A DNA stretch of 45,936 bases from Verrucomicrobium sp. BvORR106. GTDB lineage: Bacteria > Verrucomicrobiota > Verrucomicrobiia > Verrucomicrobiales > Verrucomicrobiaceae. The notes beneath the pieces were generated by a model. That model did not search any database. It saw only the letters and a list, made by a program, of their open reading frames with translations, and was not told the origin of the DNA. Made by a program: the position numbers and the translations under genes. Shown here piece by piece: positions 1 through 45,936 of this stretch. Every line of letters starts with the position of its first letter. Within the stretch, counting starts at the first letter, position 1. The stretch covers positions 1 through 45,936 of the forward strand of contig NZ_BATR01000047.1 in assembly GCF_000739655.1 (NCBI RefSeq), written 5' to 3'.

Positions 1-1
1 G

Positions 2-1993
2 GTGACGCATGACATGTTCCTCACCGCCGTGCATCCGGAAGACCGGGAGATGGTGGACGCGGCGGTGAAAGGGGCGCTGATGGGCCGGGATGGCGGCCGC
101 TACGCCCTGGAGTACCGCACGCTGCGACCGGAGGCAACCGGGGGGCGCTGGGTGCTGGCACGTGGACAGGCCTTTTTTGATGAGGCGGGAGCGCCCGTGC
201 GCTTCATCGGATCAGTGCTGGACATCACGGAACGGAAGCGGGCGGAAGAGGCTCTGGCACAGCTCAACAATGGACTGGGACTGCGGATCGAGGAACGCAC
301 TGCCGAGCTTGAGGCGGCCAATCTGGCCCTGATCCGCGAGATTGAAGAACGTCGCCGGGCAGAGGAGACGCTGCGGCGGAACAAGGACAACCTGCGCCTG
401 GTCATCGATACCATCCCAGGGCTGGTCTGGAGCTCCCTGCCCGATGGGAGCATCGAGTACCTCAACAAACGCTGGCTGGACTACACCGGCCTGACATTGG
501 ATCAGGCGTCTGGATGGGGCTGGCAGACGGCCATTCATCCTGACGATCTCGACCGGTTGGTGACTTATTGGAAGTCCATCATCGCCGAGGGGGTGGCGGG
601 CGATTTTGAGGCGCGACTCCGGCATCACAGCGGGGCGTGCCGATGGTTTATTTTCCGCGGCGTGCCGCTCTATGATGCGGAGGGGAAAGTGGTGAAGTGG
701 TACGGGACGAACACGGATGTGGAAGAACGCCGCAAGTCCGAACACCTGGCACGCGGCCAGATCAGCGCGCTCACCCAGACGCTCTCCGCCGTCTCGCGCG
801 AGGCCAATCCCGACCGGCTCCTGGCGCATGTGTTGTGTGTTATCACCTCGACCCTGAACGCCCACAGCCTGGGCGTCTGGCAGAAGAACGAGGAAACCGC
901 CGTGGTGAAGCTGGTGGCCAGCTGGGAGGGTGGTGAGCTGCACCTCACCACCGTGGAAGAATCGGAGCCTCAATCCCTCAACAAGGAGGATGAAGAACCT
1001 CACCCCATCTGGACGGACTTCTTTGCCACTGGCAAGAACTGTGTGGCAGGTGACTGGAACGGCGGAGACATCCGCGTGCAGACACTGGATGGCACCGATG
1101 GTCCGTGGTACCCCTGGCATGCTGATGAGGTGGAGAATCCGAACGTGCCGATTGTGGTCCAGCGGCTCCTGGAGCAGGGCGTGCAATCGACCCTGGTGGT
1201 GCCCATGCTCCTGGCCGGTCGTGTCACCGGTTTCCTGAGCATCCGGTTCACGCGCCCGCCTCAATTTCAGACAGAGGAGATCGAGCTGGCCCAGGCGCTC
1301 GCGCATCAGGTGATGCTGGCACTGCAGCTCATCCGCCTGACGCAGGAGGGGCATCGGCTCGCGGTGCTGGCGGAGCGCAACCGCATGGCGCGGGAGCTGC
1401 ATGACACCCTGGCCCAGGGAATCACCGCCGTCATCATGCAGCTGGAGCTGGCGGAAGACGCGACCGCCCGTGGGTTGATGGAGGATGTGGACCCTCATGT
1501 GAAGCGCGCCCGGGAGCTGGCCCGGCAGACGCTGCGAGATGCCCGGCGGTCCGTGCGCGCCATGCGACCGCAGGCGCTCAAGGCGCAGGACCTTCCGCAG
1601 GCTCTGAGCGCCCTCTTCAAACAGATGACAGAGGGCACCGGCCTGCAGGCGGAGGTGACGCTGCGGGGCGATCCCTACCACATCCCCAACCGGTGCGAGG
1701 AAAATATCCTTCGGATCGGGCAGGAGGTGCTGACCAATGCCATCCGCCACGCCGGGGCGAGCCGGTTCACGGGGCGGCTCATCTTTTCCACCCCCGCGAT
1801 CCGTCTGCACCTGCATGACAATGGCCGGGGTTTTGATCCAGACCAGCAGCACGATGGCTTTGGCCTGACGGGAATTCGTGAGCGGGTGGAAGGCATGGGG
1901 GGACGTCTCTGCTTGCGCAGCAAGCCAGGGCGGGGTACTTCCATCAGCATCCGTCTGGGGCGGCCCAAGGCGGAAAGCGGCACGTTTGCATGA
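2..1993 (+). CDS. PAS/GAF sensor histidine kinase, NarL-type (5' partial)
   Basis: This is the C-terminal 663 residues of a cytoplasmic-type sensor kinase; the gene enters from the left edge, so its true start is not visible. In order I see the end of a PAS/PAC domain (about residues 1-80), a coiled coil rich in Glu and Arg (80-125), a second PAS domain (about 125-250, containing RLVIDTIPGLVW), a GAF-like domain (about 260-455), a HisKA_3 dimerisation helix with the phospho-acceptor motif ARELHDTLAQG (His467) and a HATPase domain with HDNGRGF and GFGLTGIRERV. This arrangement is that of the NarX/DesK-type kinases that phosphorylate LuxR-type regulators. The stop overlaps the start of the downstream regulator in an ATGA, so the two are translationally coupled. 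The signal sensed cannot be told; no membrane segment is visible in the part present. Confidence 0.93.
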   Translation: MTHDMFLTAVHPEDREMVDAAVKGALMGRDGGRYALEYRTLRPEATGGRWVLARGQAFFDEAGAPVRFIGSVLDITERKRAEEALAQLNNGLGLRIEERTAELEAANLALIREIEERRRAEETLRRNKDNLRLVIDTIPGLVWSSLPDGSIEYLNKRWLDYTGLTLDQASGWGWQTAIHPDDLDRLVTYWKSIIAEGVAGDFEARLRHHSGACRWFIFRGVPLYDAEGKVVKWYGTNTDVEERRKSEHLARGQISALTQTLSAVSREANPDRLLAHVLCVITSTLNAHSLGVWQKNEETAVVKLVASWEGGELHLTTVEESEPQSLNKEDEEPHPIWTDFFATGKNCVAGDWNGGDIRVQTLDGTDGPWYPWHADEVENPNVPIVVQRLLEQGVQSTLVVPMLLAGRVTGFLSIRFTRPPQFQTEEIELAQALAHQVMLALQLIRLTQEGHRLAVLAERNRMARELHDTLAQGITAVIMQLELAEDATARGLMEDVDPHVKRARELARQTLRDARRSVRAMRPQALKAQDLPQALSALFKQMTEGTGLQAEVTLRGDPYHIPNRCEENILRIGQEVLTNAIRHAGASRFTGRLIFSTPAIRLHLHDNGRGFDPDQQHDGFGLTGIRERVEGMGGRLCLRSKPGRGTSISIRLGRPKAESGTFA

Positions 1994-2640
1994 AACAACC
2001 CCCTGTCGGCACCGGATCTGATTCGCGCATACGCGTGCTGATCGCGGACGATCATGTCACCGTCCTGGAGGGACTCACCGTCATCATCAACCGCAACGAG
2101 GACATGCAGGTGGTGGCTGCTGCGGCAGACGGCACTGAGGCGGTGATGCTCTGGCAGGAGCATCGGCCGGATGTGACCCTGGTGGACATCCGCATGCCCG
2201 GCCTGGACGGCGTGGAGGTGATCGAGGAGATCCGGCGGCTGGACAATTCAGCCCGCGTGATCGTGCTCACGACTTGTGACACCGACAATGAAATCTACCG
2301 CGCGGTCAAAGCAGGCGCCCGGGCTTATCTGCTGAAAGACGGCCCCCGGGAAGAGCTGGTGGACACCATTCGGAGGGTGCATCGCGGGGAAACCTGCCTG
2401 GCGCCGTCCCTGGTGGAGAAGCTGGCCGCGAGCGTCAGCAATGAACCTCTCACCCGCCGGGAGCAAGAGGTGCTGGAGCTGCTGGCCAAGGGACGGAGCA
2501 ACAAGGAGATCGCCAGCACCTTGAGCATCAGCGAACCCACCGTGAAGACCCATTTGCGGAGCTTGTTCAGCAAGCTCGATGTCCTGAGCCGCACCGAGGC
2601 AATCGCCGTGGCGAGCCGGAAAGGATTGGTGAGGGTTTAG
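1990..2640 (+). CDS. LuxR/NarL-family response regulator
   Basis: The 216-residue protein has a receiver domain at about residues 14-130, with the acidic pair at Asp20/Asp21, the phospho-acceptor Asp66 in LVDIRMPG and the conserved Lys in LLKDG. A C-terminal LuxR-type helix-turn-helix follows at about residues 150-212 (LTRREQEVLELLAKGRSNKEIA). It is expected to be phosphorylated by the kinase encoded just upstream, with which it shares an ATGA overlap, and to act as a DNA-binding transcriptional regulator. Its targets cannot be read from the window; the next genes on the same strand start 720 bp away beyond repeat DNA, so a link to them is only possible. Length and domain order are normal for the family. 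Confidence 0.95.
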   Translation: MKQPPVGTGSDSRIRVLIADDHVTVLEGLTVIINRNEDMQVVAAAADGTEAVMLWQEHRPDVTLVDIRMPGLDGVEVIEEIRRLDNSARVIVLTTCDTDNEIYRAVKAGARAYLLKDGPREELVDTIRRVHRGETCLAPSLVEKLAASVSNEPLTRREQEVLELLAKGRSNKEIASTLSISEPTVKTHLRSLFSKLDVLSRTEAIAVASRKGLVRV

Positions 2641-2690
2641 TTCGGTAAGAGGTGAATGGTAAGTGGTGGGACTGAGGCCTCGCTGCGGGA

Positions 2691-2729
2691 GTAGTCCGAC
2701 GGTCCCCGTCGGAGCGGGAGCGGAGGGAT
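2691..2729 (+). repeat. hairpin repeat, copy 1 (hairpin then GGGAGCGGAGG)
   Basis: An 8-bp perfect stem (2695-2702 with 2706-2713, loop TCC) is followed directly by GCGGGAGCGGAGGGA. The same layout, a short GC-rich hairpin and then GAGCGGAGGA, recurs at 9962 and 10241 with different stem sequences. The stems vary compensatorily while the tail is conserved, which suggests a structured repeat family rather than chance. Confidence 0.6.
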
Positions 2730-2830
2730 TCTTGGGTGAAGTCGATGGCGTTCTGACCGGTCACCAGGGTGTGTGCGGACGCAATAGCAGATGGACAACA
2801 CCTTCTGCCTTGAGGCAAACAACACCGGTT

Positions 2831-3003
2831 GTAGTTGTCGACGTAAGGAGGCACTGATTTCCCGGTATGTGGTGGTGTGGCGGGAAAGAGGATCAAATGG
2901 CCAAGGTGTCCGCCAGACCGGCGCGCCAAGTATGCTATGGCAACCTGATGTGAATCTCCCGCGATAGAAGCTTCAGCTAGTGCCTCCTCACGTCGACAAC
3001 TAC
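2831..3003. repeat. 25-bp inverted repeat pair with 123-bp spacer
   Basis: The left arm 2831-2855 begins GTAGTTGTCGACGTAAGG and the right arm 2979-3003 is its reverse complement with one mismatch. The arms contain a SalI-like GTCGAC core. The 123-bp interior has no reading frame of note. The pair has the layout of a miniature inverted-repeat element or of a long cruciform; no target-site duplication is obvious outside the arms. Confidence 0.7.
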
Positions 3004-3362
3004 ATTGGCGCTGGGTGGATGGCGGCCAATCACCTGTGGGAGAATGATTGAGTGATCTCCACCTCGCCCTCGTATCCACCACGCACTCCCCTGGAGTTTG
3101 AAGATTGAATTTTGATCCTTCCTTCCCTCTGCCAGCTCATCCAAAAGGATGAGTCCACCCCCATCCACCTGTCGTTCGCAAAGATCATCCCCATGCCATC
3201 TGGTCAAAAAGTGCCCGTGGTGAGATGATCGGTGCGTTCCCCTGACCGGGGAAAAGACAAGACCCGACATTGCAAGACGAGGTGGATGGCGCAGGCCTGA
3301 GACAGGTCTCGGCAGGCTCATCCACCGCTTCCAAGGAAGGTATAGGAAACATCCCACACGCC

Positions 3363-4040
3363 ATGAGCCCCTACCACAAACTCTTCACGCCCGAGGACAG
3401 CGCGGTTGTCTTCATCGACCACCAGCCGCAGATGACCTTTGGCGTCGCCAACATTGATCGTGCGACTTTGATCAATAACGTGACCCTTCTGGCCAAGGTG
3501 GCCAAGGAGTTCAACATCCCCACCGTGCTCACTGCGGTGGAGACGGAATCCTTCAGCGGTTATGTCTGGCCGCAGCTTCTGGACGTGTTCCCCGGCCAGC
3601 CGGTGGTGGAACGCACCTCCATGAACTCCTGGGATGATGCCGGCTTCCGCGCCGCCATCGAGGCCACCGGGAAGAAGAACATCCTCATGACTGGTCTCTG
3701 GACGGAGGTCTGTGTGACCTGGCCCACCATCGAGATGCTGGGTGCAGGGTATAACATCTACGTCGTTGAGGACTGCTGCGGCGCCACCTCCCCGGCGGCG
3801 CATGAGGCGGCCCTCTCCCGCATGGTCCAGGCCGGTGCGGTGCGCGTGACCACCATCCCCGCCCTGCTCGAGTGGCAGCGCGACTGGGCGAAGCGCGAGC
3901 ACTACAACAACCTCATGGGCCTCATCAAAGGCCAGGGCGGCGCCTATGGCGTGGGCGTGGAGTACGCGTACACCATGGTGCACAAGGCTCCGCAGTCGGC
4001 CATCAAGCCGCAGGTGGTGCCCGCTTCCGCGCATCATTGA
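3363..4040 (+). CDS. YcaC-like cysteine hydrolase (isochorismatase fold)
   Basis: The 225-residue protein belongs to the isochorismatase-like cysteine hydrolases. Asp19 lies in FIDHQPQ and the nucleophile Cys117 in LWTEVCVTWP, preceded by the cis-peptide region typical of the fold. Arg84 (VVERTSMNSW) sits where nicotinamidase-type members have Lys, as in the YcaC branch. I chose the ATG at 3363 because the recognisable N-terminus (MSPYHKLFTPEDSAVVFID) starts there; the frame is open 31 codons further upstream but that part looks non-coding. YcaC-type proteins hydrolyse small amide or ester-like substrates, and the exact substrate is unknown. It heads a same-strand cluster with an ABM-domain protein, an amidohydrolase and a porin, which suggests uptake and hydrolysis of a small molecule. 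Confidence 0.9.
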   Translation: MSPYHKLFTPEDSAVVFIDHQPQMTFGVANIDRATLINNVTLLAKVAKEFNIPTVLTAVETESFSGYVWPQLLDVFPGQPVVERTSMNSWDDAGFRAAIEATGKKNILMTGLWTEVCVTWPTIEMLGAGYNIYVVEDCCGATSPAAHEAALSRMVQAGAVRVTTIPALLEWQRDWAKREHYNNLMGLIKGQGGAYGVGVEYAYTMVHKAPQSAIKPQVVPASAHH

Positions 4041-4085
4041 TCGATCCCTCCACTCATTCACCCCTAACCTGAGAACTTCAGGACT

Positions 4086-4637
4086 ATGGACGACGCTGTG
4101 CATGTCGCCATCACCCGCCGGGTCCGGCCGGAACACGTCAGCGCTTTTGAAAAGGCGCTGACGGAGTTTGCCCGTGACTCACTCCATGCCCCGGGCACCC
4201 GGGGCGTGCAGTTCCTCTATCCGGCTCCGGGTTCGGGGTCCAACGAGTACGGCATTCTGCGCACCTTCTCCAGTCAAGAGGCCCGGGAGGCGTTCTACAC
4301 GTCGCCCCTCTACCTCAACTGGCAGGAGAGCGTGAGACCGCTGGTGGAGGGCGAGGCCGAGTGCCGGGACCTCCACGGCCTGGAGGCCTGGTTTCGGGAC
4401 CCTTCAGGCCGACCACCTCCGCCCAAGTGGAAGATGGCCCTGCTCACGTGGGTGGCTGTCTGGCCGGTGAGCATGATCGTGCCCCGTCTTCTGATTCCCC
4501 TGCTGGGCGGCTTCCTGCCCAAGCTCCTGCTGACGGGCGTGGTCGCCGCCGGCATCACCGCCACCCTCGCGTGGGTGGCCATGCCCCTGCTGGTGAAGCT
4601 GGCCCATCGCTGGCTTCATCCGCCCGGGCGGAACTGA
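4086..4637 (+). CDS. ABM-domain protein with C-terminal membrane segments
   Basis: Residues 1-105 form an antibiotic-biosynthesis-monooxygenase/Dabb-like ferredoxin fold (VHVAITRRVRPEHVSAFEKAL at the start, then ILRTFSSQEAREAFYTSP). Residues 115-175 hold two hydrophobic segments (about VAVWPVSMIVPRLLIPLL and LLLTGVVAAGITATLAWVA) that should anchor it in the inner membrane with the ABM domain in the cytoplasm. ABM domains act in cofactor-independent oxidation of aromatic substrates or as simple dimeric binding modules; which applies here cannot be told. The gene begins 45 bp after the hydrolase gene and ends 37 bp before the amidohydrolase gene, consistent with an operon. Confidence 0.85.
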   Translation: MDDAVHVAITRRVRPEHVSAFEKALTEFARDSLHAPGTRGVQFLYPAPGSGSNEYGILRTFSSQEAREAFYTSPLYLNWQESVRPLVEGEAECRDLHGLEAWFRDPSGRPPPPKWKMALLTWVAVWPVSMIVPRLLIPLLGGFLPKLLLTGVVAAGITATLAWVAMPLLVKLAHRWLHPPGRN

Positions 4638-4674
4638 AAACGTCTATTTCCCATACCCCCAAACTCTTTTCGCC

Positions 4675-6537
4675 ATGAGCGCTTCCCCGGCACCGGATCT
4701 GATCCTCATCAACGGCCGCATCACCACCCTGGAGTCCTCACATCCGGAGGCAAAGGAGCTGGTCATCAAAGACGGTCGCATCGTCGGCGTGGACAATGCC
4801 CGTGACTTCACGGCAGGCCCTGAGACCAAGGTCATCGACCTCCAGGGACGCCGGGTCATCCCGGGGTTGAACGACTCCCACCTGCACGTCATCCGCGGAG
4901 GGTTGAACTACAACATGGAGCTGCGCTGGGACGGCGTACCCTCCCTGGCAGACGGGCTGCGCATGCTGAAGACCCAGGCCGCCCGCACCCCTCCCGGGCA
5001 GTGGGTCCGTATCGTCGGCGGCTGGAGCGAGTTTCAGTTCGCGGAAAAACGCATGCCCACGCTGGAGGAGGTGAATGCCGCGGCACCGGACACGCCCGTG
5101 TTCATTCTGCATCTCTACTGCCGGGCTCTGCTGAACAAAGCCGCGTTACGCGCCTGCGGCTACACCCGGGACACGCCCAATCCTCCGGGTGGGGAGATCC
5201 AGCGGGATGCGGATGGCAACCCCACCGGTCTGCTCATTGCCCGGCCCAATGCGACAATCCTCTATTCTACGCTGGCGAAGGGGCCCAAGCTGCCGCCCGA
5301 GCACCAGATCAACTCCACCCGCCACTTCCTGCGGGAGCTCAACCGGCTCGGCCTGACCAGCATCATTGACGCCGGCGGCGGCTTTCAGAACTATCCGGAG
5401 GACTACGCCGTCATTGATGAACTCCACAAGCGCGGTGAGCTGACCCTGCGAGTGGCTTACAATCTCTTCACCCAGAAACCCAAGGAGGAGAAAGAGGACT
5501 TCGCCCGCTGGATCAAGATGACCGGCCCCGGCGTGGGCGATGACTACTACCGCTGCAACGGGGCTGGTGAGATGCTCGTGTTCTCCGCCGCCGACTTTGA
5601 AGATTTCCTGGAACCTCGTCCCGACCTGGCTCCCACACTGGAGACGGAGCTCAAGGAGGTGGTCTCCCTGCTGGCGGCCAATCACTGGCCCTTCCGCCTG
5701 CATGCGACCTATGACGAGAGCATCTCCCGCTTCCTGAATGTGTTTGAGGAGGTGAACCGCGAGATTCCCTTTGGGGACATCCACTGGTTCTTCGACCATT
5801 GCGAGACGATCTCCGACCGAAACTTGGAGCGTGTGAAAGCGCTTGGCGGTGGTGTGGCCATCCAGCATCGCATGGCTTACCAGGGTGAGTATTTCCTGGA
5901 CCGCTATGGCAAGGCCGCCGCGGAGCGCACCCCGCCCGTGCGTCGCATGCTGGAGATGGGTCTGCCTGTGGGGGCTGGCACAGATGCCACGAGGGTGGCC
6001 AGCTACAATCCCTGGGTCTCCCTCTACTGGCTTACCACCGGTCGCACGGTGGGTGGCACCGCCCTGTATCCGGAGAAGAACTGCCTGACGCGGGAGGAGG
6101 CTCTGCGGCTCTACACGCAGGGCAGTTCCTGGTTCTCCACGGAAGTGGGGAAAAAGGGCGCACTGAGAGCCGGTCAGCTTGCGGATCTGGTGGTCCTCAC
6201 TGACGACTATTTCAGCGTACCGGATGAGGCCATCAAGGGCATTGAGTCCGTGCTCACGGTGGTGGGTGGGAAGGTGGTGCATGCACGGGATGAGTTCAGC
6301 CCGCATGCCCCCGGGCCGCTGCCTGTGCTGCCAGAGTGGTCGCCCATCAGCGTCTTCGGTGGCTATGGCGCTCCGCTGGATGTGAAGAAAGCCGCGCGCG
6401 CTGGTGTGCCGCTGCCGCTGGAGCATCCGGCCCGCACCGGCCGGGCGCAGGCGCGCTCGATCAGCAGCACGGCCGACAGCGGGAGCAACCCCTTTGGATC
6501 CTTCTGGGGTTCGGGTTGCGATTGCTTCGCCTTCTAG
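4675..6537 (+). CDS. YtcJ-like metal-dependent amidohydrolase
   Basis: The 620-residue protein belongs to the Amidohydro_3/YtcJ branch of the amidohydrolase superfamily. It starts with the beta-sandwich part (LILINGRITTLESSHPEAKE), then the metal-binding HxH in GLNDSHLHVIRGG, later histidines in FRLHATYDES and HWFFDHCE, and the catalytic Asp in GAGTDATRV. The C-terminus closes the sandwich (RAGQLADLVVLTDDYF) and carries a distinctive cysteine-bearing end, GSGCDCFAF. It probably hydrolyses a C-N bond in a cyclic or acylated amide. No signal peptide is visible, so it should be cytoplasmic. The neighbouring hydrolase, ABM protein and porin suggest a common catabolic route. Confidence 0.92.
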   Translation: MSASPAPDLILINGRITTLESSHPEAKELVIKDGRIVGVDNARDFTAGPETKVIDLQGRRVIPGLNDSHLHVIRGGLNYNMELRWDGVPSLADGLRMLKTQAARTPPGQWVRIVGGWSEFQFAEKRMPTLEEVNAAAPDTPVFILHLYCRALLNKAALRACGYTRDTPNPPGGEIQRDADGNPTGLLIARPNATILYSTLAKGPKLPPEHQINSTRHFLRELNRLGLTSIIDAGGGFQNYPEDYAVIDELHKRGELTLRVAYNLFTQKPKEEKEDFARWIKMTGPGVGDDYYRCNGAGEMLVFSAADFEDFLEPRPDLAPTLETELKEVVSLLAANHWPFRLHATYDESISRFLNVFEEVNREIPFGDIHWFFDHCETISDRNLERVKALGGGVAIQHRMAYQGEYFLDRYGKAAAERTPPVRRMLEMGLPVGAGTDATRVASYNPWVSLYWLTTGRTVGGTALYPEKNCLTREEALRLYTQGSSWFSTEVGKKGALRAGQLADLVVLTDDYFSVPDEAIKGIESVLTVVGGKVVHARDEFSPHAPGPLPVLPEWSPISVFGGYGAPLDVKKAARAGVPLPLEHPARTGRAQARSISSTADSGSNPFGSFWGSGCDCFAF

Positions 6538-6565
6538 TTCCCAAGTCCCTAGCAGGACGTGTCCC

Positions 6566-7867
6566 ATGTCATCCAGCACCTCTCCCATTCGGATGGCCGT
6601 GATCGCGGTCACTTGTCTGGGAGGGGTGTCGGCAATCGCAGCGGGGCCGCTGGACGGCTGGACGGGGTCGATCTCAGGTCATGCCCGGACCATGCAGGAG
6701 ACTTACCAAGGCCTCGACCTTGGGCTGGGTCCGGTCAAGGATGACGCGTGGGTGCATCAGAGGGTGCAGGTGCTACTCACAGCGGACTATGAGGAAACCT
6801 TCCGGCTGGCTTCGGAATTCACCTGGGGGCGGATGTGGGGCAAGGATTCCCCGCTCGCTCCCCCGGACCAGGACGAAGTGGATTTCCTCCAGCTCTACGC
6901 GCAGTACCGCCTGCACTGGGGGGAGGAGGATTCACTGACCTTCAAGGCGGGCCGACAGACGCTCTACTATGGCTCTGGCCGGCTTCTGGCGGCGCGGGAA
7001 GGGGCCAACCAGCGTCTGGCGCATGATGCACTGCTGCTTTCATGGAAGCGGGGTGACACGTATCAGGTGGATGCCTTCGTGGCCTCGCCGGTTGAGATCG
7101 AGGACGGGGCTTTCGACAACACCTCGCATCCGGAACGGGTGCGGTTCTGGAGTGTGTATGGCGTGTTTCCTTCACCCCTGGGGGAGGGGCATGCGGTGGA
7201 CCTGTATTACATCGGGCTTCACGATGAGGATTCTGTTTTCCTTGAACCCAATGGAGAAGGCGGGCGTGAGCTGCGCCACACCGTGGGCACACGCTGGTGG
7301 AACAAGACCCGCCCGGTGATCTACAACACCGAGCTCATCTTCCAGTTCGGGCGGGTGGGGGACCGGGACATTGTGGCCGGTGCAGGCAGCCTGGGCCTGG
7401 GGTATGAGTTTACCCAGACTCCCTGGCAACCCACCCTCATGCTGCGGGCGGACCTCATCTCTGGCGGCGGTCCGGATGGAGATCTGCACACGTTTCACCC
7501 GCTCTTCCAGGCCAACAACTACTTCAACGAAGGCGGCTTTCTCTCGCCTTCCAATTTGTACAACCTCAACCCGGTGCTCAGCTTCAAGCCGCACCCGAAA
7601 CTGGAAGCGTCACTCGGTGTGAACTTCCTCTGGCGTTTCAGCGCGGAGGACGATGTCTATGCTCCGCCCCTGCAACGCCTCGCCGGGCCAGCCCCAGATG
7701 GAGAACGCTATCTCGGCACCGCCTTCAATGCCGCGCTGACCTGGAAGATGACGGAGAAGACCGAACTCTTCCTGGGCTACACCCACCACGAAGCCGGGGA
7801 CTCTTTGACGTCAGTCGGGGCGGGGAATGAAGACTACTTTCAGGCGAGCTTCAGGGTGGAGTTTTAG
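6566..7867 (+). CDS. outer-membrane porin, alginate-export (AlgE/OprD-like) family
   Basis: The 433-residue protein has a signal-peptide-like start (MSSSTSPIRMAVIAVTCLGGVSAIA, cleavage near residue 25). An alternating beta pattern rich in Tyr, Trp and Phe follows through to a terminal Phe (FRVEF), the usual signature of an outer-membrane barrel. The segment FKAGRQTLYYGSGRLLAARE is characteristic of the alginate_exp family. The frame is open further upstream, but that part overlaps the amidohydrolase gene, so the ATG at 6566, preceded by AGCAGGA, is the likely start. It lies 28 bp after the amidohydrolase and probably lets that pathway's substrate cross the outer membrane. Its stop codon lies inside the arm of a large inverted repeat. 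Confidence 0.9.
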   Translation: MSSSTSPIRMAVIAVTCLGGVSAIAAGPLDGWTGSISGHARTMQETYQGLDLGLGPVKDDAWVHQRVQVLLTADYEETFRLASEFTWGRMWGKDSPLAPPDQDEVDFLQLYAQYRLHWGEEDSLTFKAGRQTLYYGSGRLLAAREGANQRLAHDALLLSWKRGDTYQVDAFVASPVEIEDGAFDNTSHPERVRFWSVYGVFPSPLGEGHAVDLYYIGLHDEDSVFLEPNGEGGRELRHTVGTRWWNKTRPVIYNTELIFQFGRVGDRDIVAGAGSLGLGYEFTQTPWQPTLMLRADLISGGGPDGDLHTFHPLFQANNYFNEGGFLSPSNLYNLNPVLSFKPHPKLEASLGVNFLWRFSAEDDVYAPPLQRLAGPAPDGERYLGTAFNAALTWKMTEKTELFLGYTHHEAGDSLTSVGAGNEDYFQASFRVEF

Positions 7868-8545
7868 ACAGAATTAACAGAATTTACGGAATTAGAATTC
7901 GGAACTGTTGGATGAGGACGTCGTGTCTCAGAAGGTCTCTGCAGTCTGCTTGCCCCGTTGCAGAAGCAAGCTCAAACAAGACCCGCCGAAGCGTATGCGA
8001 GTCAGGTTAAAGGGGCGGCGGACAACTTGCTACACAGCTGAGCAAGGCCGGACGCCCACAAGGAGCGTCGGTTTGTGCTTGCACAACCGCCGAGGGAAAA
8101 CGGAGTGCTCGATCGCCAAACAGCCACCACCTTATGTGGTCTTGTCGCTGCCTTCTTATTTGGAAGCACGCTTCCTCCGGCAACCACCGGCGGTTGTGCA
8201 AGCACAAACCGCCGCTCCTTGGATCCTTTGGCATCACGGCCGTGAATCGGCGAATGAACGCATCAGACTCTTGACCTGATGCGCATGCGCAGTCGCGGGG
8301 GCAAACCGCGAAGCGGTCGCCACCTCAGGGATGCTGCCGCGGTTTGTAGAACTCACTTCGGAGTTCTGGTTCACCTGCCCATATACCCAGGGTGGCGGCT
8401 CGTGCCTCACCTTACCCTGGGCTATCTTGTTTGACGCCCTTGGCGTCAGAGCATGCGCGCCTAAAAAAGGGTCTACCCATTAACCTGACGTGCATGCGCC
8501 GAAGCGGAATCCCAATTCTGTAAATTCCGTTAATTCTGTCTAAAA
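7862..8545. repeat. nested palindromic element, ~680 bp, gene-free
   Basis: Outer arms 7862-7893 and 8514-8545 are 32-bp inverted repeats with two mismatches (TTTTAGACAGAATTAAC at the outside). Inside lie a second inverted pair of the CTGAC/GCATGCGC motif (about 7990-8010 and 8480-8500), a 34-bp perfect-minus-one inverted pair (8059-8092 with 8188-8221) and small hairpins. The small hairpins are AGAACTC/GAGTTCT near 8347-8366, a CCCAGGGT/ACCCTGGG pair near 8390-8427, and TGACGCC/GGCGTCA near 8431-8447. The left arm contains the porin stop codon without altering the barrel's terminal Phe. No coding frame in it is credible. The rest of the gap to the helicase (8546-8608) holds a CTCTGTGCCTCTGTGGTT repeat and otherwise nothing recognised. 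Confidence 0.75.
8059..8221. repeat. 34-bp inverted repeat around a 95-bp loop
   Basis: Arms 8059-8092 and 8188-8221 are reverse complements with a single mismatch; 24 bp in the middle (GGTTTGTGCTTGCACAACC core) are perfect. Each arm is itself partly palindromic around TGTGCTTGCACA. This is the centre of the larger nested element. Confidence 0.75.
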
Positions 8546-8608
8546 AATCAGCCTCTGTGCCTCTGTGGTTCTTTCCTCATTCCCTCCCACCTCTGACTCC
8601 CTCCTCCA

Positions 8609-9748
8609 CTATTTCCGCTCAGAGAACTCCACGCCCAGTTCATTCTCCAGACGCGTGATCGCGGACTTTTCCTTGGGTTCGATGAAAGCGAGCGACATAC
8701 CCTTGCGTCCCGCCCGGCCGGTACGACCACTGCGGTGGGTGTAGTATTCCGTCTGCTCCGGGAGCTGGTGGTGAATGACGAAGGCGAGGCCCACCACGTC
8801 GATGCCGCGGGCGGACACATCCGTGGTCACCAGGTACTGGAGACGTTCTTTCTTGAAGGCGCGCATCACCTTGTCGCGCTCCAGCTGGGAGAGGTCGCCG
8901 TGAAGCACGCCCACGGAGAAGTTCCGGGTCCCGAGTTCCTTGGCCAGGTTGATGGAGCCCGCGATGGTGCGGCAGAAGATGACGCCGCGGTCTTCCGTGC
9001 GGTCTTCGAGGAATTCTGAGATGCGATCCAGCTTCTCCGTGCGGTCACAGATGATGTAGCGGTGGGTGATGTCGCGGTTCACGACATGCGCCTTGTCGAT
9101 CGTGATCCGGTGCGCCTCGGGCTCCATGTAACCCTCGATCAGCTCCTGAATGCCCTCGGGGATGGTGGCGGAGAAAAGCCAGGTGTTCTTGCGGGACTTG
9201 GCGGTGAGCTGGAAGAACTGCTCGAGTTCCTTTTTGAAACCCAGGCTGAGCATTTCGTCGGCTTCATCCAGCACCAGGTAGCGCACCTTGGAGAGGTTCA
9301 GAGCCTCCCGCTGCACGAGGTCCATAAGGCGGCCGGGGGTGCCCACGACGATGTGCGTGGGGCGGCGCAGCCGGGAAATCTGGAGGTCCATGTCGTCCCC
9401 GCCTGTGATCGTCTCCACGAAGATCTTGTCCGGCACATGCTTGGTGAACTTGAAGAGCTGCTTGCCGATCTGTTTGGCCAGTTCCCGGGTCGGGGCCACG
9501 ATCAGGCCGTCAATCTGCCCGGCCTTCGCCTTGGCGGCGTGGGGAATGATCCGCTCCAGCATGGGCAGCCCAAAGGCGGCCGTTTTCCCCGTGCCCGTCT
9601 GGGCCTGGGCAATCAAGTCCCCGCGGTGGGCCAAAACGTGCGGAATCGTTTGCTGTTGAATGGCCGTGGGCTTGGTGATGCCGAGCTCTTCGAGCCCCTG
9701 GACGAGTGCTTCGGAGATACCGAGGTCTTGGAAAGTCTTCAAAATCAA
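8609..9748 (-). CDS. DEAD-box RNA helicase
   Basis: The 379-residue protein has the full set of motifs: Q motif (FQDLGISEALVQGLEE ... PTAIQQQTIP), Walker A AQTGTGKT, PTRELA, TPGR, the DEAD box in VLDEADEM, SAT, and motif VI HRSGRTGRAG. It stops shortly after motif VI, so it is a minimal helicase core without the basic or RNA-binding tail found in DbpA, CsdA or RhlE relatives. It should unwind RNA duplexes with ATP in ribosome assembly or mRNA decay. No ATG exists at the expected N-terminus. I place the start at a TTG (9748); another TTG at 9742 fits equally well, and the frame stays open upstream only through repeat DNA. About 700 bp of non-coding DNA upstream could hold a long leader. Confidence 0.93.
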   Translation of the reverse strand: MILKTFQDLGISEALVQGLEELGITKPTAIQQQTIPHVLAHRGDLIAQAQTGTGKTAAFGLPMLERIIPHAAKAKAGQIDGLIVAPTRELAKQIGKQLFKFTKHVPDKIFVETITGGDDMDLQISRLRRPTHIVVGTPGRLMDLVQREALNLSKVRYLVLDEADEMLSLGFKKELEQFFQLTAKSRKNTWLFSATIPEGIQELIEGYMEPEAHRITIDKAHVVNRDITHRYIICDRTEKLDRISEFLEDRTEDRGVIFCRTIAGSINLAKELGTRNFSVGVLHGDLSQLERDKVMRAFKKERLQYLVTTDVSARGIDVVGLAFVIHHQLPEQTEYYTHRSGRTGRAGRKGMSLAFIEPKEKSAITRLENELGVEFSERK

Positions 9749-9840
9749 TGCGGAATGGAGAGTTCGGAGGGCGGGATCGCCGGGGGAACCGTCACTATAC
9801 CGTGTTGCGCGGAATAAGCCAGTCCGGCTTCGCCGGAGAC

Positions 9841-9869
9841 ACCAGACTGCCAGACGCCAGACATCAGAC
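9841..9869. repeat. degenerate CCAGAC tandem repeat
   Basis: Four consecutive 7-8-nt units read ACCAGAC, TGCCAGAC, GCCAGAC and ATCAGAC, followed by the palindrome CCTGAGGTCAGG. They lie about 100 bp upstream of the helicase start and might be part of its 5' leader or of a protein-binding site. Function is not known. Confidence 0.4.
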
Positions 9870-9961
9870 CTGAGGTCAGGGGGAGACGGATGCGAGGGGG
9901 GGAGGCGACTGAGCGGGGCTGGGGACAAGCCACAAGGTGAAATGGCCGCAGAGTAAAGGAG

Positions 9962-9995
9962 GCGGGGTCTCCGGCCCCGCGGGTGAGCGGAGGAA
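9962..9995 (+). repeat. hairpin repeat, copy 2
   Basis: A GCGGGG/CCCCGC stem (9962-9967 with 9975-9980) is followed by GGGTGAGCGGAGGA. It shares layout and tail with the copies at 2691 and 10241. Confidence 0.5.
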
Positions 9996-10128
9996 GGCGT
10001 CGCGCGAGCGGGTGCCATGGAGGCTGACCGTCTGTGATGAGCTCCGACGCGCACGTCCCGGGAGGCCTCTAGCTCCACCTGATGTTTCGCCGCCCCGGGT
10101 TGTAGGGCGACCGAATCGGGGACGGAGC

Positions 10129-10221
10129 AAAGTAGTGCAGAGTCCCGCAGTCACGGGATCGTCGGTCGCGCTACCCACGTCTTCCAATACCGATCCCGTA
10201 TGCGGGACTCTGCACTACTTT
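10129..10221. repeat. long palindrome (TAGTGCAGAGTCCCGCA family)
   Basis: The left arm 10129-10161 and right arm 10191-10221 are inverted copies (33 and 31 nt) that differ by a two-base indel and one substitution around GCAGTCACGGG versus its partner. The loop is 29 nt. Transcribed from either strand it would give a very stable stem. It resembles REP/BIME-type elements. Confidence 0.75.
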
Positions 10222-10240
10222 CAGCTGCCGCCTGCGGCGT

Positions 10241-10276
10241 AGTCCGGTTGTGCCAACCGGCTTCGGGAGCGGAGGA
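10241..10276 (+). repeat. hairpin repeat, copy 3
   Basis: A CCGGTTG/CAACCGG stem (10244-10250 with 10254-10260) is followed by CTTCGGGAGCGGAGGA. The tail matches copy 1 at 2691-2729 closely, and both are preceded by GTAGTCCG or AGTCCG. Confidence 0.6.
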
Positions 10277-10463
10277 ATGCAGCGCGATGGGCGCTTGGGT
10301 GAGCTGAGGTCTGCTGCGTCAGGGGTGGCGCGCGGCAAGCGGAGCGCTTGCCCTACAGCGCGCTGGGTGGCGAGATGCTTCATGGCGAAGTGAGGTGCAT
10401 TATTAATCTGACATGCATGCGCCTTTCGAGACTGGAAGTACATTCAACTTCTCACCGAACTCA

Positions 10464-11126
10464 TCACGCCGAGGTGTGCTTGCGAAACCATCCGTCGAGC
10501 ACGGGGGCGTCACTAGAACTGATTCGTTTCTCCTCTAGTTGAACTACCACGCCGATTTCGTTCCAAGTGATCAACGATCCCACAGGCAGAGCAAGGAAGG
10601 GAACGATCTCAGGCTTAGCCAGGACAATGTGGTACAGCGATTGGAACTCACCCTGGCTGCTGTCTTGCGTGAAGTGATCAAACATCCAGCCACTGTCTGA
10701 CCCGCTTGTCTCTTCCCGCCACATGGCAAATTGCTGGCTATGCGGAAAACTTGGTGAAACAATTCCCGCAGAGCGAATCTCAGGAAACATCGGTTCGCAC
10801 TGGAGTGACTCACAAACCGAACTCTGCAAGACAAGGTGCCTGAATGTTTGATTCAAACCTCGCTGCCATTGGATGGGAACGGTTTGAAAATCTGGCTCCC
10901 AGAGCTCAAGACATGGGGACTCTTCAGTGAGGGCACCGTGATCCAGTAATGCAATCATCCATCCGATCTGGATGGTTTCTCCGGCCTGATATAGTGTTCC
11001 GGTGTGGATCGAGTGGTTGAGGTAGTCCACCAACCATCCTCCAGACTCGGCAATTTCATCGTCCACCTCGAACTGAATCTCCAACTGGCCGCGGGTTGGG
11101 CCGGTAGATGTGCGCAGAGTTGTCAT
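10464..11126 (-). CDS. hypothetical protein, possible Imm33/DUF2185-like C-terminus
   Basis: I do not recognise this 220-residue soluble protein with certainty. It has no signal peptide or membrane segment. The first half is Gln/Glu/Ile-rich beta-type sequence. The C-terminal part (about residues 130-200, MWREETSGSDSGWMF ... PFLALPVGSLITW) has the look of the Imm33/DUF2185 fold found in toxin-immunity and stand-alone proteins, where an REE...DSGW stretch is followed by a P-x-G-S turn. That resemblance is by eye only. Sampled GC is about 55 %, between the AT-rich cassette upstream and the chromosome. It is the last of five same-strand genes, 60 bp after the exonuclease gene. Confidence 0.65.
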   Translation of the reverse strand: MTTLRTSTGPTRGQLEIQFEVDDEIAESGGWLVDYLNHSIHTGTLYQAGETIQIGWMIALLDHGALTEESPCLELWEPDFQTVPIQWQRGLNQTFRHLVLQSSVCESLQCEPMFPEIRSAGIVSPSFPHSQQFAMWREETSGSDSGWMFDHFTQDSSQGEFQSLYHIVLAKPEIVPFLALPVGSLITWNEIGVVVQLEEKRISSSDAPVLDGWFRKHTSA

Positions 11127-11186
11127 AGCGACAAGTACTCACAAAACATACAGGTGAACGGAGAAATCCCTCCACTTTGCCACCAC

Positions 11187-11747
11187 TTACCCCTTACCGA
11201 GCCCCCTGACAATCCTCGCCATGTTCCGCGCATCATCGATCCCACGATGATGCGTGCCTTCCAGTTCCAGCCCGAGCATACCCAAGGCCTGACCCATGCC
11301 GGGGCGTTTCTTGAGCCCCTTGGCTTCGGCGAAGGCTTTCTTCAGGTTCAGGTGCGCTTCAGCGAAAGGGTAGGGCAGACCATGAAAGGCGCAGTCCTGC
11401 TGGAACTGGCCTTTGTCATAAGCACCCCATGACGAAAACAAGCAGTCGGGATAAGGCTCCAGCCAGGCCTTGAGATTGGCCAGGGCTTCAGGAAATTCCG
11501 GCGCACCATCGACATCAGCCTGGGTGATGGTGGTCAGCTTCGTGCAGAACGGCGTCAGCACCGGATGCCGTACCGGTTTGATGAAGGTGCAGAACTCCGA
11601 CACCGTCTCCATGGTCTTGCCGTCCAGAAGCACGGCCCCGATTTCGATGATTTCCATCTCATCCCGAGGCACCTTACCGCGATCGCAGCAGGTGGCCTCG
11701 AGATCGATGATGAGCAGAGTGGATTGATCGAAGGTCAATCTTACCAT
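11187..11747 (-). CDS. DEDDh 3'-5' exonuclease (DnaQ fold, KapD/ERI-1-like)
   Basis: The 186-residue protein is a stand-alone RNase T/DnaQ-type exonuclease. The metal ligands are Asp15 and Glu17 in IIDLEATC, Asp111 in WGAYDKGQF, and the general base His167 with Asp172 in HHRGIDDA. The DLEATC form of motif I is typical of the ERI-1/KapD branch, which trims RNA or single-stranded nucleic-acid ends. Its start codon overlaps the end of the 390-residue gene by 7 bp, so it should be co-translated with that cassette. Sampled codon composition is GC-rich (about 65 % in one line), like the rest of the chromosome and unlike the three upstream genes, so it may be the resident gene next to which the cassette was inserted. 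Confidence 0.9.
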   Translation of the reverse strand: MVRLTFDQSTLLIIDLEATCCDRGKVPRDEMEIIEIGAVLLDGKTMETVSEFCTFIKPVRHPVLTPFCTKLTTITQADVDGAPEFPEALANLKAWLEPYPDCLFSSWGAYDKGQFQQDCAFHGLPYPFAEAHLNLKKAFAEAKGLKKRPGMGQALGMLGLELEGTHHRGIDDARNMARIVRGLGKG

Positions 11748-12913
11748 CCCTTTGTGATTTTGGTGAACTCCGACAACGCCTTCCGCCAGGCACGTATCCA
11801 GCGACCATCGTTTCGTGACTCTTCAAGTATTACATCTTTGTCTTCCATGTGTTCCCATTCTTGCTCTGCATCTTTAAGCCAACCTCGTACTATCTCAAGG
11901 GATTCGGGACTGTTCAGCGTGGACTCCGTGTCATAGAACCAGCGCAAATATTGGCGCCATCCCAAACCAATCCAAGGGTTTGCAGGTTCGGACTGAAATT
12001 GGCTCAGGATTGCATTTCCAAACGAGTTGACCGACAAATCGGATCCAAAGCTTTTGGGACTGTCGCGCTGGAGCAGGAGAATGTCAGCGGTCCTTATCGA
12101 TGCTGCAAGTTTGTGTTCGAACCAGTAGGCAATTTGACGCCCTTCGTCATCGCTCTCTTCGAATCTGGACTTCGCAAATCTGCGGAGGTTCCACCATTTT
12201 CCCGTTGCGCAATTTGTCGCCTGTGCGGACTTAAATAACATCATGTCGGAACCGCAATGAGATACAGTAACCTTGCATGACATTTTTTCGAGAAGGTAAA
12301 TAAGAGCCAGAATGGCGCTTAGGCTCTCCACGCTAGAAAATTCACGTCTGGGCTCGACGTCGGATACAATAACCAAATAACAATTTTCTGCTTTGGTTTG
12401 AGCAACAAGGGATCCGATGCGAAGGGCGTCGTCGGCGGTAGAAAGCTGTTCGTAACCCACACATACGGTCAAGATGGATTTCAATTTGGTTGTAGATAAC
12501 GAGTCCGTAAGGCTTTCGTAGCCCTCAAAGCATCGGAGGTAGTAGTCATCGGTCCATTTCTTCGGAAGTATTGCTGGCGAACACACGCTTGTGCAGCCAA
12601 TTTCCATTGCCGCATAGTTGGCTACCTGCTTTCCTAATTTTTTCCACCAAGAGGTAGTGGATATCTCCTGGCTCTCGATGTCTGAAGGAAAATAGTCGTG
12701 GGTCGGGAGGTGACGGTAGGCGGCTTTCGGGGAGTAAAGTTGAGGGTCAAGTCGAATGTCCGCTACGCCTTTATCATAAAACTTGCTGACATGGTCTCTT
12801 AGGTCAGCTTGTGATTGGTTTACCGGGCTGAGAATGACGCCGCTATAGCCATCTAGCCCTTCTTCGGAAACAAGGCCTGCGGTATTCGCTCCCATCTGCA
12901 TGTAACTTCCCAT
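11741..12913 (-). CDS. unrecognised 390-aa alpha/beta protein of the kinase cassette
   Basis: I cannot assign this protein. It reads as a soluble alpha/beta protein with repeated strand-helix units. Strands near residues 25-31 (GVILSPVN), 50-58 (VADIRLDPQLY), 108-114, 146-154 (ILTVCVGYE), 179-187 (YLVIVSDVE) and 213-220 (KVTVSHCGSDM) suggest a TIM-barrel-like layout. Possible functional motifs are the LDPQLY strand end, HDYFPSD (72-78), CSPA (111-114), SHCGSDM (218-224) and CATGKWWNLRRF (235-246). The CATGKWWNLRRF pattern, at the end of the barrel-like part, faintly recalls tRNA-guanine-transglycosylase/DpdA-type barrels, but I would not claim it. AGGAG seven bases before the ATG supports the start. 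It lies 10 bp after the kinase gene and is AT-rich (about 40 % GC in sampled lines). Confidence 0.85.
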   Translation of the reverse strand: MGSYMQMGANTAGLVSEEGLDGYSGVILSPVNQSQADLRDHVSKFYDKGVADIRLDPQLYSPKAAYRHLPTHDYFPSDIESQEISTTSWWKKLGKQVANYAAMEIGCTSVCSPAILPKKWTDDYYLRCFEGYESLTDSLSTTKLKSILTVCVGYEQLSTADDALRIGSLVAQTKAENCYLVIVSDVEPRREFSSVESLSAILALIYLLEKMSCKVTVSHCGSDMMLFKSAQATNCATGKWWNLRRFAKSRFEESDDEGRQIAYWFEHKLAASIRTADILLLQRDSPKSFGSDLSVNSFGNAILSQFQSEPANPWIGLGWRQYLRWFYDTESTLNSPESLEIVRGWLKDAEQEWEHMEDKDVILEESRNDGRWIRAWRKALSEFTKITKGW

Positions 12914-12923
12914 ATTGAAGCTC

Positions 12924-13769
12924 CTATTCTATTTCTATTGCATTGATTAGATCTTCAGGTCGTTGGTATCTGAGTGCTGGCCATGGCTTGAGCATTTGAA
13001 CTAGGCAACGCATACGCATTTTCTCAAAAGCAGCAGCCGAACAAGGAGGTATGAATTTTCTATCCACAACAGACTGAATTGCTTCAGCGGAGGTCATAGA
13101 AAGCGATTGAAAGGGGTGCCGATCTAGAATCAGTTCTGCAATCATTACGCCAACTGAAAATTGATCGGAATGCCAGCCGATTAGTGCTTTGTCATTGTTA
13201 AGCTGTTCGGGTGACGAATAATATGGAGTGCCTGGTCCATTGGGCATCCACGATACTGTCATGGAAGATTGGGATAAATCTCTTACTAGGCCAAAATCCA
13301 CCAGTACAGGAGCGTGATGCCCACTTCTAAACATCACGTTTGTTGGTTTAATGTCGCGATGAACAAGCCTGGCTTCTCGTAGTACGGCCAGCGCGTGAAC
13401 CAGCCCTTTCAGAAGCTCGACAATGTCTTGCCGTCCAAGCTTTTCTGTCAGTAGTCTTTCGTCCAGCGTGCCCCCATCAAGATACTCCTCTACAATTACA
13501 TCAAATGTCCCTCTGTCGGATGTGTGTTCGGAGACGCTGATGACTTTTGCAACAAACTCACTTGAGCATTTCTTAAGTGCTTCAGTCTCCCTCTCTGTTC
13601 GTTCTCTTGTGCATTTGGATCGATCCGCCAGCTTAAGGGCTACGATTTGGCCTTCAGCTGTGGCAGTTTTGTAGGTGACTTTATATGCCCCAGCGCCGCA
13701 AAAGGAAATCAGTTTTAGACCCAGCTTAAGGGCCACTTCTTCTGCTGCTGCGATGTGGTTTGGATCCAT
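12924..13769 (-). CDS. soluble Hanks-type Ser/Thr protein kinase
   Basis: The 281-residue protein is little more than a kinase domain. It has a short glycine loop (GAGAYKVTYK, Gly25/Gly27), the ATP-anchoring Lys46 in VALKLAD, a helix-C Glu near residue 61-63, the catalytic loop HRDIKPTNV (Asp139, Lys141, Asn144), DFG at 158-160, a GTPYYSSPEQ activation-segment end (SPE for APE) and the structural Asp202 in HSDQFSVGV. All catalytic residues are present, so it should be active. It has no membrane segment, PASTA repeats or other sensory domain, unlike PknB-type housekeeping kinases. It overlaps the upstream PD-(D/E)XK-like gene by 44 bp and is followed after 10 bp by the 390-residue gene, so partner or substrate may be those proteins. 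AT-rich (about 43 % GC sampled). Confidence 0.93.
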   Translation of the reverse strand: MDPNHIAAAEEVALKLGLKLISFCGAGAYKVTYKTATAEGQIVALKLADRSKCTRERTERETEALKKCSSEFVAKVISVSEHTSDRGTFDVIVEEYLDGGTLDERLLTEKLGRQDIVELLKGLVHALAVLREARLVHRDIKPTNVMFRSGHHAPVLVDFGLVRDLSQSSMTVSWMPNGPGTPYYSSPEQLNNDKALIGWHSDQFSVGVMIAELILDRHPFQSLSMTSAEAIQSVVDRKFIPPCSAAAFEKMRMRCLVQMLKPWPALRYQRPEDLINAIEIE

Positions 13770-14244
13770 CGTCAGAAAGTCGGGTAAGCGCCTTGGCCGT
13801 TAACCAAGGCATAAGCGGATCTTTTCGCTTCGGAACAATTTCAAGTCTAGCTTTTTTTTCCACAACAATGACGAGACCGACTCCCTGACGGACAAATTCA
13901 TCTCTGGCCTTCAATGCCGGTTGGGCGGCACATTGAGGAAGCACGACATATGAGTAGTGGGCGAAATTGCGGCTTCGTCTCGCTTGTTCTAGAGCTCTTT
14001 TCCATTTTTGAAGTTTTGCTTCAAACGCGTGGAGGGTCGAGTCTGGATTTAGGCCTACGAGATCCGTTCTTCCTGAGACAAAATCAAACTCTGGGACGAC
14101 GGAAGAACAAAAAACTGGGCCGGTGCCGCTGCGGATGATGGCCTCAAGATCACTAACCAGACAGGCTTCGGAGCTGTACTCCCTGGGTTTCGAGTTGTTT
14201 GCGACAGGCGACATCCTCCTTGGTGGACAAGAAGCTTCTTGCAC
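13726..14244 (-). CDS. PD-(D/E)XK-like nuclease-fold protein
   Basis: The 172-residue protein shows the small-nuclease pattern: Glu52 (PEFDF), Asp61 in SGRTDLVGL, Glu75-x-Lys77 in HAFEAKLQKW, then a helix with Gln87 (RALEQARR) and a strand YSYVVLP. This D-(n)-ExK order and the following FAHYSYVVLP strand are typical of PD-(D/E)XK superfamily proteins in restriction, repair and defence contexts; catalysis itself is inferred. Two starts are possible: the GTG at 14244, or the ATG at 14214, which directly abuts a strong AAGGAGG. The AAGGAGG spacing is too tight for that ATG, so the longer form is given. It is first of the AT-rich cassette, and its 3' end overlaps the kinase gene by 44 bp. No signal peptide. 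Confidence 0.75.
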   Translation of the reverse strand: MQEASCPPRRMSPVANNSKPREYSSEACLVSDLEAIIRSGTGPVFCSSVVPEFDFVSGRTDLVGLNPDSTLHAFEAKLQKWKRALEQARRSRNFAHYSYVVLPQCAAQPALKARDEFVRQGVGLVIVVEKKARLEIVPKRKDPLMPWLTAKALTRLSDDGSKPHRSSRRSGP

Positions 14245-14286
14245 AATTTTACAATGTTTCCGTGAACAGTTTTTGATCGGGAGACT

Positions 14287-14320
14287 TGCGTCCTAGTATC
14301 AAATCAGATTCGAGGACGCA
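14287..14320. promoter_or_regulatory. 8-bp dyad upstream of the kinase cassette
   Basis: TGCGTCCT (14287-14294) and AGGACGCA (14313-14320) form a perfect inverted repeat with an 18-nt AT-rich centre. It sits 43 bp upstream of the first cassette gene and 41 bp past the carboxypeptidase stop. It could be an operator for the cassette or a terminator-like hairpin for the gene before; no T-run follows on the minus strand, which argues against a terminator. Confidence 0.4.
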
Positions 14321-14360
14321 GTTCCAGAATTAATAACGTTTTTCCAGGAAGAACTTGGGA

Positions 14361-15866
14361 TCACCCCACAAACCGAGCCTTCAAATGCTTCAGATAAGGC
14401 CCTGACTCTGTCGTCTTCCCGGTGGCGTGCTCCATGAGCTCGGCGGGGGAGAGGCAGGAGCCGGCGGCGTGGACGTTGTCGCGCAGCCACTTCAGGAGCG
14501 GGGCGTACTCGGCCTTGGTCGTGGCGTTCTTGATGGCGCGTTGTTTCATCGCTGCCGCGAAGAGCTGGGCGGCGTTGAGGTTGCCGAGGGTGTAGGTGGG
14601 AAAATAACCGAAGCCACCCATGGACCAGTGGATGTCCTGGAGGCAGCCGTGGGCATCGTTGGGCGGGGTGAGGCCGAAGGAGGACTCAAACTCGGCGTTC
14701 CAGGCATCAGGGATGTCGGACACCTTCAGCTTGCCGCTGAAGAGCTGACGCTCGAGGCTGAAGCGCAGCATGATGTGGAGGTCATAGGTGGCCTCGTCTG
14801 ACTCCACGCGGATGAAGGAGTACTCGGCGCGGTTCACGCCCAGCAGGAACTGGTCGAGTGTGAGCTTTTTCAGGTGCGGGAAGAGAGACACGGCGCGGGG
14901 GAACCAGCGCTCCCAGAAGGTGCGGGAGCGGCCCACGTGGTTCTCCCAGAGGCGGGACTGGGACTCGTGGATGCCGAGGGAGACGGCGCTGCCGGAGGGC
15001 AGGCCCCACTCGCCTTCGGGCAGGCCCTGGTCATAGAGGCCGTGACCGGTCTCATGCAGCACGCCGAAGAGGGAGGAGAGGAAGTCCCGCTCATCGTAGC
15101 GGGTGGTGAGGCGCACATCGCCGGGGCCGAAGCCGGAGCAGAAGGGGTGCGAGGTGGTGTCGATGCGGCCGGCGTCGAAGTCGAAGCCCACGGCCTCGGC
15201 GACCTCGCGGTTCAGGATCTGCTGCTTCTCCACCGGGCAGTTGCCCAGCATGGCCTTCAGAGGGGGAGCCTCGGCTGCGGAGCGGGCTACGGCATCCTTG
15301 GCAATCTTGGCCACGGAGGGGCGGAGGGCGGTGAAGAGCTTGTCGATGTCCTGCGCGGTGGCATCGCGCTCATGCTGATCCAGCAGGGCGTCATAGGGCT
15401 CGTTCTTCCCGCCCCAGCGGGCGGCCATCTCTTGGGCGAGACCCACGAGGCGCTCCAGATGCGGGGCAAAGGAGGCGAAGTCCGAGGCGGCGCGGGCTTT
15501 GGCCCAGGCGGCCTGACCGAGCGAGATGGCCTGGCTGTTCTGCTCCACGAGTTTCTTGGGGAGCTTCAGCGCACGGTCCAGTTCCCGGCGCAGCTGCTCG
15601 ATGTTGGCCTTCACGATGGAAGTGCGGGCAGCGGCCTGATCGTCCACCTCGTCCTCGGCCTTCTCCAGAAGGTTCCGGAAACGACGGGAGGTGAACTGCT
15701 CATGCGCCTGCCCGCTCAACTGGGCGAGGATGCGGGAGCGGTGCTCCACGCCCTTGGGCGGCATGTAAGTTTCCTGATCCCAGCCCAACACGGCGGAGGC
15801 TCCGTGGAGCAGGGAGACTTCACGGGCGGCGGTGCACAGTTGATCGTAAGTGGAGGTGGTGAGCAT
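14361..15866 (-). CDS. M32-family metallocarboxypeptidase (carboxypeptidase Taq)
   Basis: The 501-residue protein matches carboxypeptidase Taq in length and sequence. The zinc site is HETGH (His271, Glu272, His275) in VLHETGHGLYDQGLP, preceded by the family hallmark DVRLTTRYDE and followed by GIHESQSRLWEN. It removes C-terminal residues, other than Pro, from peptides in the cytoplasm, and no signal peptide is present. The ATG at 15866 gives the normal N-terminus (TYDQLCTAAREVSLLHGA). It reads toward the AT-rich cassette on the same strand but is separated from it by 116 bp containing a dyad, and it has normal high GC, so it is probably an independent unit. Confidence 0.96.
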   Translation of the reverse strand: MLTTSTYDQLCTAAREVSLLHGASAVLGWDQETYMPPKGVEHRSRILAQLSGQAHEQFTSRRFRNLLEKAEDEVDDQAAARTSIVKANIEQLRRELDRALKLPKKLVEQNSQAISLGQAAWAKARAASDFASFAPHLERLVGLAQEMAARWGGKNEPYDALLDQHERDATAQDIDKLFTALRPSVAKIAKDAVARSAAEAPPLKAMLGNCPVEKQQILNREVAEAVGFDFDAGRIDTTSHPFCSGFGPGDVRLTTRYDERDFLSSLFGVLHETGHGLYDQGLPEGEWGLPSGSAVSLGIHESQSRLWENHVGRSRTFWERWFPRAVSLFPHLKKLTLDQFLLGVNRAEYSFIRVESDEATYDLHIMLRFSLERQLFSGKLKVSDIPDAWNAEFESSFGLTPPNDAHGCLQDIHWSMGGFGYFPTYTLGNLNAAQLFAAAMKQRAIKNATTKAEYAPLLKWLRDNVHAAGSCLSPAELMEHATGKTTESGPYLKHLKARFVG

Positions 15867-16104
15867 GTCGGTGGATCAGTAAATCGGTGATTCAGTCAAC
15901 CAGGAGGGTCGCAGGGGTGTTTTTTGGGCCCGCCGGAAGTGGATGAAGCCTAAACGTCAGCATGGATTTTTCCAAATGCAATCGGTGCCGGAGCACGGCT
16001 GGGTGCAGGGATGGTGGAAATGACGAGATCCTGCATGCAGGAGCGCCAGGGCTGGTCCAGTGTGGGCGCCGCCGCACAAAAAAAGACCGAAGAGCCGCAC
16101 CCCC

Positions 16105-17085
16105 ATGCTGTTTACCTTCATGATCTGCACGCACAATCGCCGTCCTCTGGTGGAGCGATGTGTACGCGAACTCATGAAGCTCGAGCGTCCGGCCGGGGTG
16201 ACCTGGGAGGTGCTGGTGGTGGACAATGCCAGCCACGACGGGACGAGCGAACTCATCCGGCGACTGCAAGCCGAGTGGAGCCTGGCGACGGCAGGAGGCA
16301 GTGAAACACCGGAACTGAGGCTGCATCACGAACCCCGACTGGGGACGGCGTATGCGCGCCGCAGTGGGATCGCTGCCAGCCGGGGAGACTGGGTGGTGTT
16401 TGTGGACGATGACTGTTTGATGGAGGCCGACTGGCTGGTGCATGCCTCACGCTTTGTGACGGAGCATCCTCACGTGGGAGTCATCGGCGGACGCAATGTG
16501 CTGCTGTGGGAGGAGCCTCCTTCAGCCCTTTGCGAGGCCTATGGGGAGAGTCTGGCCCGGCAGGATTGGGGGGATGAACCCATGCAGGTGCCCGATGAAG
16601 GAAAGCGGGCATTCTGCGGGGCGGGCCTGGTCTTGAACCGGCAGGCCGTGGTGAAGAGCGGCTACCTGGAACTGGGGCATCTCAGCGGTCGCCGGGGCCG
16701 GTCGCTGATGGCCGGGGAGGACACGGAGGTGCAACTGCGCGTCCGCAATACGGGCGGGACGATGTGGTATTGCCCCGATCTGAAGCTGCGTCACTGGATC
16801 CCCAAGGAGCGCATGCCCCTGCGGCATCTGCTCCCTCTGCACCAGGGCTTTGGCGAAGTAGAAGCCTATCTCCGACTGCTGGGGGATCGCCAACCCTTCA
16901 CCCTGGCCAACCGCGCCAGGGCGGTTGGGTGGGCCTGGCAGGATCTGATGACCGTGCTCCGGCGCTTCTGGCTGGGGTGTGTGAAGTACCGCAATGAGCG
17001 CCCCACGTGGTTCATCCGGCTGTGGTACGCGTGGGGATTTCTGAAAGGGGCGCTGGTGCTGCTGATCCGCCGGCCGCAAGCGTAA
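16105..17085 (+). CDS. family 2 glycosyltransferase
   Basis: The 326-residue protein is a GT-A fold inverting transferase. It starts FTFMICTHNRRPLVERCV, has the nucleotide-binding VLVVDNASHDGT, the DxD-type VVFVDDDCLMEADW and an ED acceptor-site motif in MAGEDTEVQLRV. The last 70 residues are hydrophobic/basic (WAWQDLMTVLRRFW and AWGFLKGALVLLIR), suggesting a membrane-associated tail. I chose the ATG at 16105 because the strand that opens the fold begins there; 15 upstream codons look random. It points away from the carboxypeptidase gene (238-bp gap with no visible signal) and converges on the dioxygenase-like gene with a 37-bp gap. Donor and acceptor sugars are unknown. Confidence 0.92.
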   Translation: MLFTFMICTHNRRPLVERCVRELMKLERPAGVTWEVLVVDNASHDGTSELIRRLQAEWSLATAGGSETPELRLHHEPRLGTAYARRSGIAASRGDWVVFVDDDCLMEADWLVHASRFVTEHPHVGVIGGRNVLLWEEPPSALCEAYGESLARQDWGDEPMQVPDEGKRAFCGAGLVLNRQAVVKSGYLELGHLSGRRGRSLMAGEDTEVQLRVRNTGGTMWYCPDLKLRHWIPKERMPLRHLLPLHQGFGEVEAYLRLLGDRQPFTLANRARAVGWAWQDLMTVLRRFWLGCVKYRNERPTWFIRLWYAWGFLKGALVLLIRRPQA

Positions 17086-17122
17086 GGCTGGCAGCCGGGA
17101 TGAGGACGCAGGAGTTCTTCCT

Positions 17123-18175
17123 CTAACCACGTGTCCAGGGCCACCAGGCCCGGAGTCCGCGCCGGGGTTTGGCCTTTTGGGTCTTTTCCTTTTTGTTGCC
17201 AGAGGCTTTTTCCTTGGCGGGCTTCTTGGTCTCCCTAGGAGACGGAGTGGGGGCCGATGCCGGTGCGGGCAGCTCAGCCGGCGTGACTGGCTCGGGTTCG
17301 CGGAAAGCATGGGCAAAGAGCGGCTGCACCGCTGGGTCCAGCGCCTGCCACATTTCACGATCCAGGCTGTAGGTGGCCTCCCCATAGCTGTGGCTTTCGC
17401 CCTGCCGCATGAGGCAGACGGTGAGCATGGAGCGTGGGTCATCGGTGAAATTCACCGTGCCCCGATGCAGCAGGCCAGGGTCCCGGATCAAGACATCGCC
17501 CAGCTCCAGCACCACCCGGCGGGAGGGGAACAGGTCGGCCAGTTCCTCTGCTTGAGGGTTGCGGCCGTCCTGCACATCATCATCATAGCTTAGACCGCGC
17601 AGCACCTCGTTGCGCCAGAGATGGCTCCCGGTGTACCACACCTCCAGCGGGCCGTTTTCCAGCCCGCAGTGGACGAGCGGCACATTCACCACATAGGCGC
17701 GGGGGCTCCATTGATCACCGCTGCCGAGCTCGCGGTGGGGAGACTGGATGACGGCGCCCTTCAGACAGGTATCGCTGGAGACGAACTTGCAGTAGAGCTC
17801 ACTGCCCAGGAGATGGTTCACCACCTGCATGGCCAGCGGGTTGGCCACGATCCACGCATCGCTGAAGGTGCCGCGCAGTTTCGGGAAAATACGCCAGCGG
17901 AAGTTGCGCTCCCAGAAGACCGCCTGGGTCTCGCGGGCCACCTGGTACCAGCCGTCTCCCTCCTTGCTGGCCACGCAGTCTTGAAAAATGCGGGAAAACT
18001 CGTCCCGCGCCGCGTGGGCGATCAGCAGGGGCATGGCCCCCTTCAGGATGACGTACCCTCGCGTATGGAGCAGGAGGGCGGCCTGGCGCAGGTGCTCTGC
18101 GGACAGGGCCTTTGCATCCAGCTCGGCCGGGGTGATGACCAGCGAGCCTTCTAGGGCATGGGTGCAGGGTTCCAT
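17123..18175 (-). CDS. phytanoyl-CoA-dioxygenase-like Fe(II)/2-oxoglutarate protein
   Basis: The 350-residue protein has the double-stranded beta-helix layout of PhyH proteins: LHTRGYVILKGAMP near the start, a first iron-ligand region at SPHRELGSGDQW (His147, Glu149), a distal His237 in DPGLLHRGT and an Arg (about 248) for 2-oxoglutarate. The usual HxD is replaced by HxE, which is unusual for hydroxylases and more often seen in halogenase-like or inactive variants, so activity is uncertain. Residues 290-350 form a Pro/Ala/Lys-rich low-complexity tail ending in an Arg/Trp-rich stretch. It is divergent from the second glycosyltransferase gene (118-bp gap) and convergent with the first, so a role in modifying a sugar or lipid is possible but not shown. 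Confidence 0.85.
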   Translation of the reverse strand: MEPCTHALEGSLVITPAELDAKALSAEHLRQAALLLHTRGYVILKGAMPLLIAHAARDEFSRIFQDCVASKEGDGWYQVARETQAVFWERNFRWRIFPKLRGTFSDAWIVANPLAMQVVNHLLGSELYCKFVSSDTCLKGAVIQSPHRELGSGDQWSPRAYVVNVPLVHCGLENGPLEVWYTGSHLWRNEVLRGLSYDDDVQDGRNPQAEELADLFPSRRVVLELGDVLIRDPGLLHRGTVNFTDDPRSMLTVCLMRQGESHSYGEATYSLDREMWQALDPAVQPLFAHAFREPEPVTPAELPAPASAPTPSPRETKKPAKEKASGNKKEKTQKAKPRRGLRAWWPWTRG

Positions 18176-18293
18176 GGGGCCAACCTTTGCCGGGAGGCCG
18201 GGTCAGGATCAAGCGGGAAGTGCGCCGGAGCGGCGGGCGGGTGTCTCCGTTTTGCCTTGCAGAAAGCAGGGAGTGCTTTTTGAGTGGGCGCGC

Positions 18294-19829
18294 ATGACCG
18301 CCCCCGCCCCCTTGGTTTCCATCGTGACCACTCTGGAGTACCCCAGAGAGAGGCCCGTGGAGTGCCTGGAGAGCTGGATCCAGCAGACCTTGCCAGAAGG
18401 GGCCCAGACTGAGCTGATCGTGGTCGCCTCGGGCCGTCATCGCTGGTTTGAGCGTCAGGTGCCAGCAATCCTGCGCCCGCAAGACCAGATCATCCGGCTG
18501 AAGACGCGGGATGAAATGGCCATGTATCATGCCGGGGTGCAGGCGGCCAAAGGGACCTGGATCATGTTCACCGAACCGCACTGTGTGGCCGAGCCCGAGT
18601 GCCTGGCCACGCTGATCCGGTACAGCGAGACGCATGACCTGGCAGGTGCCTGTGTGCGTACGCTGCCGACACCGCTGGACAGGCACCGCATGATCCGCAT
18701 GGAGGCGATCCTGTATGAGGAAGCCGCCGCGATCTGGACGAAGGAGGGCGACTGGAGGAAGTTCACCAAGCGGGGCACGCTCGTAAAGAAGTCGGCTTAC
18801 CTTGCGGCGGGAGGATTCCCGAAGGGACATCTCAGGTACGGTGAAACCACGCTCGCGGCCAGACTGCATGAGATGGGGCTGACGCTGGGCTACACCCCCG
18901 ACGCCGCCATCACGCACTACAATCCCACCGACATGGGTGAGCTCCTGGGATACGTGTGGGAGTTCAGAAGAAAGGAGAGGGAGGTCGCCCGCACGCGCAA
19001 GGTGGCGAGGGGAACGATCTCCCGCGCCGAAGCGGATCCCGGCCTGGCGGAGGCCTTTGCCGCCTCCAACGCGATGCGCCGTCATGTGCGGGATCTGGTG
19101 ACCCGCAAGGAAATGGCCCACATGGCGGATCTCCCGCCGATCCCCGGGAAAGGTCTCCTGCTCTGGCAGCGGATGATGCAAGTACCCCGGATCGCTTTCA
19201 AGTTTGTCGCGACCTGGCTTAAGTTCAAGAACCCCGGACTCAGTGAAGAGGCAGCCTATGCGATCTTCAAAAGGGTGTGGCAGACCTATGGCGACCTTTC
19301 AGTCGCCCTACAGGGACCTCTGCGCGATGAGGCCCACCCCTTGCCGCGCCGGATCGAGGCGAGCCAACCCTGCCATGTGGGTGAGATGGATGCTGCCTTT
19401 CTGGCAGGCTGTCATGCACTGGAGCACCATGAGGGCACCGACTTCCGATGGACCGCGCCCATCAGCCTCTGGCGGTTCAAGCCGATGGATCAGGTGCCCC
19501 AGGTCACCCTGGAGTTCATCGAGGCCCGCCCGCTGAAAGCACGAGAGATCCGGCTCTGGTGGAACCGCACCCCCCTCGTAATCGAGAAAGACGCCTCCCG
19601 GCCCGGGCACTGGGTCTTTGCACCGAAGGATGGTCAGGGCCGGCGCAGGCCTGTGCCGGGTGAGAACGATGATCTGTTGGTCATCTTCTGTCCTCCGGTT
19701 CAAGGAAATCTCGAAGACCCGCGCCAGCTCGGGCTCGCACTGAAGTCAGTCACCGTCCAGGCCAGCCTCGTCGTCGCCACCACCCGCACCCCGCACGTGA
19801 TGCAACCGGCACCGCCGTCCGGATCGTAG
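18294..19829 (+). CDS. family 2 glycosyltransferase with C-terminal extension
   Basis: Of the 511 residues, about 1-260 form a GT2 domain (APLVSIVTTLEYPRERPVECL at the start; AAKGTWIMFTEPHCVAEP replaces the common DxD region; a GHLRYGETTLAARLHEMG stretch at the acceptor end). The remaining 250 residues have a helical linker and a beta-rich end (about 390-500) that I do not recognise. The ATG at 18294 is chosen because the GT2 fold begins immediately; an in-frame GTG lies 33 bp upstream. No clear DxD is visible, so the catalytic metal site may be altered. A strong rho-independent terminator follows. Confidence 0.87.
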   Translation: MTAPAPLVSIVTTLEYPRERPVECLESWIQQTLPEGAQTELIVVASGRHRWFERQVPAILRPQDQIIRLKTRDEMAMYHAGVQAAKGTWIMFTEPHCVAEPECLATLIRYSETHDLAGACVRTLPTPLDRHRMIRMEAILYEEAAAIWTKEGDWRKFTKRGTLVKKSAYLAAGGFPKGHLRYGETTLAARLHEMGLTLGYTPDAAITHYNPTDMGELLGYVWEFRRKEREVARTRKVARGTISRAEADPGLAEAFAASNAMRRHVRDLVTRKEMAHMADLPPIPGKGLLLWQRMMQVPRIAFKFVATWLKFKNPGLSEEAAYAIFKRVWQTYGDLSVALQGPLRDEAHPLPRRIEASQPCHVGEMDAAFLAGCHALEHHEGTDFRWTAPISLWRFKPMDQVPQVTLEFIEARPLKAREIRLWWNRTPLVIEKDASRPGHWVFAPKDGQGRRRPVPGENDDLLVIFCPPVQGNLEDPRQLGLALKSVTVQASLVVATTRTPHVMQPAPPSGS

Positions 19830-19840
19830 TTCACCCTGAG

Positions 19841-19872
19841 GCCCGACGGCACCCAGCCGCCGGGCTTCGTTT
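19841..19872 (+). terminator. rho-independent terminator
   Basis: A 10-bp GC stem (19841-19850 with 19856-19865, one mismatch) with loop ACCCA is followed by TTCG and a run of T's. It lies 11 bp after the stop of the glycosyltransferase gene and fits its termination. Confidence 0.85.
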
Positions 19873-19910
19873 TTTGCCTGTTCATCGTTCTATCCCCCTA
19901 GACCCCCCTC

Positions 19911-20957
19911 ATGACTTTAGGCTCTCCGCTCCCTTCCTTGACCGCTGCTCCTGCTTCAGGCCATCGCCTCTCCAAAATCACACCCTGCCTGTGGGCTGCG
20001 ACGTTGCTCGCCGGCTGGACTTTGATCAGCGCCAGCTGCAGCACCACTGCACCCCGTGTGGCCACGGCGCCGCGTCCGGAGGACATGGTGCAGGATGATG
20101 TGGTCAAGTTGCAAATCCACCTCGACAACCAGTCCTTTGGACCCGGCATCGTGGACGGGCGTGAAGGCGAGTTCACCAAGAAGGCTCTGGCCCGCTACAA
20201 CACCGCACACGGTCTGGCGGGCGATGCCTTCCCGGATCTGGGTTCGATTGAGGCGTACACCACCTACACCGTCACGGCGGATGATGTGAGCAAGATTGGA
20301 GTGCAGGGCGGCAGCCCCTCCGTGGTGGTGCTTCAGAAGACACAGCCCTATACGTCACTGACGGAGCTGCTGGCGGAGCGGTTCCACACCTCCAAGGCCT
20401 TTGTTGCCAGACTGAACCCCGGTGTCAATGTGGACGCCGCACCCGCGGGTGCCAGCCTGACAGTGCCGAATGTCGCCCGGCCGTTGTTTGTCACAGAGAT
20501 TCCCGCCACCTCCAAGACCGCCCGGGTGCAGGACCCTGCGCTGGCGAATCGTTTCATCGTGGTGGATCTGCGGGTGAAGATGCTGGAGGTCTATGACGCG
20601 GAAGGCGGCCCCCTCATCGCCGCCTTCCCCATCACCCCCGGATCCTCAGAACATCCTGCCCCGCAAGGCGACTGGAAGATCGTCGGCATCACCACCTTTC
20701 CCTGGTATCGCTGGGATGAGGGCGTGCTGAAGCGCGGCGAGCGCACGGAAAACTTCTACAACCTGCCTCCCGGCCCGAACAGCCCGGTCGGCGTCGTTTG
20801 GATGGGACTCAACCGCCCCGGCGTGGGCATCCACGGCACGTCCACTCCTGAAACCATCGGCCGCTCCGGCAGCCACGGCTGCATCCGCCTTTCCAACTGG
20901 GACGCTGCGGCACTTAGACCGCTGGTGACGGCGGGAGTCAGAGTGAGAATCCAGTAG
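19911..20957 (+). CDS. L,D-transpeptidase (YkuD family), exported
   Basis: The 348-residue protein has a long hydrophobic N-terminus (CLWAATLLAGWTLISASC) with Cys43 in a weak lipobox, so it may be a lipoprotein or simply secreted. Next come a peptidoglycan-binding-like region (residues about 60-110, VVKLQIHLDNQSFGPG), a LysM-like segment (about 112-180) and a C-terminal YkuD domain (about 195-348) with GIHGTS and the catalytic SHGCIRL (His322, Cys324). It should cross-link peptidoglycan 3-3 or attach proteins to it in the periplasm. It starts 81 bp after the glycosyltransferase, across a terminator, so it has its own promoter. Length and domains resemble the ErfK/YbiS group. Confidence 0.93.
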   Translation: MTLGSPLPSLTAAPASGHRLSKITPCLWAATLLAGWTLISASCSTTAPRVATAPRPEDMVQDDVVKLQIHLDNQSFGPGIVDGREGEFTKKALARYNTAHGLAGDAFPDLGSIEAYTTYTVTADDVSKIGVQGGSPSVVVLQKTQPYTSLTELLAERFHTSKAFVARLNPGVNVDAAPAGASLTVPNVARPLFVTEIPATSKTARVQDPALANRFIVVDLRVKMLEVYDAEGGPLIAAFPITPGSSEHPAPQGDWKIVGITTFPWYRWDEGVLKRGERTENFYNLPPGPNSPVGVVWMGLNRPGVGIHGTSTPETIGRSGSHGCIRLSNWDAAALRPLVTAGVRVRIQ

Positions 20958-20962
20958 GAAAA

Positions 20963-21090
20963 AATTATGAATTATGAATTATGAATTAGAAATGGAGCTT
21001 CTGCGATGAGGTGGCACGACGGAGACTAGATCTGCTGCCCCCCCAAGGAAATTCATTCATAATTCCTAATTCAACATTCCTAATTTTTGG
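20963..21090. repeat. AATTATG tandem and inverted AT-rich repeat
   Basis: Three tandem AATTATG units (20963-20983) are followed about 65 bp later by the inverted-type ATTCATTCATAATTCC (21051-21066) and CATTCCTAATTTTT. Similar ATTCCTAATTCC tracts recur at 21629-21710. The gap between the transpeptidase and Dabb genes holds nothing else recognisable. Confidence 0.55.
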
Positions 21091-21099
21091 AAGCTTGGT

Positions 21100-21531
21100 T
21101 CATTCGCTGACGAAGTCGTAGAACAGGATCTTTGCTGACAGCGGCAGGAAGTCTTCCTTGGCGGCTTTCTCGTGCACGGGATGCTTGTTGTAGCGGTCCA
21201 TGGCGGCTTGGTCGTCGAAGTGCATGGTCAGGCTGATGTCGAAGGTGGTGTCCATGAGGGCGCTGCCTTTTGGCACGGATTTACCGACGGAAAGGCCTTT
21301 GACTTCGGGAATCTGGGCGGCGAAGCGGTGTGCCGCATCGATGATCCGCTGCTGATGCTCCTTGTTCCCCGGCTCCTTCAGCCAGATGTAGCCCGTGTGG
21401 TGAATCTTGCCCTTGGTGGACGGGCCGGGGTCAGATCCCGGCACGGCGGAGATGAGCAACGTGAACGCGATCACGGGAATCAGCGCAAGGAAGGACTTTT
21501 GGAGGGACTGCAAACGGGTGTTCATGTTCAT
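21100..21531 (-). CDS. Dabb-domain (stress-responsive alpha/beta barrel) exported protein
   Basis: The 143-residue protein has a signal peptide (FLALIPVIAFTLLISAVPGS) followed by a Dabb domain (about 50-143: HHTGYIWLKEPGNKEHQQR, MDTTFDISLTMHF, HPVHEKA). Dabb proteins are small dimeric ferredoxin-like folds of varied function. The start is taken as the ATG at 21531; another ATG at 21525 and an upstream TTG (21549) are in frame, and none has a clear Shine-Dalgarno sequence. Its role cannot be told from its neighbours. Confidence 0.85.
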   Translation of the reverse strand: MNMNTRLQSLQKSFLALIPVIAFTLLISAVPGSDPGPSTKGKIHHTGYIWLKEPGNKEHQQRIIDAAHRFAAQIPEVKGLSVGKSVPKGSALMDTTFDISLTMHFDDQAAMDRYNKHPVHEKAAKEDFLPLSAKILFYDFVSE

Positions 21532-21588
21532 GATGGACACAGTATGCAACGGGCTGGTGACAACAGTATGTCAGGAGCCTAAAATCAA

Positions 21589-21741
21589 TTTAACCACAGA
21601 GGCACAGAGGGAGTTCCTAAGATTTGGAATGATGAATTAGGAATTATGAATGAATCATCCGAAGACCCTCGCTTGTGGGCTGGGCAACTCATTCCTAATT
21701 CCTAATTTTTGCTCTGCGCTCCCTGTGCCTCTGTGGTTAAA
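21589..21741. repeat. CCACAGAGGCACAGAG inverted repeat with nested AT arms
   Basis: AACCACAGAGGCACAG at the left (from 21589) is inverted at 21720-21741 as CTGTGCCTCTGTGGTT. Nested inside are AT-rich arms (ATGAATTAGGAATTATGAA, about 21632-21650, and TCATTCCTAATTCC from 21689). The gap 21550-21798, which holds the divergent starts of the Dabb and mutarotase-like genes, is almost filled by this structure. A single copy of the same CTCTGTGCCTCTGTGG motif occurs at 8553. Confidence 0.65.
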
Positions 21742-21798
21742 TAATTGTAGATTGCCTGCGGCACGGGATTCGCTTCCTTTTCAGCTCCGTCGCCTGAC

Positions 21799-22605
21799 AT
21801 GAATACGCTCACCCTTCACCGGTCCAACGCCACAGCCACGCTCCATCTGCAGGGGGCGCATCTTGCCACGTGGGAACTTGATGGGAAGCCGGTGTTGTTT
21901 CTCAGTCCCCGGGCGGTGTTTGAGTCGGGCAAGGCGATCCGCGGCGGGATTCCGGTGTGTTTTCCGTGGTTCAATGCGCATGCGACGAATCCTGACCTGC
22001 CTTCGCACGGCTTTGCCAGGACCTCGGTGTGGACGCTGAAGGAGTCGGCAGGTGACTGTGCGGTGCTGGAGCTGGAGTCCAACGAGAAGACGCTTGCGAT
22101 GTGGCCGCACGCCTTTGTGGTGACGTATCGCCTGCAACTGCTCAAGAAAGGGCTGTTGATGGACTTCCGGGTGCAGAACACGGGCGAGTTTCCGTTCACG
22201 TTTGAAACCGCACTGCATTCCTATTTCGCTCTTGGGGATGTGCAGCAGGCCAGTGTGGAGGGACTGGATGGGAAGACCTATCTGGACCAGACGGAAGGCT
22301 TTCGTCGCAAGGTTCAGCAAGGGGACCTGGTGTTCGCTGAAGAGACGGATCGTCTTTTCGTGGATTCACCCGGACCGTTGACTTTGCGCGAGGGGGCTCG
22401 CGTGATCCGCCTCACCGGTCTGGAAGGATGGAAGAGTACCATTGTCTGGAATCCCTGGACGGAGAAAGCGCGGGCGTTGAAAGATCTGGGGGAGGACCAG
22501 TGGCCCTACTTTGCCTGCGTGGAGACCGGCTTCGCAGCGGACGATGCCGTGACCCTGCCTGCGGGAGAGACCTGGCGTCTGGCTGTGGAGATCGAGGTGG
22601 AGTGA
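21799..22605 (+). CDS. D-hexose-6-phosphate mutarotase-like protein (YeaD family)
   Basis: The 268-residue protein is a galactose-mutarotase-fold enzyme of the YeaD/glucose-6-phosphate 1-epimerase type. GGIPVCFPWFNAH carries the phosphate-binding region, SHGFARTSVW the first catalytic His, and ETALHSYFALGD a second His. WNPWTEKARALKDLGEDQW and FACVETG (general base Glu) close the active site. It should interconvert alpha and beta anomers of a hexose 6-phosphate in the cytoplasm. It starts at the only ATG that gives the usual first strand. It is convergent with the MBL-fold gene, with 16 bp between stops and no visible terminator. Confidence 0.93.
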   Translation: MNTLTLHRSNATATLHLQGAHLATWELDGKPVLFLSPRAVFESGKAIRGGIPVCFPWFNAHATNPDLPSHGFARTSVWTLKESAGDCAVLELESNEKTLAMWPHAFVVTYRLQLLKKGLLMDFRVQNTGEFPFTFETALHSYFALGDVQQASVEGLDGKTYLDQTEGFRRKVQQGDLVFAEETDRLFVDSPGPLTLREGARVIRLTGLEGWKSTIVWNPWTEKARALKDLGEDQWPYFACVETGFAADDAVTLPAGETWRLAVEIEVE

Positions 22606-22621
22606 TCTCCATTTTCAGATC

Positions 22622-23452
22622 TCAAATCTCAAACACATAGCGGCGATCATCGGAACCATCGGCGGCGGGCCAGGAAAAGGCGTTTGGGATCCAGCGCACC
22701 AGATGATCCACGCCTGCAGTCTGAAAGGCCTGGACGTAAGCGGAGATGTCCTCCTTGAAGTGCGCCCACACCGCCTGCTCGTAGTGGATGGGGATGACCT
22801 GGCGCGGAGTGAGCATCTGGATGGTCTGAACGGCCTGCTTGGCCGTCAGCGTGAACTTGATCGCTGGCGGCAGCGGGGGCCACAGGTTCACGCCACCGAG
22901 GTGCAACACGGCGGTGTGCACCTCGAACCGATTGGCCACCTCCCGGATCCCGTCGAAGAAGACGGTGTCTCCAGACAGGTAGAGCACGCCGTGCTTCTGC
23001 CCCTCCCACTGCAGCACGAAGCCTGACACATGACGGGTGCCGGGCAGCCACCGGGGCCCATGCAGGGCCGGGGTGGCAGTGACGGTGAGCTTGAACCCAT
23101 CCTGCCCAAAGAGCGTGGTGGTGCTCCAGTCTGCCAGCGTGGTGACGTTCGACACCCCCTTGAGATGGTGCTTGCCGTGGGGGTTGGTGATGACCTCCCG
23201 TGTCTGGGTGAACAAGGCCCGGCCGCCGTCGTCCAGATTGTCCACATGATGCGGATGGCTCAGCAGGATGGCGTCCAGCGGGCCCAGCTCCGCGGCGGTG
23301 AGGGAGGTGCCTCGGTAGCGCGTGAGATGCAGGCCCAGGCCCGCCGGGTAGCGCCTCATGCCTGTGTCCAGCACGGGATCGGTGACGATTCTCAAGGAGC
23401 CAATCTCCAGCAGCACCCCGGCGGTGGAGAGATGGGTGATGGACACTTGCAT
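22622..23452 (-). CDS. MBL-fold metallohydrolase (UlaG/beta-lactamase_2 type)
   Basis: The 276-residue protein has the metal motif LLSHPHHVDNLDD (His66, His68, Asp71), later ligands in ATPALHG, YLSGDTVF and VIPIHYE. This is the beta-lactamase_2 branch, which includes lactonases and the phospholipase-D-like NAPE-PLD. It has no signal peptide, so it should be cytoplasmic. It starts 36 bp after the catalase-fold gene and could be the last gene of that operon. If so, a role on a lipid or peroxide-derived product is conceivable, but the substrate is unknown. Confidence 0.9.
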   Translation of the reverse strand: MQVSITHLSTAGVLLEIGSLRIVTDPVLDTGMRRYPAGLGLHLTRYRGTSLTAAELGPLDAILLSHPHHVDNLDDGGRALFTQTREVITNPHGKHHLKGVSNVTTLADWSTTTLFGQDGFKLTVTATPALHGPRWLPGTRHVSGFVLQWEGQKHGVLYLSGDTVFFDGIREVANRFEVHTAVLHLGGVNLWPPLPPAIKFTLTAKQAVQTIQMLTPRQVIPIHYEQAVWAHFKEDISAYVQAFQTAGVDHLVRWIPNAFSWPAADGSDDRRYVFEI

Positions 23453-23488
23453 GGGCGGCAGCAGTGGGGTGGGTGGGAATGAGGGCGG

Positions 23489-26143
23489 TCAGCGCAGGTC
23501 TTCGCGGGCCACGGACTTCGGATCGTTGCGATCATCCCGCCAGCGCGGATGCGGAACATGGAAGACGTAGTCGCCATTGTAGGAGGCCACCGCTTCTGTG
23601 AAGGTCAGCGTGCCGATGGTGGTCCACTTCTGCCCGTGGACGCGCTGGGTGATGTTGGAGCGCTCGCCCACGTCAGAGACCGCCACGTCAAACACCAGCG
23701 GTCGCTTGGGCGTGGCGTCGCCGCGGTCGTACATGATGGCCAGGATCTCATCGCGGAAGTCCACTCCTTCACCGCCCACCTCGACCGTTCCTTTGGCGGT
23801 GGTGAGCTTGATGAAGCGTGGGCAGGACGGATTCGACACCGGTGCACCGGTGGTGAACTCGGAGATTTCATAGAGCTGGCGCTCCAGCGGCTGTTTGTCT
23901 GCGCGCAAGAGCTTCAGCGCTGTGATGATGAAGCTGAAGATGCCGGCGCCGCGTCGCCATGGAGTGACAGGTGGGGAGTTCGTCAGCACGGCCTCGCGGA
24001 TGCTGTAGGTGGTGGTGCCGCCCAGATCCTCCTGGGTGATGAGGCTGGCCGTGGGATAGGCCGCCGCGTCGTTGGGGTCGGTGGTGGGGTAGAGATTGGC
24101 CACCAGCGCGAGGGAGCGCCACTTGCCCGCGTGCGTTTCCTTGGCGGTGGTGGAGTAGCGGGCGAGCGCGAGGGCTCGGCTGCCCGGTTTGAAATAACCC
24201 GTGTAGTTCGTCCCGGGCGGGGCGTCGTTGATCTTCCACTCGCCGGAGAGGATGATGCCATTGGGGTGGAGCAGACGGCGGAAACCCTTGTGATCATCCC
24301 CCCAGCGCATCACCGCCCGTGTGCGCAGTGTGCGGCGGGAGGCCGCGAGCAGACTGGTCACCAGCCGGCCGGCGGTGATGGAGTACACGGGGAGGGGCTT
24401 CTCGTTCGGCCCGCCCCAGGTGTGATAGTAGGGTTGTTGGCTCGCACCGTCGCGCAGGGCGGGATCAAAGAGCTGCTTCTTCACCTCGGCAAAGGTGGAG
24501 CGGGTGAACTGGCGGTCGTGCAGTGTCAGGTCCTGGTTGTTGTCCGGCAGCGCGGCATCGGCAGGCGGGCGCTTGATGCCGTGTCGCCAGCCCAGTGCAT
24601 AGAAGATGCCCAGCACCAGCGCCCCCAGCACGCCCCCGCCGCCGATGAGCCGACAGAGCTTTGAAGAGGCCTGCATCGGCATCATGGGATCGTTGACCGC
24701 ATACACGCCTCCCAGCTTCCAGAGGGTGTAGAGCACCACCAGGGCGATGAAGCCTCGCAGTACCCGCGAACGTACGAGAAAGAAGAGCAGGGCACCCAAT
24801 ACCACCAGGCCCACTACCTCCACGAGCCAGAAGATGCGCCAGGTGTTGTTGGTCAGGTTGGGCCGGCCCAGCCGGGGGCGGGCGTACTCAGGCTTCTCCC
24901 CCACCAGCCACGGGGAGGCAAAGTAGGGGAACTCGTTGGAAAAGGGTTTCAGGGAAAACTGTTCCAGCTGCCCCTGGGGATTTCTCTGCGGGGCTCCCGT
25001 GGCGGGATTGATGCGGTACTCCCCGTCGTTCATGGTCACGCGCGGGTAGCGGTTGTCATCGGTGTAGGAGGCCTCCCAGAGCTGGGTGTCGCCCGCCATC
25101 GCTGTGAGGGCCGCCACGTCATCCGAGAGCACGCGACCATTGGGAAAGCGGGTGGGCTGGCTCCGGGAAAAGATGAGCACGTCCGGCATCGCATCATAGG
25201 GTCGCCGGGCAAAGAGCGGGGAGAAGAAGGTCCGGTTGAAGTCCTCCAGGATGGTGGGGTTGTTGTGGCGGCGGTTGATATCGGCCACATGCTTGGAGGG
25301 GGGCAGGAAGTTGAGCCCATCGAACCGGGGCAGTTGGGTGCGCTGGGAGCGGCCCACGTGGTCGATCTGCTTCCCGTCCTTGGTCGTGGTGGCCCAGACG
25401 AGGAAGTTCCGCTGTTGAGGCGCGAACCGGTCCAGCGGGATGCTCACGACGATGCCGATGATGTTGGTCCGGAAGAAGCGCGGGAAGATGAAGGGATCGT
25501 CAAACACCCCGGTGCGGACGTTGATCTCCTTGTCCCGGTAGGGAGCGTTCACCACGGCCCGGCCCGCGGGCAGCCCGGTGATTCTGAAGTTGGCCGGGTC
25601 CATGCCGCCATCGTTGTTCAGAGTGAACTGGAGCTCGACCTCCGGGGAGATGTCGTCAGGTTGCAGGATCGTGGCTCCGTAGCGTTCGCGGTCAGCCACG
25701 GAGTTGAACCCGAGCTGCGCATTGAGGTCCATGAAGATGTTGTAACGGTAGCTCTTCAGGTTCAGCGGTCGGGGTTGTGTGTGCTTGTACTTCGGTGCCG
25801 CAGGGTCACCGCCGTTCATGGTCGGGAGCTGGGTGCCCACCATCACGAGGTTCTGTTTCTGGGCGTCCACCTGGTCCTTGGGCACCTCTTCCAGTCTCGC
25901 CATGGAGGGGAAGACGCAGATGCTCACGATGAGGTTCTTTGCCTCGGGAAGGGCAGGGTTCTGGTCCTTGTCCAGATAGACGTGGAGGTCGGTGATGCGC
26001 GGTTCGCCATCCTTCGGCGGGTTCAGCGCATTGAGGTCCAGCGGGTCGGCATGATCAGAGGCATGGACCGGCCCCCAGGCAGGGAGGAGGCACAACGCGA
26101 TGAGTGCGGCGACGGCGCGGCGGAAACCGGTGGGCGGTGTCAT
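23489..26143 (-). CDS. DUF4331-like / membrane / catalase-fold fusion protein
   Basis: The 884-residue protein starts with a signal peptide (ALIALCLLPAWGPVHA, then SDHADPLDL). The N-terminal half (about 25-420) resembles DUF4331 (DPLDLN...PRITDLHVYLD, then long beta-rich sequence). Residues about 434-518 hold three membrane segments (WLVEVVGLVVLGALLFFLV and following). The last 325 residues follow a catalase pattern: HPNGIILSGEW, in the manner of HAKG...G, places the distal His at 626, and FKPGSRALALARYST matches the ...RFST strand (Arg662). The usual proximal haem ligand RxxxY is not obvious, so this may be a divergent haem or peroxide domain of the allene-oxide-synthase/catalase-related type. 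The ATG at 26143 precedes the signal peptide; 39 upstream in-frame codons look non-coding. It follows the GMC-patatin gene by 59 bp. Confidence 0.75.
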   Translation of the reverse strand: MTPPTGFRRAVAALIALCLLPAWGPVHASDHADPLDLNALNPPKDGEPRITDLHVYLDKDQNPALPEAKNLIVSICVFPSMARLEEVPKDQVDAQKQNLVMVGTQLPTMNGGDPAAPKYKHTQPRPLNLKSYRYNIFMDLNAQLGFNSVADRERYGATILQPDDISPEVELQFTLNNDGGMDPANFRITGLPAGRAVVNAPYRDKEINVRTGVFDDPFIFPRFFRTNIIGIVVSIPLDRFAPQQRNFLVWATTTKDGKQIDHVGRSQRTQLPRFDGLNFLPPSKHVADINRRHNNPTILEDFNRTFFSPLFARRPYDAMPDVLIFSRSQPTRFPNGRVLSDDVAALTAMAGDTQLWEASYTDDNRYPRVTMNDGEYRINPATGAPQRNPQGQLEQFSLKPFSNEFPYFASPWLVGEKPEYARPRLGRPNLTNNTWRIFWLVEVVGLVVLGALLFFLVRSRVLRGFIALVVLYTLWKLGGVYAVNDPMMPMQASSKLCRLIGGGGVLGALVLGIFYALGWRHGIKRPPADAALPDNNQDLTLHDRQFTRSTFAEVKKQLFDPALRDGASQQPYYHTWGGPNEKPLPVYSITAGRLVTSLLAASRRTLRTRAVMRWGDDHKGFRRLLHPNGIILSGEWKINDAPPGTNYTGYFKPGSRALALARYSTTAKETHAGKWRSLALVANLYPTTDPNDAAAYPTASLITQEDLGGTTTYSIREAVLTNSPPVTPWRRGAGIFSFIITALKLLRADKQPLERQLYEISEFTTGAPVSNPSCPRFIKLTTAKGTVEVGGEGVDFRDEILAIMYDRGDATPKRPLVFDVAVSDVGERSNITQRVHGQKWTTIGTLTFTEAVASYNGDYVFHVPHPRWRDDRNDPKSVAREDLR

Positions 26144-26202
26144 GTGAAGGCAGGGTTCAGTCTGAAAACTAAAGAGGGGCGGAAGCGGTGCGGAGACGGG
26201 GT

Positions 26203-29200
26203 TCAAGACCGCAACACCTGGAGTGCCACCTGCTGGCCGAGGGCCCGGTAGCTCTCCCACTGCGGATCGTCGAAGAACTGGTCAAAAGTGGACTGCTGGG
26301 GGAAGTCCGGGTAGCGGTCGCCGTAGTTCCGGATGTCCTCCGTGAGCGTGCCGCCCACACCGGGCTTGATGACGGCGAGCCATGAGACCACCCCCGGTGC
26401 GGAGGCATAGGTCACGCGGGCGAGTGCCGCGTGGCGGGAACTGCCGCGCTGGAGTTCGCGGATGCCGCCGAGCCTTTCGGGGTCCAGCCACGCCCTGACC
26501 ATCTCTGATGGCAGCGGGGGGGATCCTTCCACCCAGGTGGGTTGCGGCAGACGGATGGCAGCATCCTCCCACACATCCCAGGGGTCTGGCACGATCGGCT
26601 GGTCGGCTTCTCCGGGTGAGCCATTGCCAGCGGGACGCAGGGGACAGGCGGCATCGCGATTCGGCTCTAGCCACTCGACCTGCGCGCCGAAGTCGGTGCG
26701 CACGGTCCGCGTGAGATCCGCCAGATCCGTCCACTGGTACTTGGGATCCTCGCCGCCATCCACCAGCAGCATGAAGGGCAGCCGTCGGCGCACGAGTTCG
26801 TACAGCCCGGTCACCTCAAAGTGACCGCCATCGCTCAGGTACCAGAACCAGCGCGAGGCCCCATGGAATCGGCCGCGCCACTCAGACAGCAGCATGCTCT
26901 GCATGCGGTACAAGGAAACAGGCAGTCTCTTGATGCGCCGCCAGATGGTGTCGGGGAATCGACCGGGCCGTTCACTGGCCAGGATGCCGGAGTCCCACCA
27001 GTAGCCCAGCCGCACATTCAGCAGACCCAGGAAGAGGGACATGGTGAACGTGGTGCTGCGGCCGGATCCGGTGGAGAAGGCGGCACCGGAGACGGCGGTC
27101 CAGGCACCCAGGGAAAGCGGCTCCACCTCGGCGCTGTCGCTCTCCTTGCTGGCCAGGACGTGAAAGGCGTTGGGGTTGCTGCCTACAGGGAAAGCGCGCA
27201 GGGCGATCTTGCGGCGCTTGCCTACGGCATTGGCATCATCGCTGTCCAGACCTTCCAGCCAGCGGCGGCGTTTCTGCCACTTCGGCCAGGCGTCGGGATG
27301 CGTCCATTCGGCGAAGTAGCGCCGACCTACGGTGACCCCTTCTGGCGTGACGCACATGGGCAGTCCCTTCCGGCTGCGGATGTCGCGATCTGAGGCGAGG
27401 TCCACGGTCTCATTCAGGCAGACATTGATGAGGTGGAGCGGGCCCCCGGAGCGCTCGGGATGGTACAGGTCGTACGGCACGTCGTCCATGGGATGAGCCT
27501 GCTTCACATCCGTGGCATCATCGGCGGTGCCCCCGTACACCCTCTCTTCATTTGAGGCACCCAGGAAGGTGCGGGTGAGGCGGGCTGCATACGCCGTGTG
27601 GAGCGAGGAAAGGTTCAGGAAATCAAAGGCCCTGCCGATCACAAAAGAGAAGATGAGCGCCAGGACGATGGAGCCCACGCCCCACATACCCGCATCCGCC
27701 ATGACCAGCTCATGAGCGAGCAGGTCCACCATGAAGACGAGGATGATCGCCAGGGGAATGCCGACGAGCTTGGAAAGGCGTGCCAGGGACAGGCCTTCAC
27801 GCCCGGCCGCACTGACCTGCTGAAGCGCCTTCATGCCCAGCCAGCGCAGGATGGGCAAACCGGGGCCCACCGCCGCCATGATGCCGACGAAGAGCACGGT
27901 CACCGTCTTCTCAGCGGCGAGCCGGGCCACCGTGTCCAACAGCGCCCAGCCCGTGACAGCGGCAAAGATGATGGCCACCTCCCCCAGCGCCAGGCTCAGC
28001 CGATTGCGAACGATGGTGCCCAGGATGCGCGGGGCAACTTTGGCCGGGAGACCCCGGGTTGCCCCCCAGCGGACCACCTCCTGCCACAACCAGGAGAGGA
28101 GCAGGATGGCTCCGGCACCTGCGCCGTAGGGGAGGGATTCCGGGCTCGTCAGCGCGGCCACCGAGCCGGTGAGGAGTACGAGCCAGGCAAAGAGGCCGTA
28201 GGGTGAATACGGTCGAGTGGAGCCGCCTTTGGGTGCAAGCCAATACGCCAGGGTGCCGGGCAGGACGCCCAACGCCAGCGCCAGGGCGGGCAGGATCCAC
28301 CAGGGGGAAAGCTCGCCTACGAGCACAAAGGGGCCATTGGGCAGACCCAGCTTCTTGGTCACGAGCGCCGCGAGACCAAAGAGGCCGAAGAGCAGCGAGC
28401 CCACCACCAGATGAACGGTGAAGATGTTGCGCCAGAAGACGGCCAGATTCAGCCGCAGATCCTCGCCTCCTGTGGCGAAGATGTAGTTGGCATTCGTGCG
28501 CAGCCACCAGAGCGGCGGTGAGGCGGTGTTCTTCAACACATCCTGCACGGCCCCACAGGGGTCGGCCGGACCGGTTTCCCCGGGCGGCGGAGCATTGACG
28601 GTGGGGCGGGTGAAGAGGCGTCCGAGGAAACTACCCGTGAACCCGCCGCCGGAGACGGTCGAGAGGAAGTCCAGATCCCGCACCCGGTTCCGGGTGGCGA
28701 GCGCCTGCAGCACACCCAGGCAGAAGGTGGCACTCCGGATGCCGCCGCCGGAGAAAGCCAGGCCCACGGCGTCCTTGGGCAGCTTGATCAACGGATGGCG
28801 CACGGCCGGCAGTTCATCATTGGCAGGGTTGCCAGATTCCAGGGCGTTGGCAGCCACGGGCACCGGTGGCCGGTCGGGATACGCCTTGTTGCGCCGGCTC
28901 AGGATGGCGCGGGCTTCGCGGTCCTCCACAATGGCGGGGTAGCTCGCGCGATCCTCCTCCGCTAGGATGGTGTCCGCCGCCTTCTCGCTCATCATGAAGA
29001 TGGGCGTGAGGATGAAATAACCGGGAATGCGGGGGAAGACGGAGGCATCCACGATGCGCAGGCCCTGCACCCCGTGCACGCGGAAGTGGCTGTCCAACAC
29101 CGCCTCCTTGTCCACAAGTTTGGAAGGATCCGCCTGCCAGGCATCTGCCCCGATCCGGCAGGTGCAGGAGGCGTGGTGACCCCAGGACTGCGTTTGAATC

Positions 29201-31347
29201 CACTCCCGCAGCGCATTGGAGCCGTCCTCCTTGTCCAGCCCGGGCTGAATCTCGTGGACGAACTCCCGCGGGTTCCGCCGGTTGATGTCCCGCATGAACT
29301 TCACCGCATCCACGATGGCTTCCAGATCGCGCTCGCTCTGCTTGAGGTTGAGGTCGATGGACTCTTGCTGCTCCAGCAGGGCGGGTGGGATGGGCAGTCC
29401 GGTGGCCTGATAGGCCTTCATCCGGTTCTGCAATTCCCGCGCCTTTTCATTGTAGGAGTCAAAGCAGATCTCCGGAGCGTCGAACGGGTTCAAGGAACGA
29501 ATCTTGACGTAGCCGTCGTTGTTCCGGGTGTAGCCTTTCAGGATCACCCAGGACCAGATGTTGCGCTGATCCTTCGCGGCACCGAGGGTGGGCCGGAAGA
29601 GCTCCCGTGACCAGCCCCAGTAGTACCCGCGGAAGGCGGCAGGTGCCCCGAAGGTGAAGAGGTCCGGCTCTGGTTCCTCCGCCTCCTGCACCACCTTGGA
29701 GCGGCGCAGCACGGCCACCGCCCCGCCGTTGGTGCGGTAGAGACCGCTCTTGTCCTTGAGCCATTGGAGACGGGCCGGGTCGTTGTCATCGCCGGGAGTG
29801 AAGGAGAGTCCGTTCAGGGTGGAGAAGTCCTCCGCCACCTCGCTCACGATGGTGACCTCGTACCGGTCCTGCAGATTCCGGCCCACGCCGGGGAGATGGA
29901 TGAACCCGGTATTTTCCGCACTGCCCGGTTTCTTGAGGGGCTGACCGTCGATCCCCGTCAGCGCCGGGGTGGGAAGTGCGTTTTTGCCGCCTTTCTGGCT
30001 GGCTTTGATCGCATTGACATCCTGCTCATTGCCGATACCGCTGAGGGTCAGGAGCTGCGGGGTGTTGAAGGCCCCGCCGCAGAGGATGACCTCCCGTGCG
30101 GCGAAGTAGCGGGTGCGTTCGCCCGGGGCGTTGCCCTTGGTCTGCAGGGGGCTGGCTTCATAGAGGTAGTCGCCGCGGGCCAGCTCCACACCCACAGCCC
30201 GGGGGGCTTCGCCCTCCGCTTGTTCAAAGAGAACCTTGGTCACGTGTACGCCCTGGTCGATCACGAGGCGTTCGGGGAAGCGCGCCTGCGTTTTCAAGAG
30301 CAGCTCCCGCACCCCGGCGCGGCGGCCGAGGAGGAACCGCCCCTTGTAGTCCATGGCATCGCTGCTCTCAATGCCCGTGGGGATGAGGAAGACACCCTCC
30401 GGACTGGTCCGGCGGGTGTTGTAGTCGTTGGGGTCGATGTGCTGCACGATGCGCAGCTTCACCAGGGCCTGCTTCAGCATGCCGATGAGCGGCTTGTCCT
30501 GGTGCAGGACGGCCAGCGCGGTGCCGATGAGCACGTTGAAGAAGTTCCGGTCCTTCCGGGCGATTCCGGTGACGAGGTTGGGATCGATGAAACTGGTGGG
30601 CTGCCAACCTTTGGTGCCATGCCCGCCGTCATCCAGCACCGCGCGCGGGTCGAACTGGAGCACGATCCACTGGTATCCCTTGTAGAAGATGCCCAGCAGC
30701 TTGCGGAACCACTGGTCATACGCCTTGCGGTAGAGGTTGCGCTCCATCCGGGCGAAGTAGCCCCGCATGTTCTCCGCCCGCCAGGTGTTGTCCCCCGTGA
30801 GTTCGGCGATGTACTCCCAGTCCTTGTCGTTGGGCGCGGCCATGATCATGGCGTGGTGCCCGGTGCAGCCCCCCAGGCCGGCGGACCGGGGGTAGAAGAC
30901 GCCGCCCTTGCCCTTCTTGTCCCAGCCGGTGGGATCGAGGAAACGGTCGTGATACGGATAAGGCGTGTCCGCAGGTTTGCCGTCGGGGGCATCCGCAGCC
31001 GCCTGGCCGTTGGGCACCGGCTGGTTCAGCCGGTTGTATTTGTCATCCAGCTTCTGCCGGGCGTCATCGGCATAGTGCCGCACGGAGAACTGCCAGCTCA
31101 TCTCCAGGTCCTCGGTGGCCGCCCCGTGGTAGCCCGGGACCTGGTTGACCTCCCCGGGTCCCGCAGTGGGAAAGACGCTGGACTTGTGCTCCAGCGGGTC
31201 CCGCCCCGCCTCCAGCACCAGCACCCGCTTGCCCGCCAGCGCCAGACGGGACGCCAGCGGCCCACCGCCGGCCCCGGAGCCGACGATGATGTAGTCAAAC
31301 GGGGTGTCGGTGGGACTTTGTGCCTGTTGAAGGAGTTCCTGGCTCAT
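26203..31347 (-). CDS. GMC oxidoreductase fused to a membrane-inserted patatin-like phospholipase
   Basis: The protein has 1714 residues. About 1-800 form a GMC flavoenzyme: FAD motif YIIVGSGAGGGPLASRLA at 19-36, GLGGCTGHHAMIM, ILCGGAFNTPQLL and the catalytic-His region WGHHASCTCRIG. The second His/Asn of the family is not apparent in the ILTPIFMMSEKAAD segment. Residues about 855-910 open a patatin domain with GGGIRS (about 867-872) and STVSGGG (Ser899). Several hydrophobic segments (about 970-1260, e.g. FTVHLVVGSLLFGLFGLAALV) then interrupt it, and the catalytic Asp1506 follows in SDGGHFEVTG. No signal peptide is seen. It may oxidise an alcohol or sterol and deacylate a lipid at the membrane. 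It lies 51 bp after the cytochrome gene and 59 bp before the catalase-fold gene. Confidence 0.87.
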   Translation of the reverse strand: MSQELLQQAQSPTDTPFDYIIVGSGAGGGPLASRLALAGKRVLVLEAGRDPLEHKSSVFPTAGPGEVNQVPGYHGAATEDLEMSWQFSVRHYADDARQKLDDKYNRLNQPVPNGQAAADAPDGKPADTPYPYHDRFLDPTGWDKKGKGGVFYPRSAGLGGCTGHHAMIMAAPNDKDWEYIAELTGDNTWRAENMRGYFARMERNLYRKAYDQWFRKLLGIFYKGYQWIVLQFDPRAVLDDGGHGTKGWQPTSFIDPNLVTGIARKDRNFFNVLIGTALAVLHQDKPLIGMLKQALVKLRIVQHIDPNDYNTRRTSPEGVFLIPTGIESSDAMDYKGRFLLGRRAGVRELLLKTQARFPERLVIDQGVHVTKVLFEQAEGEAPRAVGVELARGDYLYEASPLQTKGNAPGERTRYFAAREVILCGGAFNTPQLLTLSGIGNEQDVNAIKASQKGGKNALPTPALTGIDGQPLKKPGSAENTGFIHLPGVGRNLQDRYEVTIVSEVAEDFSTLNGLSFTPGDDNDPARLQWLKDKSGLYRTNGGAVAVLRRSKVVQEAEEPEPDLFTFGAPAAFRGYYWGWSRELFRPTLGAAKDQRNIWSWVILKGYTRNNDGYVKIRSLNPFDAPEICFDSYNEKARELQNRMKAYQATGLPIPPALLEQQESIDLNLKQSERDLEAIVDAVKFMRDINRRNPREFVHEIQPGLDKEDGSNALREWIQTQSWGHHASCTCRIGADAWQADPSKLVDKEAVLDSHFRVHGVQGLRIVDASVFPRIPGYFILTPIFMMSEKAADTILAEEDRASYPAIVEDREARAILSRRNKAYPDRPPVPVAANALESGNPANDELPAVRHPLIKLPKDAVGLAFSGGGIRSATFCLGVLQALATRNRVRDLDFLSTVSGGGFTGSFLGRLFTRPTVNAPPPGETGPADPCGAVQDVLKNTASPPLWWLRTNANYIFATGGEDLRLNLAVFWRNIFTVHLVVGSLLFGLFGLAALVTKKLGLPNGPFVLVGELSPWWILPALALALGVLPGTLAYWLAPKGGSTRPYSPYGLFAWLVLLTGSVAALTSPESLPYGAGAGAILLLSWLWQEVVRWGATRGLPAKVAPRILGTIVRNRLSLALGEVAIIFAAVTGWALLDTVARLAAEKTVTVLFVGIMAAVGPGLPILRWLGMKALQQVSAAGREGLSLARLSKLVGIPLAIILVFMVDLLAHELVMADAGMWGVGSIVLALIFSFVIGRAFDFLNLSSLHTAYAARLTRTFLGASNEERVYGGTADDATDVKQAHPMDDVPYDLYHPERSGGPLHLINVCLNETVDLASDRDIRSRKGLPMCVTPEGVTVGRRYFAEWTHPDAWPKWQKRRRWLEGLDSDDANAVGKRRKIALRAFPVGSNPNAFHVLASKESDSAEVEPLSLGAWTAVSGAAFSTGSGRSTTFTMSLFLGLLNVRLGYWWDSGILASERPGRFPDTIWRRIKRLPVSLYRMQSMLLSEWRGRFHGASRWFWYLSDGGHFEVTGLYELVRRRLPFMLLVDGGEDPKYQWTDLADLTRTVRTDFGAQVEWLEPNRDAACPLRPAGNGSPGEADQPIVPDPWDVWEDAAIRLPQPTWVEGSPPLPSEMVRAWLDPERLGGIRELQRGSSRHAALARVTYASAPGVVSWLAVIKPGVGGTLTEDIRNYGDRYPDFPQQSTFDQFFDDPQWESYRALGQQVALQVLRS

Positions 31348-31398
31348 GCGGGGCGTGACGTGAGGTGAGATGAGATGACGGGATCTGGAGGAATGAGG

Positions 31399-34300
31399 TC
31401 AGAGGGTCTTGAGGAACTCGATGAGCGCCTCTTTCTCGTCAGGCTTGAGCTGCTCCCCAAACAAGTGGCCGCGATCCAGCACGTAGTCCGGGCACTTGCT
31501 CGCCTCCACGAGGCCGGGCAGGGCTTTCTCGCTGAAGACCTTGTAGGCGTCGTCCCCGGTCAGGTGTTGTTTCCTGATGTCCACCGTGGCGCGCACCAGC
31601 CCCAGGATGGCGGCCGGGAGCTTGCCCTTCTTCTCCGGATCCAGGTTCATGAGGAGGTCCACCGGGGTGCCGCGCGGGATGGGCCCCACGTTCACGCCCT
31701 TGTAGTCGCCGCTGAGCAGGCTGTCTGGCAGGACGGCCAGGGGCAGGGGCACATCGCGCAGGCGACCGGTCAGGAACTTGTTGGCCAGAATGCCGCCCAG
31801 GAAGGTGCCGATGAAGAGGAGGGCAAAGAGCCACCTCACCAGCTTGCGCGGCTCCTTGTTGGTGAGTAGCAGCCACAAGCCCACCGCGGCCACCGCCACC
31901 ACTGCCAGCCACCAGAGCCAGTGGGCCATTTCCAGCATGCCGCTGGCGGCCATCATCAGGGCACCCGGCACGGTGCCACCCATGCCGCCCAATCCCGTGC
32001 CTGCGAGCACGCCGGCGATGAGCACGGCCACCAGGATCACCAGGATGCCCGCATGACGCGCCCGACCCCAGAAGAACCCGGCCAGGAAGAGCAGAGCCAG
32101 GATCACCCAGAGCCAGACGCTGAGCAGGCGGAAGGCAAACTTGCCCGCCACGCCGGTGATCAGGGGTTCGGTAAAGGAGGGGGCAAACTCCACCATCGTG
32201 TCATTGGGCAGACGGTAGATGTAGCCGGGGTCCTCCTTGTAGGGGCCGCCGTCGCGACGCAGGTCGCCCGGCGGCACATAGAGCGCTTTGCCATCTCCGT
32301 ACGTGGTGTAGGTGGGGCGTTTCTCATTCCAGAGGAGCTTGCGAATTCCGTCGTCGAACGCCTCCATGCGGCCCTTCACCGAGGGATCCTGGTTGTAGAG
32401 GCCGAGGGCGTTGTTGTGGAAGTACGGTGCCGTGCTCCACACGCTGATGAGCGAGGCGGGCCGATAGTACCCTGGGCCGCCTTTTTCCCGACCATCGTTG
32501 TAGCGGTCATCGGGCGTCTTGGTGGCGACGTTGTAGAAGTAGATGTCCCCCACGGAAGGCAGATTTTTGAAGGACTCCGAGGAGAAGTTGTCCCAGACGT
32601 TGCCGCGGATGGCATTGGTGGCCATGGCGCGGGCAGAATTGGTGCCTACCAGGGTCACTGGCACGCGCAGTTCAGTGGAGAGGAAGTTGTCCTTGATGAA
32701 CGCATCCTCGGCATCCGGGGTAGCGGGTCCGTCACCAGCCAGGGCCTGCATGCGGGCACGGAAGTCCGCCATCATCGGGCTGGCGCGGAAGGCCTCCCAT
32801 TCCCCGTAGCGGGAGGGGAGTGTGTACACGGCCGGCTCATCCAGCTTGGGCACCGGCTTGCTCTCCCAGTCCTCGGCAAAACGGAGGTCAAAGCCATCAG
32901 GTTGCTTGCTGGAGTGGCAGATGGAGCAGTTGTTCAGGAAGACGCGTCGTCCTTTGGCCAGGAGATTGGCATCGGTGGTGAGGTGTTTGCCGCCTTCCGT
33001 GACCGCTTTGCCTGCGCCGTCCACCGTCGCCGCACCATCGGGCAGCCATTGCGGGCCAGCGTCTTTCAGCTTCATGGGCGCGGTGCTCTTCGGCACGGTA
33101 CCGCTGGCTCCCAGCAGGAAGAAGTCCGCCATGTAGCCCACGCGGTATTTCTCGTTCACGTTCCAGTACACGGAGTTGGTCCGGTTTGTGGCAATGGAGA
33201 AGGGCCGTTGTTTCGTGAACCCGATCACCGGGTTGTCACAGCGGGCCCACTGCTCCGAGAAGACGCCGATGTTCAGCGGCACTCGGGCGAGGGCGGCGAA
33301 GACCCCGCAGCTGTCTTCACCGGGGAAGAGCACCATGGGAAAGTGACGCAGGTCTTTGCCGGCCGGTGGAGGTTCAAGGGTGTAACGAGCTGGCTCCCCA
33401 TCCTCCAGACTCTCCAGCAGCAGGTTGGTGGGGCTTTGCTTTTCCGGGGGCTTCACCTTGGCCCGGGCAATGCGGGCCGGCAGGTCAAACACGGCGTTGA
33501 TGACGTTGGTGTTGTTGAGCTGGTCCGTGCTCACCAGGGAGGTGTCGATGGTGCCGGGGGGCTGGCTCGCCAGGAAGTGGTGCAGGAAGTTGTTGCGTGG
33601 GAGCAAGTTCGCCGTGATGGGCTGGGCCTCCCAGTACTGGCCACCGATCACAGAGGAGAGGTTTTCCCATTTAGGGTTCTCCACGTCAGCCGGTGGGTTG
33701 AGCGGGTGTGGGGCCACGTGGCAGAAGCCGCAGGACATGCTCACGCGGAAGGGTCGGATGAGGTTCCGGTCCTTGTTGATCTTCGGGTCAGTGTAGAAGC
33801 TGGAGTGCGTGGAGCTCTCGACTCGCTCCTTCCAGTAGGCCCGGGCCTGCTTTGCGTCATCGGTATCGCCGAAGAAGTCCGGGTTGAGCATGAGCCGCAG
33901 GCCGAAGATGCCGCTGGGGTAGCCATAGACAGTGTAGTCGAGCCCGTCGCGAGGCATCATGGCCTGCACCTTGTAGTAGAGATCCGGGTCGCCGGGCTTG
34001 AAGAGATCCGTGCCCCGGTGGCTGGAGGGCGGCTTGGGCAGGCCCACGGGCGGGCTCACCGCCCGGCCCTGGGCGTCCGTTGTTTCCTCATTCTCAGCGT
34101 TGAAGGTCTTGGGCCGGAGCAGGGCCTTGTCTCCGTCTGGCCGGTCGATGTACAGCCCCAGGATGCGTTCATCGGGCCCAGCACCTCGAAAACCGGGCTG
34201 GTTGATCATGCCTGCGGACTTGAAGCGGTTGTTCCGCTGCCGGGAATCCATGAGGACGAGGAAATCCGTGATGCCGTAGCCCTGCTCCTGCAGCCAGCCC

Positions 34301-34833
34301 CAGAAGGTGTCGTTCCCGCCGCCCCAAAGCAGCCAGGTGTTTCGTCCGCGAATCGCGTTACGCTCCTTGTCATCCACCTTGCCGTCCCGGTTCACGTCAT
34401 AGTCCAGCGGCTTCAAAACCCCCGAGGTGGGATCTGCCACCCAGTCCATCTGCCAGAAGACATCGCGCTGCTCTGCGGGAAAGCACTCCGCCGTGCGCGG
34501 GTAAACGGGGGTTCCACGGATGGTTTTCCCACCGAGGGCTTCATCGACCGCCTCATCTGGATCGATGGCTTTGCGCAGCTCGGCAATCATCGGCGGCACA
34601 CCACCGCTTTCAGGATTGTACGGGCCGCCGTAGGTGCTCCCGCCGGATTTTCCGGTACTGGCCGTGCCGGTGGTGCCGGCATCATGGGCGGCCAAGGGTG
34701 TGGAGACGGTGAAGAGGAGCAGTGTCGAGACCAGTGTCACCGCCAGAGGGTGCAGGGCACAGCGGCCTGGGCGGGATTGAGGAGGGCAGGGGCTGCCATT
34801 TGGCCTGATGGAGGTGGGCACTTTCATCATCAT
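31399..34833 (-). CDS. large cytochrome c-type protein with C-terminal membrane domain
   Basis: The protein has 1144 residues counted from the ATG at 34833, which opens an ATG-ATG-ATG run; the frame is open further upstream but unconvincingly. A signal sequence (ALHPLAVTLVSTLLLFTV) leads to a mature part with an EF-hand-like DYDVNRDGKVDDKE (about residue 160). There are two haem-binding CxxCH motifs, CGFCH (Cys368-His372) and CSICH (Cys636-His640). Residues about 930-1060 form four hydrophobic segments (LLSVWLWVILALLFLAGFF and following), and the C-terminal tail has a DKKH-poor, cytochrome-like end without CxxCH. It should sit on the inner membrane with the haem part in the periplasm and could accept electrons from the GMC flavoenzyme encoded next. 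It is first in the cluster. Confidence 0.87.
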   Translation of the reverse strand: MMMKVPTSIRPNGSPCPPQSRPGRCALHPLAVTLVSTLLLFTVSTPLAAHDAGTTGTASTGKSGGSTYGGPYNPESGGVPPMIAELRKAIDPDEAVDEALGGKTIRGTPVYPRTAECFPAEQRDVFWQMDWVADPTSGVLKPLDYDVNRDGKVDDKERNAIRGRNTWLLWGGGNDTFWGWLQEQGYGITDFLVLMDSRQRNNRFKSAGMINQPGFRGAGPDERILGLYIDRPDGDKALLRPKTFNAENEETTDAQGRAVSPPVGLPKPPSSHRGTDLFKPGDPDLYYKVQAMMPRDGLDYTVYGYPSGIFGLRLMLNPDFFGDTDDAKQARAYWKERVESSTHSSFYTDPKINKDRNLIRPFRVSMSCGFCHVAPHPLNPPADVENPKWENLSSVIGGQYWEAQPITANLLPRNNFLHHFLASQPPGTIDTSLVSTDQLNNTNVINAVFDLPARIARAKVKPPEKQSPTNLLLESLEDGEPARYTLEPPPAGKDLRHFPMVLFPGEDSCGVFAALARVPLNIGVFSEQWARCDNPVIGFTKQRPFSIATNRTNSVYWNVNEKYRVGYMADFFLLGASGTVPKSTAPMKLKDAGPQWLPDGAATVDGAGKAVTEGGKHLTTDANLLAKGRRVFLNNCSICHSSKQPDGFDLRFAEDWESKPVPKLDEPAVYTLPSRYGEWEAFRASPMMADFRARMQALAGDGPATPDAEDAFIKDNFLSTELRVPVTLVGTNSARAMATNAIRGNVWDNFSSESFKNLPSVGDIYFYNVATKTPDDRYNDGREKGGPGYYRPASLISVWSTAPYFHNNALGLYNQDPSVKGRMEAFDDGIRKLLWNEKRPTYTTYGDGKALYVPPGDLRRDGGPYKEDPGYIYRLPNDTMVEFAPSFTEPLITGVAGKFAFRLLSVWLWVILALLFLAGFFWGRARHAGILVILVAVLIAGVLAGTGLGGMGGTVPGALMMAASGMLEMAHWLWWLAVVAVAAVGLWLLLTNKEPRKLVRWLFALLFIGTFLGGILANKFLTGRLRDVPLPLAVLPDSLLSGDYKGVNVGPIPRGTPVDLLMNLDPEKKGKLPAAILGLVRATVDIRKQHLTGDDAYKVFSEKALPGLVEASKCPDYVLDRGHLFGEQLKPDEKEALIEFLKTL

Positions 34834-35495
34834 GAGGGGTGGACGGCTGAAGTTAGAGGAAACAAAAGACGCGGCAGTCCGGCGGGGAGTCTGCGGAGGG
34901 CTGGGCATGCCGCAGGGTGGTCCCATCCGGCATCGGGGTGCGGCACGGGGAGGGCATCGGCAGTTCGCTGCCGCCGTTCACAATTCGTCCGGCTCCGTTC
35001 TGGAACGGCCGGCCATTGTCCCCTTGATCCCTGCAAACCCATTAGGACATCAACAAAACACGGGCCTTGGATTTTGTCTGTCCGTCAACAGGGATGAAAA
35101 CCCCGCAAGGTTTTGCCTACAACCGGGGGGCAGGTTTTGCCCGCTGTTGTCCGTCAGGCTATTGCGCGCTGCTCCAAGGAGCAGGCCGGAATGCCCCAGG
35201 ATGCCCTGACGCGGCTTCCTGACATGGCTGTCAGGTATTCACCCACAGAGGGTAGTAAAAAGCCCGTTTATGACGGCTTTGAGAACGAGCGCTCGAGCGT
35301 GGAAACGGGCGAAAGTCGGGCACCTCATGGACCTGCCCGAACGTGCCCTATCCGAGGAGAGGGATTACGCTTTAACGCCGATCGTTTTTTTGGTATCTTT
35401 TATCAAATCAAAACAATTGGAAGGAGCCCCTCTTCCAATCGCGATGCTTGTCGTTCCAGTCGGACGACGGGCAGCGCATTTGGAGGCTCCTTTGC
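34834..35495. other. divergent intergenic region with direct repeats and hairpins
   Basis: The 662-bp gap separates the divergent cytochrome and Wzc-like genes, so it must hold promoters for both. I see a 10-bp direct repeat AGGTTTTGCC (35108-35117 and 35132-35141) inside a TGTCCGTCA pair (35079-35087 and 35149-35157). There is also a CTGCTCC/GGAGCAG hairpin (35169-35184), a CCTGACA/TGTCAGG hairpin (35218-35235) and an AT-rich stretch at 35388-35418 that could be a promoter. No credible gene lies here. Confidence 0.6.
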
Positions 35496-37631
35496 ATGAT
35501 TTCCAGCACCCCTTCTGCGCGAGGCGATCTCCCGGGAGATCCATCATGGGCTTGGGATTGGACGGCCCTCACTGGTGCTTTCCGACGAAGATGGATGTGG
35601 CTGGCCGCCGTGGTGGTGTTGGCCTTGGGATTGGGAGTAGGGTGGCTGGCTCTGACTCCGCCGGTGTATGAGGCACGGACGGTGGTGCAGGTGGAGCAGC
35701 AGGGCCCCACCTTGGTGGGAGGCAAGGACGTGGAGCGGGAGGACTTCCGCACCGTGGATGTCCTGCGGACCATTGAGCAGAATCTGGGCAGCACAGAGCT
35801 GCTTTTGCGGGTCGCCCGTGGCATGGATCTGTTGAATGACCCGCGGCTGAAGAACGAACGTCCAGGGGTGATGGCACGCTTCATGGCATTGCTTCCACGC
35901 GGGAAATCGGAGGCTCCTTCAGATGCCAGCCTGATCCGGCTCATGAATGACCGGGTGAAAGTGGGATTGCGACGCGGCACCCGGTTGATTGACATCACTG
36001 TCAGCGCTCAGGACCCCACGCTCGCAGCCCAGCTCAGCCAGACGGTGGTGGCGGAGTACACGCGCCTGAACTTTGAACAGAAGGTGGAGGCCTCCCGGCC
36101 GGCGCATGGCTACATGACGGGTGAACTGGAACGCCTGAAGCGGAAGCTCGAGGACTCGGAACAGAAGCTGCAAGCTTATCGGGAGGAGAAACGGGCGGTG
36201 TCGCTGGAGCAGACGCAGAACATTGTGGTGGAGTCGCTCAAGGATCTGAACAAGAGCCTCAGTGAAGCCCGGAGCGCCCGCATCAAGCTGGAGGCGGACG
36301 TGGCCGCGGTCGCCCAGGCACAGGATCGTCCGGCTCAATTGCTCGCGATGGCGGGCATCGGCAACCTCCCTGATGTGGTGGCCCTGAAACAGAGCGTGGC
36401 GGAGAAGGAGGCGGCGCTGGCCAGTCTGGCAGAGCGCTATGACGCGCGGCATCCCACTTATCTCCAGGCGCAGAGTGAACTGGCCAAGTTGAACCTGTCT
36501 CTCACCAAGGCGGCCCAAGGCGCGGCCGAGCATCTCAAGACCTCGCTGCATGCTGCGCAGGAGACGGAGCAGAAGCTGGAGGCGGCCCTCAAGGCCCAGG
36601 AAAAGCAGGCGCTGGACCTGAGCCACATCTCCATCCAGTACAACACCCTGGTGCGAGAAGTGGAGTCTGACCGCACGCTCTATGATGCGGTGCTCAAGCA
36701 GTTCAAGGAAACGCAGATCGTCCAGGGGGTGGAGCAGGGGGCGGTACGCGTGGTGGAGCCCGCCACCGTGCCGGACCGTCCTGTCAGTCCGCGAAAGGCG
36801 GCCGCCCTGGCCGTGGCCTTGTTGCTCGGTCTGGCAGGAGGCACGCTGACCACGCTGGTCCCGGCATGGTTTAATGCGCCCCTCACCAGTGTGGAGGAAG
36901 CGGAGCGGCATCTGGGCATCCCCGCCATCGCCGCAGTGCCCAAGTCCCGTCTGCGTGAAGGGCAGCACCGGATCTTTCTGCTGGACCAGCCAGCGGCTCC
37001 TGCGTCGGAGGCCCTGCGCTCCCTGCGGGCAGTCCTGAGTCTGCATGGCTCCAACGGAGACAGCCGATCCTACATCTTCACCAGTGCCCTGCCCGGGGAG
37101 GGGAAGACCTTCTGCGCGGTGAACTTTGCCGCGTCTCTGGCGCTGGAAGGGCACCGCACGCTGCTGGTGGATTTTGACCTGCGAGTGCCCGGGGTGGGGC
37201 TGCAGCTCTTTGGGAAGGATGCCCATCCTGGTGTGGCGGAGGTGTTGCAGGGGAGGGCCACGCTGGCGGAGGCCGTGCGCCCGACGAAGCTGGAGCATCT
37301 CTTTGTGCTCACCGCCGGGGCCAGCATCACGGGGCCTTCCGAGCTGCTGGCATCGCCCGCTCTGGAGAAGTTGCTCAAGGAGGCTGCTATTTCCTATGAC
37401 CGGGTGGTGATGGATTCCGCCCCCGTGCTGCCGGTGAGTGACACCCTGCGGCTCGTGGGGCATTCCCATCACACCTGCCTGGTGGTGCGGGCCGGGGCCA
37501 CGTCCGGCCGGGCCGTCGCGAGGGCGCAGCAGATGCTCACCCGGGCAGCGGGCGGGCCTCCGGCGGGATTCGTGCTCAATCAGGTCCCCCGGAGCTCCCT
37601 GGGATACGGGAGCTACGGCAACTACAAGTGA
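35496..37631 (+). CDS. Wzc-like exopolysaccharide tyrosine autokinase/chain-length regulator
   Basis: The 711-residue protein is a fused BY-kinase. It has a first membrane segment at residues 33-53 (WMWLAAVVVLALGLGVGW), a Wzz-type periplasmic part with long coiled coils (about 150-420), and a second membrane segment before the cytoplasmic kinase (about 440-470, KAAALAVALLLGLAGGTLTTL). The ATPase domain has Walker A LPGEGKT (Lys537), Walker A' LLVDFDLRVPG and Walker B VVMDSAPVLP. It ends SLGYGSYGNYK, a short tyrosine cluster expected to be autophosphorylated. Such proteins control export and length of capsule or exopolysaccharide chains. The ATG at 35496 follows TGGAGG at good spacing. It heads the rightward operon with flippase (24 bp on) and polymerase. 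Confidence 0.95.
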   Translation: MISSTPSARGDLPGDPSWAWDWTALTGAFRRRWMWLAAVVVLALGLGVGWLALTPPVYEARTVVQVEQQGPTLVGGKDVEREDFRTVDVLRTIEQNLGSTELLLRVARGMDLLNDPRLKNERPGVMARFMALLPRGKSEAPSDASLIRLMNDRVKVGLRRGTRLIDITVSAQDPTLAAQLSQTVVAEYTRLNFEQKVEASRPAHGYMTGELERLKRKLEDSEQKLQAYREEKRAVSLEQTQNIVVESLKDLNKSLSEARSARIKLEADVAAVAQAQDRPAQLLAMAGIGNLPDVVALKQSVAEKEAALASLAERYDARHPTYLQAQSELAKLNLSLTKAAQGAAEHLKTSLHAAQETEQKLEAALKAQEKQALDLSHISIQYNTLVREVESDRTLYDAVLKQFKETQIVQGVEQGAVRVVEPATVPDRPVSPRKAAALAVALLLGLAGGTLTTLVPAWFNAPLTSVEEAERHLGIPAIAAVPKSRLREGQHRIFLLDQPAAPASEALRSLRAVLSLHGSNGDSRSYIFTSALPGEGKTFCAVNFAASLALEGHRTLLVDFDLRVPGVGLQLFGKDAHPGVAEVLQGRATLAEAVRPTKLEHLFVLTAGASITGPSELLASPALEKLLKEAAISYDRVVMDSAPVLPVSDTLRLVGHSHHTCLVVRAGATSGRAVARAQQMLTRAAGGPPAGFVLNQVPRSSLGYGSYGNYK

Positions 37632-37655
37632 ACATCCAGAACCCTCCCTGCTGCG

Positions 37656-38951
37656 ATGTTTCATCGAATCACCCGCCTCTGCCGTGAGCGACTGGTGCAG
37701 AATGCCCTGGCGCTCTATGGCGTCACGTTTGCCAATGCCCTGTTGCCCCTCGTGCTCATCCCGTATGTGGCCCGGGTGCTTGGTCCAGGGCCGTGGGGCA
37801 CGGTGCTCTTTGCGCAGACCGCGGCCATCTGGCTGGGCCTGCTGGTGGAGTATGGGTTCACCTACTCCGCAACGCGTGAGGTGGCCCGCCATGCGGATGA
37901 GCCGGAGAAGGTGCGGCAGATCGTGACCGAGGTCATGGCGGGTCGCCTGGGGCTGTGCCTGCTGGCCGTCGTATTAGCACTCGTGCTCTGGTGGAGTGTG
38001 CCCGAGTTTCGCGCTGGCGGGCACATTCTCATGGTGGGCACTTGCTGGCTGGGGCTGGCCCAGGGGCTGAGCCCCCTGTGGTACTTTCAGGGCATGGAGC
38101 GCATGCGCCTGCCTGCGGTGCTGGAGGTGGCGTGCCGGGTGCTCTATGTGCTGGCGGTGTTCATCTGGGTCAGGTCGCCGGAGGACGCGGCCATGGTGCT
38201 GGTGTATCAGGCTGCGGCCCTGTCCTGCTCCCTCTTGATCACGCTGGGGATCATGTACCGGCAGACCGGGGCCGGGTTGGGCACTCTCTCCGGGGCGTGG
38301 CGGTCTCTGCGGGAGGCCTGGAGCTTCTTCCTCTTTGCGGCACTGGTGAATGTGTACACCCGGGCCAACAGTTTTTTCCTAGGACTCCTGGCCCCGCCCG
38401 CGGCGGTGAGTTTCTACGGCGGGCCGGAGAGGATGATGCGCGGCATCCTGAGTCTCACAGGGCCGGTCAATCAGGTGCTGTATCCGCGACTGGCTTGGCT
38501 GGTGAAACACGATCTGCCCGCTGCCCGCACCACGGTGCGCCAGGGGACACTGCTGGTGGCCGTGGTTGGCACCGGCTTGGGACTGGTCCTCACCCTGGGG
38601 GCCGCCTGGTGGGTGCCGTGGCTCCTGGGCTCCGGTTATGATGCGGCGGTGCCCGTGCTGCGGGTGCTCGGTCTGGTCTGCCCTTTCGCGGCGGTGAACA
38701 GCGTCATGGGCATCCGGTGGATGTTCCCGCTGGGCCTTGACCGCATCTACAACCGGATCGTCATGGCGGGGGCGGCCCTGAACGTGGGCCTCGTGTTTCT
38801 CCTGGTGCCCGCTTTTCAGGCGGCGGGGGCCGCCTGGGCCGTACTGGCAGCGGAGGGTTTTATCACCTTTGCGGTCTTCATCCTGCTGTGGCGGCAGGGG
38901 CTCAACCCTTTCCAGAGGAACCCGCTCCCGGAGGCGCAGGTTACCTCATGA
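37656..38951 (+). CDS. Wzx-like polysaccharide flippase
   Basis: The 431-residue integral membrane protein is of the MATE/MVF-type oligosaccharide flippase (PST) family: about 12 hydrophobic segments from NALALYGVTFANALLPLVLIP to VLAAEGFITFAVFILLW. The N-terminal VARVLGPGPWGTVLFAQ and LVEYGFTYSATREVARH are typical of RfbX/Wzx proteins. It should flip lipid-linked repeat units to the periplasm. It lies 24 bp after the tyrosine kinase and its stop overlaps the next start in an ATGA. Confidence 0.95.
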   Translation: MFHRITRLCRERLVQNALALYGVTFANALLPLVLIPYVARVLGPGPWGTVLFAQTAAIWLGLLVEYGFTYSATREVARHADEPEKVRQIVTEVMAGRLGLCLLAVVLALVLWWSVPEFRAGGHILMVGTCWLGLAQGLSPLWYFQGMERMRLPAVLEVACRVLYVLAVFIWVRSPEDAAMVLVYQAAALSCSLLITLGIMYRQTGAGLGTLSGAWRSLREAWSFFLFAALVNVYTRANSFFLGLLAPPAAVSFYGGPERMMRGILSLTGPVNQVLYPRLAWLVKHDLPAARTTVRQGTLLVAVVGTGLGLVLTLGAAWWVPWLLGSGYDAAVPVLRVLGLVCPFAAVNSVMGIRWMFPLGLDRIYNRIVMAGAALNVGLVFLLVPAFQAAGAAWAVLAAEGFITFAVFILLWRQGLNPFQRNPLPEAQVTS

Positions 38952-40315
38952 AAGCACCGGACACGACGGGTGGTCTGTGGTGGTGGAATCCCTGCTGGGT
39001 GCTGGTGCTCCCGCTCCTGGCCGTGGCCTGGGCGGCCTGGGTGATTCCTGAAACCGACTACCAGGCCTACTGGCGCATGCCCAAGTTTTTCACGGGTGCC
39101 GATCTCCAGCTGTGCCTGGCGGTGGCGGCCGCTTTTGCCCTGGGGGCCTTAGTGGCCATCGCCGTGGATCGGGCCATGCTCCGCCCGCGTCTCCGCGTCA
39201 GTGCTTCCGGTGAGGTCGAGCCTGGCTGGCAGTTGCTGCTGCTCTGGTTCTACATCGGCGTGGCCGTGACCTCGGCGGCGTATTTGCTCTGGTTTGCCCT
39301 CATCCTGCGGGAAACCGGGCCCGGCATTCTCGTCGGCGTGCTGCGCCTGGAGCAGGGGAGCATCTTTGAGCTGATCCGCCTGCGGAAGGACGCTGCGATC
39401 ACCGGCATCACCAGCTTCACCCAGACGGGCATCGGCACCTGGCTGGTGGGCGTGTTCCTGGCCCATCACCTGGGGTGGCGACGGGTGCGCTGGCCGATGC
39501 TCCTGCTGCTGGGGCTCACTTTCGTGAGGGCGGTGTTTCTGGCGGAGCGCCTCGCTTTGATCGAGATGCTGCTGCCGGGCTTCCTACTCTGGCTGCGACT
39601 GGGGGTGGTGGCCCGGAGTTCGCCAGCGCGCAAGCTGCTGCTGCAGCTCGTGCCGTTTCTGGGCATCGTGCTCCTTTACGGGATGTTTACGGCCAGCGAG
39701 TACTTCCGGTCATGGGGCTACTACGCGGCGCAGGGCGAGACTTCACTGCTGCGCTTCAGCCTGGTGCGGCTGTCCGGGTACTATGTGACCGCGCTGAACA
39801 ACGGCGCCCTGCTCTGGCACGGGATGGGCGAGCTTTATTTCCCGTATGCCACCCTGGAGTGGCTCTGGCGTTTTCCGCTGCTGGGCAGGCCTTTGAGGAA
39901 CCTCCTCGGCGGCTCGGATGATCCGGCGGAGCTGGCCGCCGTCCTGGTGGCGGAGGATGGGAATCCGGAGTTCAACAACCCCACGGGCATCTTTGTGGTG
40001 TTCACCGATTTAGGAGTGCCGGCGGGGCTGGTGTTCTGGGCGGCCTTTGGCGGGGTGGTCATGCTCCTCTATCGGGCCTTCCGGCGCGGATCGCTTGCCG
40101 GGTTGTTCCTCTATCCCTTTCTCTTCATGGGGCTCACGGACCAGGTGCGCATCTTTTACCTCACCACCGGGCGCACCTTTGCCGCATGGGCTTTCCTGCT
40201 GGTGGCGTGGATGATCGCACGAAAGGAGTTTCAAGTGGCAGAGTGGTTCAGCGTACGGCGACGGGCATCGCCTCCGGCCTCGGTGTCGCCGGGGTCGCCC
40301 ACGGTGCCGCCGTGA
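38948..40315 (+). CDS. Wzy-like polysaccharide polymerase / O-antigen ligase-type membrane protein
   Basis: The 455-residue membrane protein has about 10 hydrophobic segments and a large soluble loop in the second half (GELYFPYATLEWLWRFP ... FNNPTGIFVVFTDLGV). It has no strong sequence signature, but size, topology and position straight after the flippase are those of Wzy polymerases, which join repeat units in the periplasm. The start at 38948 overlaps the flippase stop (ATGA). Its last 68 bp overlap the end of the pyruvyl-transferase gene on the other strand, so the Arg/Pro/Ser-rich tail (VRRRASPPASVSPGS) is also antisense coding sequence. Confidence 0.8.
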   Translation: MKAPDTTGGLWWWNPCWVLVLPLLAVAWAAWVIPETDYQAYWRMPKFFTGADLQLCLAVAAAFALGALVAIAVDRAMLRPRLRVSASGEVEPGWQLLLLWFYIGVAVTSAAYLLWFALILRETGPGILVGVLRLEQGSIFELIRLRKDAAITGITSFTQTGIGTWLVGVFLAHHLGWRRVRWPMLLLLGLTFVRAVFLAERLALIEMLLPGFLLWLRLGVVARSSPARKLLLQLVPFLGIVLLYGMFTASEYFRSWGYYAAQGETSLLRFSLVRLSGYYVTALNNGALLWHGMGELYFPYATLEWLWRFPLLGRPLRNLLGGSDDPAELAAVLVAEDGNPEFNNPTGIFVVFTDLGVPAGLVFWAAFGGVVMLLYRAFRRGSLAGLFLYPFLFMGLTDQVRIFYLTTGRTFAAWAFLLVAWMIARKEFQVAEWFSVRRRASPPASVSPGSPTVPP

Positions 40316-41417
40316 AGTTTGCCGCCGCCTCCAGCGCATAGGTCTCCGGCGAAAGCGCGGGGTGTCCTTCTTTGCGCAGGAGCCGCTCGATCAATGCCGC
40401 CACTTCCTCTGGATCCGCGGCATCAGCCAGCACCCGGAGGCTGGAGGGCTGTCCGATGTCGTCGAGGAAGTCGGTGCATTTCTCGTGATACTCCACGAGG
40501 GCAAAGGGCACGTTGTTGAGGTAGGCGGTGATCCCGGCATGCATGCGCACGCAGAGCACGGCGTGGCAGGCAGCCAGGCTGTGCCAGCAGCCGAGCAGGT
40601 GGTCATCGCTGGTGATGATCTCGGCAAACAGGCCCTCTGATGCCAGACGGTCCTGAAGCTCGCAGCAGAGGGGCATGTCACCCCAGCGCGGGTGCGTGTT
40701 CAGGCAGAAGATGCGCACCCTCGTCCCCCTCCTTTTCGCATGGCGGCAGATCCCTTCCATGAGGGCCGCATTGCGCACCCGTTCACGTTCTACATCACCA
40801 CCGGAGTGACTTTCATAGAACCGGAAGGACACCCCCAGCGTGGGTGGGGCGGCGGGAGCGGGCTCCTCCCAGAAACTCCCGGGCAGGAGCAGGGGCAGAG
40901 CCCCCACCAGATCCCGGGCCATGACCGGCTGGTAGGGCACTCGCATGCGCTCCAGCATCGTGAGGGACTGCTGGTCCCGCACCGCGACGTACGAGAACTG
41001 CCGGAGGAATCGCGCGGCCTCCGCCTCATCCGCGGCATCGGAGAAGGGCCCCACGGAGACACCTATGGCGGCGAACTTCGTCCACCCCCGCTCGGCGGCT
41101 ACGCGCTGGAGTTTCTTGAGCAGGCTGCCGTGGGAGAGGGTGGAGCCGCCGGCATACACCAGCAGATCCCGGGCGGCCAGCGCGCCTGTCAGAAAGGCCA
41201 GCCGGCTCAGCTTTCCTCCCAGTCCCGGGGCGGTGTAGAGTTCATTGGGAAACCATGACGGCACCCGAAAGTGGGCGTCAATTCCATGAACCGGCGGCCC
41301 CAGGATGTCCACATCATGCCCCGGCCACCAGCGAGCCGCCCCCAGCACGCTCGTGAGGTTGAAGAGGTCGTCCCCGTAGTTGGAGAAGCCGTAGTAGCCG
41401 TTCAGCGTGATTTTCAT
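40248..41417 (-). CDS. polysaccharide pyruvyl transferase-family protein
   Basis: The 389-residue protein has the fold-opening MKITLNGYYGFSNYGDDLFN and the phrases LLVYAGGSTLSHGSLL, AIGVSVGPFSDAADEAEAARF, VAVRDQQS and CHAVLCVRMHAGITAYL, which mark the WcaK/CsaB-type pyruvyl transferase family. Members transfer a pyruvyl ketal from phosphoenolpyruvate to a sugar of the polysaccharide, though some family members have other roles. The tail is Pro/Ala-rich and overlaps the polymerase-like gene. Its start overlaps the stop of the upstream GT2 gene (ATGA), so the four leftward sugar genes form an operon. Confidence 0.88.
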   Translation of the reverse strand: MKITLNGYYGFSNYGDDLFNLTSVLGAARWWPGHDVDILGPPVHGIDAHFRVPSWFPNELYTAPGLGGKLSRLAFLTGALAARDLLVYAGGSTLSHGSLLKKLQRVAAERGWTKFAAIGVSVGPFSDAADEAEAARFLRQFSYVAVRDQQSLTMLERMRVPYQPVMARDLVGALPLLLPGSFWEEPAPAAPPTLGVSFRFYESHSGGDVERERVRNAALMEGICRHAKRRGTRVRIFCLNTHPRWGDMPLCCELQDRLASEGLFAEIITSDDHLLGCWHSLAACHAVLCVRMHAGITAYLNNVPFALVEYHEKCTDFLDDIGQPSSLRVLADAADPEEVAALIERLLRKEGHPALSPETYALEAAANFTAAPWATPATPRPEAMPVAVR

Positions 41418-42352
41418 GGGGATGCAGCCTTTCCTTCCAATGCCCAGGCCTCCGCCCCCTGACGGCGGAAGTCCTGCCAGGCGTTCCAGAGCCCGGCAGT
41501 TCGGCCGAGGATGGATTCGAGGTAAAAACGGCTCCGGGGCAGGTCACGCCGCACGGCATGCAGCAGCATGCCCGCGGCAGCCCGGCACTGGAAGTGAACG
41601 AACCTCACGGCCGCACCCGGCTGGTGGTGATGCACCAGGTGCTTGAGGGAGAGCCTCCCAAAGCCGCGGCCATAACTGTAGGCACGGGCGAGAGCGGAGG
41701 CGTCGTACCCCTCCGTCTTTTGTGCATGGTGAAAGACCAGTGCCGGGTCGTAGTGGAGCTTCTTCCCCAGATAGAGCGCGCGTAGCACGAAGTCCGCACC
41801 TTCCTCTGCACCATAGGTGGTGCCTACGCCCAACCGCTCATCCAGCGGGCCCACTTGGGCAAAGATCTCCCGCTTCAGGAACATCGTGAACTCCACCGTG
41901 GTACTGTACACATTGCGCGGCGTCACGGCCTGCGCCCGCGTGGAGAACCGGGTGACCGAACTCTGGAGCGATTGCGGATCCACGGATCGAGCAAACAACA
42001 GATCCAGGCCGGGATCGGCGGCAAAGCGGTCCGCAGCCTGCTGCAAGAGGCCGGGAGTAAGCTCGCAGTCGTCATCGGGAAAGTTGAGCAGCCTGCCGCG
42101 GGCAAATTGCAGCCCGTGATTCCGGGCATGGGAAACTCCGACCGGCTGGATCTTCACCCGCTGCAACGGGAAGACCTTGGCATAGGTGTCGCAGAGGTCA
42201 TCCAGCCGGGCATCCTCGTTCTGATCAATGAGGATCACCTCCAGATCCTGCAGGGTGTTTTGACGAATGGACTGGAAGAGCCGTGCGACTTCCGCATCCC
42301 GGTGCAGGGTGGGGATGATCAGGCTGAAGCAGGGCGGAGGAGTTTCCTTCAT
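41414..42352 (-). CDS. family 2 glycosyltransferase
   Basis: The 312-residue GT2 protein opens CFSLIIPTLHRDAEVARLFQS, has LEVILIDQNEDARLDDL and a GRLLNFPDDDCELTPGLL region (DDD for DxD). A TYGAEEGADFVLRAL stretch supplies the acceptor-side acidic residues. The C-terminal 100 residues are helical. It overlaps both neighbours by four bases (ATGA). It probably adds one sugar of the repeat unit on the cytoplasmic side of the membrane. Confidence 0.93.
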   Translation of the reverse strand: MKETPPPCFSLIIPTLHRDAEVARLFQSIRQNTLQDLEVILIDQNEDARLDDLCDTYAKVFPLQRVKIQPVGVSHARNHGLQFARGRLLNFPDDDCELTPGLLQQAADRFAADPGLDLLFARSVDPQSLQSSVTRFSTRAQAVTPRNVYSTTVEFTMFLKREIFAQVGPLDERLGVGTTYGAEEGADFVLRALYLGKKLHYDPALVFHHAQKTEGYDASALARAYSYGRGFGRLSLKHLVHHHQPGAAVRFVHFQCRAAAGMLLHAVRRDLPRSRFYLESILGRTAGLWNAWQDFRRQGAEAWALEGKAASP

Positions 42353-44670
42353 GACCGGATCGCTGCGAAATGCGGCTCCTCAAGAACCGGCACAGGTTCA
42401 TGCAACTGCTCGTCCACATACTGCTGCATCGCCTGGATGAAGCGCGGCTCGGCAAAATGCTCGGCATGATGACGGATCACCGCGGGGTCCCAGTCCGTGG
42501 CCTCCAGGAGGGAGGCGACACGGTTGATGCCCGCCGGACTGGGATCGGTGAACAGGCACCCCGTCTGACCTTCCACCACGGTCTCGAGGGCCCCGCCATC
42601 GGCGTAGGCCAGCACTGGCTTCCCGGCGGCCTGCGCCTCCAGCGGGGTGATGCCGAAGTCCTCCGTGCCCGGCAGCACAAAGGCGCGGCATCTCTCCACC
42701 AGTCGTACCGCCCGGGCCTCATCCACCCTGCCGTGAAACTCGATGTTTACCGCGCCCCGGGCCAGCCGCTCCAGGCGGCCCCGGTCTGGACCGCTTCCTG
42801 CAACGACCAGATGCCGCCCGCTTTCCAGGAAGGCGGCAATGGCCCGGTCCACACCCTTGTAGGACACGAGCCGGGAGAGGATGAGGTAATAACCGTCATG
42901 ATCGGCCGTGGGGCGGAAGCGCTCCACCTCCACCGGCGGATGGATGACGACGGACTCCCGTCCGTAGAAGTCCTTGATGCGGCGGCGTACCGTTTCGGAG
43001 TTGGCAATGAAATGATGCACCCGCTGGGCGCAGGCGTGATCAGCGGGCCGGAGCCAGAGGATGAACAGGCGGGCCAGGATCTTGAGCAACCGGCTGCCCA
43101 GTTCATTCTTCAAGTAATGGTCCGTCTGCCAGAAGAACCGCGGTGGGGTGTGGCAGTAGCAGAACACGCGGGTGCGCGGGGTGAACCGCAGCCACTTGGA
43201 GAAGCCGCTGCTGCTCACGACCGCCGCGGCCCCGTCCAGCCGGCCAAACGAGCGGAAGGCCATCGGGTACAGAGGAAACAACGACTTGTGATGCCGGTTC
43301 AGCCCCGGCACGTTCTGCATCCAGGTGTTGTGGATGTGGGCATCCTCGAAGCCGGGCAGCAGGTGCTCATAATCCGTGGCGCTCACAAAGATGGGGGCCT
43401 GGGGCCAGGCGCGGTGCAGGGAGGCGAAGAGCCGCTCCGCCCCGCCCATCTGGATGAGGTAGTCATGCGCCAGGATGATGTTGTCTGCGGTGGGCTGGGG
43501 CTTGGGCCGGGCAGGCGGCTTGCTGGGTCGCGTGGGGGCTTCGACCACCCCCGCCTGCCGCTGGCGGGTTCGCACCTCGCGGGCCAGCGTTTGCAGGGCG
43601 GCTTCTGCACAGTTGGCCCAGGAGAAGAGCTGCACCCGCTCCCGGCCGCGGGCAATGAGCCGCTGTCTCAGACCGGGTTCAAGGTGCAACCTGCGGATGG
43701 CGGCGGCCAGGGTCTCCGGGATGGCGGGATCACAGTACAGGGCGGCATCCCCGCAGATCTCCGGCATGACACTGGTGCTGGACACAATGGCGGGACAGCC
43801 CAGCGCCATGGCCTCCACCGGCGGGAGGCCGAAGCCCTCATAGTAGGAGGGAAACAACAGCGCGATGGCGCGGGCGTACAGGGCATGAAGCTCCGCATCC
43901 GTCACGTGGCCCACCTGCACGATGCGGGAATCATCCGCTGGGAGTTCGCCAAAGATCCTGGCATCATGATGACCGGCGATCACGCAGGGCGGTGCCTCCT
44001 GACCCAGGAGCTGGAGGGCTTTCAGTACCGCCGCAAAGTTCTTGTTGGGGTTGTTGCTGGAGACGGCCAGCAGGTAGCCGCCATCGGCCGGGAGCGCGTG
44101 CCGGTCAAAGATGCCTTCATCCGGTGCTTCCCTCAGCACATGCTCCACCCCCAGCCACGTGGCCGTGATGGCGGCGGGGTCCAGCCCCACACGTTTCACC
44201 AGCTCCTCGCGGGAGTAGCTGGAGTTCGTCAGGATGGCGCTGGAGATGCGTCCCGCCACCGTGAAGAGGAGCTGGTACCAGAGGCGAAACTTCCAGGTGA
44301 AATTCCCCGGGATGGCGAAGGTCTGGGCATCGTGCATGAAGAGCAGCTGGCGGCGCTTCAGCATGGGACCGGTGTTGCAGAGAGAGAGCAGCCATCCTGC
44401 CCGGGTGGCGGCCAGCAGGCTGGTCTGCTCCCAGAGGTGACCGCCCCCGCGGCCCACCCGGTCCACTGGGAGCTTGGGCCAGGGCGAGGGCGTCTGGTCA
44501 TCTGCCGGGGTGATGAGCCGGAAGTGCAATCGCAGGCCTTGCGGGCCAGTCCAGGCCCCCTCGTCATCCAGGCGGTCGCACAACGCGGTGATCAGCTCAC
44601 GCGCCACCCGCTCCACTCCCGTCACGGGGCGGGGGAGGAAGCGGGCGTTGATCCAGACCGTTGTTTCCAT
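42349..44670 (-). CDS. tandem GT4-GT4 fusion glycosyltransferase
   Basis: The 773-residue protein consists of two GT-B glycosyltransferases in one chain. Domain one (about 1-365, from TVWINARFLPRPVTGVERVARE) has EGFGLPPVEAMALGCPA and MPEICGDAALY. A Pro/Arg/Lys-rich linker follows (about 370-410, APTRPSKPPARPKPQPT). Domain two (about 412-773, from ILAHDYLIQMGGAERLFA) has ILSRLVSYKGVDRAI and GTEDFGITPLEAQAAGKP; its start resembles WbaZ-type mannosyltransferases. Both domains keep the E-x7-E-type donor site. The ATG at 44670 is chosen because METTVWINARFLP opens the fold; upstream frame looks random. It probably adds two successive sugars. It starts 22 bp after the previous gene and overlaps the next by four bases. 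Confidence 0.9.
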   Translation of the reverse strand: METTVWINARFLPRPVTGVERVARELITALCDRLDDEGAWTGPQGLRLHFRLITPADDQTPSPWPKLPVDRVGRGGGHLWEQTSLLAATRAGWLLSLCNTGPMLKRRQLLFMHDAQTFAIPGNFTWKFRLWYQLLFTVAGRISSAILTNSSYSREELVKRVGLDPAAITATWLGVEHVLREAPDEGIFDRHALPADGGYLLAVSSNNPNKNFAAVLKALQLLGQEAPPCVIAGHHDARIFGELPADDSRIVQVGHVTDAELHALYARAIALLFPSYYEGFGLPPVEAMALGCPAIVSSTSVMPEICGDAALYCDPAIPETLAAAIRRLHLEPGLRQRLIARGRERVQLFSWANCAEAALQTLAREVRTRQRQAGVVEAPTRPSKPPARPKPQPTADNIILAHDYLIQMGGAERLFASLHRAWPQAPIFVSATDYEHLLPGFEDAHIHNTWMQNVPGLNRHHKSLFPLYPMAFRSFGRLDGAAAVVSSSGFSKWLRFTPRTRVFCYCHTPPRFFWQTDHYLKNELGSRLLKILARLFILWLRPADHACAQRVHHFIANSETVRRRIKDFYGRESVVIHPPVEVERFRPTADHDGYYLILSRLVSYKGVDRAIAAFLESGRHLVVAGSGPDRGRLERLARGAVNIEFHGRVDEARAVRLVERCRAFVLPGTEDFGITPLEAQAAGKPVLAYADGGALETVVEGQTGCLFTDPSPAGINRVASLLEATDWDPAVIRHHAEHFAEPRFIQAMQQYVDEQLHEPVPVLEEPHFAAIRS

Positions 44671-44692
44671 GGTCCTGCACGGGTGGGTGGCT

Positions 44693-45796
44693 TCAGCTTC
44701 CGTCGAGACGGGACTCAACGATCTGCTGCAGCCGGTTCTGAAAGTCCTGCATGGAGCGGTGTGCCAGCACGTGCCGCCGGGCTCTCGCCCCCATCTCGGG
44801 CAGGGCGGCGCGGTTGGCCAGGCACCACTGCACGGATTCACGCCAGCCCGTGGCATCGGCGGTTTCCACGAACCGGCCGCACTGCTCCGCCTCCAGGTCG
44901 AGGTCGATGAGCGGGTTGCGGGTCATCAACACAGGCCGACCCACTGCGGCGGCCTCCAGCAGCGCGGTGATCCCCCAGAGCGTGGCCCGGTTGGCGATCA
45001 GTTCCGCATCCGTCGCCCGGGGGAGATTGAGCGGCAGGGCCACCACATCACACTCCACCAGATGATCCACCAGATCCCGGTAGGGCACGGGCTCCCCCTG
45101 CGAACGGCGGATGGAGCTGAAGTTTGGGATCTCCTGGATCTCCGCCATGAATTCCGCCGAGTCGGTCAGCACGCGCACCTCCACCTCCATGTCACCTGCG
45201 AGTGCCTCGACAAAGGCACTGAAGCTCCGGCCGGTGATGCCATTGAGCAGGATCTTGAGCCGGCCGTTCTCCGGCGGTGGCGGGCCTCCGGCCTCCATCC
45301 GCAAGCGGTCGTAGAAGGGCACATCCACGCCCCAGGGCAGGGTGGTCAGTTGGGCTGCGGCACGAGGGTGCTCCACCAGGGAGAGTTGCTGGATCTTGGC
45401 GCTCAGGGCCAGCAGGGTGCTGCATCCAGACTCCAGCCACGCATCCTTGAGCGAGTGCCGGAGCGGGAAGTGGAGGAAGGCATAGATCGGCTTCCTCCTG
45501 CCCGTCAGGGAGAGCAGCCCGCAGAGGATGCAGACCAGATCCGTGTCCTTGGCGATGATGAAGTCGTAGCGGTCGAGATGGAGGAAGAGCCAGATCTGCT
45601 CGGTGATGTTGGGGCCCAGGCGCAGATGCTCCCCCACGCGGTCCAGCGCCGCCAGCCGGCGGGTGGGCACGCGCTGCGCTCCCTGGGCGAAGAGGTGGTC
45701 CGTCCCCCAGGCGTGGTTCGAGGGCAGAACCTCCCCTTCCATGATTTCGCGCCGGGTCACCCAGGCGATCCTGGAGGTGGCAATCTGGAGTTTCAT
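44693..45796 (-). CDS. family 4-like glycosyltransferase
   Basis: The 367-residue protein has GT-B fold features: an N-terminal strand KLQIATSRIAWVTRREI, then LPWGVDVPFYDRLR, LKILLNGITG in the nucleotide-binding half, and a donor-site stretch RATLWGITALLEAAAVGRPVLMT with the conserved Glu. It is more divergent than its neighbours and lacks the classic PxKG motif. It is first of the four leftward genes; 48 bp separate it from the partial regulator gene upstream. Acceptor and donor are unknown. Confidence 0.87.
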   Translation of the reverse strand: MKLQIATSRIAWVTRREIMEGEVLPSNHAWGTDHLFAQGAQRVPTRRLAALDRVGEHLRLGPNITEQIWLFLHLDRYDFIIAKDTDLVCILCGLLSLTGRRKPIYAFLHFPLRHSLKDAWLESGCSTLLALSAKIQQLSLVEHPRAAAQLTTLPWGVDVPFYDRLRMEAGGPPPPENGRLKILLNGITGRSFSAFVEALAGDMEVEVRVLTDSAEFMAEIQEIPNFSSIRRSQGEPVPYRDLVDHLVECDVVALPLNLPRATDAELIANRATLWGITALLEAAAVGRPVLMTRNPLIDLDLEAEQCGRFVETADATGWRESVQWCLANRAALPEMGARARRHVLAHRSMQDFQNRLQQIVESRLDGS

Positions 45797-45844
45797 TCCC
45801 GTCGCGGCTGGATGGTTTCGGGATGGAGTCGTGAGGAGGGCGCG

Positions 45845-45936
45845 TCAGCCGGTGGCGGCCGGCAGGGCGTTGGCCAGGTGGGTCTCGATGCACTCCACCA
45901 CCTTGGTCACGGAGGAGGGCTTGGGCAGGAAGGGGT
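45845..45936 (-). CDS. probable response-regulator receiver domain, C-terminal end (partial)
   Basis: Only the last 30 codons are present, running off the right edge. They read PFLPKPSSVTKVVECI ... followed by a short Ala-rich end and stop at 45845-45847. The FLPKP motif matches the end of CheY-like receiver domains (conserved Lys near the start of the last strand), so this is probably a stand-alone receiver or the receiver of a hybrid histidine kinase. Too little is present to say which. Confidence 0.6.
   Translation of the reverse strand, partial: PFLPKPSSVTKVVECIETHLANALPAATG

What the first reader, a model, noticed from the sequence alone, without database searches (positions are those of the whole stretch)
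11187..14244. AT-rich kinase / PD-(D/E)XK / orphan-barrel cassette joined to a DEDDh exonuclease
Three tightly packed minus-strand genes (44-bp overlap, then a 10-bp gap) encode a PD-(D/E)XK-like protein (Asp61, Glu75-x-Lys77), a complete soluble Hanks kinase (Asp139, DFG 158-160) and an unrecognised 390-residue protein. A DEDDh exonuclease is coupled by a 7-bp overlap. Sampled lines of the first three genes are 40-43 % GC against about 65 % in flanking genes, the usual sign of recent transfer. Known defence kinases (PglW, Stk2) occur with different partners, so this combination is not one I recognise. A defence or stress-response role is inference from composition and partner types.
Basis: partly seen in the sequence, partly recalled or inferred. 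Interest (0 to 1): 0.85.

Follow-up and report, generated by a model that had tools for sequence, protein, structure and literature searches.

The report
Kinase-nuclease-TGT-fold defence module
Three genes that recur together in distant bacteria and one phage, sometimes inside the operons bacteria use to tell their own DNA from virus DNA, look like an undescribed anti-virus module made of a protein kinase, a nuclease and a barrel protein with the fold of a tRNA-modifying enzyme.

Summary
Two same-genus genomes keep that gene and the upstream carboxypeptidase with other AT-rich genes between them, so the insert is window 11719-14359: A (PD-(D/E)XK), B (Hanks kinase), C (390 aa).

C matches no family in four libraries. 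Its AlphaFold model matches tRNA-guanine transglycosylases over most of its length (Z 19.4), without sequence similarity; by strand order the catalytic Asp is an invariant Gly. The nuclease signature of A stands in 24 of 24 aligned sequences, the kinase signature of B in 22 of 22.

Of 29 C loci, 24 hold all three genes; the rest are three contig ends and two C fragments. Order and strand vary (18 A-B-C, 1 B-C-A, 5 with A convergent), so the link looks selected. Copies lie inside a BREX operon, after hmaABC, inside two type I R-M operons, beside other R-M genes and among phage head genes; 16 of 24 have no recognised defence neighbour.

Best reading: an undescribed accessory or stand-alone anti-phage module. 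Kinase-gated nuclease action guided by C is inferred. Ten literature searches listed nothing like it.

The parts
11719..14359 (.). foreign insert: the whole stretch that differs from two same-genus genomes
   Evidence: blastn homology to G217 and G771 stops at 11718 and resumes at 14371 and 14360; lowest-GC stretch of the window
13726..14244 (-). gene A: PD-(D/E)XK nuclease-like protein, 172 aa. The GTG start is uncertain; an in-frame ATG is codon 11.
   Evidence: AlphaFold pLDDT 86.9; best fold match 3dnx Z 14.2, rmsd 3.5, 134 residues, then restriction and repair nucleases; E26, G58, D61, E75, K77, Q87 in 24 of 24 rows
12924..13769 (-). gene B: Hanks-type protein kinase, 281 aa
   Evidence: Pfam Pkinase 1.6e-32; K46, E61, H137-R138-D139, N144, D158 and G160 in 22 of 22 rows
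11741..12913 (-). gene C: 390-aa protein with the tRNA-guanine transglycosylase fold; DPQxY motif at 56-60, Gly238 where by strand order the TGT nucleophile would lie
   Evidence: no Pfam, NCBIfam or PADLOC match at E up to 1, one PHROG match at chance level, E 0.25; AlphaFold pLDDT 83.2, pTM 0.88; QTRT1 6h42_B Z 19.4, rmsd 4.0, 312 residues
11187..11747 (-). NOT part of the cassette: KapD-like DEDDh exonuclease, host backbone flank
   Evidence: RNase_T 8.5e-25; KapD profile 2.1e-27, 96 bits, below its cut-off of 169; syntenic in G217 and G771 without the cassette
14361..15866 (-). NOT part of the cassette: 501-aa gene (M32-type carboxypeptidase by recall, not searched), the other backbone flank
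   Evidence: DNA 95 and 98 % identical in G771 and G217

Best explanation
A-B-C is a mobile anti-phage module. It works alone or as an accessory to defence systems that mark self DNA (type I R-M, Hma, BREX). SHOWN by computation: three genes kept together across distant bacteria and one phage contig; intact kinase and PD-(D/E)XK signatures; a TGT-type barrel predicted for C. INFERRED: C is the recognition part. It keeps conserved residues at barrel strand ends (Q6, G8, D56-P-Q-x-Y60, P113, T149, Y179, G238) but lacks the base-exchange Asp and conserved cysteines, so it probably binds rather than swaps a base: a tRNA anticodon loop, a modified DNA base, or a partner protein. INFERRED: A is the nuclease effector and B the switch that sets A or C on or off by phosphorylation. 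INFERRED: in R-M, Hma and BREX operons the module is a guard or back-up that fires when the main system meets or is disabled by a phage, as PrrC does beside EcoprrI. That it is a defence module I put near 0.8; the division of labour near 0.4; tRNA as the target near 0.2.
For: Co-occurrence: 24 of 29 C loci hold all three genes; the other five are three contig ends (L006, L060, L061) and two C fragments (L058, L059). Order and strand change while the trio stays: 18 A-B-C, 1 B-C-A (L025), 5 B-C with convergent A (L026, L057, L087, L088, L089). Pairwise distances of A, B and C over 18 loci correlate, r 0.977-0.988, 0 of 2000 permutations as high. Operon partners: pglXI-A-B-C-BrxH helicase-pglZ in L085; hmaA-hmaB-hmaC-A-B-C in L075/L013; hsdM-hsdS-B-C-(A convergent)-hsdR in L057 and L088; N6-MTase and Methylase_S in L014, EcoRI methylase and GmrSD/HNH in L012, Abi_C in L010; phage head-gene cluster in L019. 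Fold of C: rows 1-31 are all TGT chains, Z 19.4-16.8. Conservation of A, B and C. Alternative contents at one host site.
Against: No experiment. In 16 of the 24 complete loci, the window among them, no defence neighbour was recognised; their flanks were mostly read by eye only and some contigs are short. C shows no sequence-profile similarity to TGT or DpdA, and Foldseek alone ranks other barrels first, QTRT1 only 48th; the link to TGTs is fold only and the active-site mapping rests on strand order, with residues 240-258 poorly modelled. Clade-2 distance correlations are weak, 0.32-0.65, and a shared host history is not excluded by the permutations. The A family occurs without B or C in 4 of the 9 phylum genomes that carry it, so A is not exclusive to the module. 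All loci were found through C.
Confidence: 0.5

Rival explanations
1. The module modifies rather than senses: C is an active, altered transglycosylase or deazaguanylating enzyme that marks DNA, tRNA or a partner protein; A cuts what is unmarked, and B regulates it. It would be a self-marking restriction system like Dpd.
For: TGT fold; DpdA is a TGT homologue in an R-M-like defence system (PMC12839542 passages); Cap10 is a remodelled TGT-family protein in CBASS (PMC11996544 abstract); D56 is conserved in 22 of 22 rows that cover it.
Against: The nucleophile position by strand order is Gly in 24 of 24 rows; no conserved cysteines; no deazaguanine-synthesis or QueC-like gene was noticed beside the cassettes, but none was searched for and flanks were read only in part; several loci sit beside a methylase that already marks self.
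Confidence: 0.15
2. The module is a regulator of its R-M, BREX or Hma neighbour: the kinase tunes restriction, and A and C are its DNA-binding and sensing parts, in the manner of PglW and part of DndF.
For: Embedded in such operons; part of the A family carries an insert that looks like a winged helix; PglW and some DndF join a NERD-type nuclease to kinases and a sensory part (PMC12839542 passages).
Against: The window copy and others stand without a recognised partner; A keeps every catalytic residue in 24 of 24 rows, which pure binding would not need.
Confidence: 0.2
3. It is a selfish or toxin-antitoxin-like cassette without a defence role, carried along in islands.
For: Mobile, AT-rich, overlapping genes, present in a phage contig; no recognised defence neighbour in 16 of 24 loci.
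Against: Placement inside BREX, Hma and type I operons, and three enzyme-like proteins kept intact together.
Confidence: 0.1

Closest known systems
Type 2 BREX PglW and kinase-bearing DndF (PMC12839542, passages read)
   Same: restriction-type nuclease plus Hanks-type kinase plus a sensory part, in modification-linked defence
   Different: one fused NERD-pseudokinase-kinase protein there; three separate proteins here, with a TGT-fold barrel and an A that Pfam does not match to NERD
PrrC/EcoprrI and RloC (PMC2610378, abstract and passages read)
   Same: extra gene linked to a type I R-M locus; proposed here as a guard for the main system
   Different: PrrC and RloC are ABC-ATPase anticodon nucleases; no kinase, TGT-fold barrel or PD-(D/E)XK protein
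MADS kinase Mad6
   Same: best PADLOC match of B (3.3e-37); kinase of a methylation-associated system by its model name
   Different: 86.3 bits against a 460-bit cut-off in NCBIfam; the window A and C match no MADS protein in PADLOC
DpdA and Cap10 (TGT-family proteins in defence)
   Same: same fold as C (Z 15.7, 270 residues, and Z 14.6, 268 residues; the latter is tied in Z with an unrelated barrel at 14.5 over 197 residues)
   Different: phage 9g DpdA keeps LDSG and CDSSSW motifs; Cap10 works with Cap9 and a nucleotidyltransferase (abstract)
PD-T4-6 kinase models of PADLOC
   Same: second-best PADLOC match of B (2.1e-31)
   Different: that PD-T4-6 is a single-gene system is recalled; here the kinase has two fixed partners

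Membership tests
tRNA-guanine transglycosylase (protein C) | TGT-type (beta/alpha)8 barrel | tested here: met
   rows 1-31 are TGT chains, Z 19.4-16.8, up to 313 residues aligned; first barrel outside the TGT family Z 14.5 over 197 residues. Foldseek alone does not single out TGT.
tRNA-guanine transglycosylase (protein C) | catalytic Asp nucleophile at the end of the last barrel strand (recalled: Zymomonas D280) | tested here: not met
   Gly238 in 24 of 24 rows; the host TGT has FDCV there. Position inferred from strand order, not from a residue-level superposition.
tRNA-guanine transglycosylase (protein C) | DSGG(F/Y)Q motif | tested here: not met
   DPQxY instead; Asp in 22 of 22 rows that cover it, Gln in 21 of 22
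tRNA-guanine transglycosylase (protein C) | structural zinc site with conserved Cys (recalled) | tested here: not met
   no Cys is shared by half of 20 rows; of Cys and His only His 9, 222 and 372 reach that
tRNA-guanine transglycosylase (protein C) | sequence-profile similarity | tested here: inconclusive
   hhalign gives no match to 12 related bacterial TGTs or to one DpdA; narrow profiles
PD-(D/E)XK nuclease (protein A) | restriction-endonuclease fold | tested here: met
   3dnx Z 14.2 (134 residues), PaqCI 10.9, 2vld 10.5, EndoMS 10.2
PD-(D/E)XK nuclease (protein A) | Glu, Asp, Glu-x-Lys, Gln catalytic set | tested here: met
   E26, D61, E75, K77, Q87 in 24 of 24 rows; L011 (ORF begins after E26), L089 and L071-L074 were not in that alignment
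PD-(D/E)XK nuclease (protein A) | cuts nucleic acid | not testable with these tools
   needs a biochemical assay
Hanks-type protein kinase (protein B) | catalytic Lys, Glu, HRD, Asn and D-x-G residues | tested here: met
   22 of 22 rows (L006, L011 and L089 not in it); the Phe of DFG varies; Pfam 1.6e-32
MADS | kinase above the MAD6 cut-off, with other mad genes | tested here: not met
   86.3 of 460 bits; window A and C have no PADLOC match at E up to 1
PrrC-type guard | ABC ATPase with anticodon-nuclease triad in one protein | tested here: not met
   A, B and C have other folds or families
PrrC-type guard | linked to type I R-M and released when it is inhibited | tested here: inconclusive
   linkage in L014, L057 and L088, not in the window; release not testable here
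CBASS type IV (Cap10) | nucleotidyltransferase and Cap9 beside the TGT-fold protein | not tested
   no dedicated search was run

The most novel reading that the evidence does not exclude
A new class of kinase-gated guard: a TGT-fold protein that has lost base exchange reads tRNA anticodon loops, or deaza-modified phage DNA, and directs a PD-(D/E)XK nuclease under control of a Hanks kinase. It plugs as one module into BREX, Hma and type I R-M systems and also travels alone and in phages.
Probability: 0.3. Interest if true: 0.9.

Novelty: new variant of a known kind. Interest (0 to 1): 0.75.

Why it matters
One module shared by three kinds of modification-based defence, and also found alone and in a phage contig, would be an accessory layer that present catalogues miss: the members of A and C that were scanned match no Pfam or PADLOC family above chance (NCBIfam was tried with the window copy only). 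If C reads tRNA or modified bases without exchanging them, it would be a further repurposing of the TGT fold in immunity, beside DpdA and Cap10, here tied to a kinase and a nuclease. The constructs and dead mutants needed are small.

Tried and rejected
Rejected: the DEDDh gene as fourth member, since it is syntenic in two genomes without the cassette. Rejected: filing the module under MADS. Led nowhere: sequence-profile links of C to TGT or DpdA; PDB sequence searches gave chance matches with C and none with A; phage records hold no C relative at E 0.01 and plasmids one; viral contigs gave the same single contig in three scans with alignments and nothing with the single sequence. The viral fold library gave weak barrel matches, a few of them named queuine tRNA-ribosyltransferase or TGT at E 0.018-0.2. 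The 392-aa partner of A in L073 shows no profile match to C. Low prevalence: class of G392 1 of 369 and class of G395 1 of 63, the centre itself each time. My first alignment of A misplaced the Asp motif of the long A proteins; one search replaced it. The fold second looks cover only Foldseek's best 1000 chains, so families not listed there are not excluded.

Literature: ten searches, all in open-licence PubMed Central papers; I judged by titles and the starts of abstracts, and no listed paper described this trio. Passages were read in PMC12839542, PMC6884629, PMC8565338 and PMC2610378, and the abstract of PMC11996544. The MADS paper was not among the 12 listed, and the DpdA structure paper is not held; neither was read.
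Full report
WHAT IS THERE. The GC of the insert is 0.481 against 0.644 in the 2.1 kb beside it, and the lowest-GC 2.6-kb stretch of the window starts at 11701; 40-43 % is too low for the genes. Codon use of A, B and C departs from the window's other long ORFs (the reference is 19 mechanical ORFs, some of which may not be genes).

THE EDGES. A DNA search with window 8609-16443 in 19 genomes, the own one and 18 relatives, and local alignment show that two same-genus genomes, G217 and G771, keep the DEDDh gene (homology 11209-11718) and the carboxypeptidase-like gene (from 14371 or 14360). Between them they carry other AT-rich DNA: a 947-aa HD-CE/HATPase gene in G217 and a 1161-aa gene with pentapeptide repeats in G771. 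A third same-genus genome, G770 (76 % complete), gives no useful match here. So the insert is 11719-14359, holds A, B and C, and sits at a variable site; the DEDDh gene is backbone. The window's phylum appears to be Verrucomicrobiota: the same-phylum genome G112 carries, at the same contig coordinates, the locus that a genome record names Victivallales.

RECURRENCE. Relatives of C were found by a plasmid search, viral contigs, genome contigs (14 of 35 candidate stretches confirmed), second copies in two of those genomes, and whole-genome searches: own phylum 2 of 387 with the single protein and 7 of 387 with a profile; phylum of G391 6 of 198, the centre included; class of G392 1 of 369 and class of G395 1 of 63, the centre itself in both. 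L002 and L016 are one locus and count once, as do L004 and L019. Of 29 distinct C loci, 24 hold A, B and C close together. Among those 24, C is cut short in L009 (contig end) and L011 (147-aa ORF), and in L089 B and C are each split over two frames. The five others are L006 (contig begins before A), L060 and L061 (contig begins before B; A present), L058 and L059 (C fragments; no A or B found). All loci were found through C, so the rate is conditional on C. The reverse test with an A profile gave 9 of 387 phylum genomes: five beside C and four without B or C in the fetched 12-14 kb (G292, G015, G330, G283). Of these four, G015 has HsdR, a KAP NTPase and Methylase_S around A, and G330 an FRG-domain gene; G292 has, by eye, an HsdS gene like that of L057.

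THE LINK LOOKS SELECTED. Eighteen loci have A-B-C on one strand, L025 has B-C-A, and five (L026, L057, L087, L088, L089) have B-C with A on the opposite strand. In these five, and in L060 and L061, the tails of C and A overlap by 15-36 bp. Distances between A, B and C correlate at 0.977-0.988 over 18 loci (L006 and L011 left out, later loci not yet in), with 0 of 2000 permutations as high; within clade 1 0.93-0.97, within clade 2 only 0.32-0.65. Shared descent of host lineages is not excluded by this test.

NEIGHBOURS. L085: pglXI (1510 bits), A, B, C, BrxH helicase (1522 bits) and pglZ (1002 bits) on one strand. PglXI is the type 3 BREX methylase (PMC12839542, passages), but the best helicase model is labelled BrxHI, which that paper gives to type 2, and the other BREX genes were not sought; I therefore call it BREX without a firm type. 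L075/L013: hmaA (1698 bits), hmaB (1104), hmaC (1092), then A, B, C on one strand. L057: hsdM, hsdS, B, C, convergent A, hsdR; L088 the same with one further gene before hsdR. L014: N6-methylase with HSDR_N and Methylase_S, the latter overlapping A by 4 bp; L012: EcoRI methylase and GmrSD/HNH 50 bp before A; L010: Abi_C just after C. L087: a 1588-aa protein matching the candidate family PDC-S37 at 236 bits. That is 8 of 24 complete loci with a recognised or candidate defence neighbour. In the other 16, the window included, none was recognised; most of those flanks were read by eye and not scanned. L058 (C fragment) lies near an HsdR-like gene. L019: terminase, portal and head morphogenesis before, and head protease/major head after the cassette, in a 33-kb viral contig. 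GC of the cassette is below both flanks in 11 of 14 genome loci, not in L013, L014 and L017 (the flank of L006 is very short on one side), and below the rest in 4 of 4 further loci. No matched control for neighbour counts was run.

PROTEIN A. No match above a curated cut-off in Pfam and none in NCBIfam or PADLOC for the window copy; AlphaFold pLDDT 86.9. Best structural match 3dnx, Z 14.2, rmsd 3.5 over 134 residues, then PaqCI, 2vld, EndoMS and others of the restriction-endonuclease fold. E26, G58, D61, E75, K77 and Q87 stand in 24 of 24 rows. Part of the family has an insert of about 75 residues that may be a winged helix (weak TrmB match in L061, E 0.0012).

PROTEIN B. Pkinase 1.6e-32. The catalytic residues are kept in 22 of 22 rows, except the Phe of DFG. 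Best PADLOC match mad6, but far below the MAD6 cut-off.

PROTEIN C. No family match (for the window; 42 and 57 for relatives). The model (15 sequences, pLDDT 83.2, pTM 0.88; residues 240-258 under 50) has Z 19.4, rmsd 4.0, to human QTRT1 over 312 residues. Rows 1-31 are all TGT chains (Z 19.4-16.8), then DpdA 15.7 and Cap10 14.6, then unrelated barrels from 14.5 over 197 residues. Foldseek alone puts other barrels first and QTRT1 at rank 48, and profile comparison finds no sequence similarity. So C shares the TGT fold; common descent is likely but not shown. Invariant or nearly invariant residues lie mostly at barrel strand ends: Q6, G8, D56-P57-Q58, Y60, P113, T149, Y179, G238, and F246 in the poorly modelled stretch. 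By strand order D56 matches the Asp of the TGT motif DSGG, and G238 takes the place of the TGT nucleophile, while the host's own TGT has FDC and phage 9g DpdA has CDSSSW there. No conserved cysteines.

HOW IT MAY WORK. The anatomy gives an effector-like nuclease, a switch-like kinase and a pocket protein that seems to lack base-exchange chemistry. A nuclease plus kinase plus sensory part is the layout reported for PglW and some DndF proteins (PMC12839542, passages). Linkage to a type I R-M locus is also the way of PrrC, which is silenced by its R-M partner and released by a phage anti-restriction peptide (PMC2610378, abstract and passages); that prrC lies between hsdS and hsdR is recalled. TGTs bind the anticodon loop (recalled), which makes tRNA a natural target; a modified DNA base, or the end of a partner protein as in Cap10 (PMC11996544, abstract), are the alternatives. 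All of this is inference.

NOVELTY. Ten full-text searches of open PubMed Central papers listed no description of this trio. Most subscription papers are outside that library, so absence from print is not shown.

Noticed in passing
L054:2485-5328 (same-genus genome G217, same insertion site): A 947-aa HD-CE/HATPase protein occupies the site where the window carries the cassette, and a 1161-aa pentapeptide-repeat protein occupies it in G771 (L055:3744-7229). The site looks like a small hotspot.
   Followed up: partly
L073:4928-7692: An FRG-domain gene, a 392-aa gene without family and a convergent A-family nuclease with an insert: possibly a sister system in which FRG replaces the kinase.
   Followed up: partly
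L072:2459-11716: A-family nuclease convergent with a KAP NTPase inside a type I R-M locus, without B or C.
   Followed up: partly
window 10464-11126: 220-aa Imm33-like protein (PF24719, 1.7e-9), GC 0.53, next to the DEDDh gene.
   Followed up: no
window about 9810-10370: Short stretches here match dozens of places in genomes of the own genus: dispersed repeats.
   Followed up: no
window 37500-40500: AT skew of about -0.26 to -0.33 over 3 kb, the strongest negative skew of the window.
   Followed up: no
L019 (IMGVR_UViG_3300047328_000107): The cassette sits between head morphogenesis and capsid genes of a tailed-phage contig, like a moron.
   Followed up: partly
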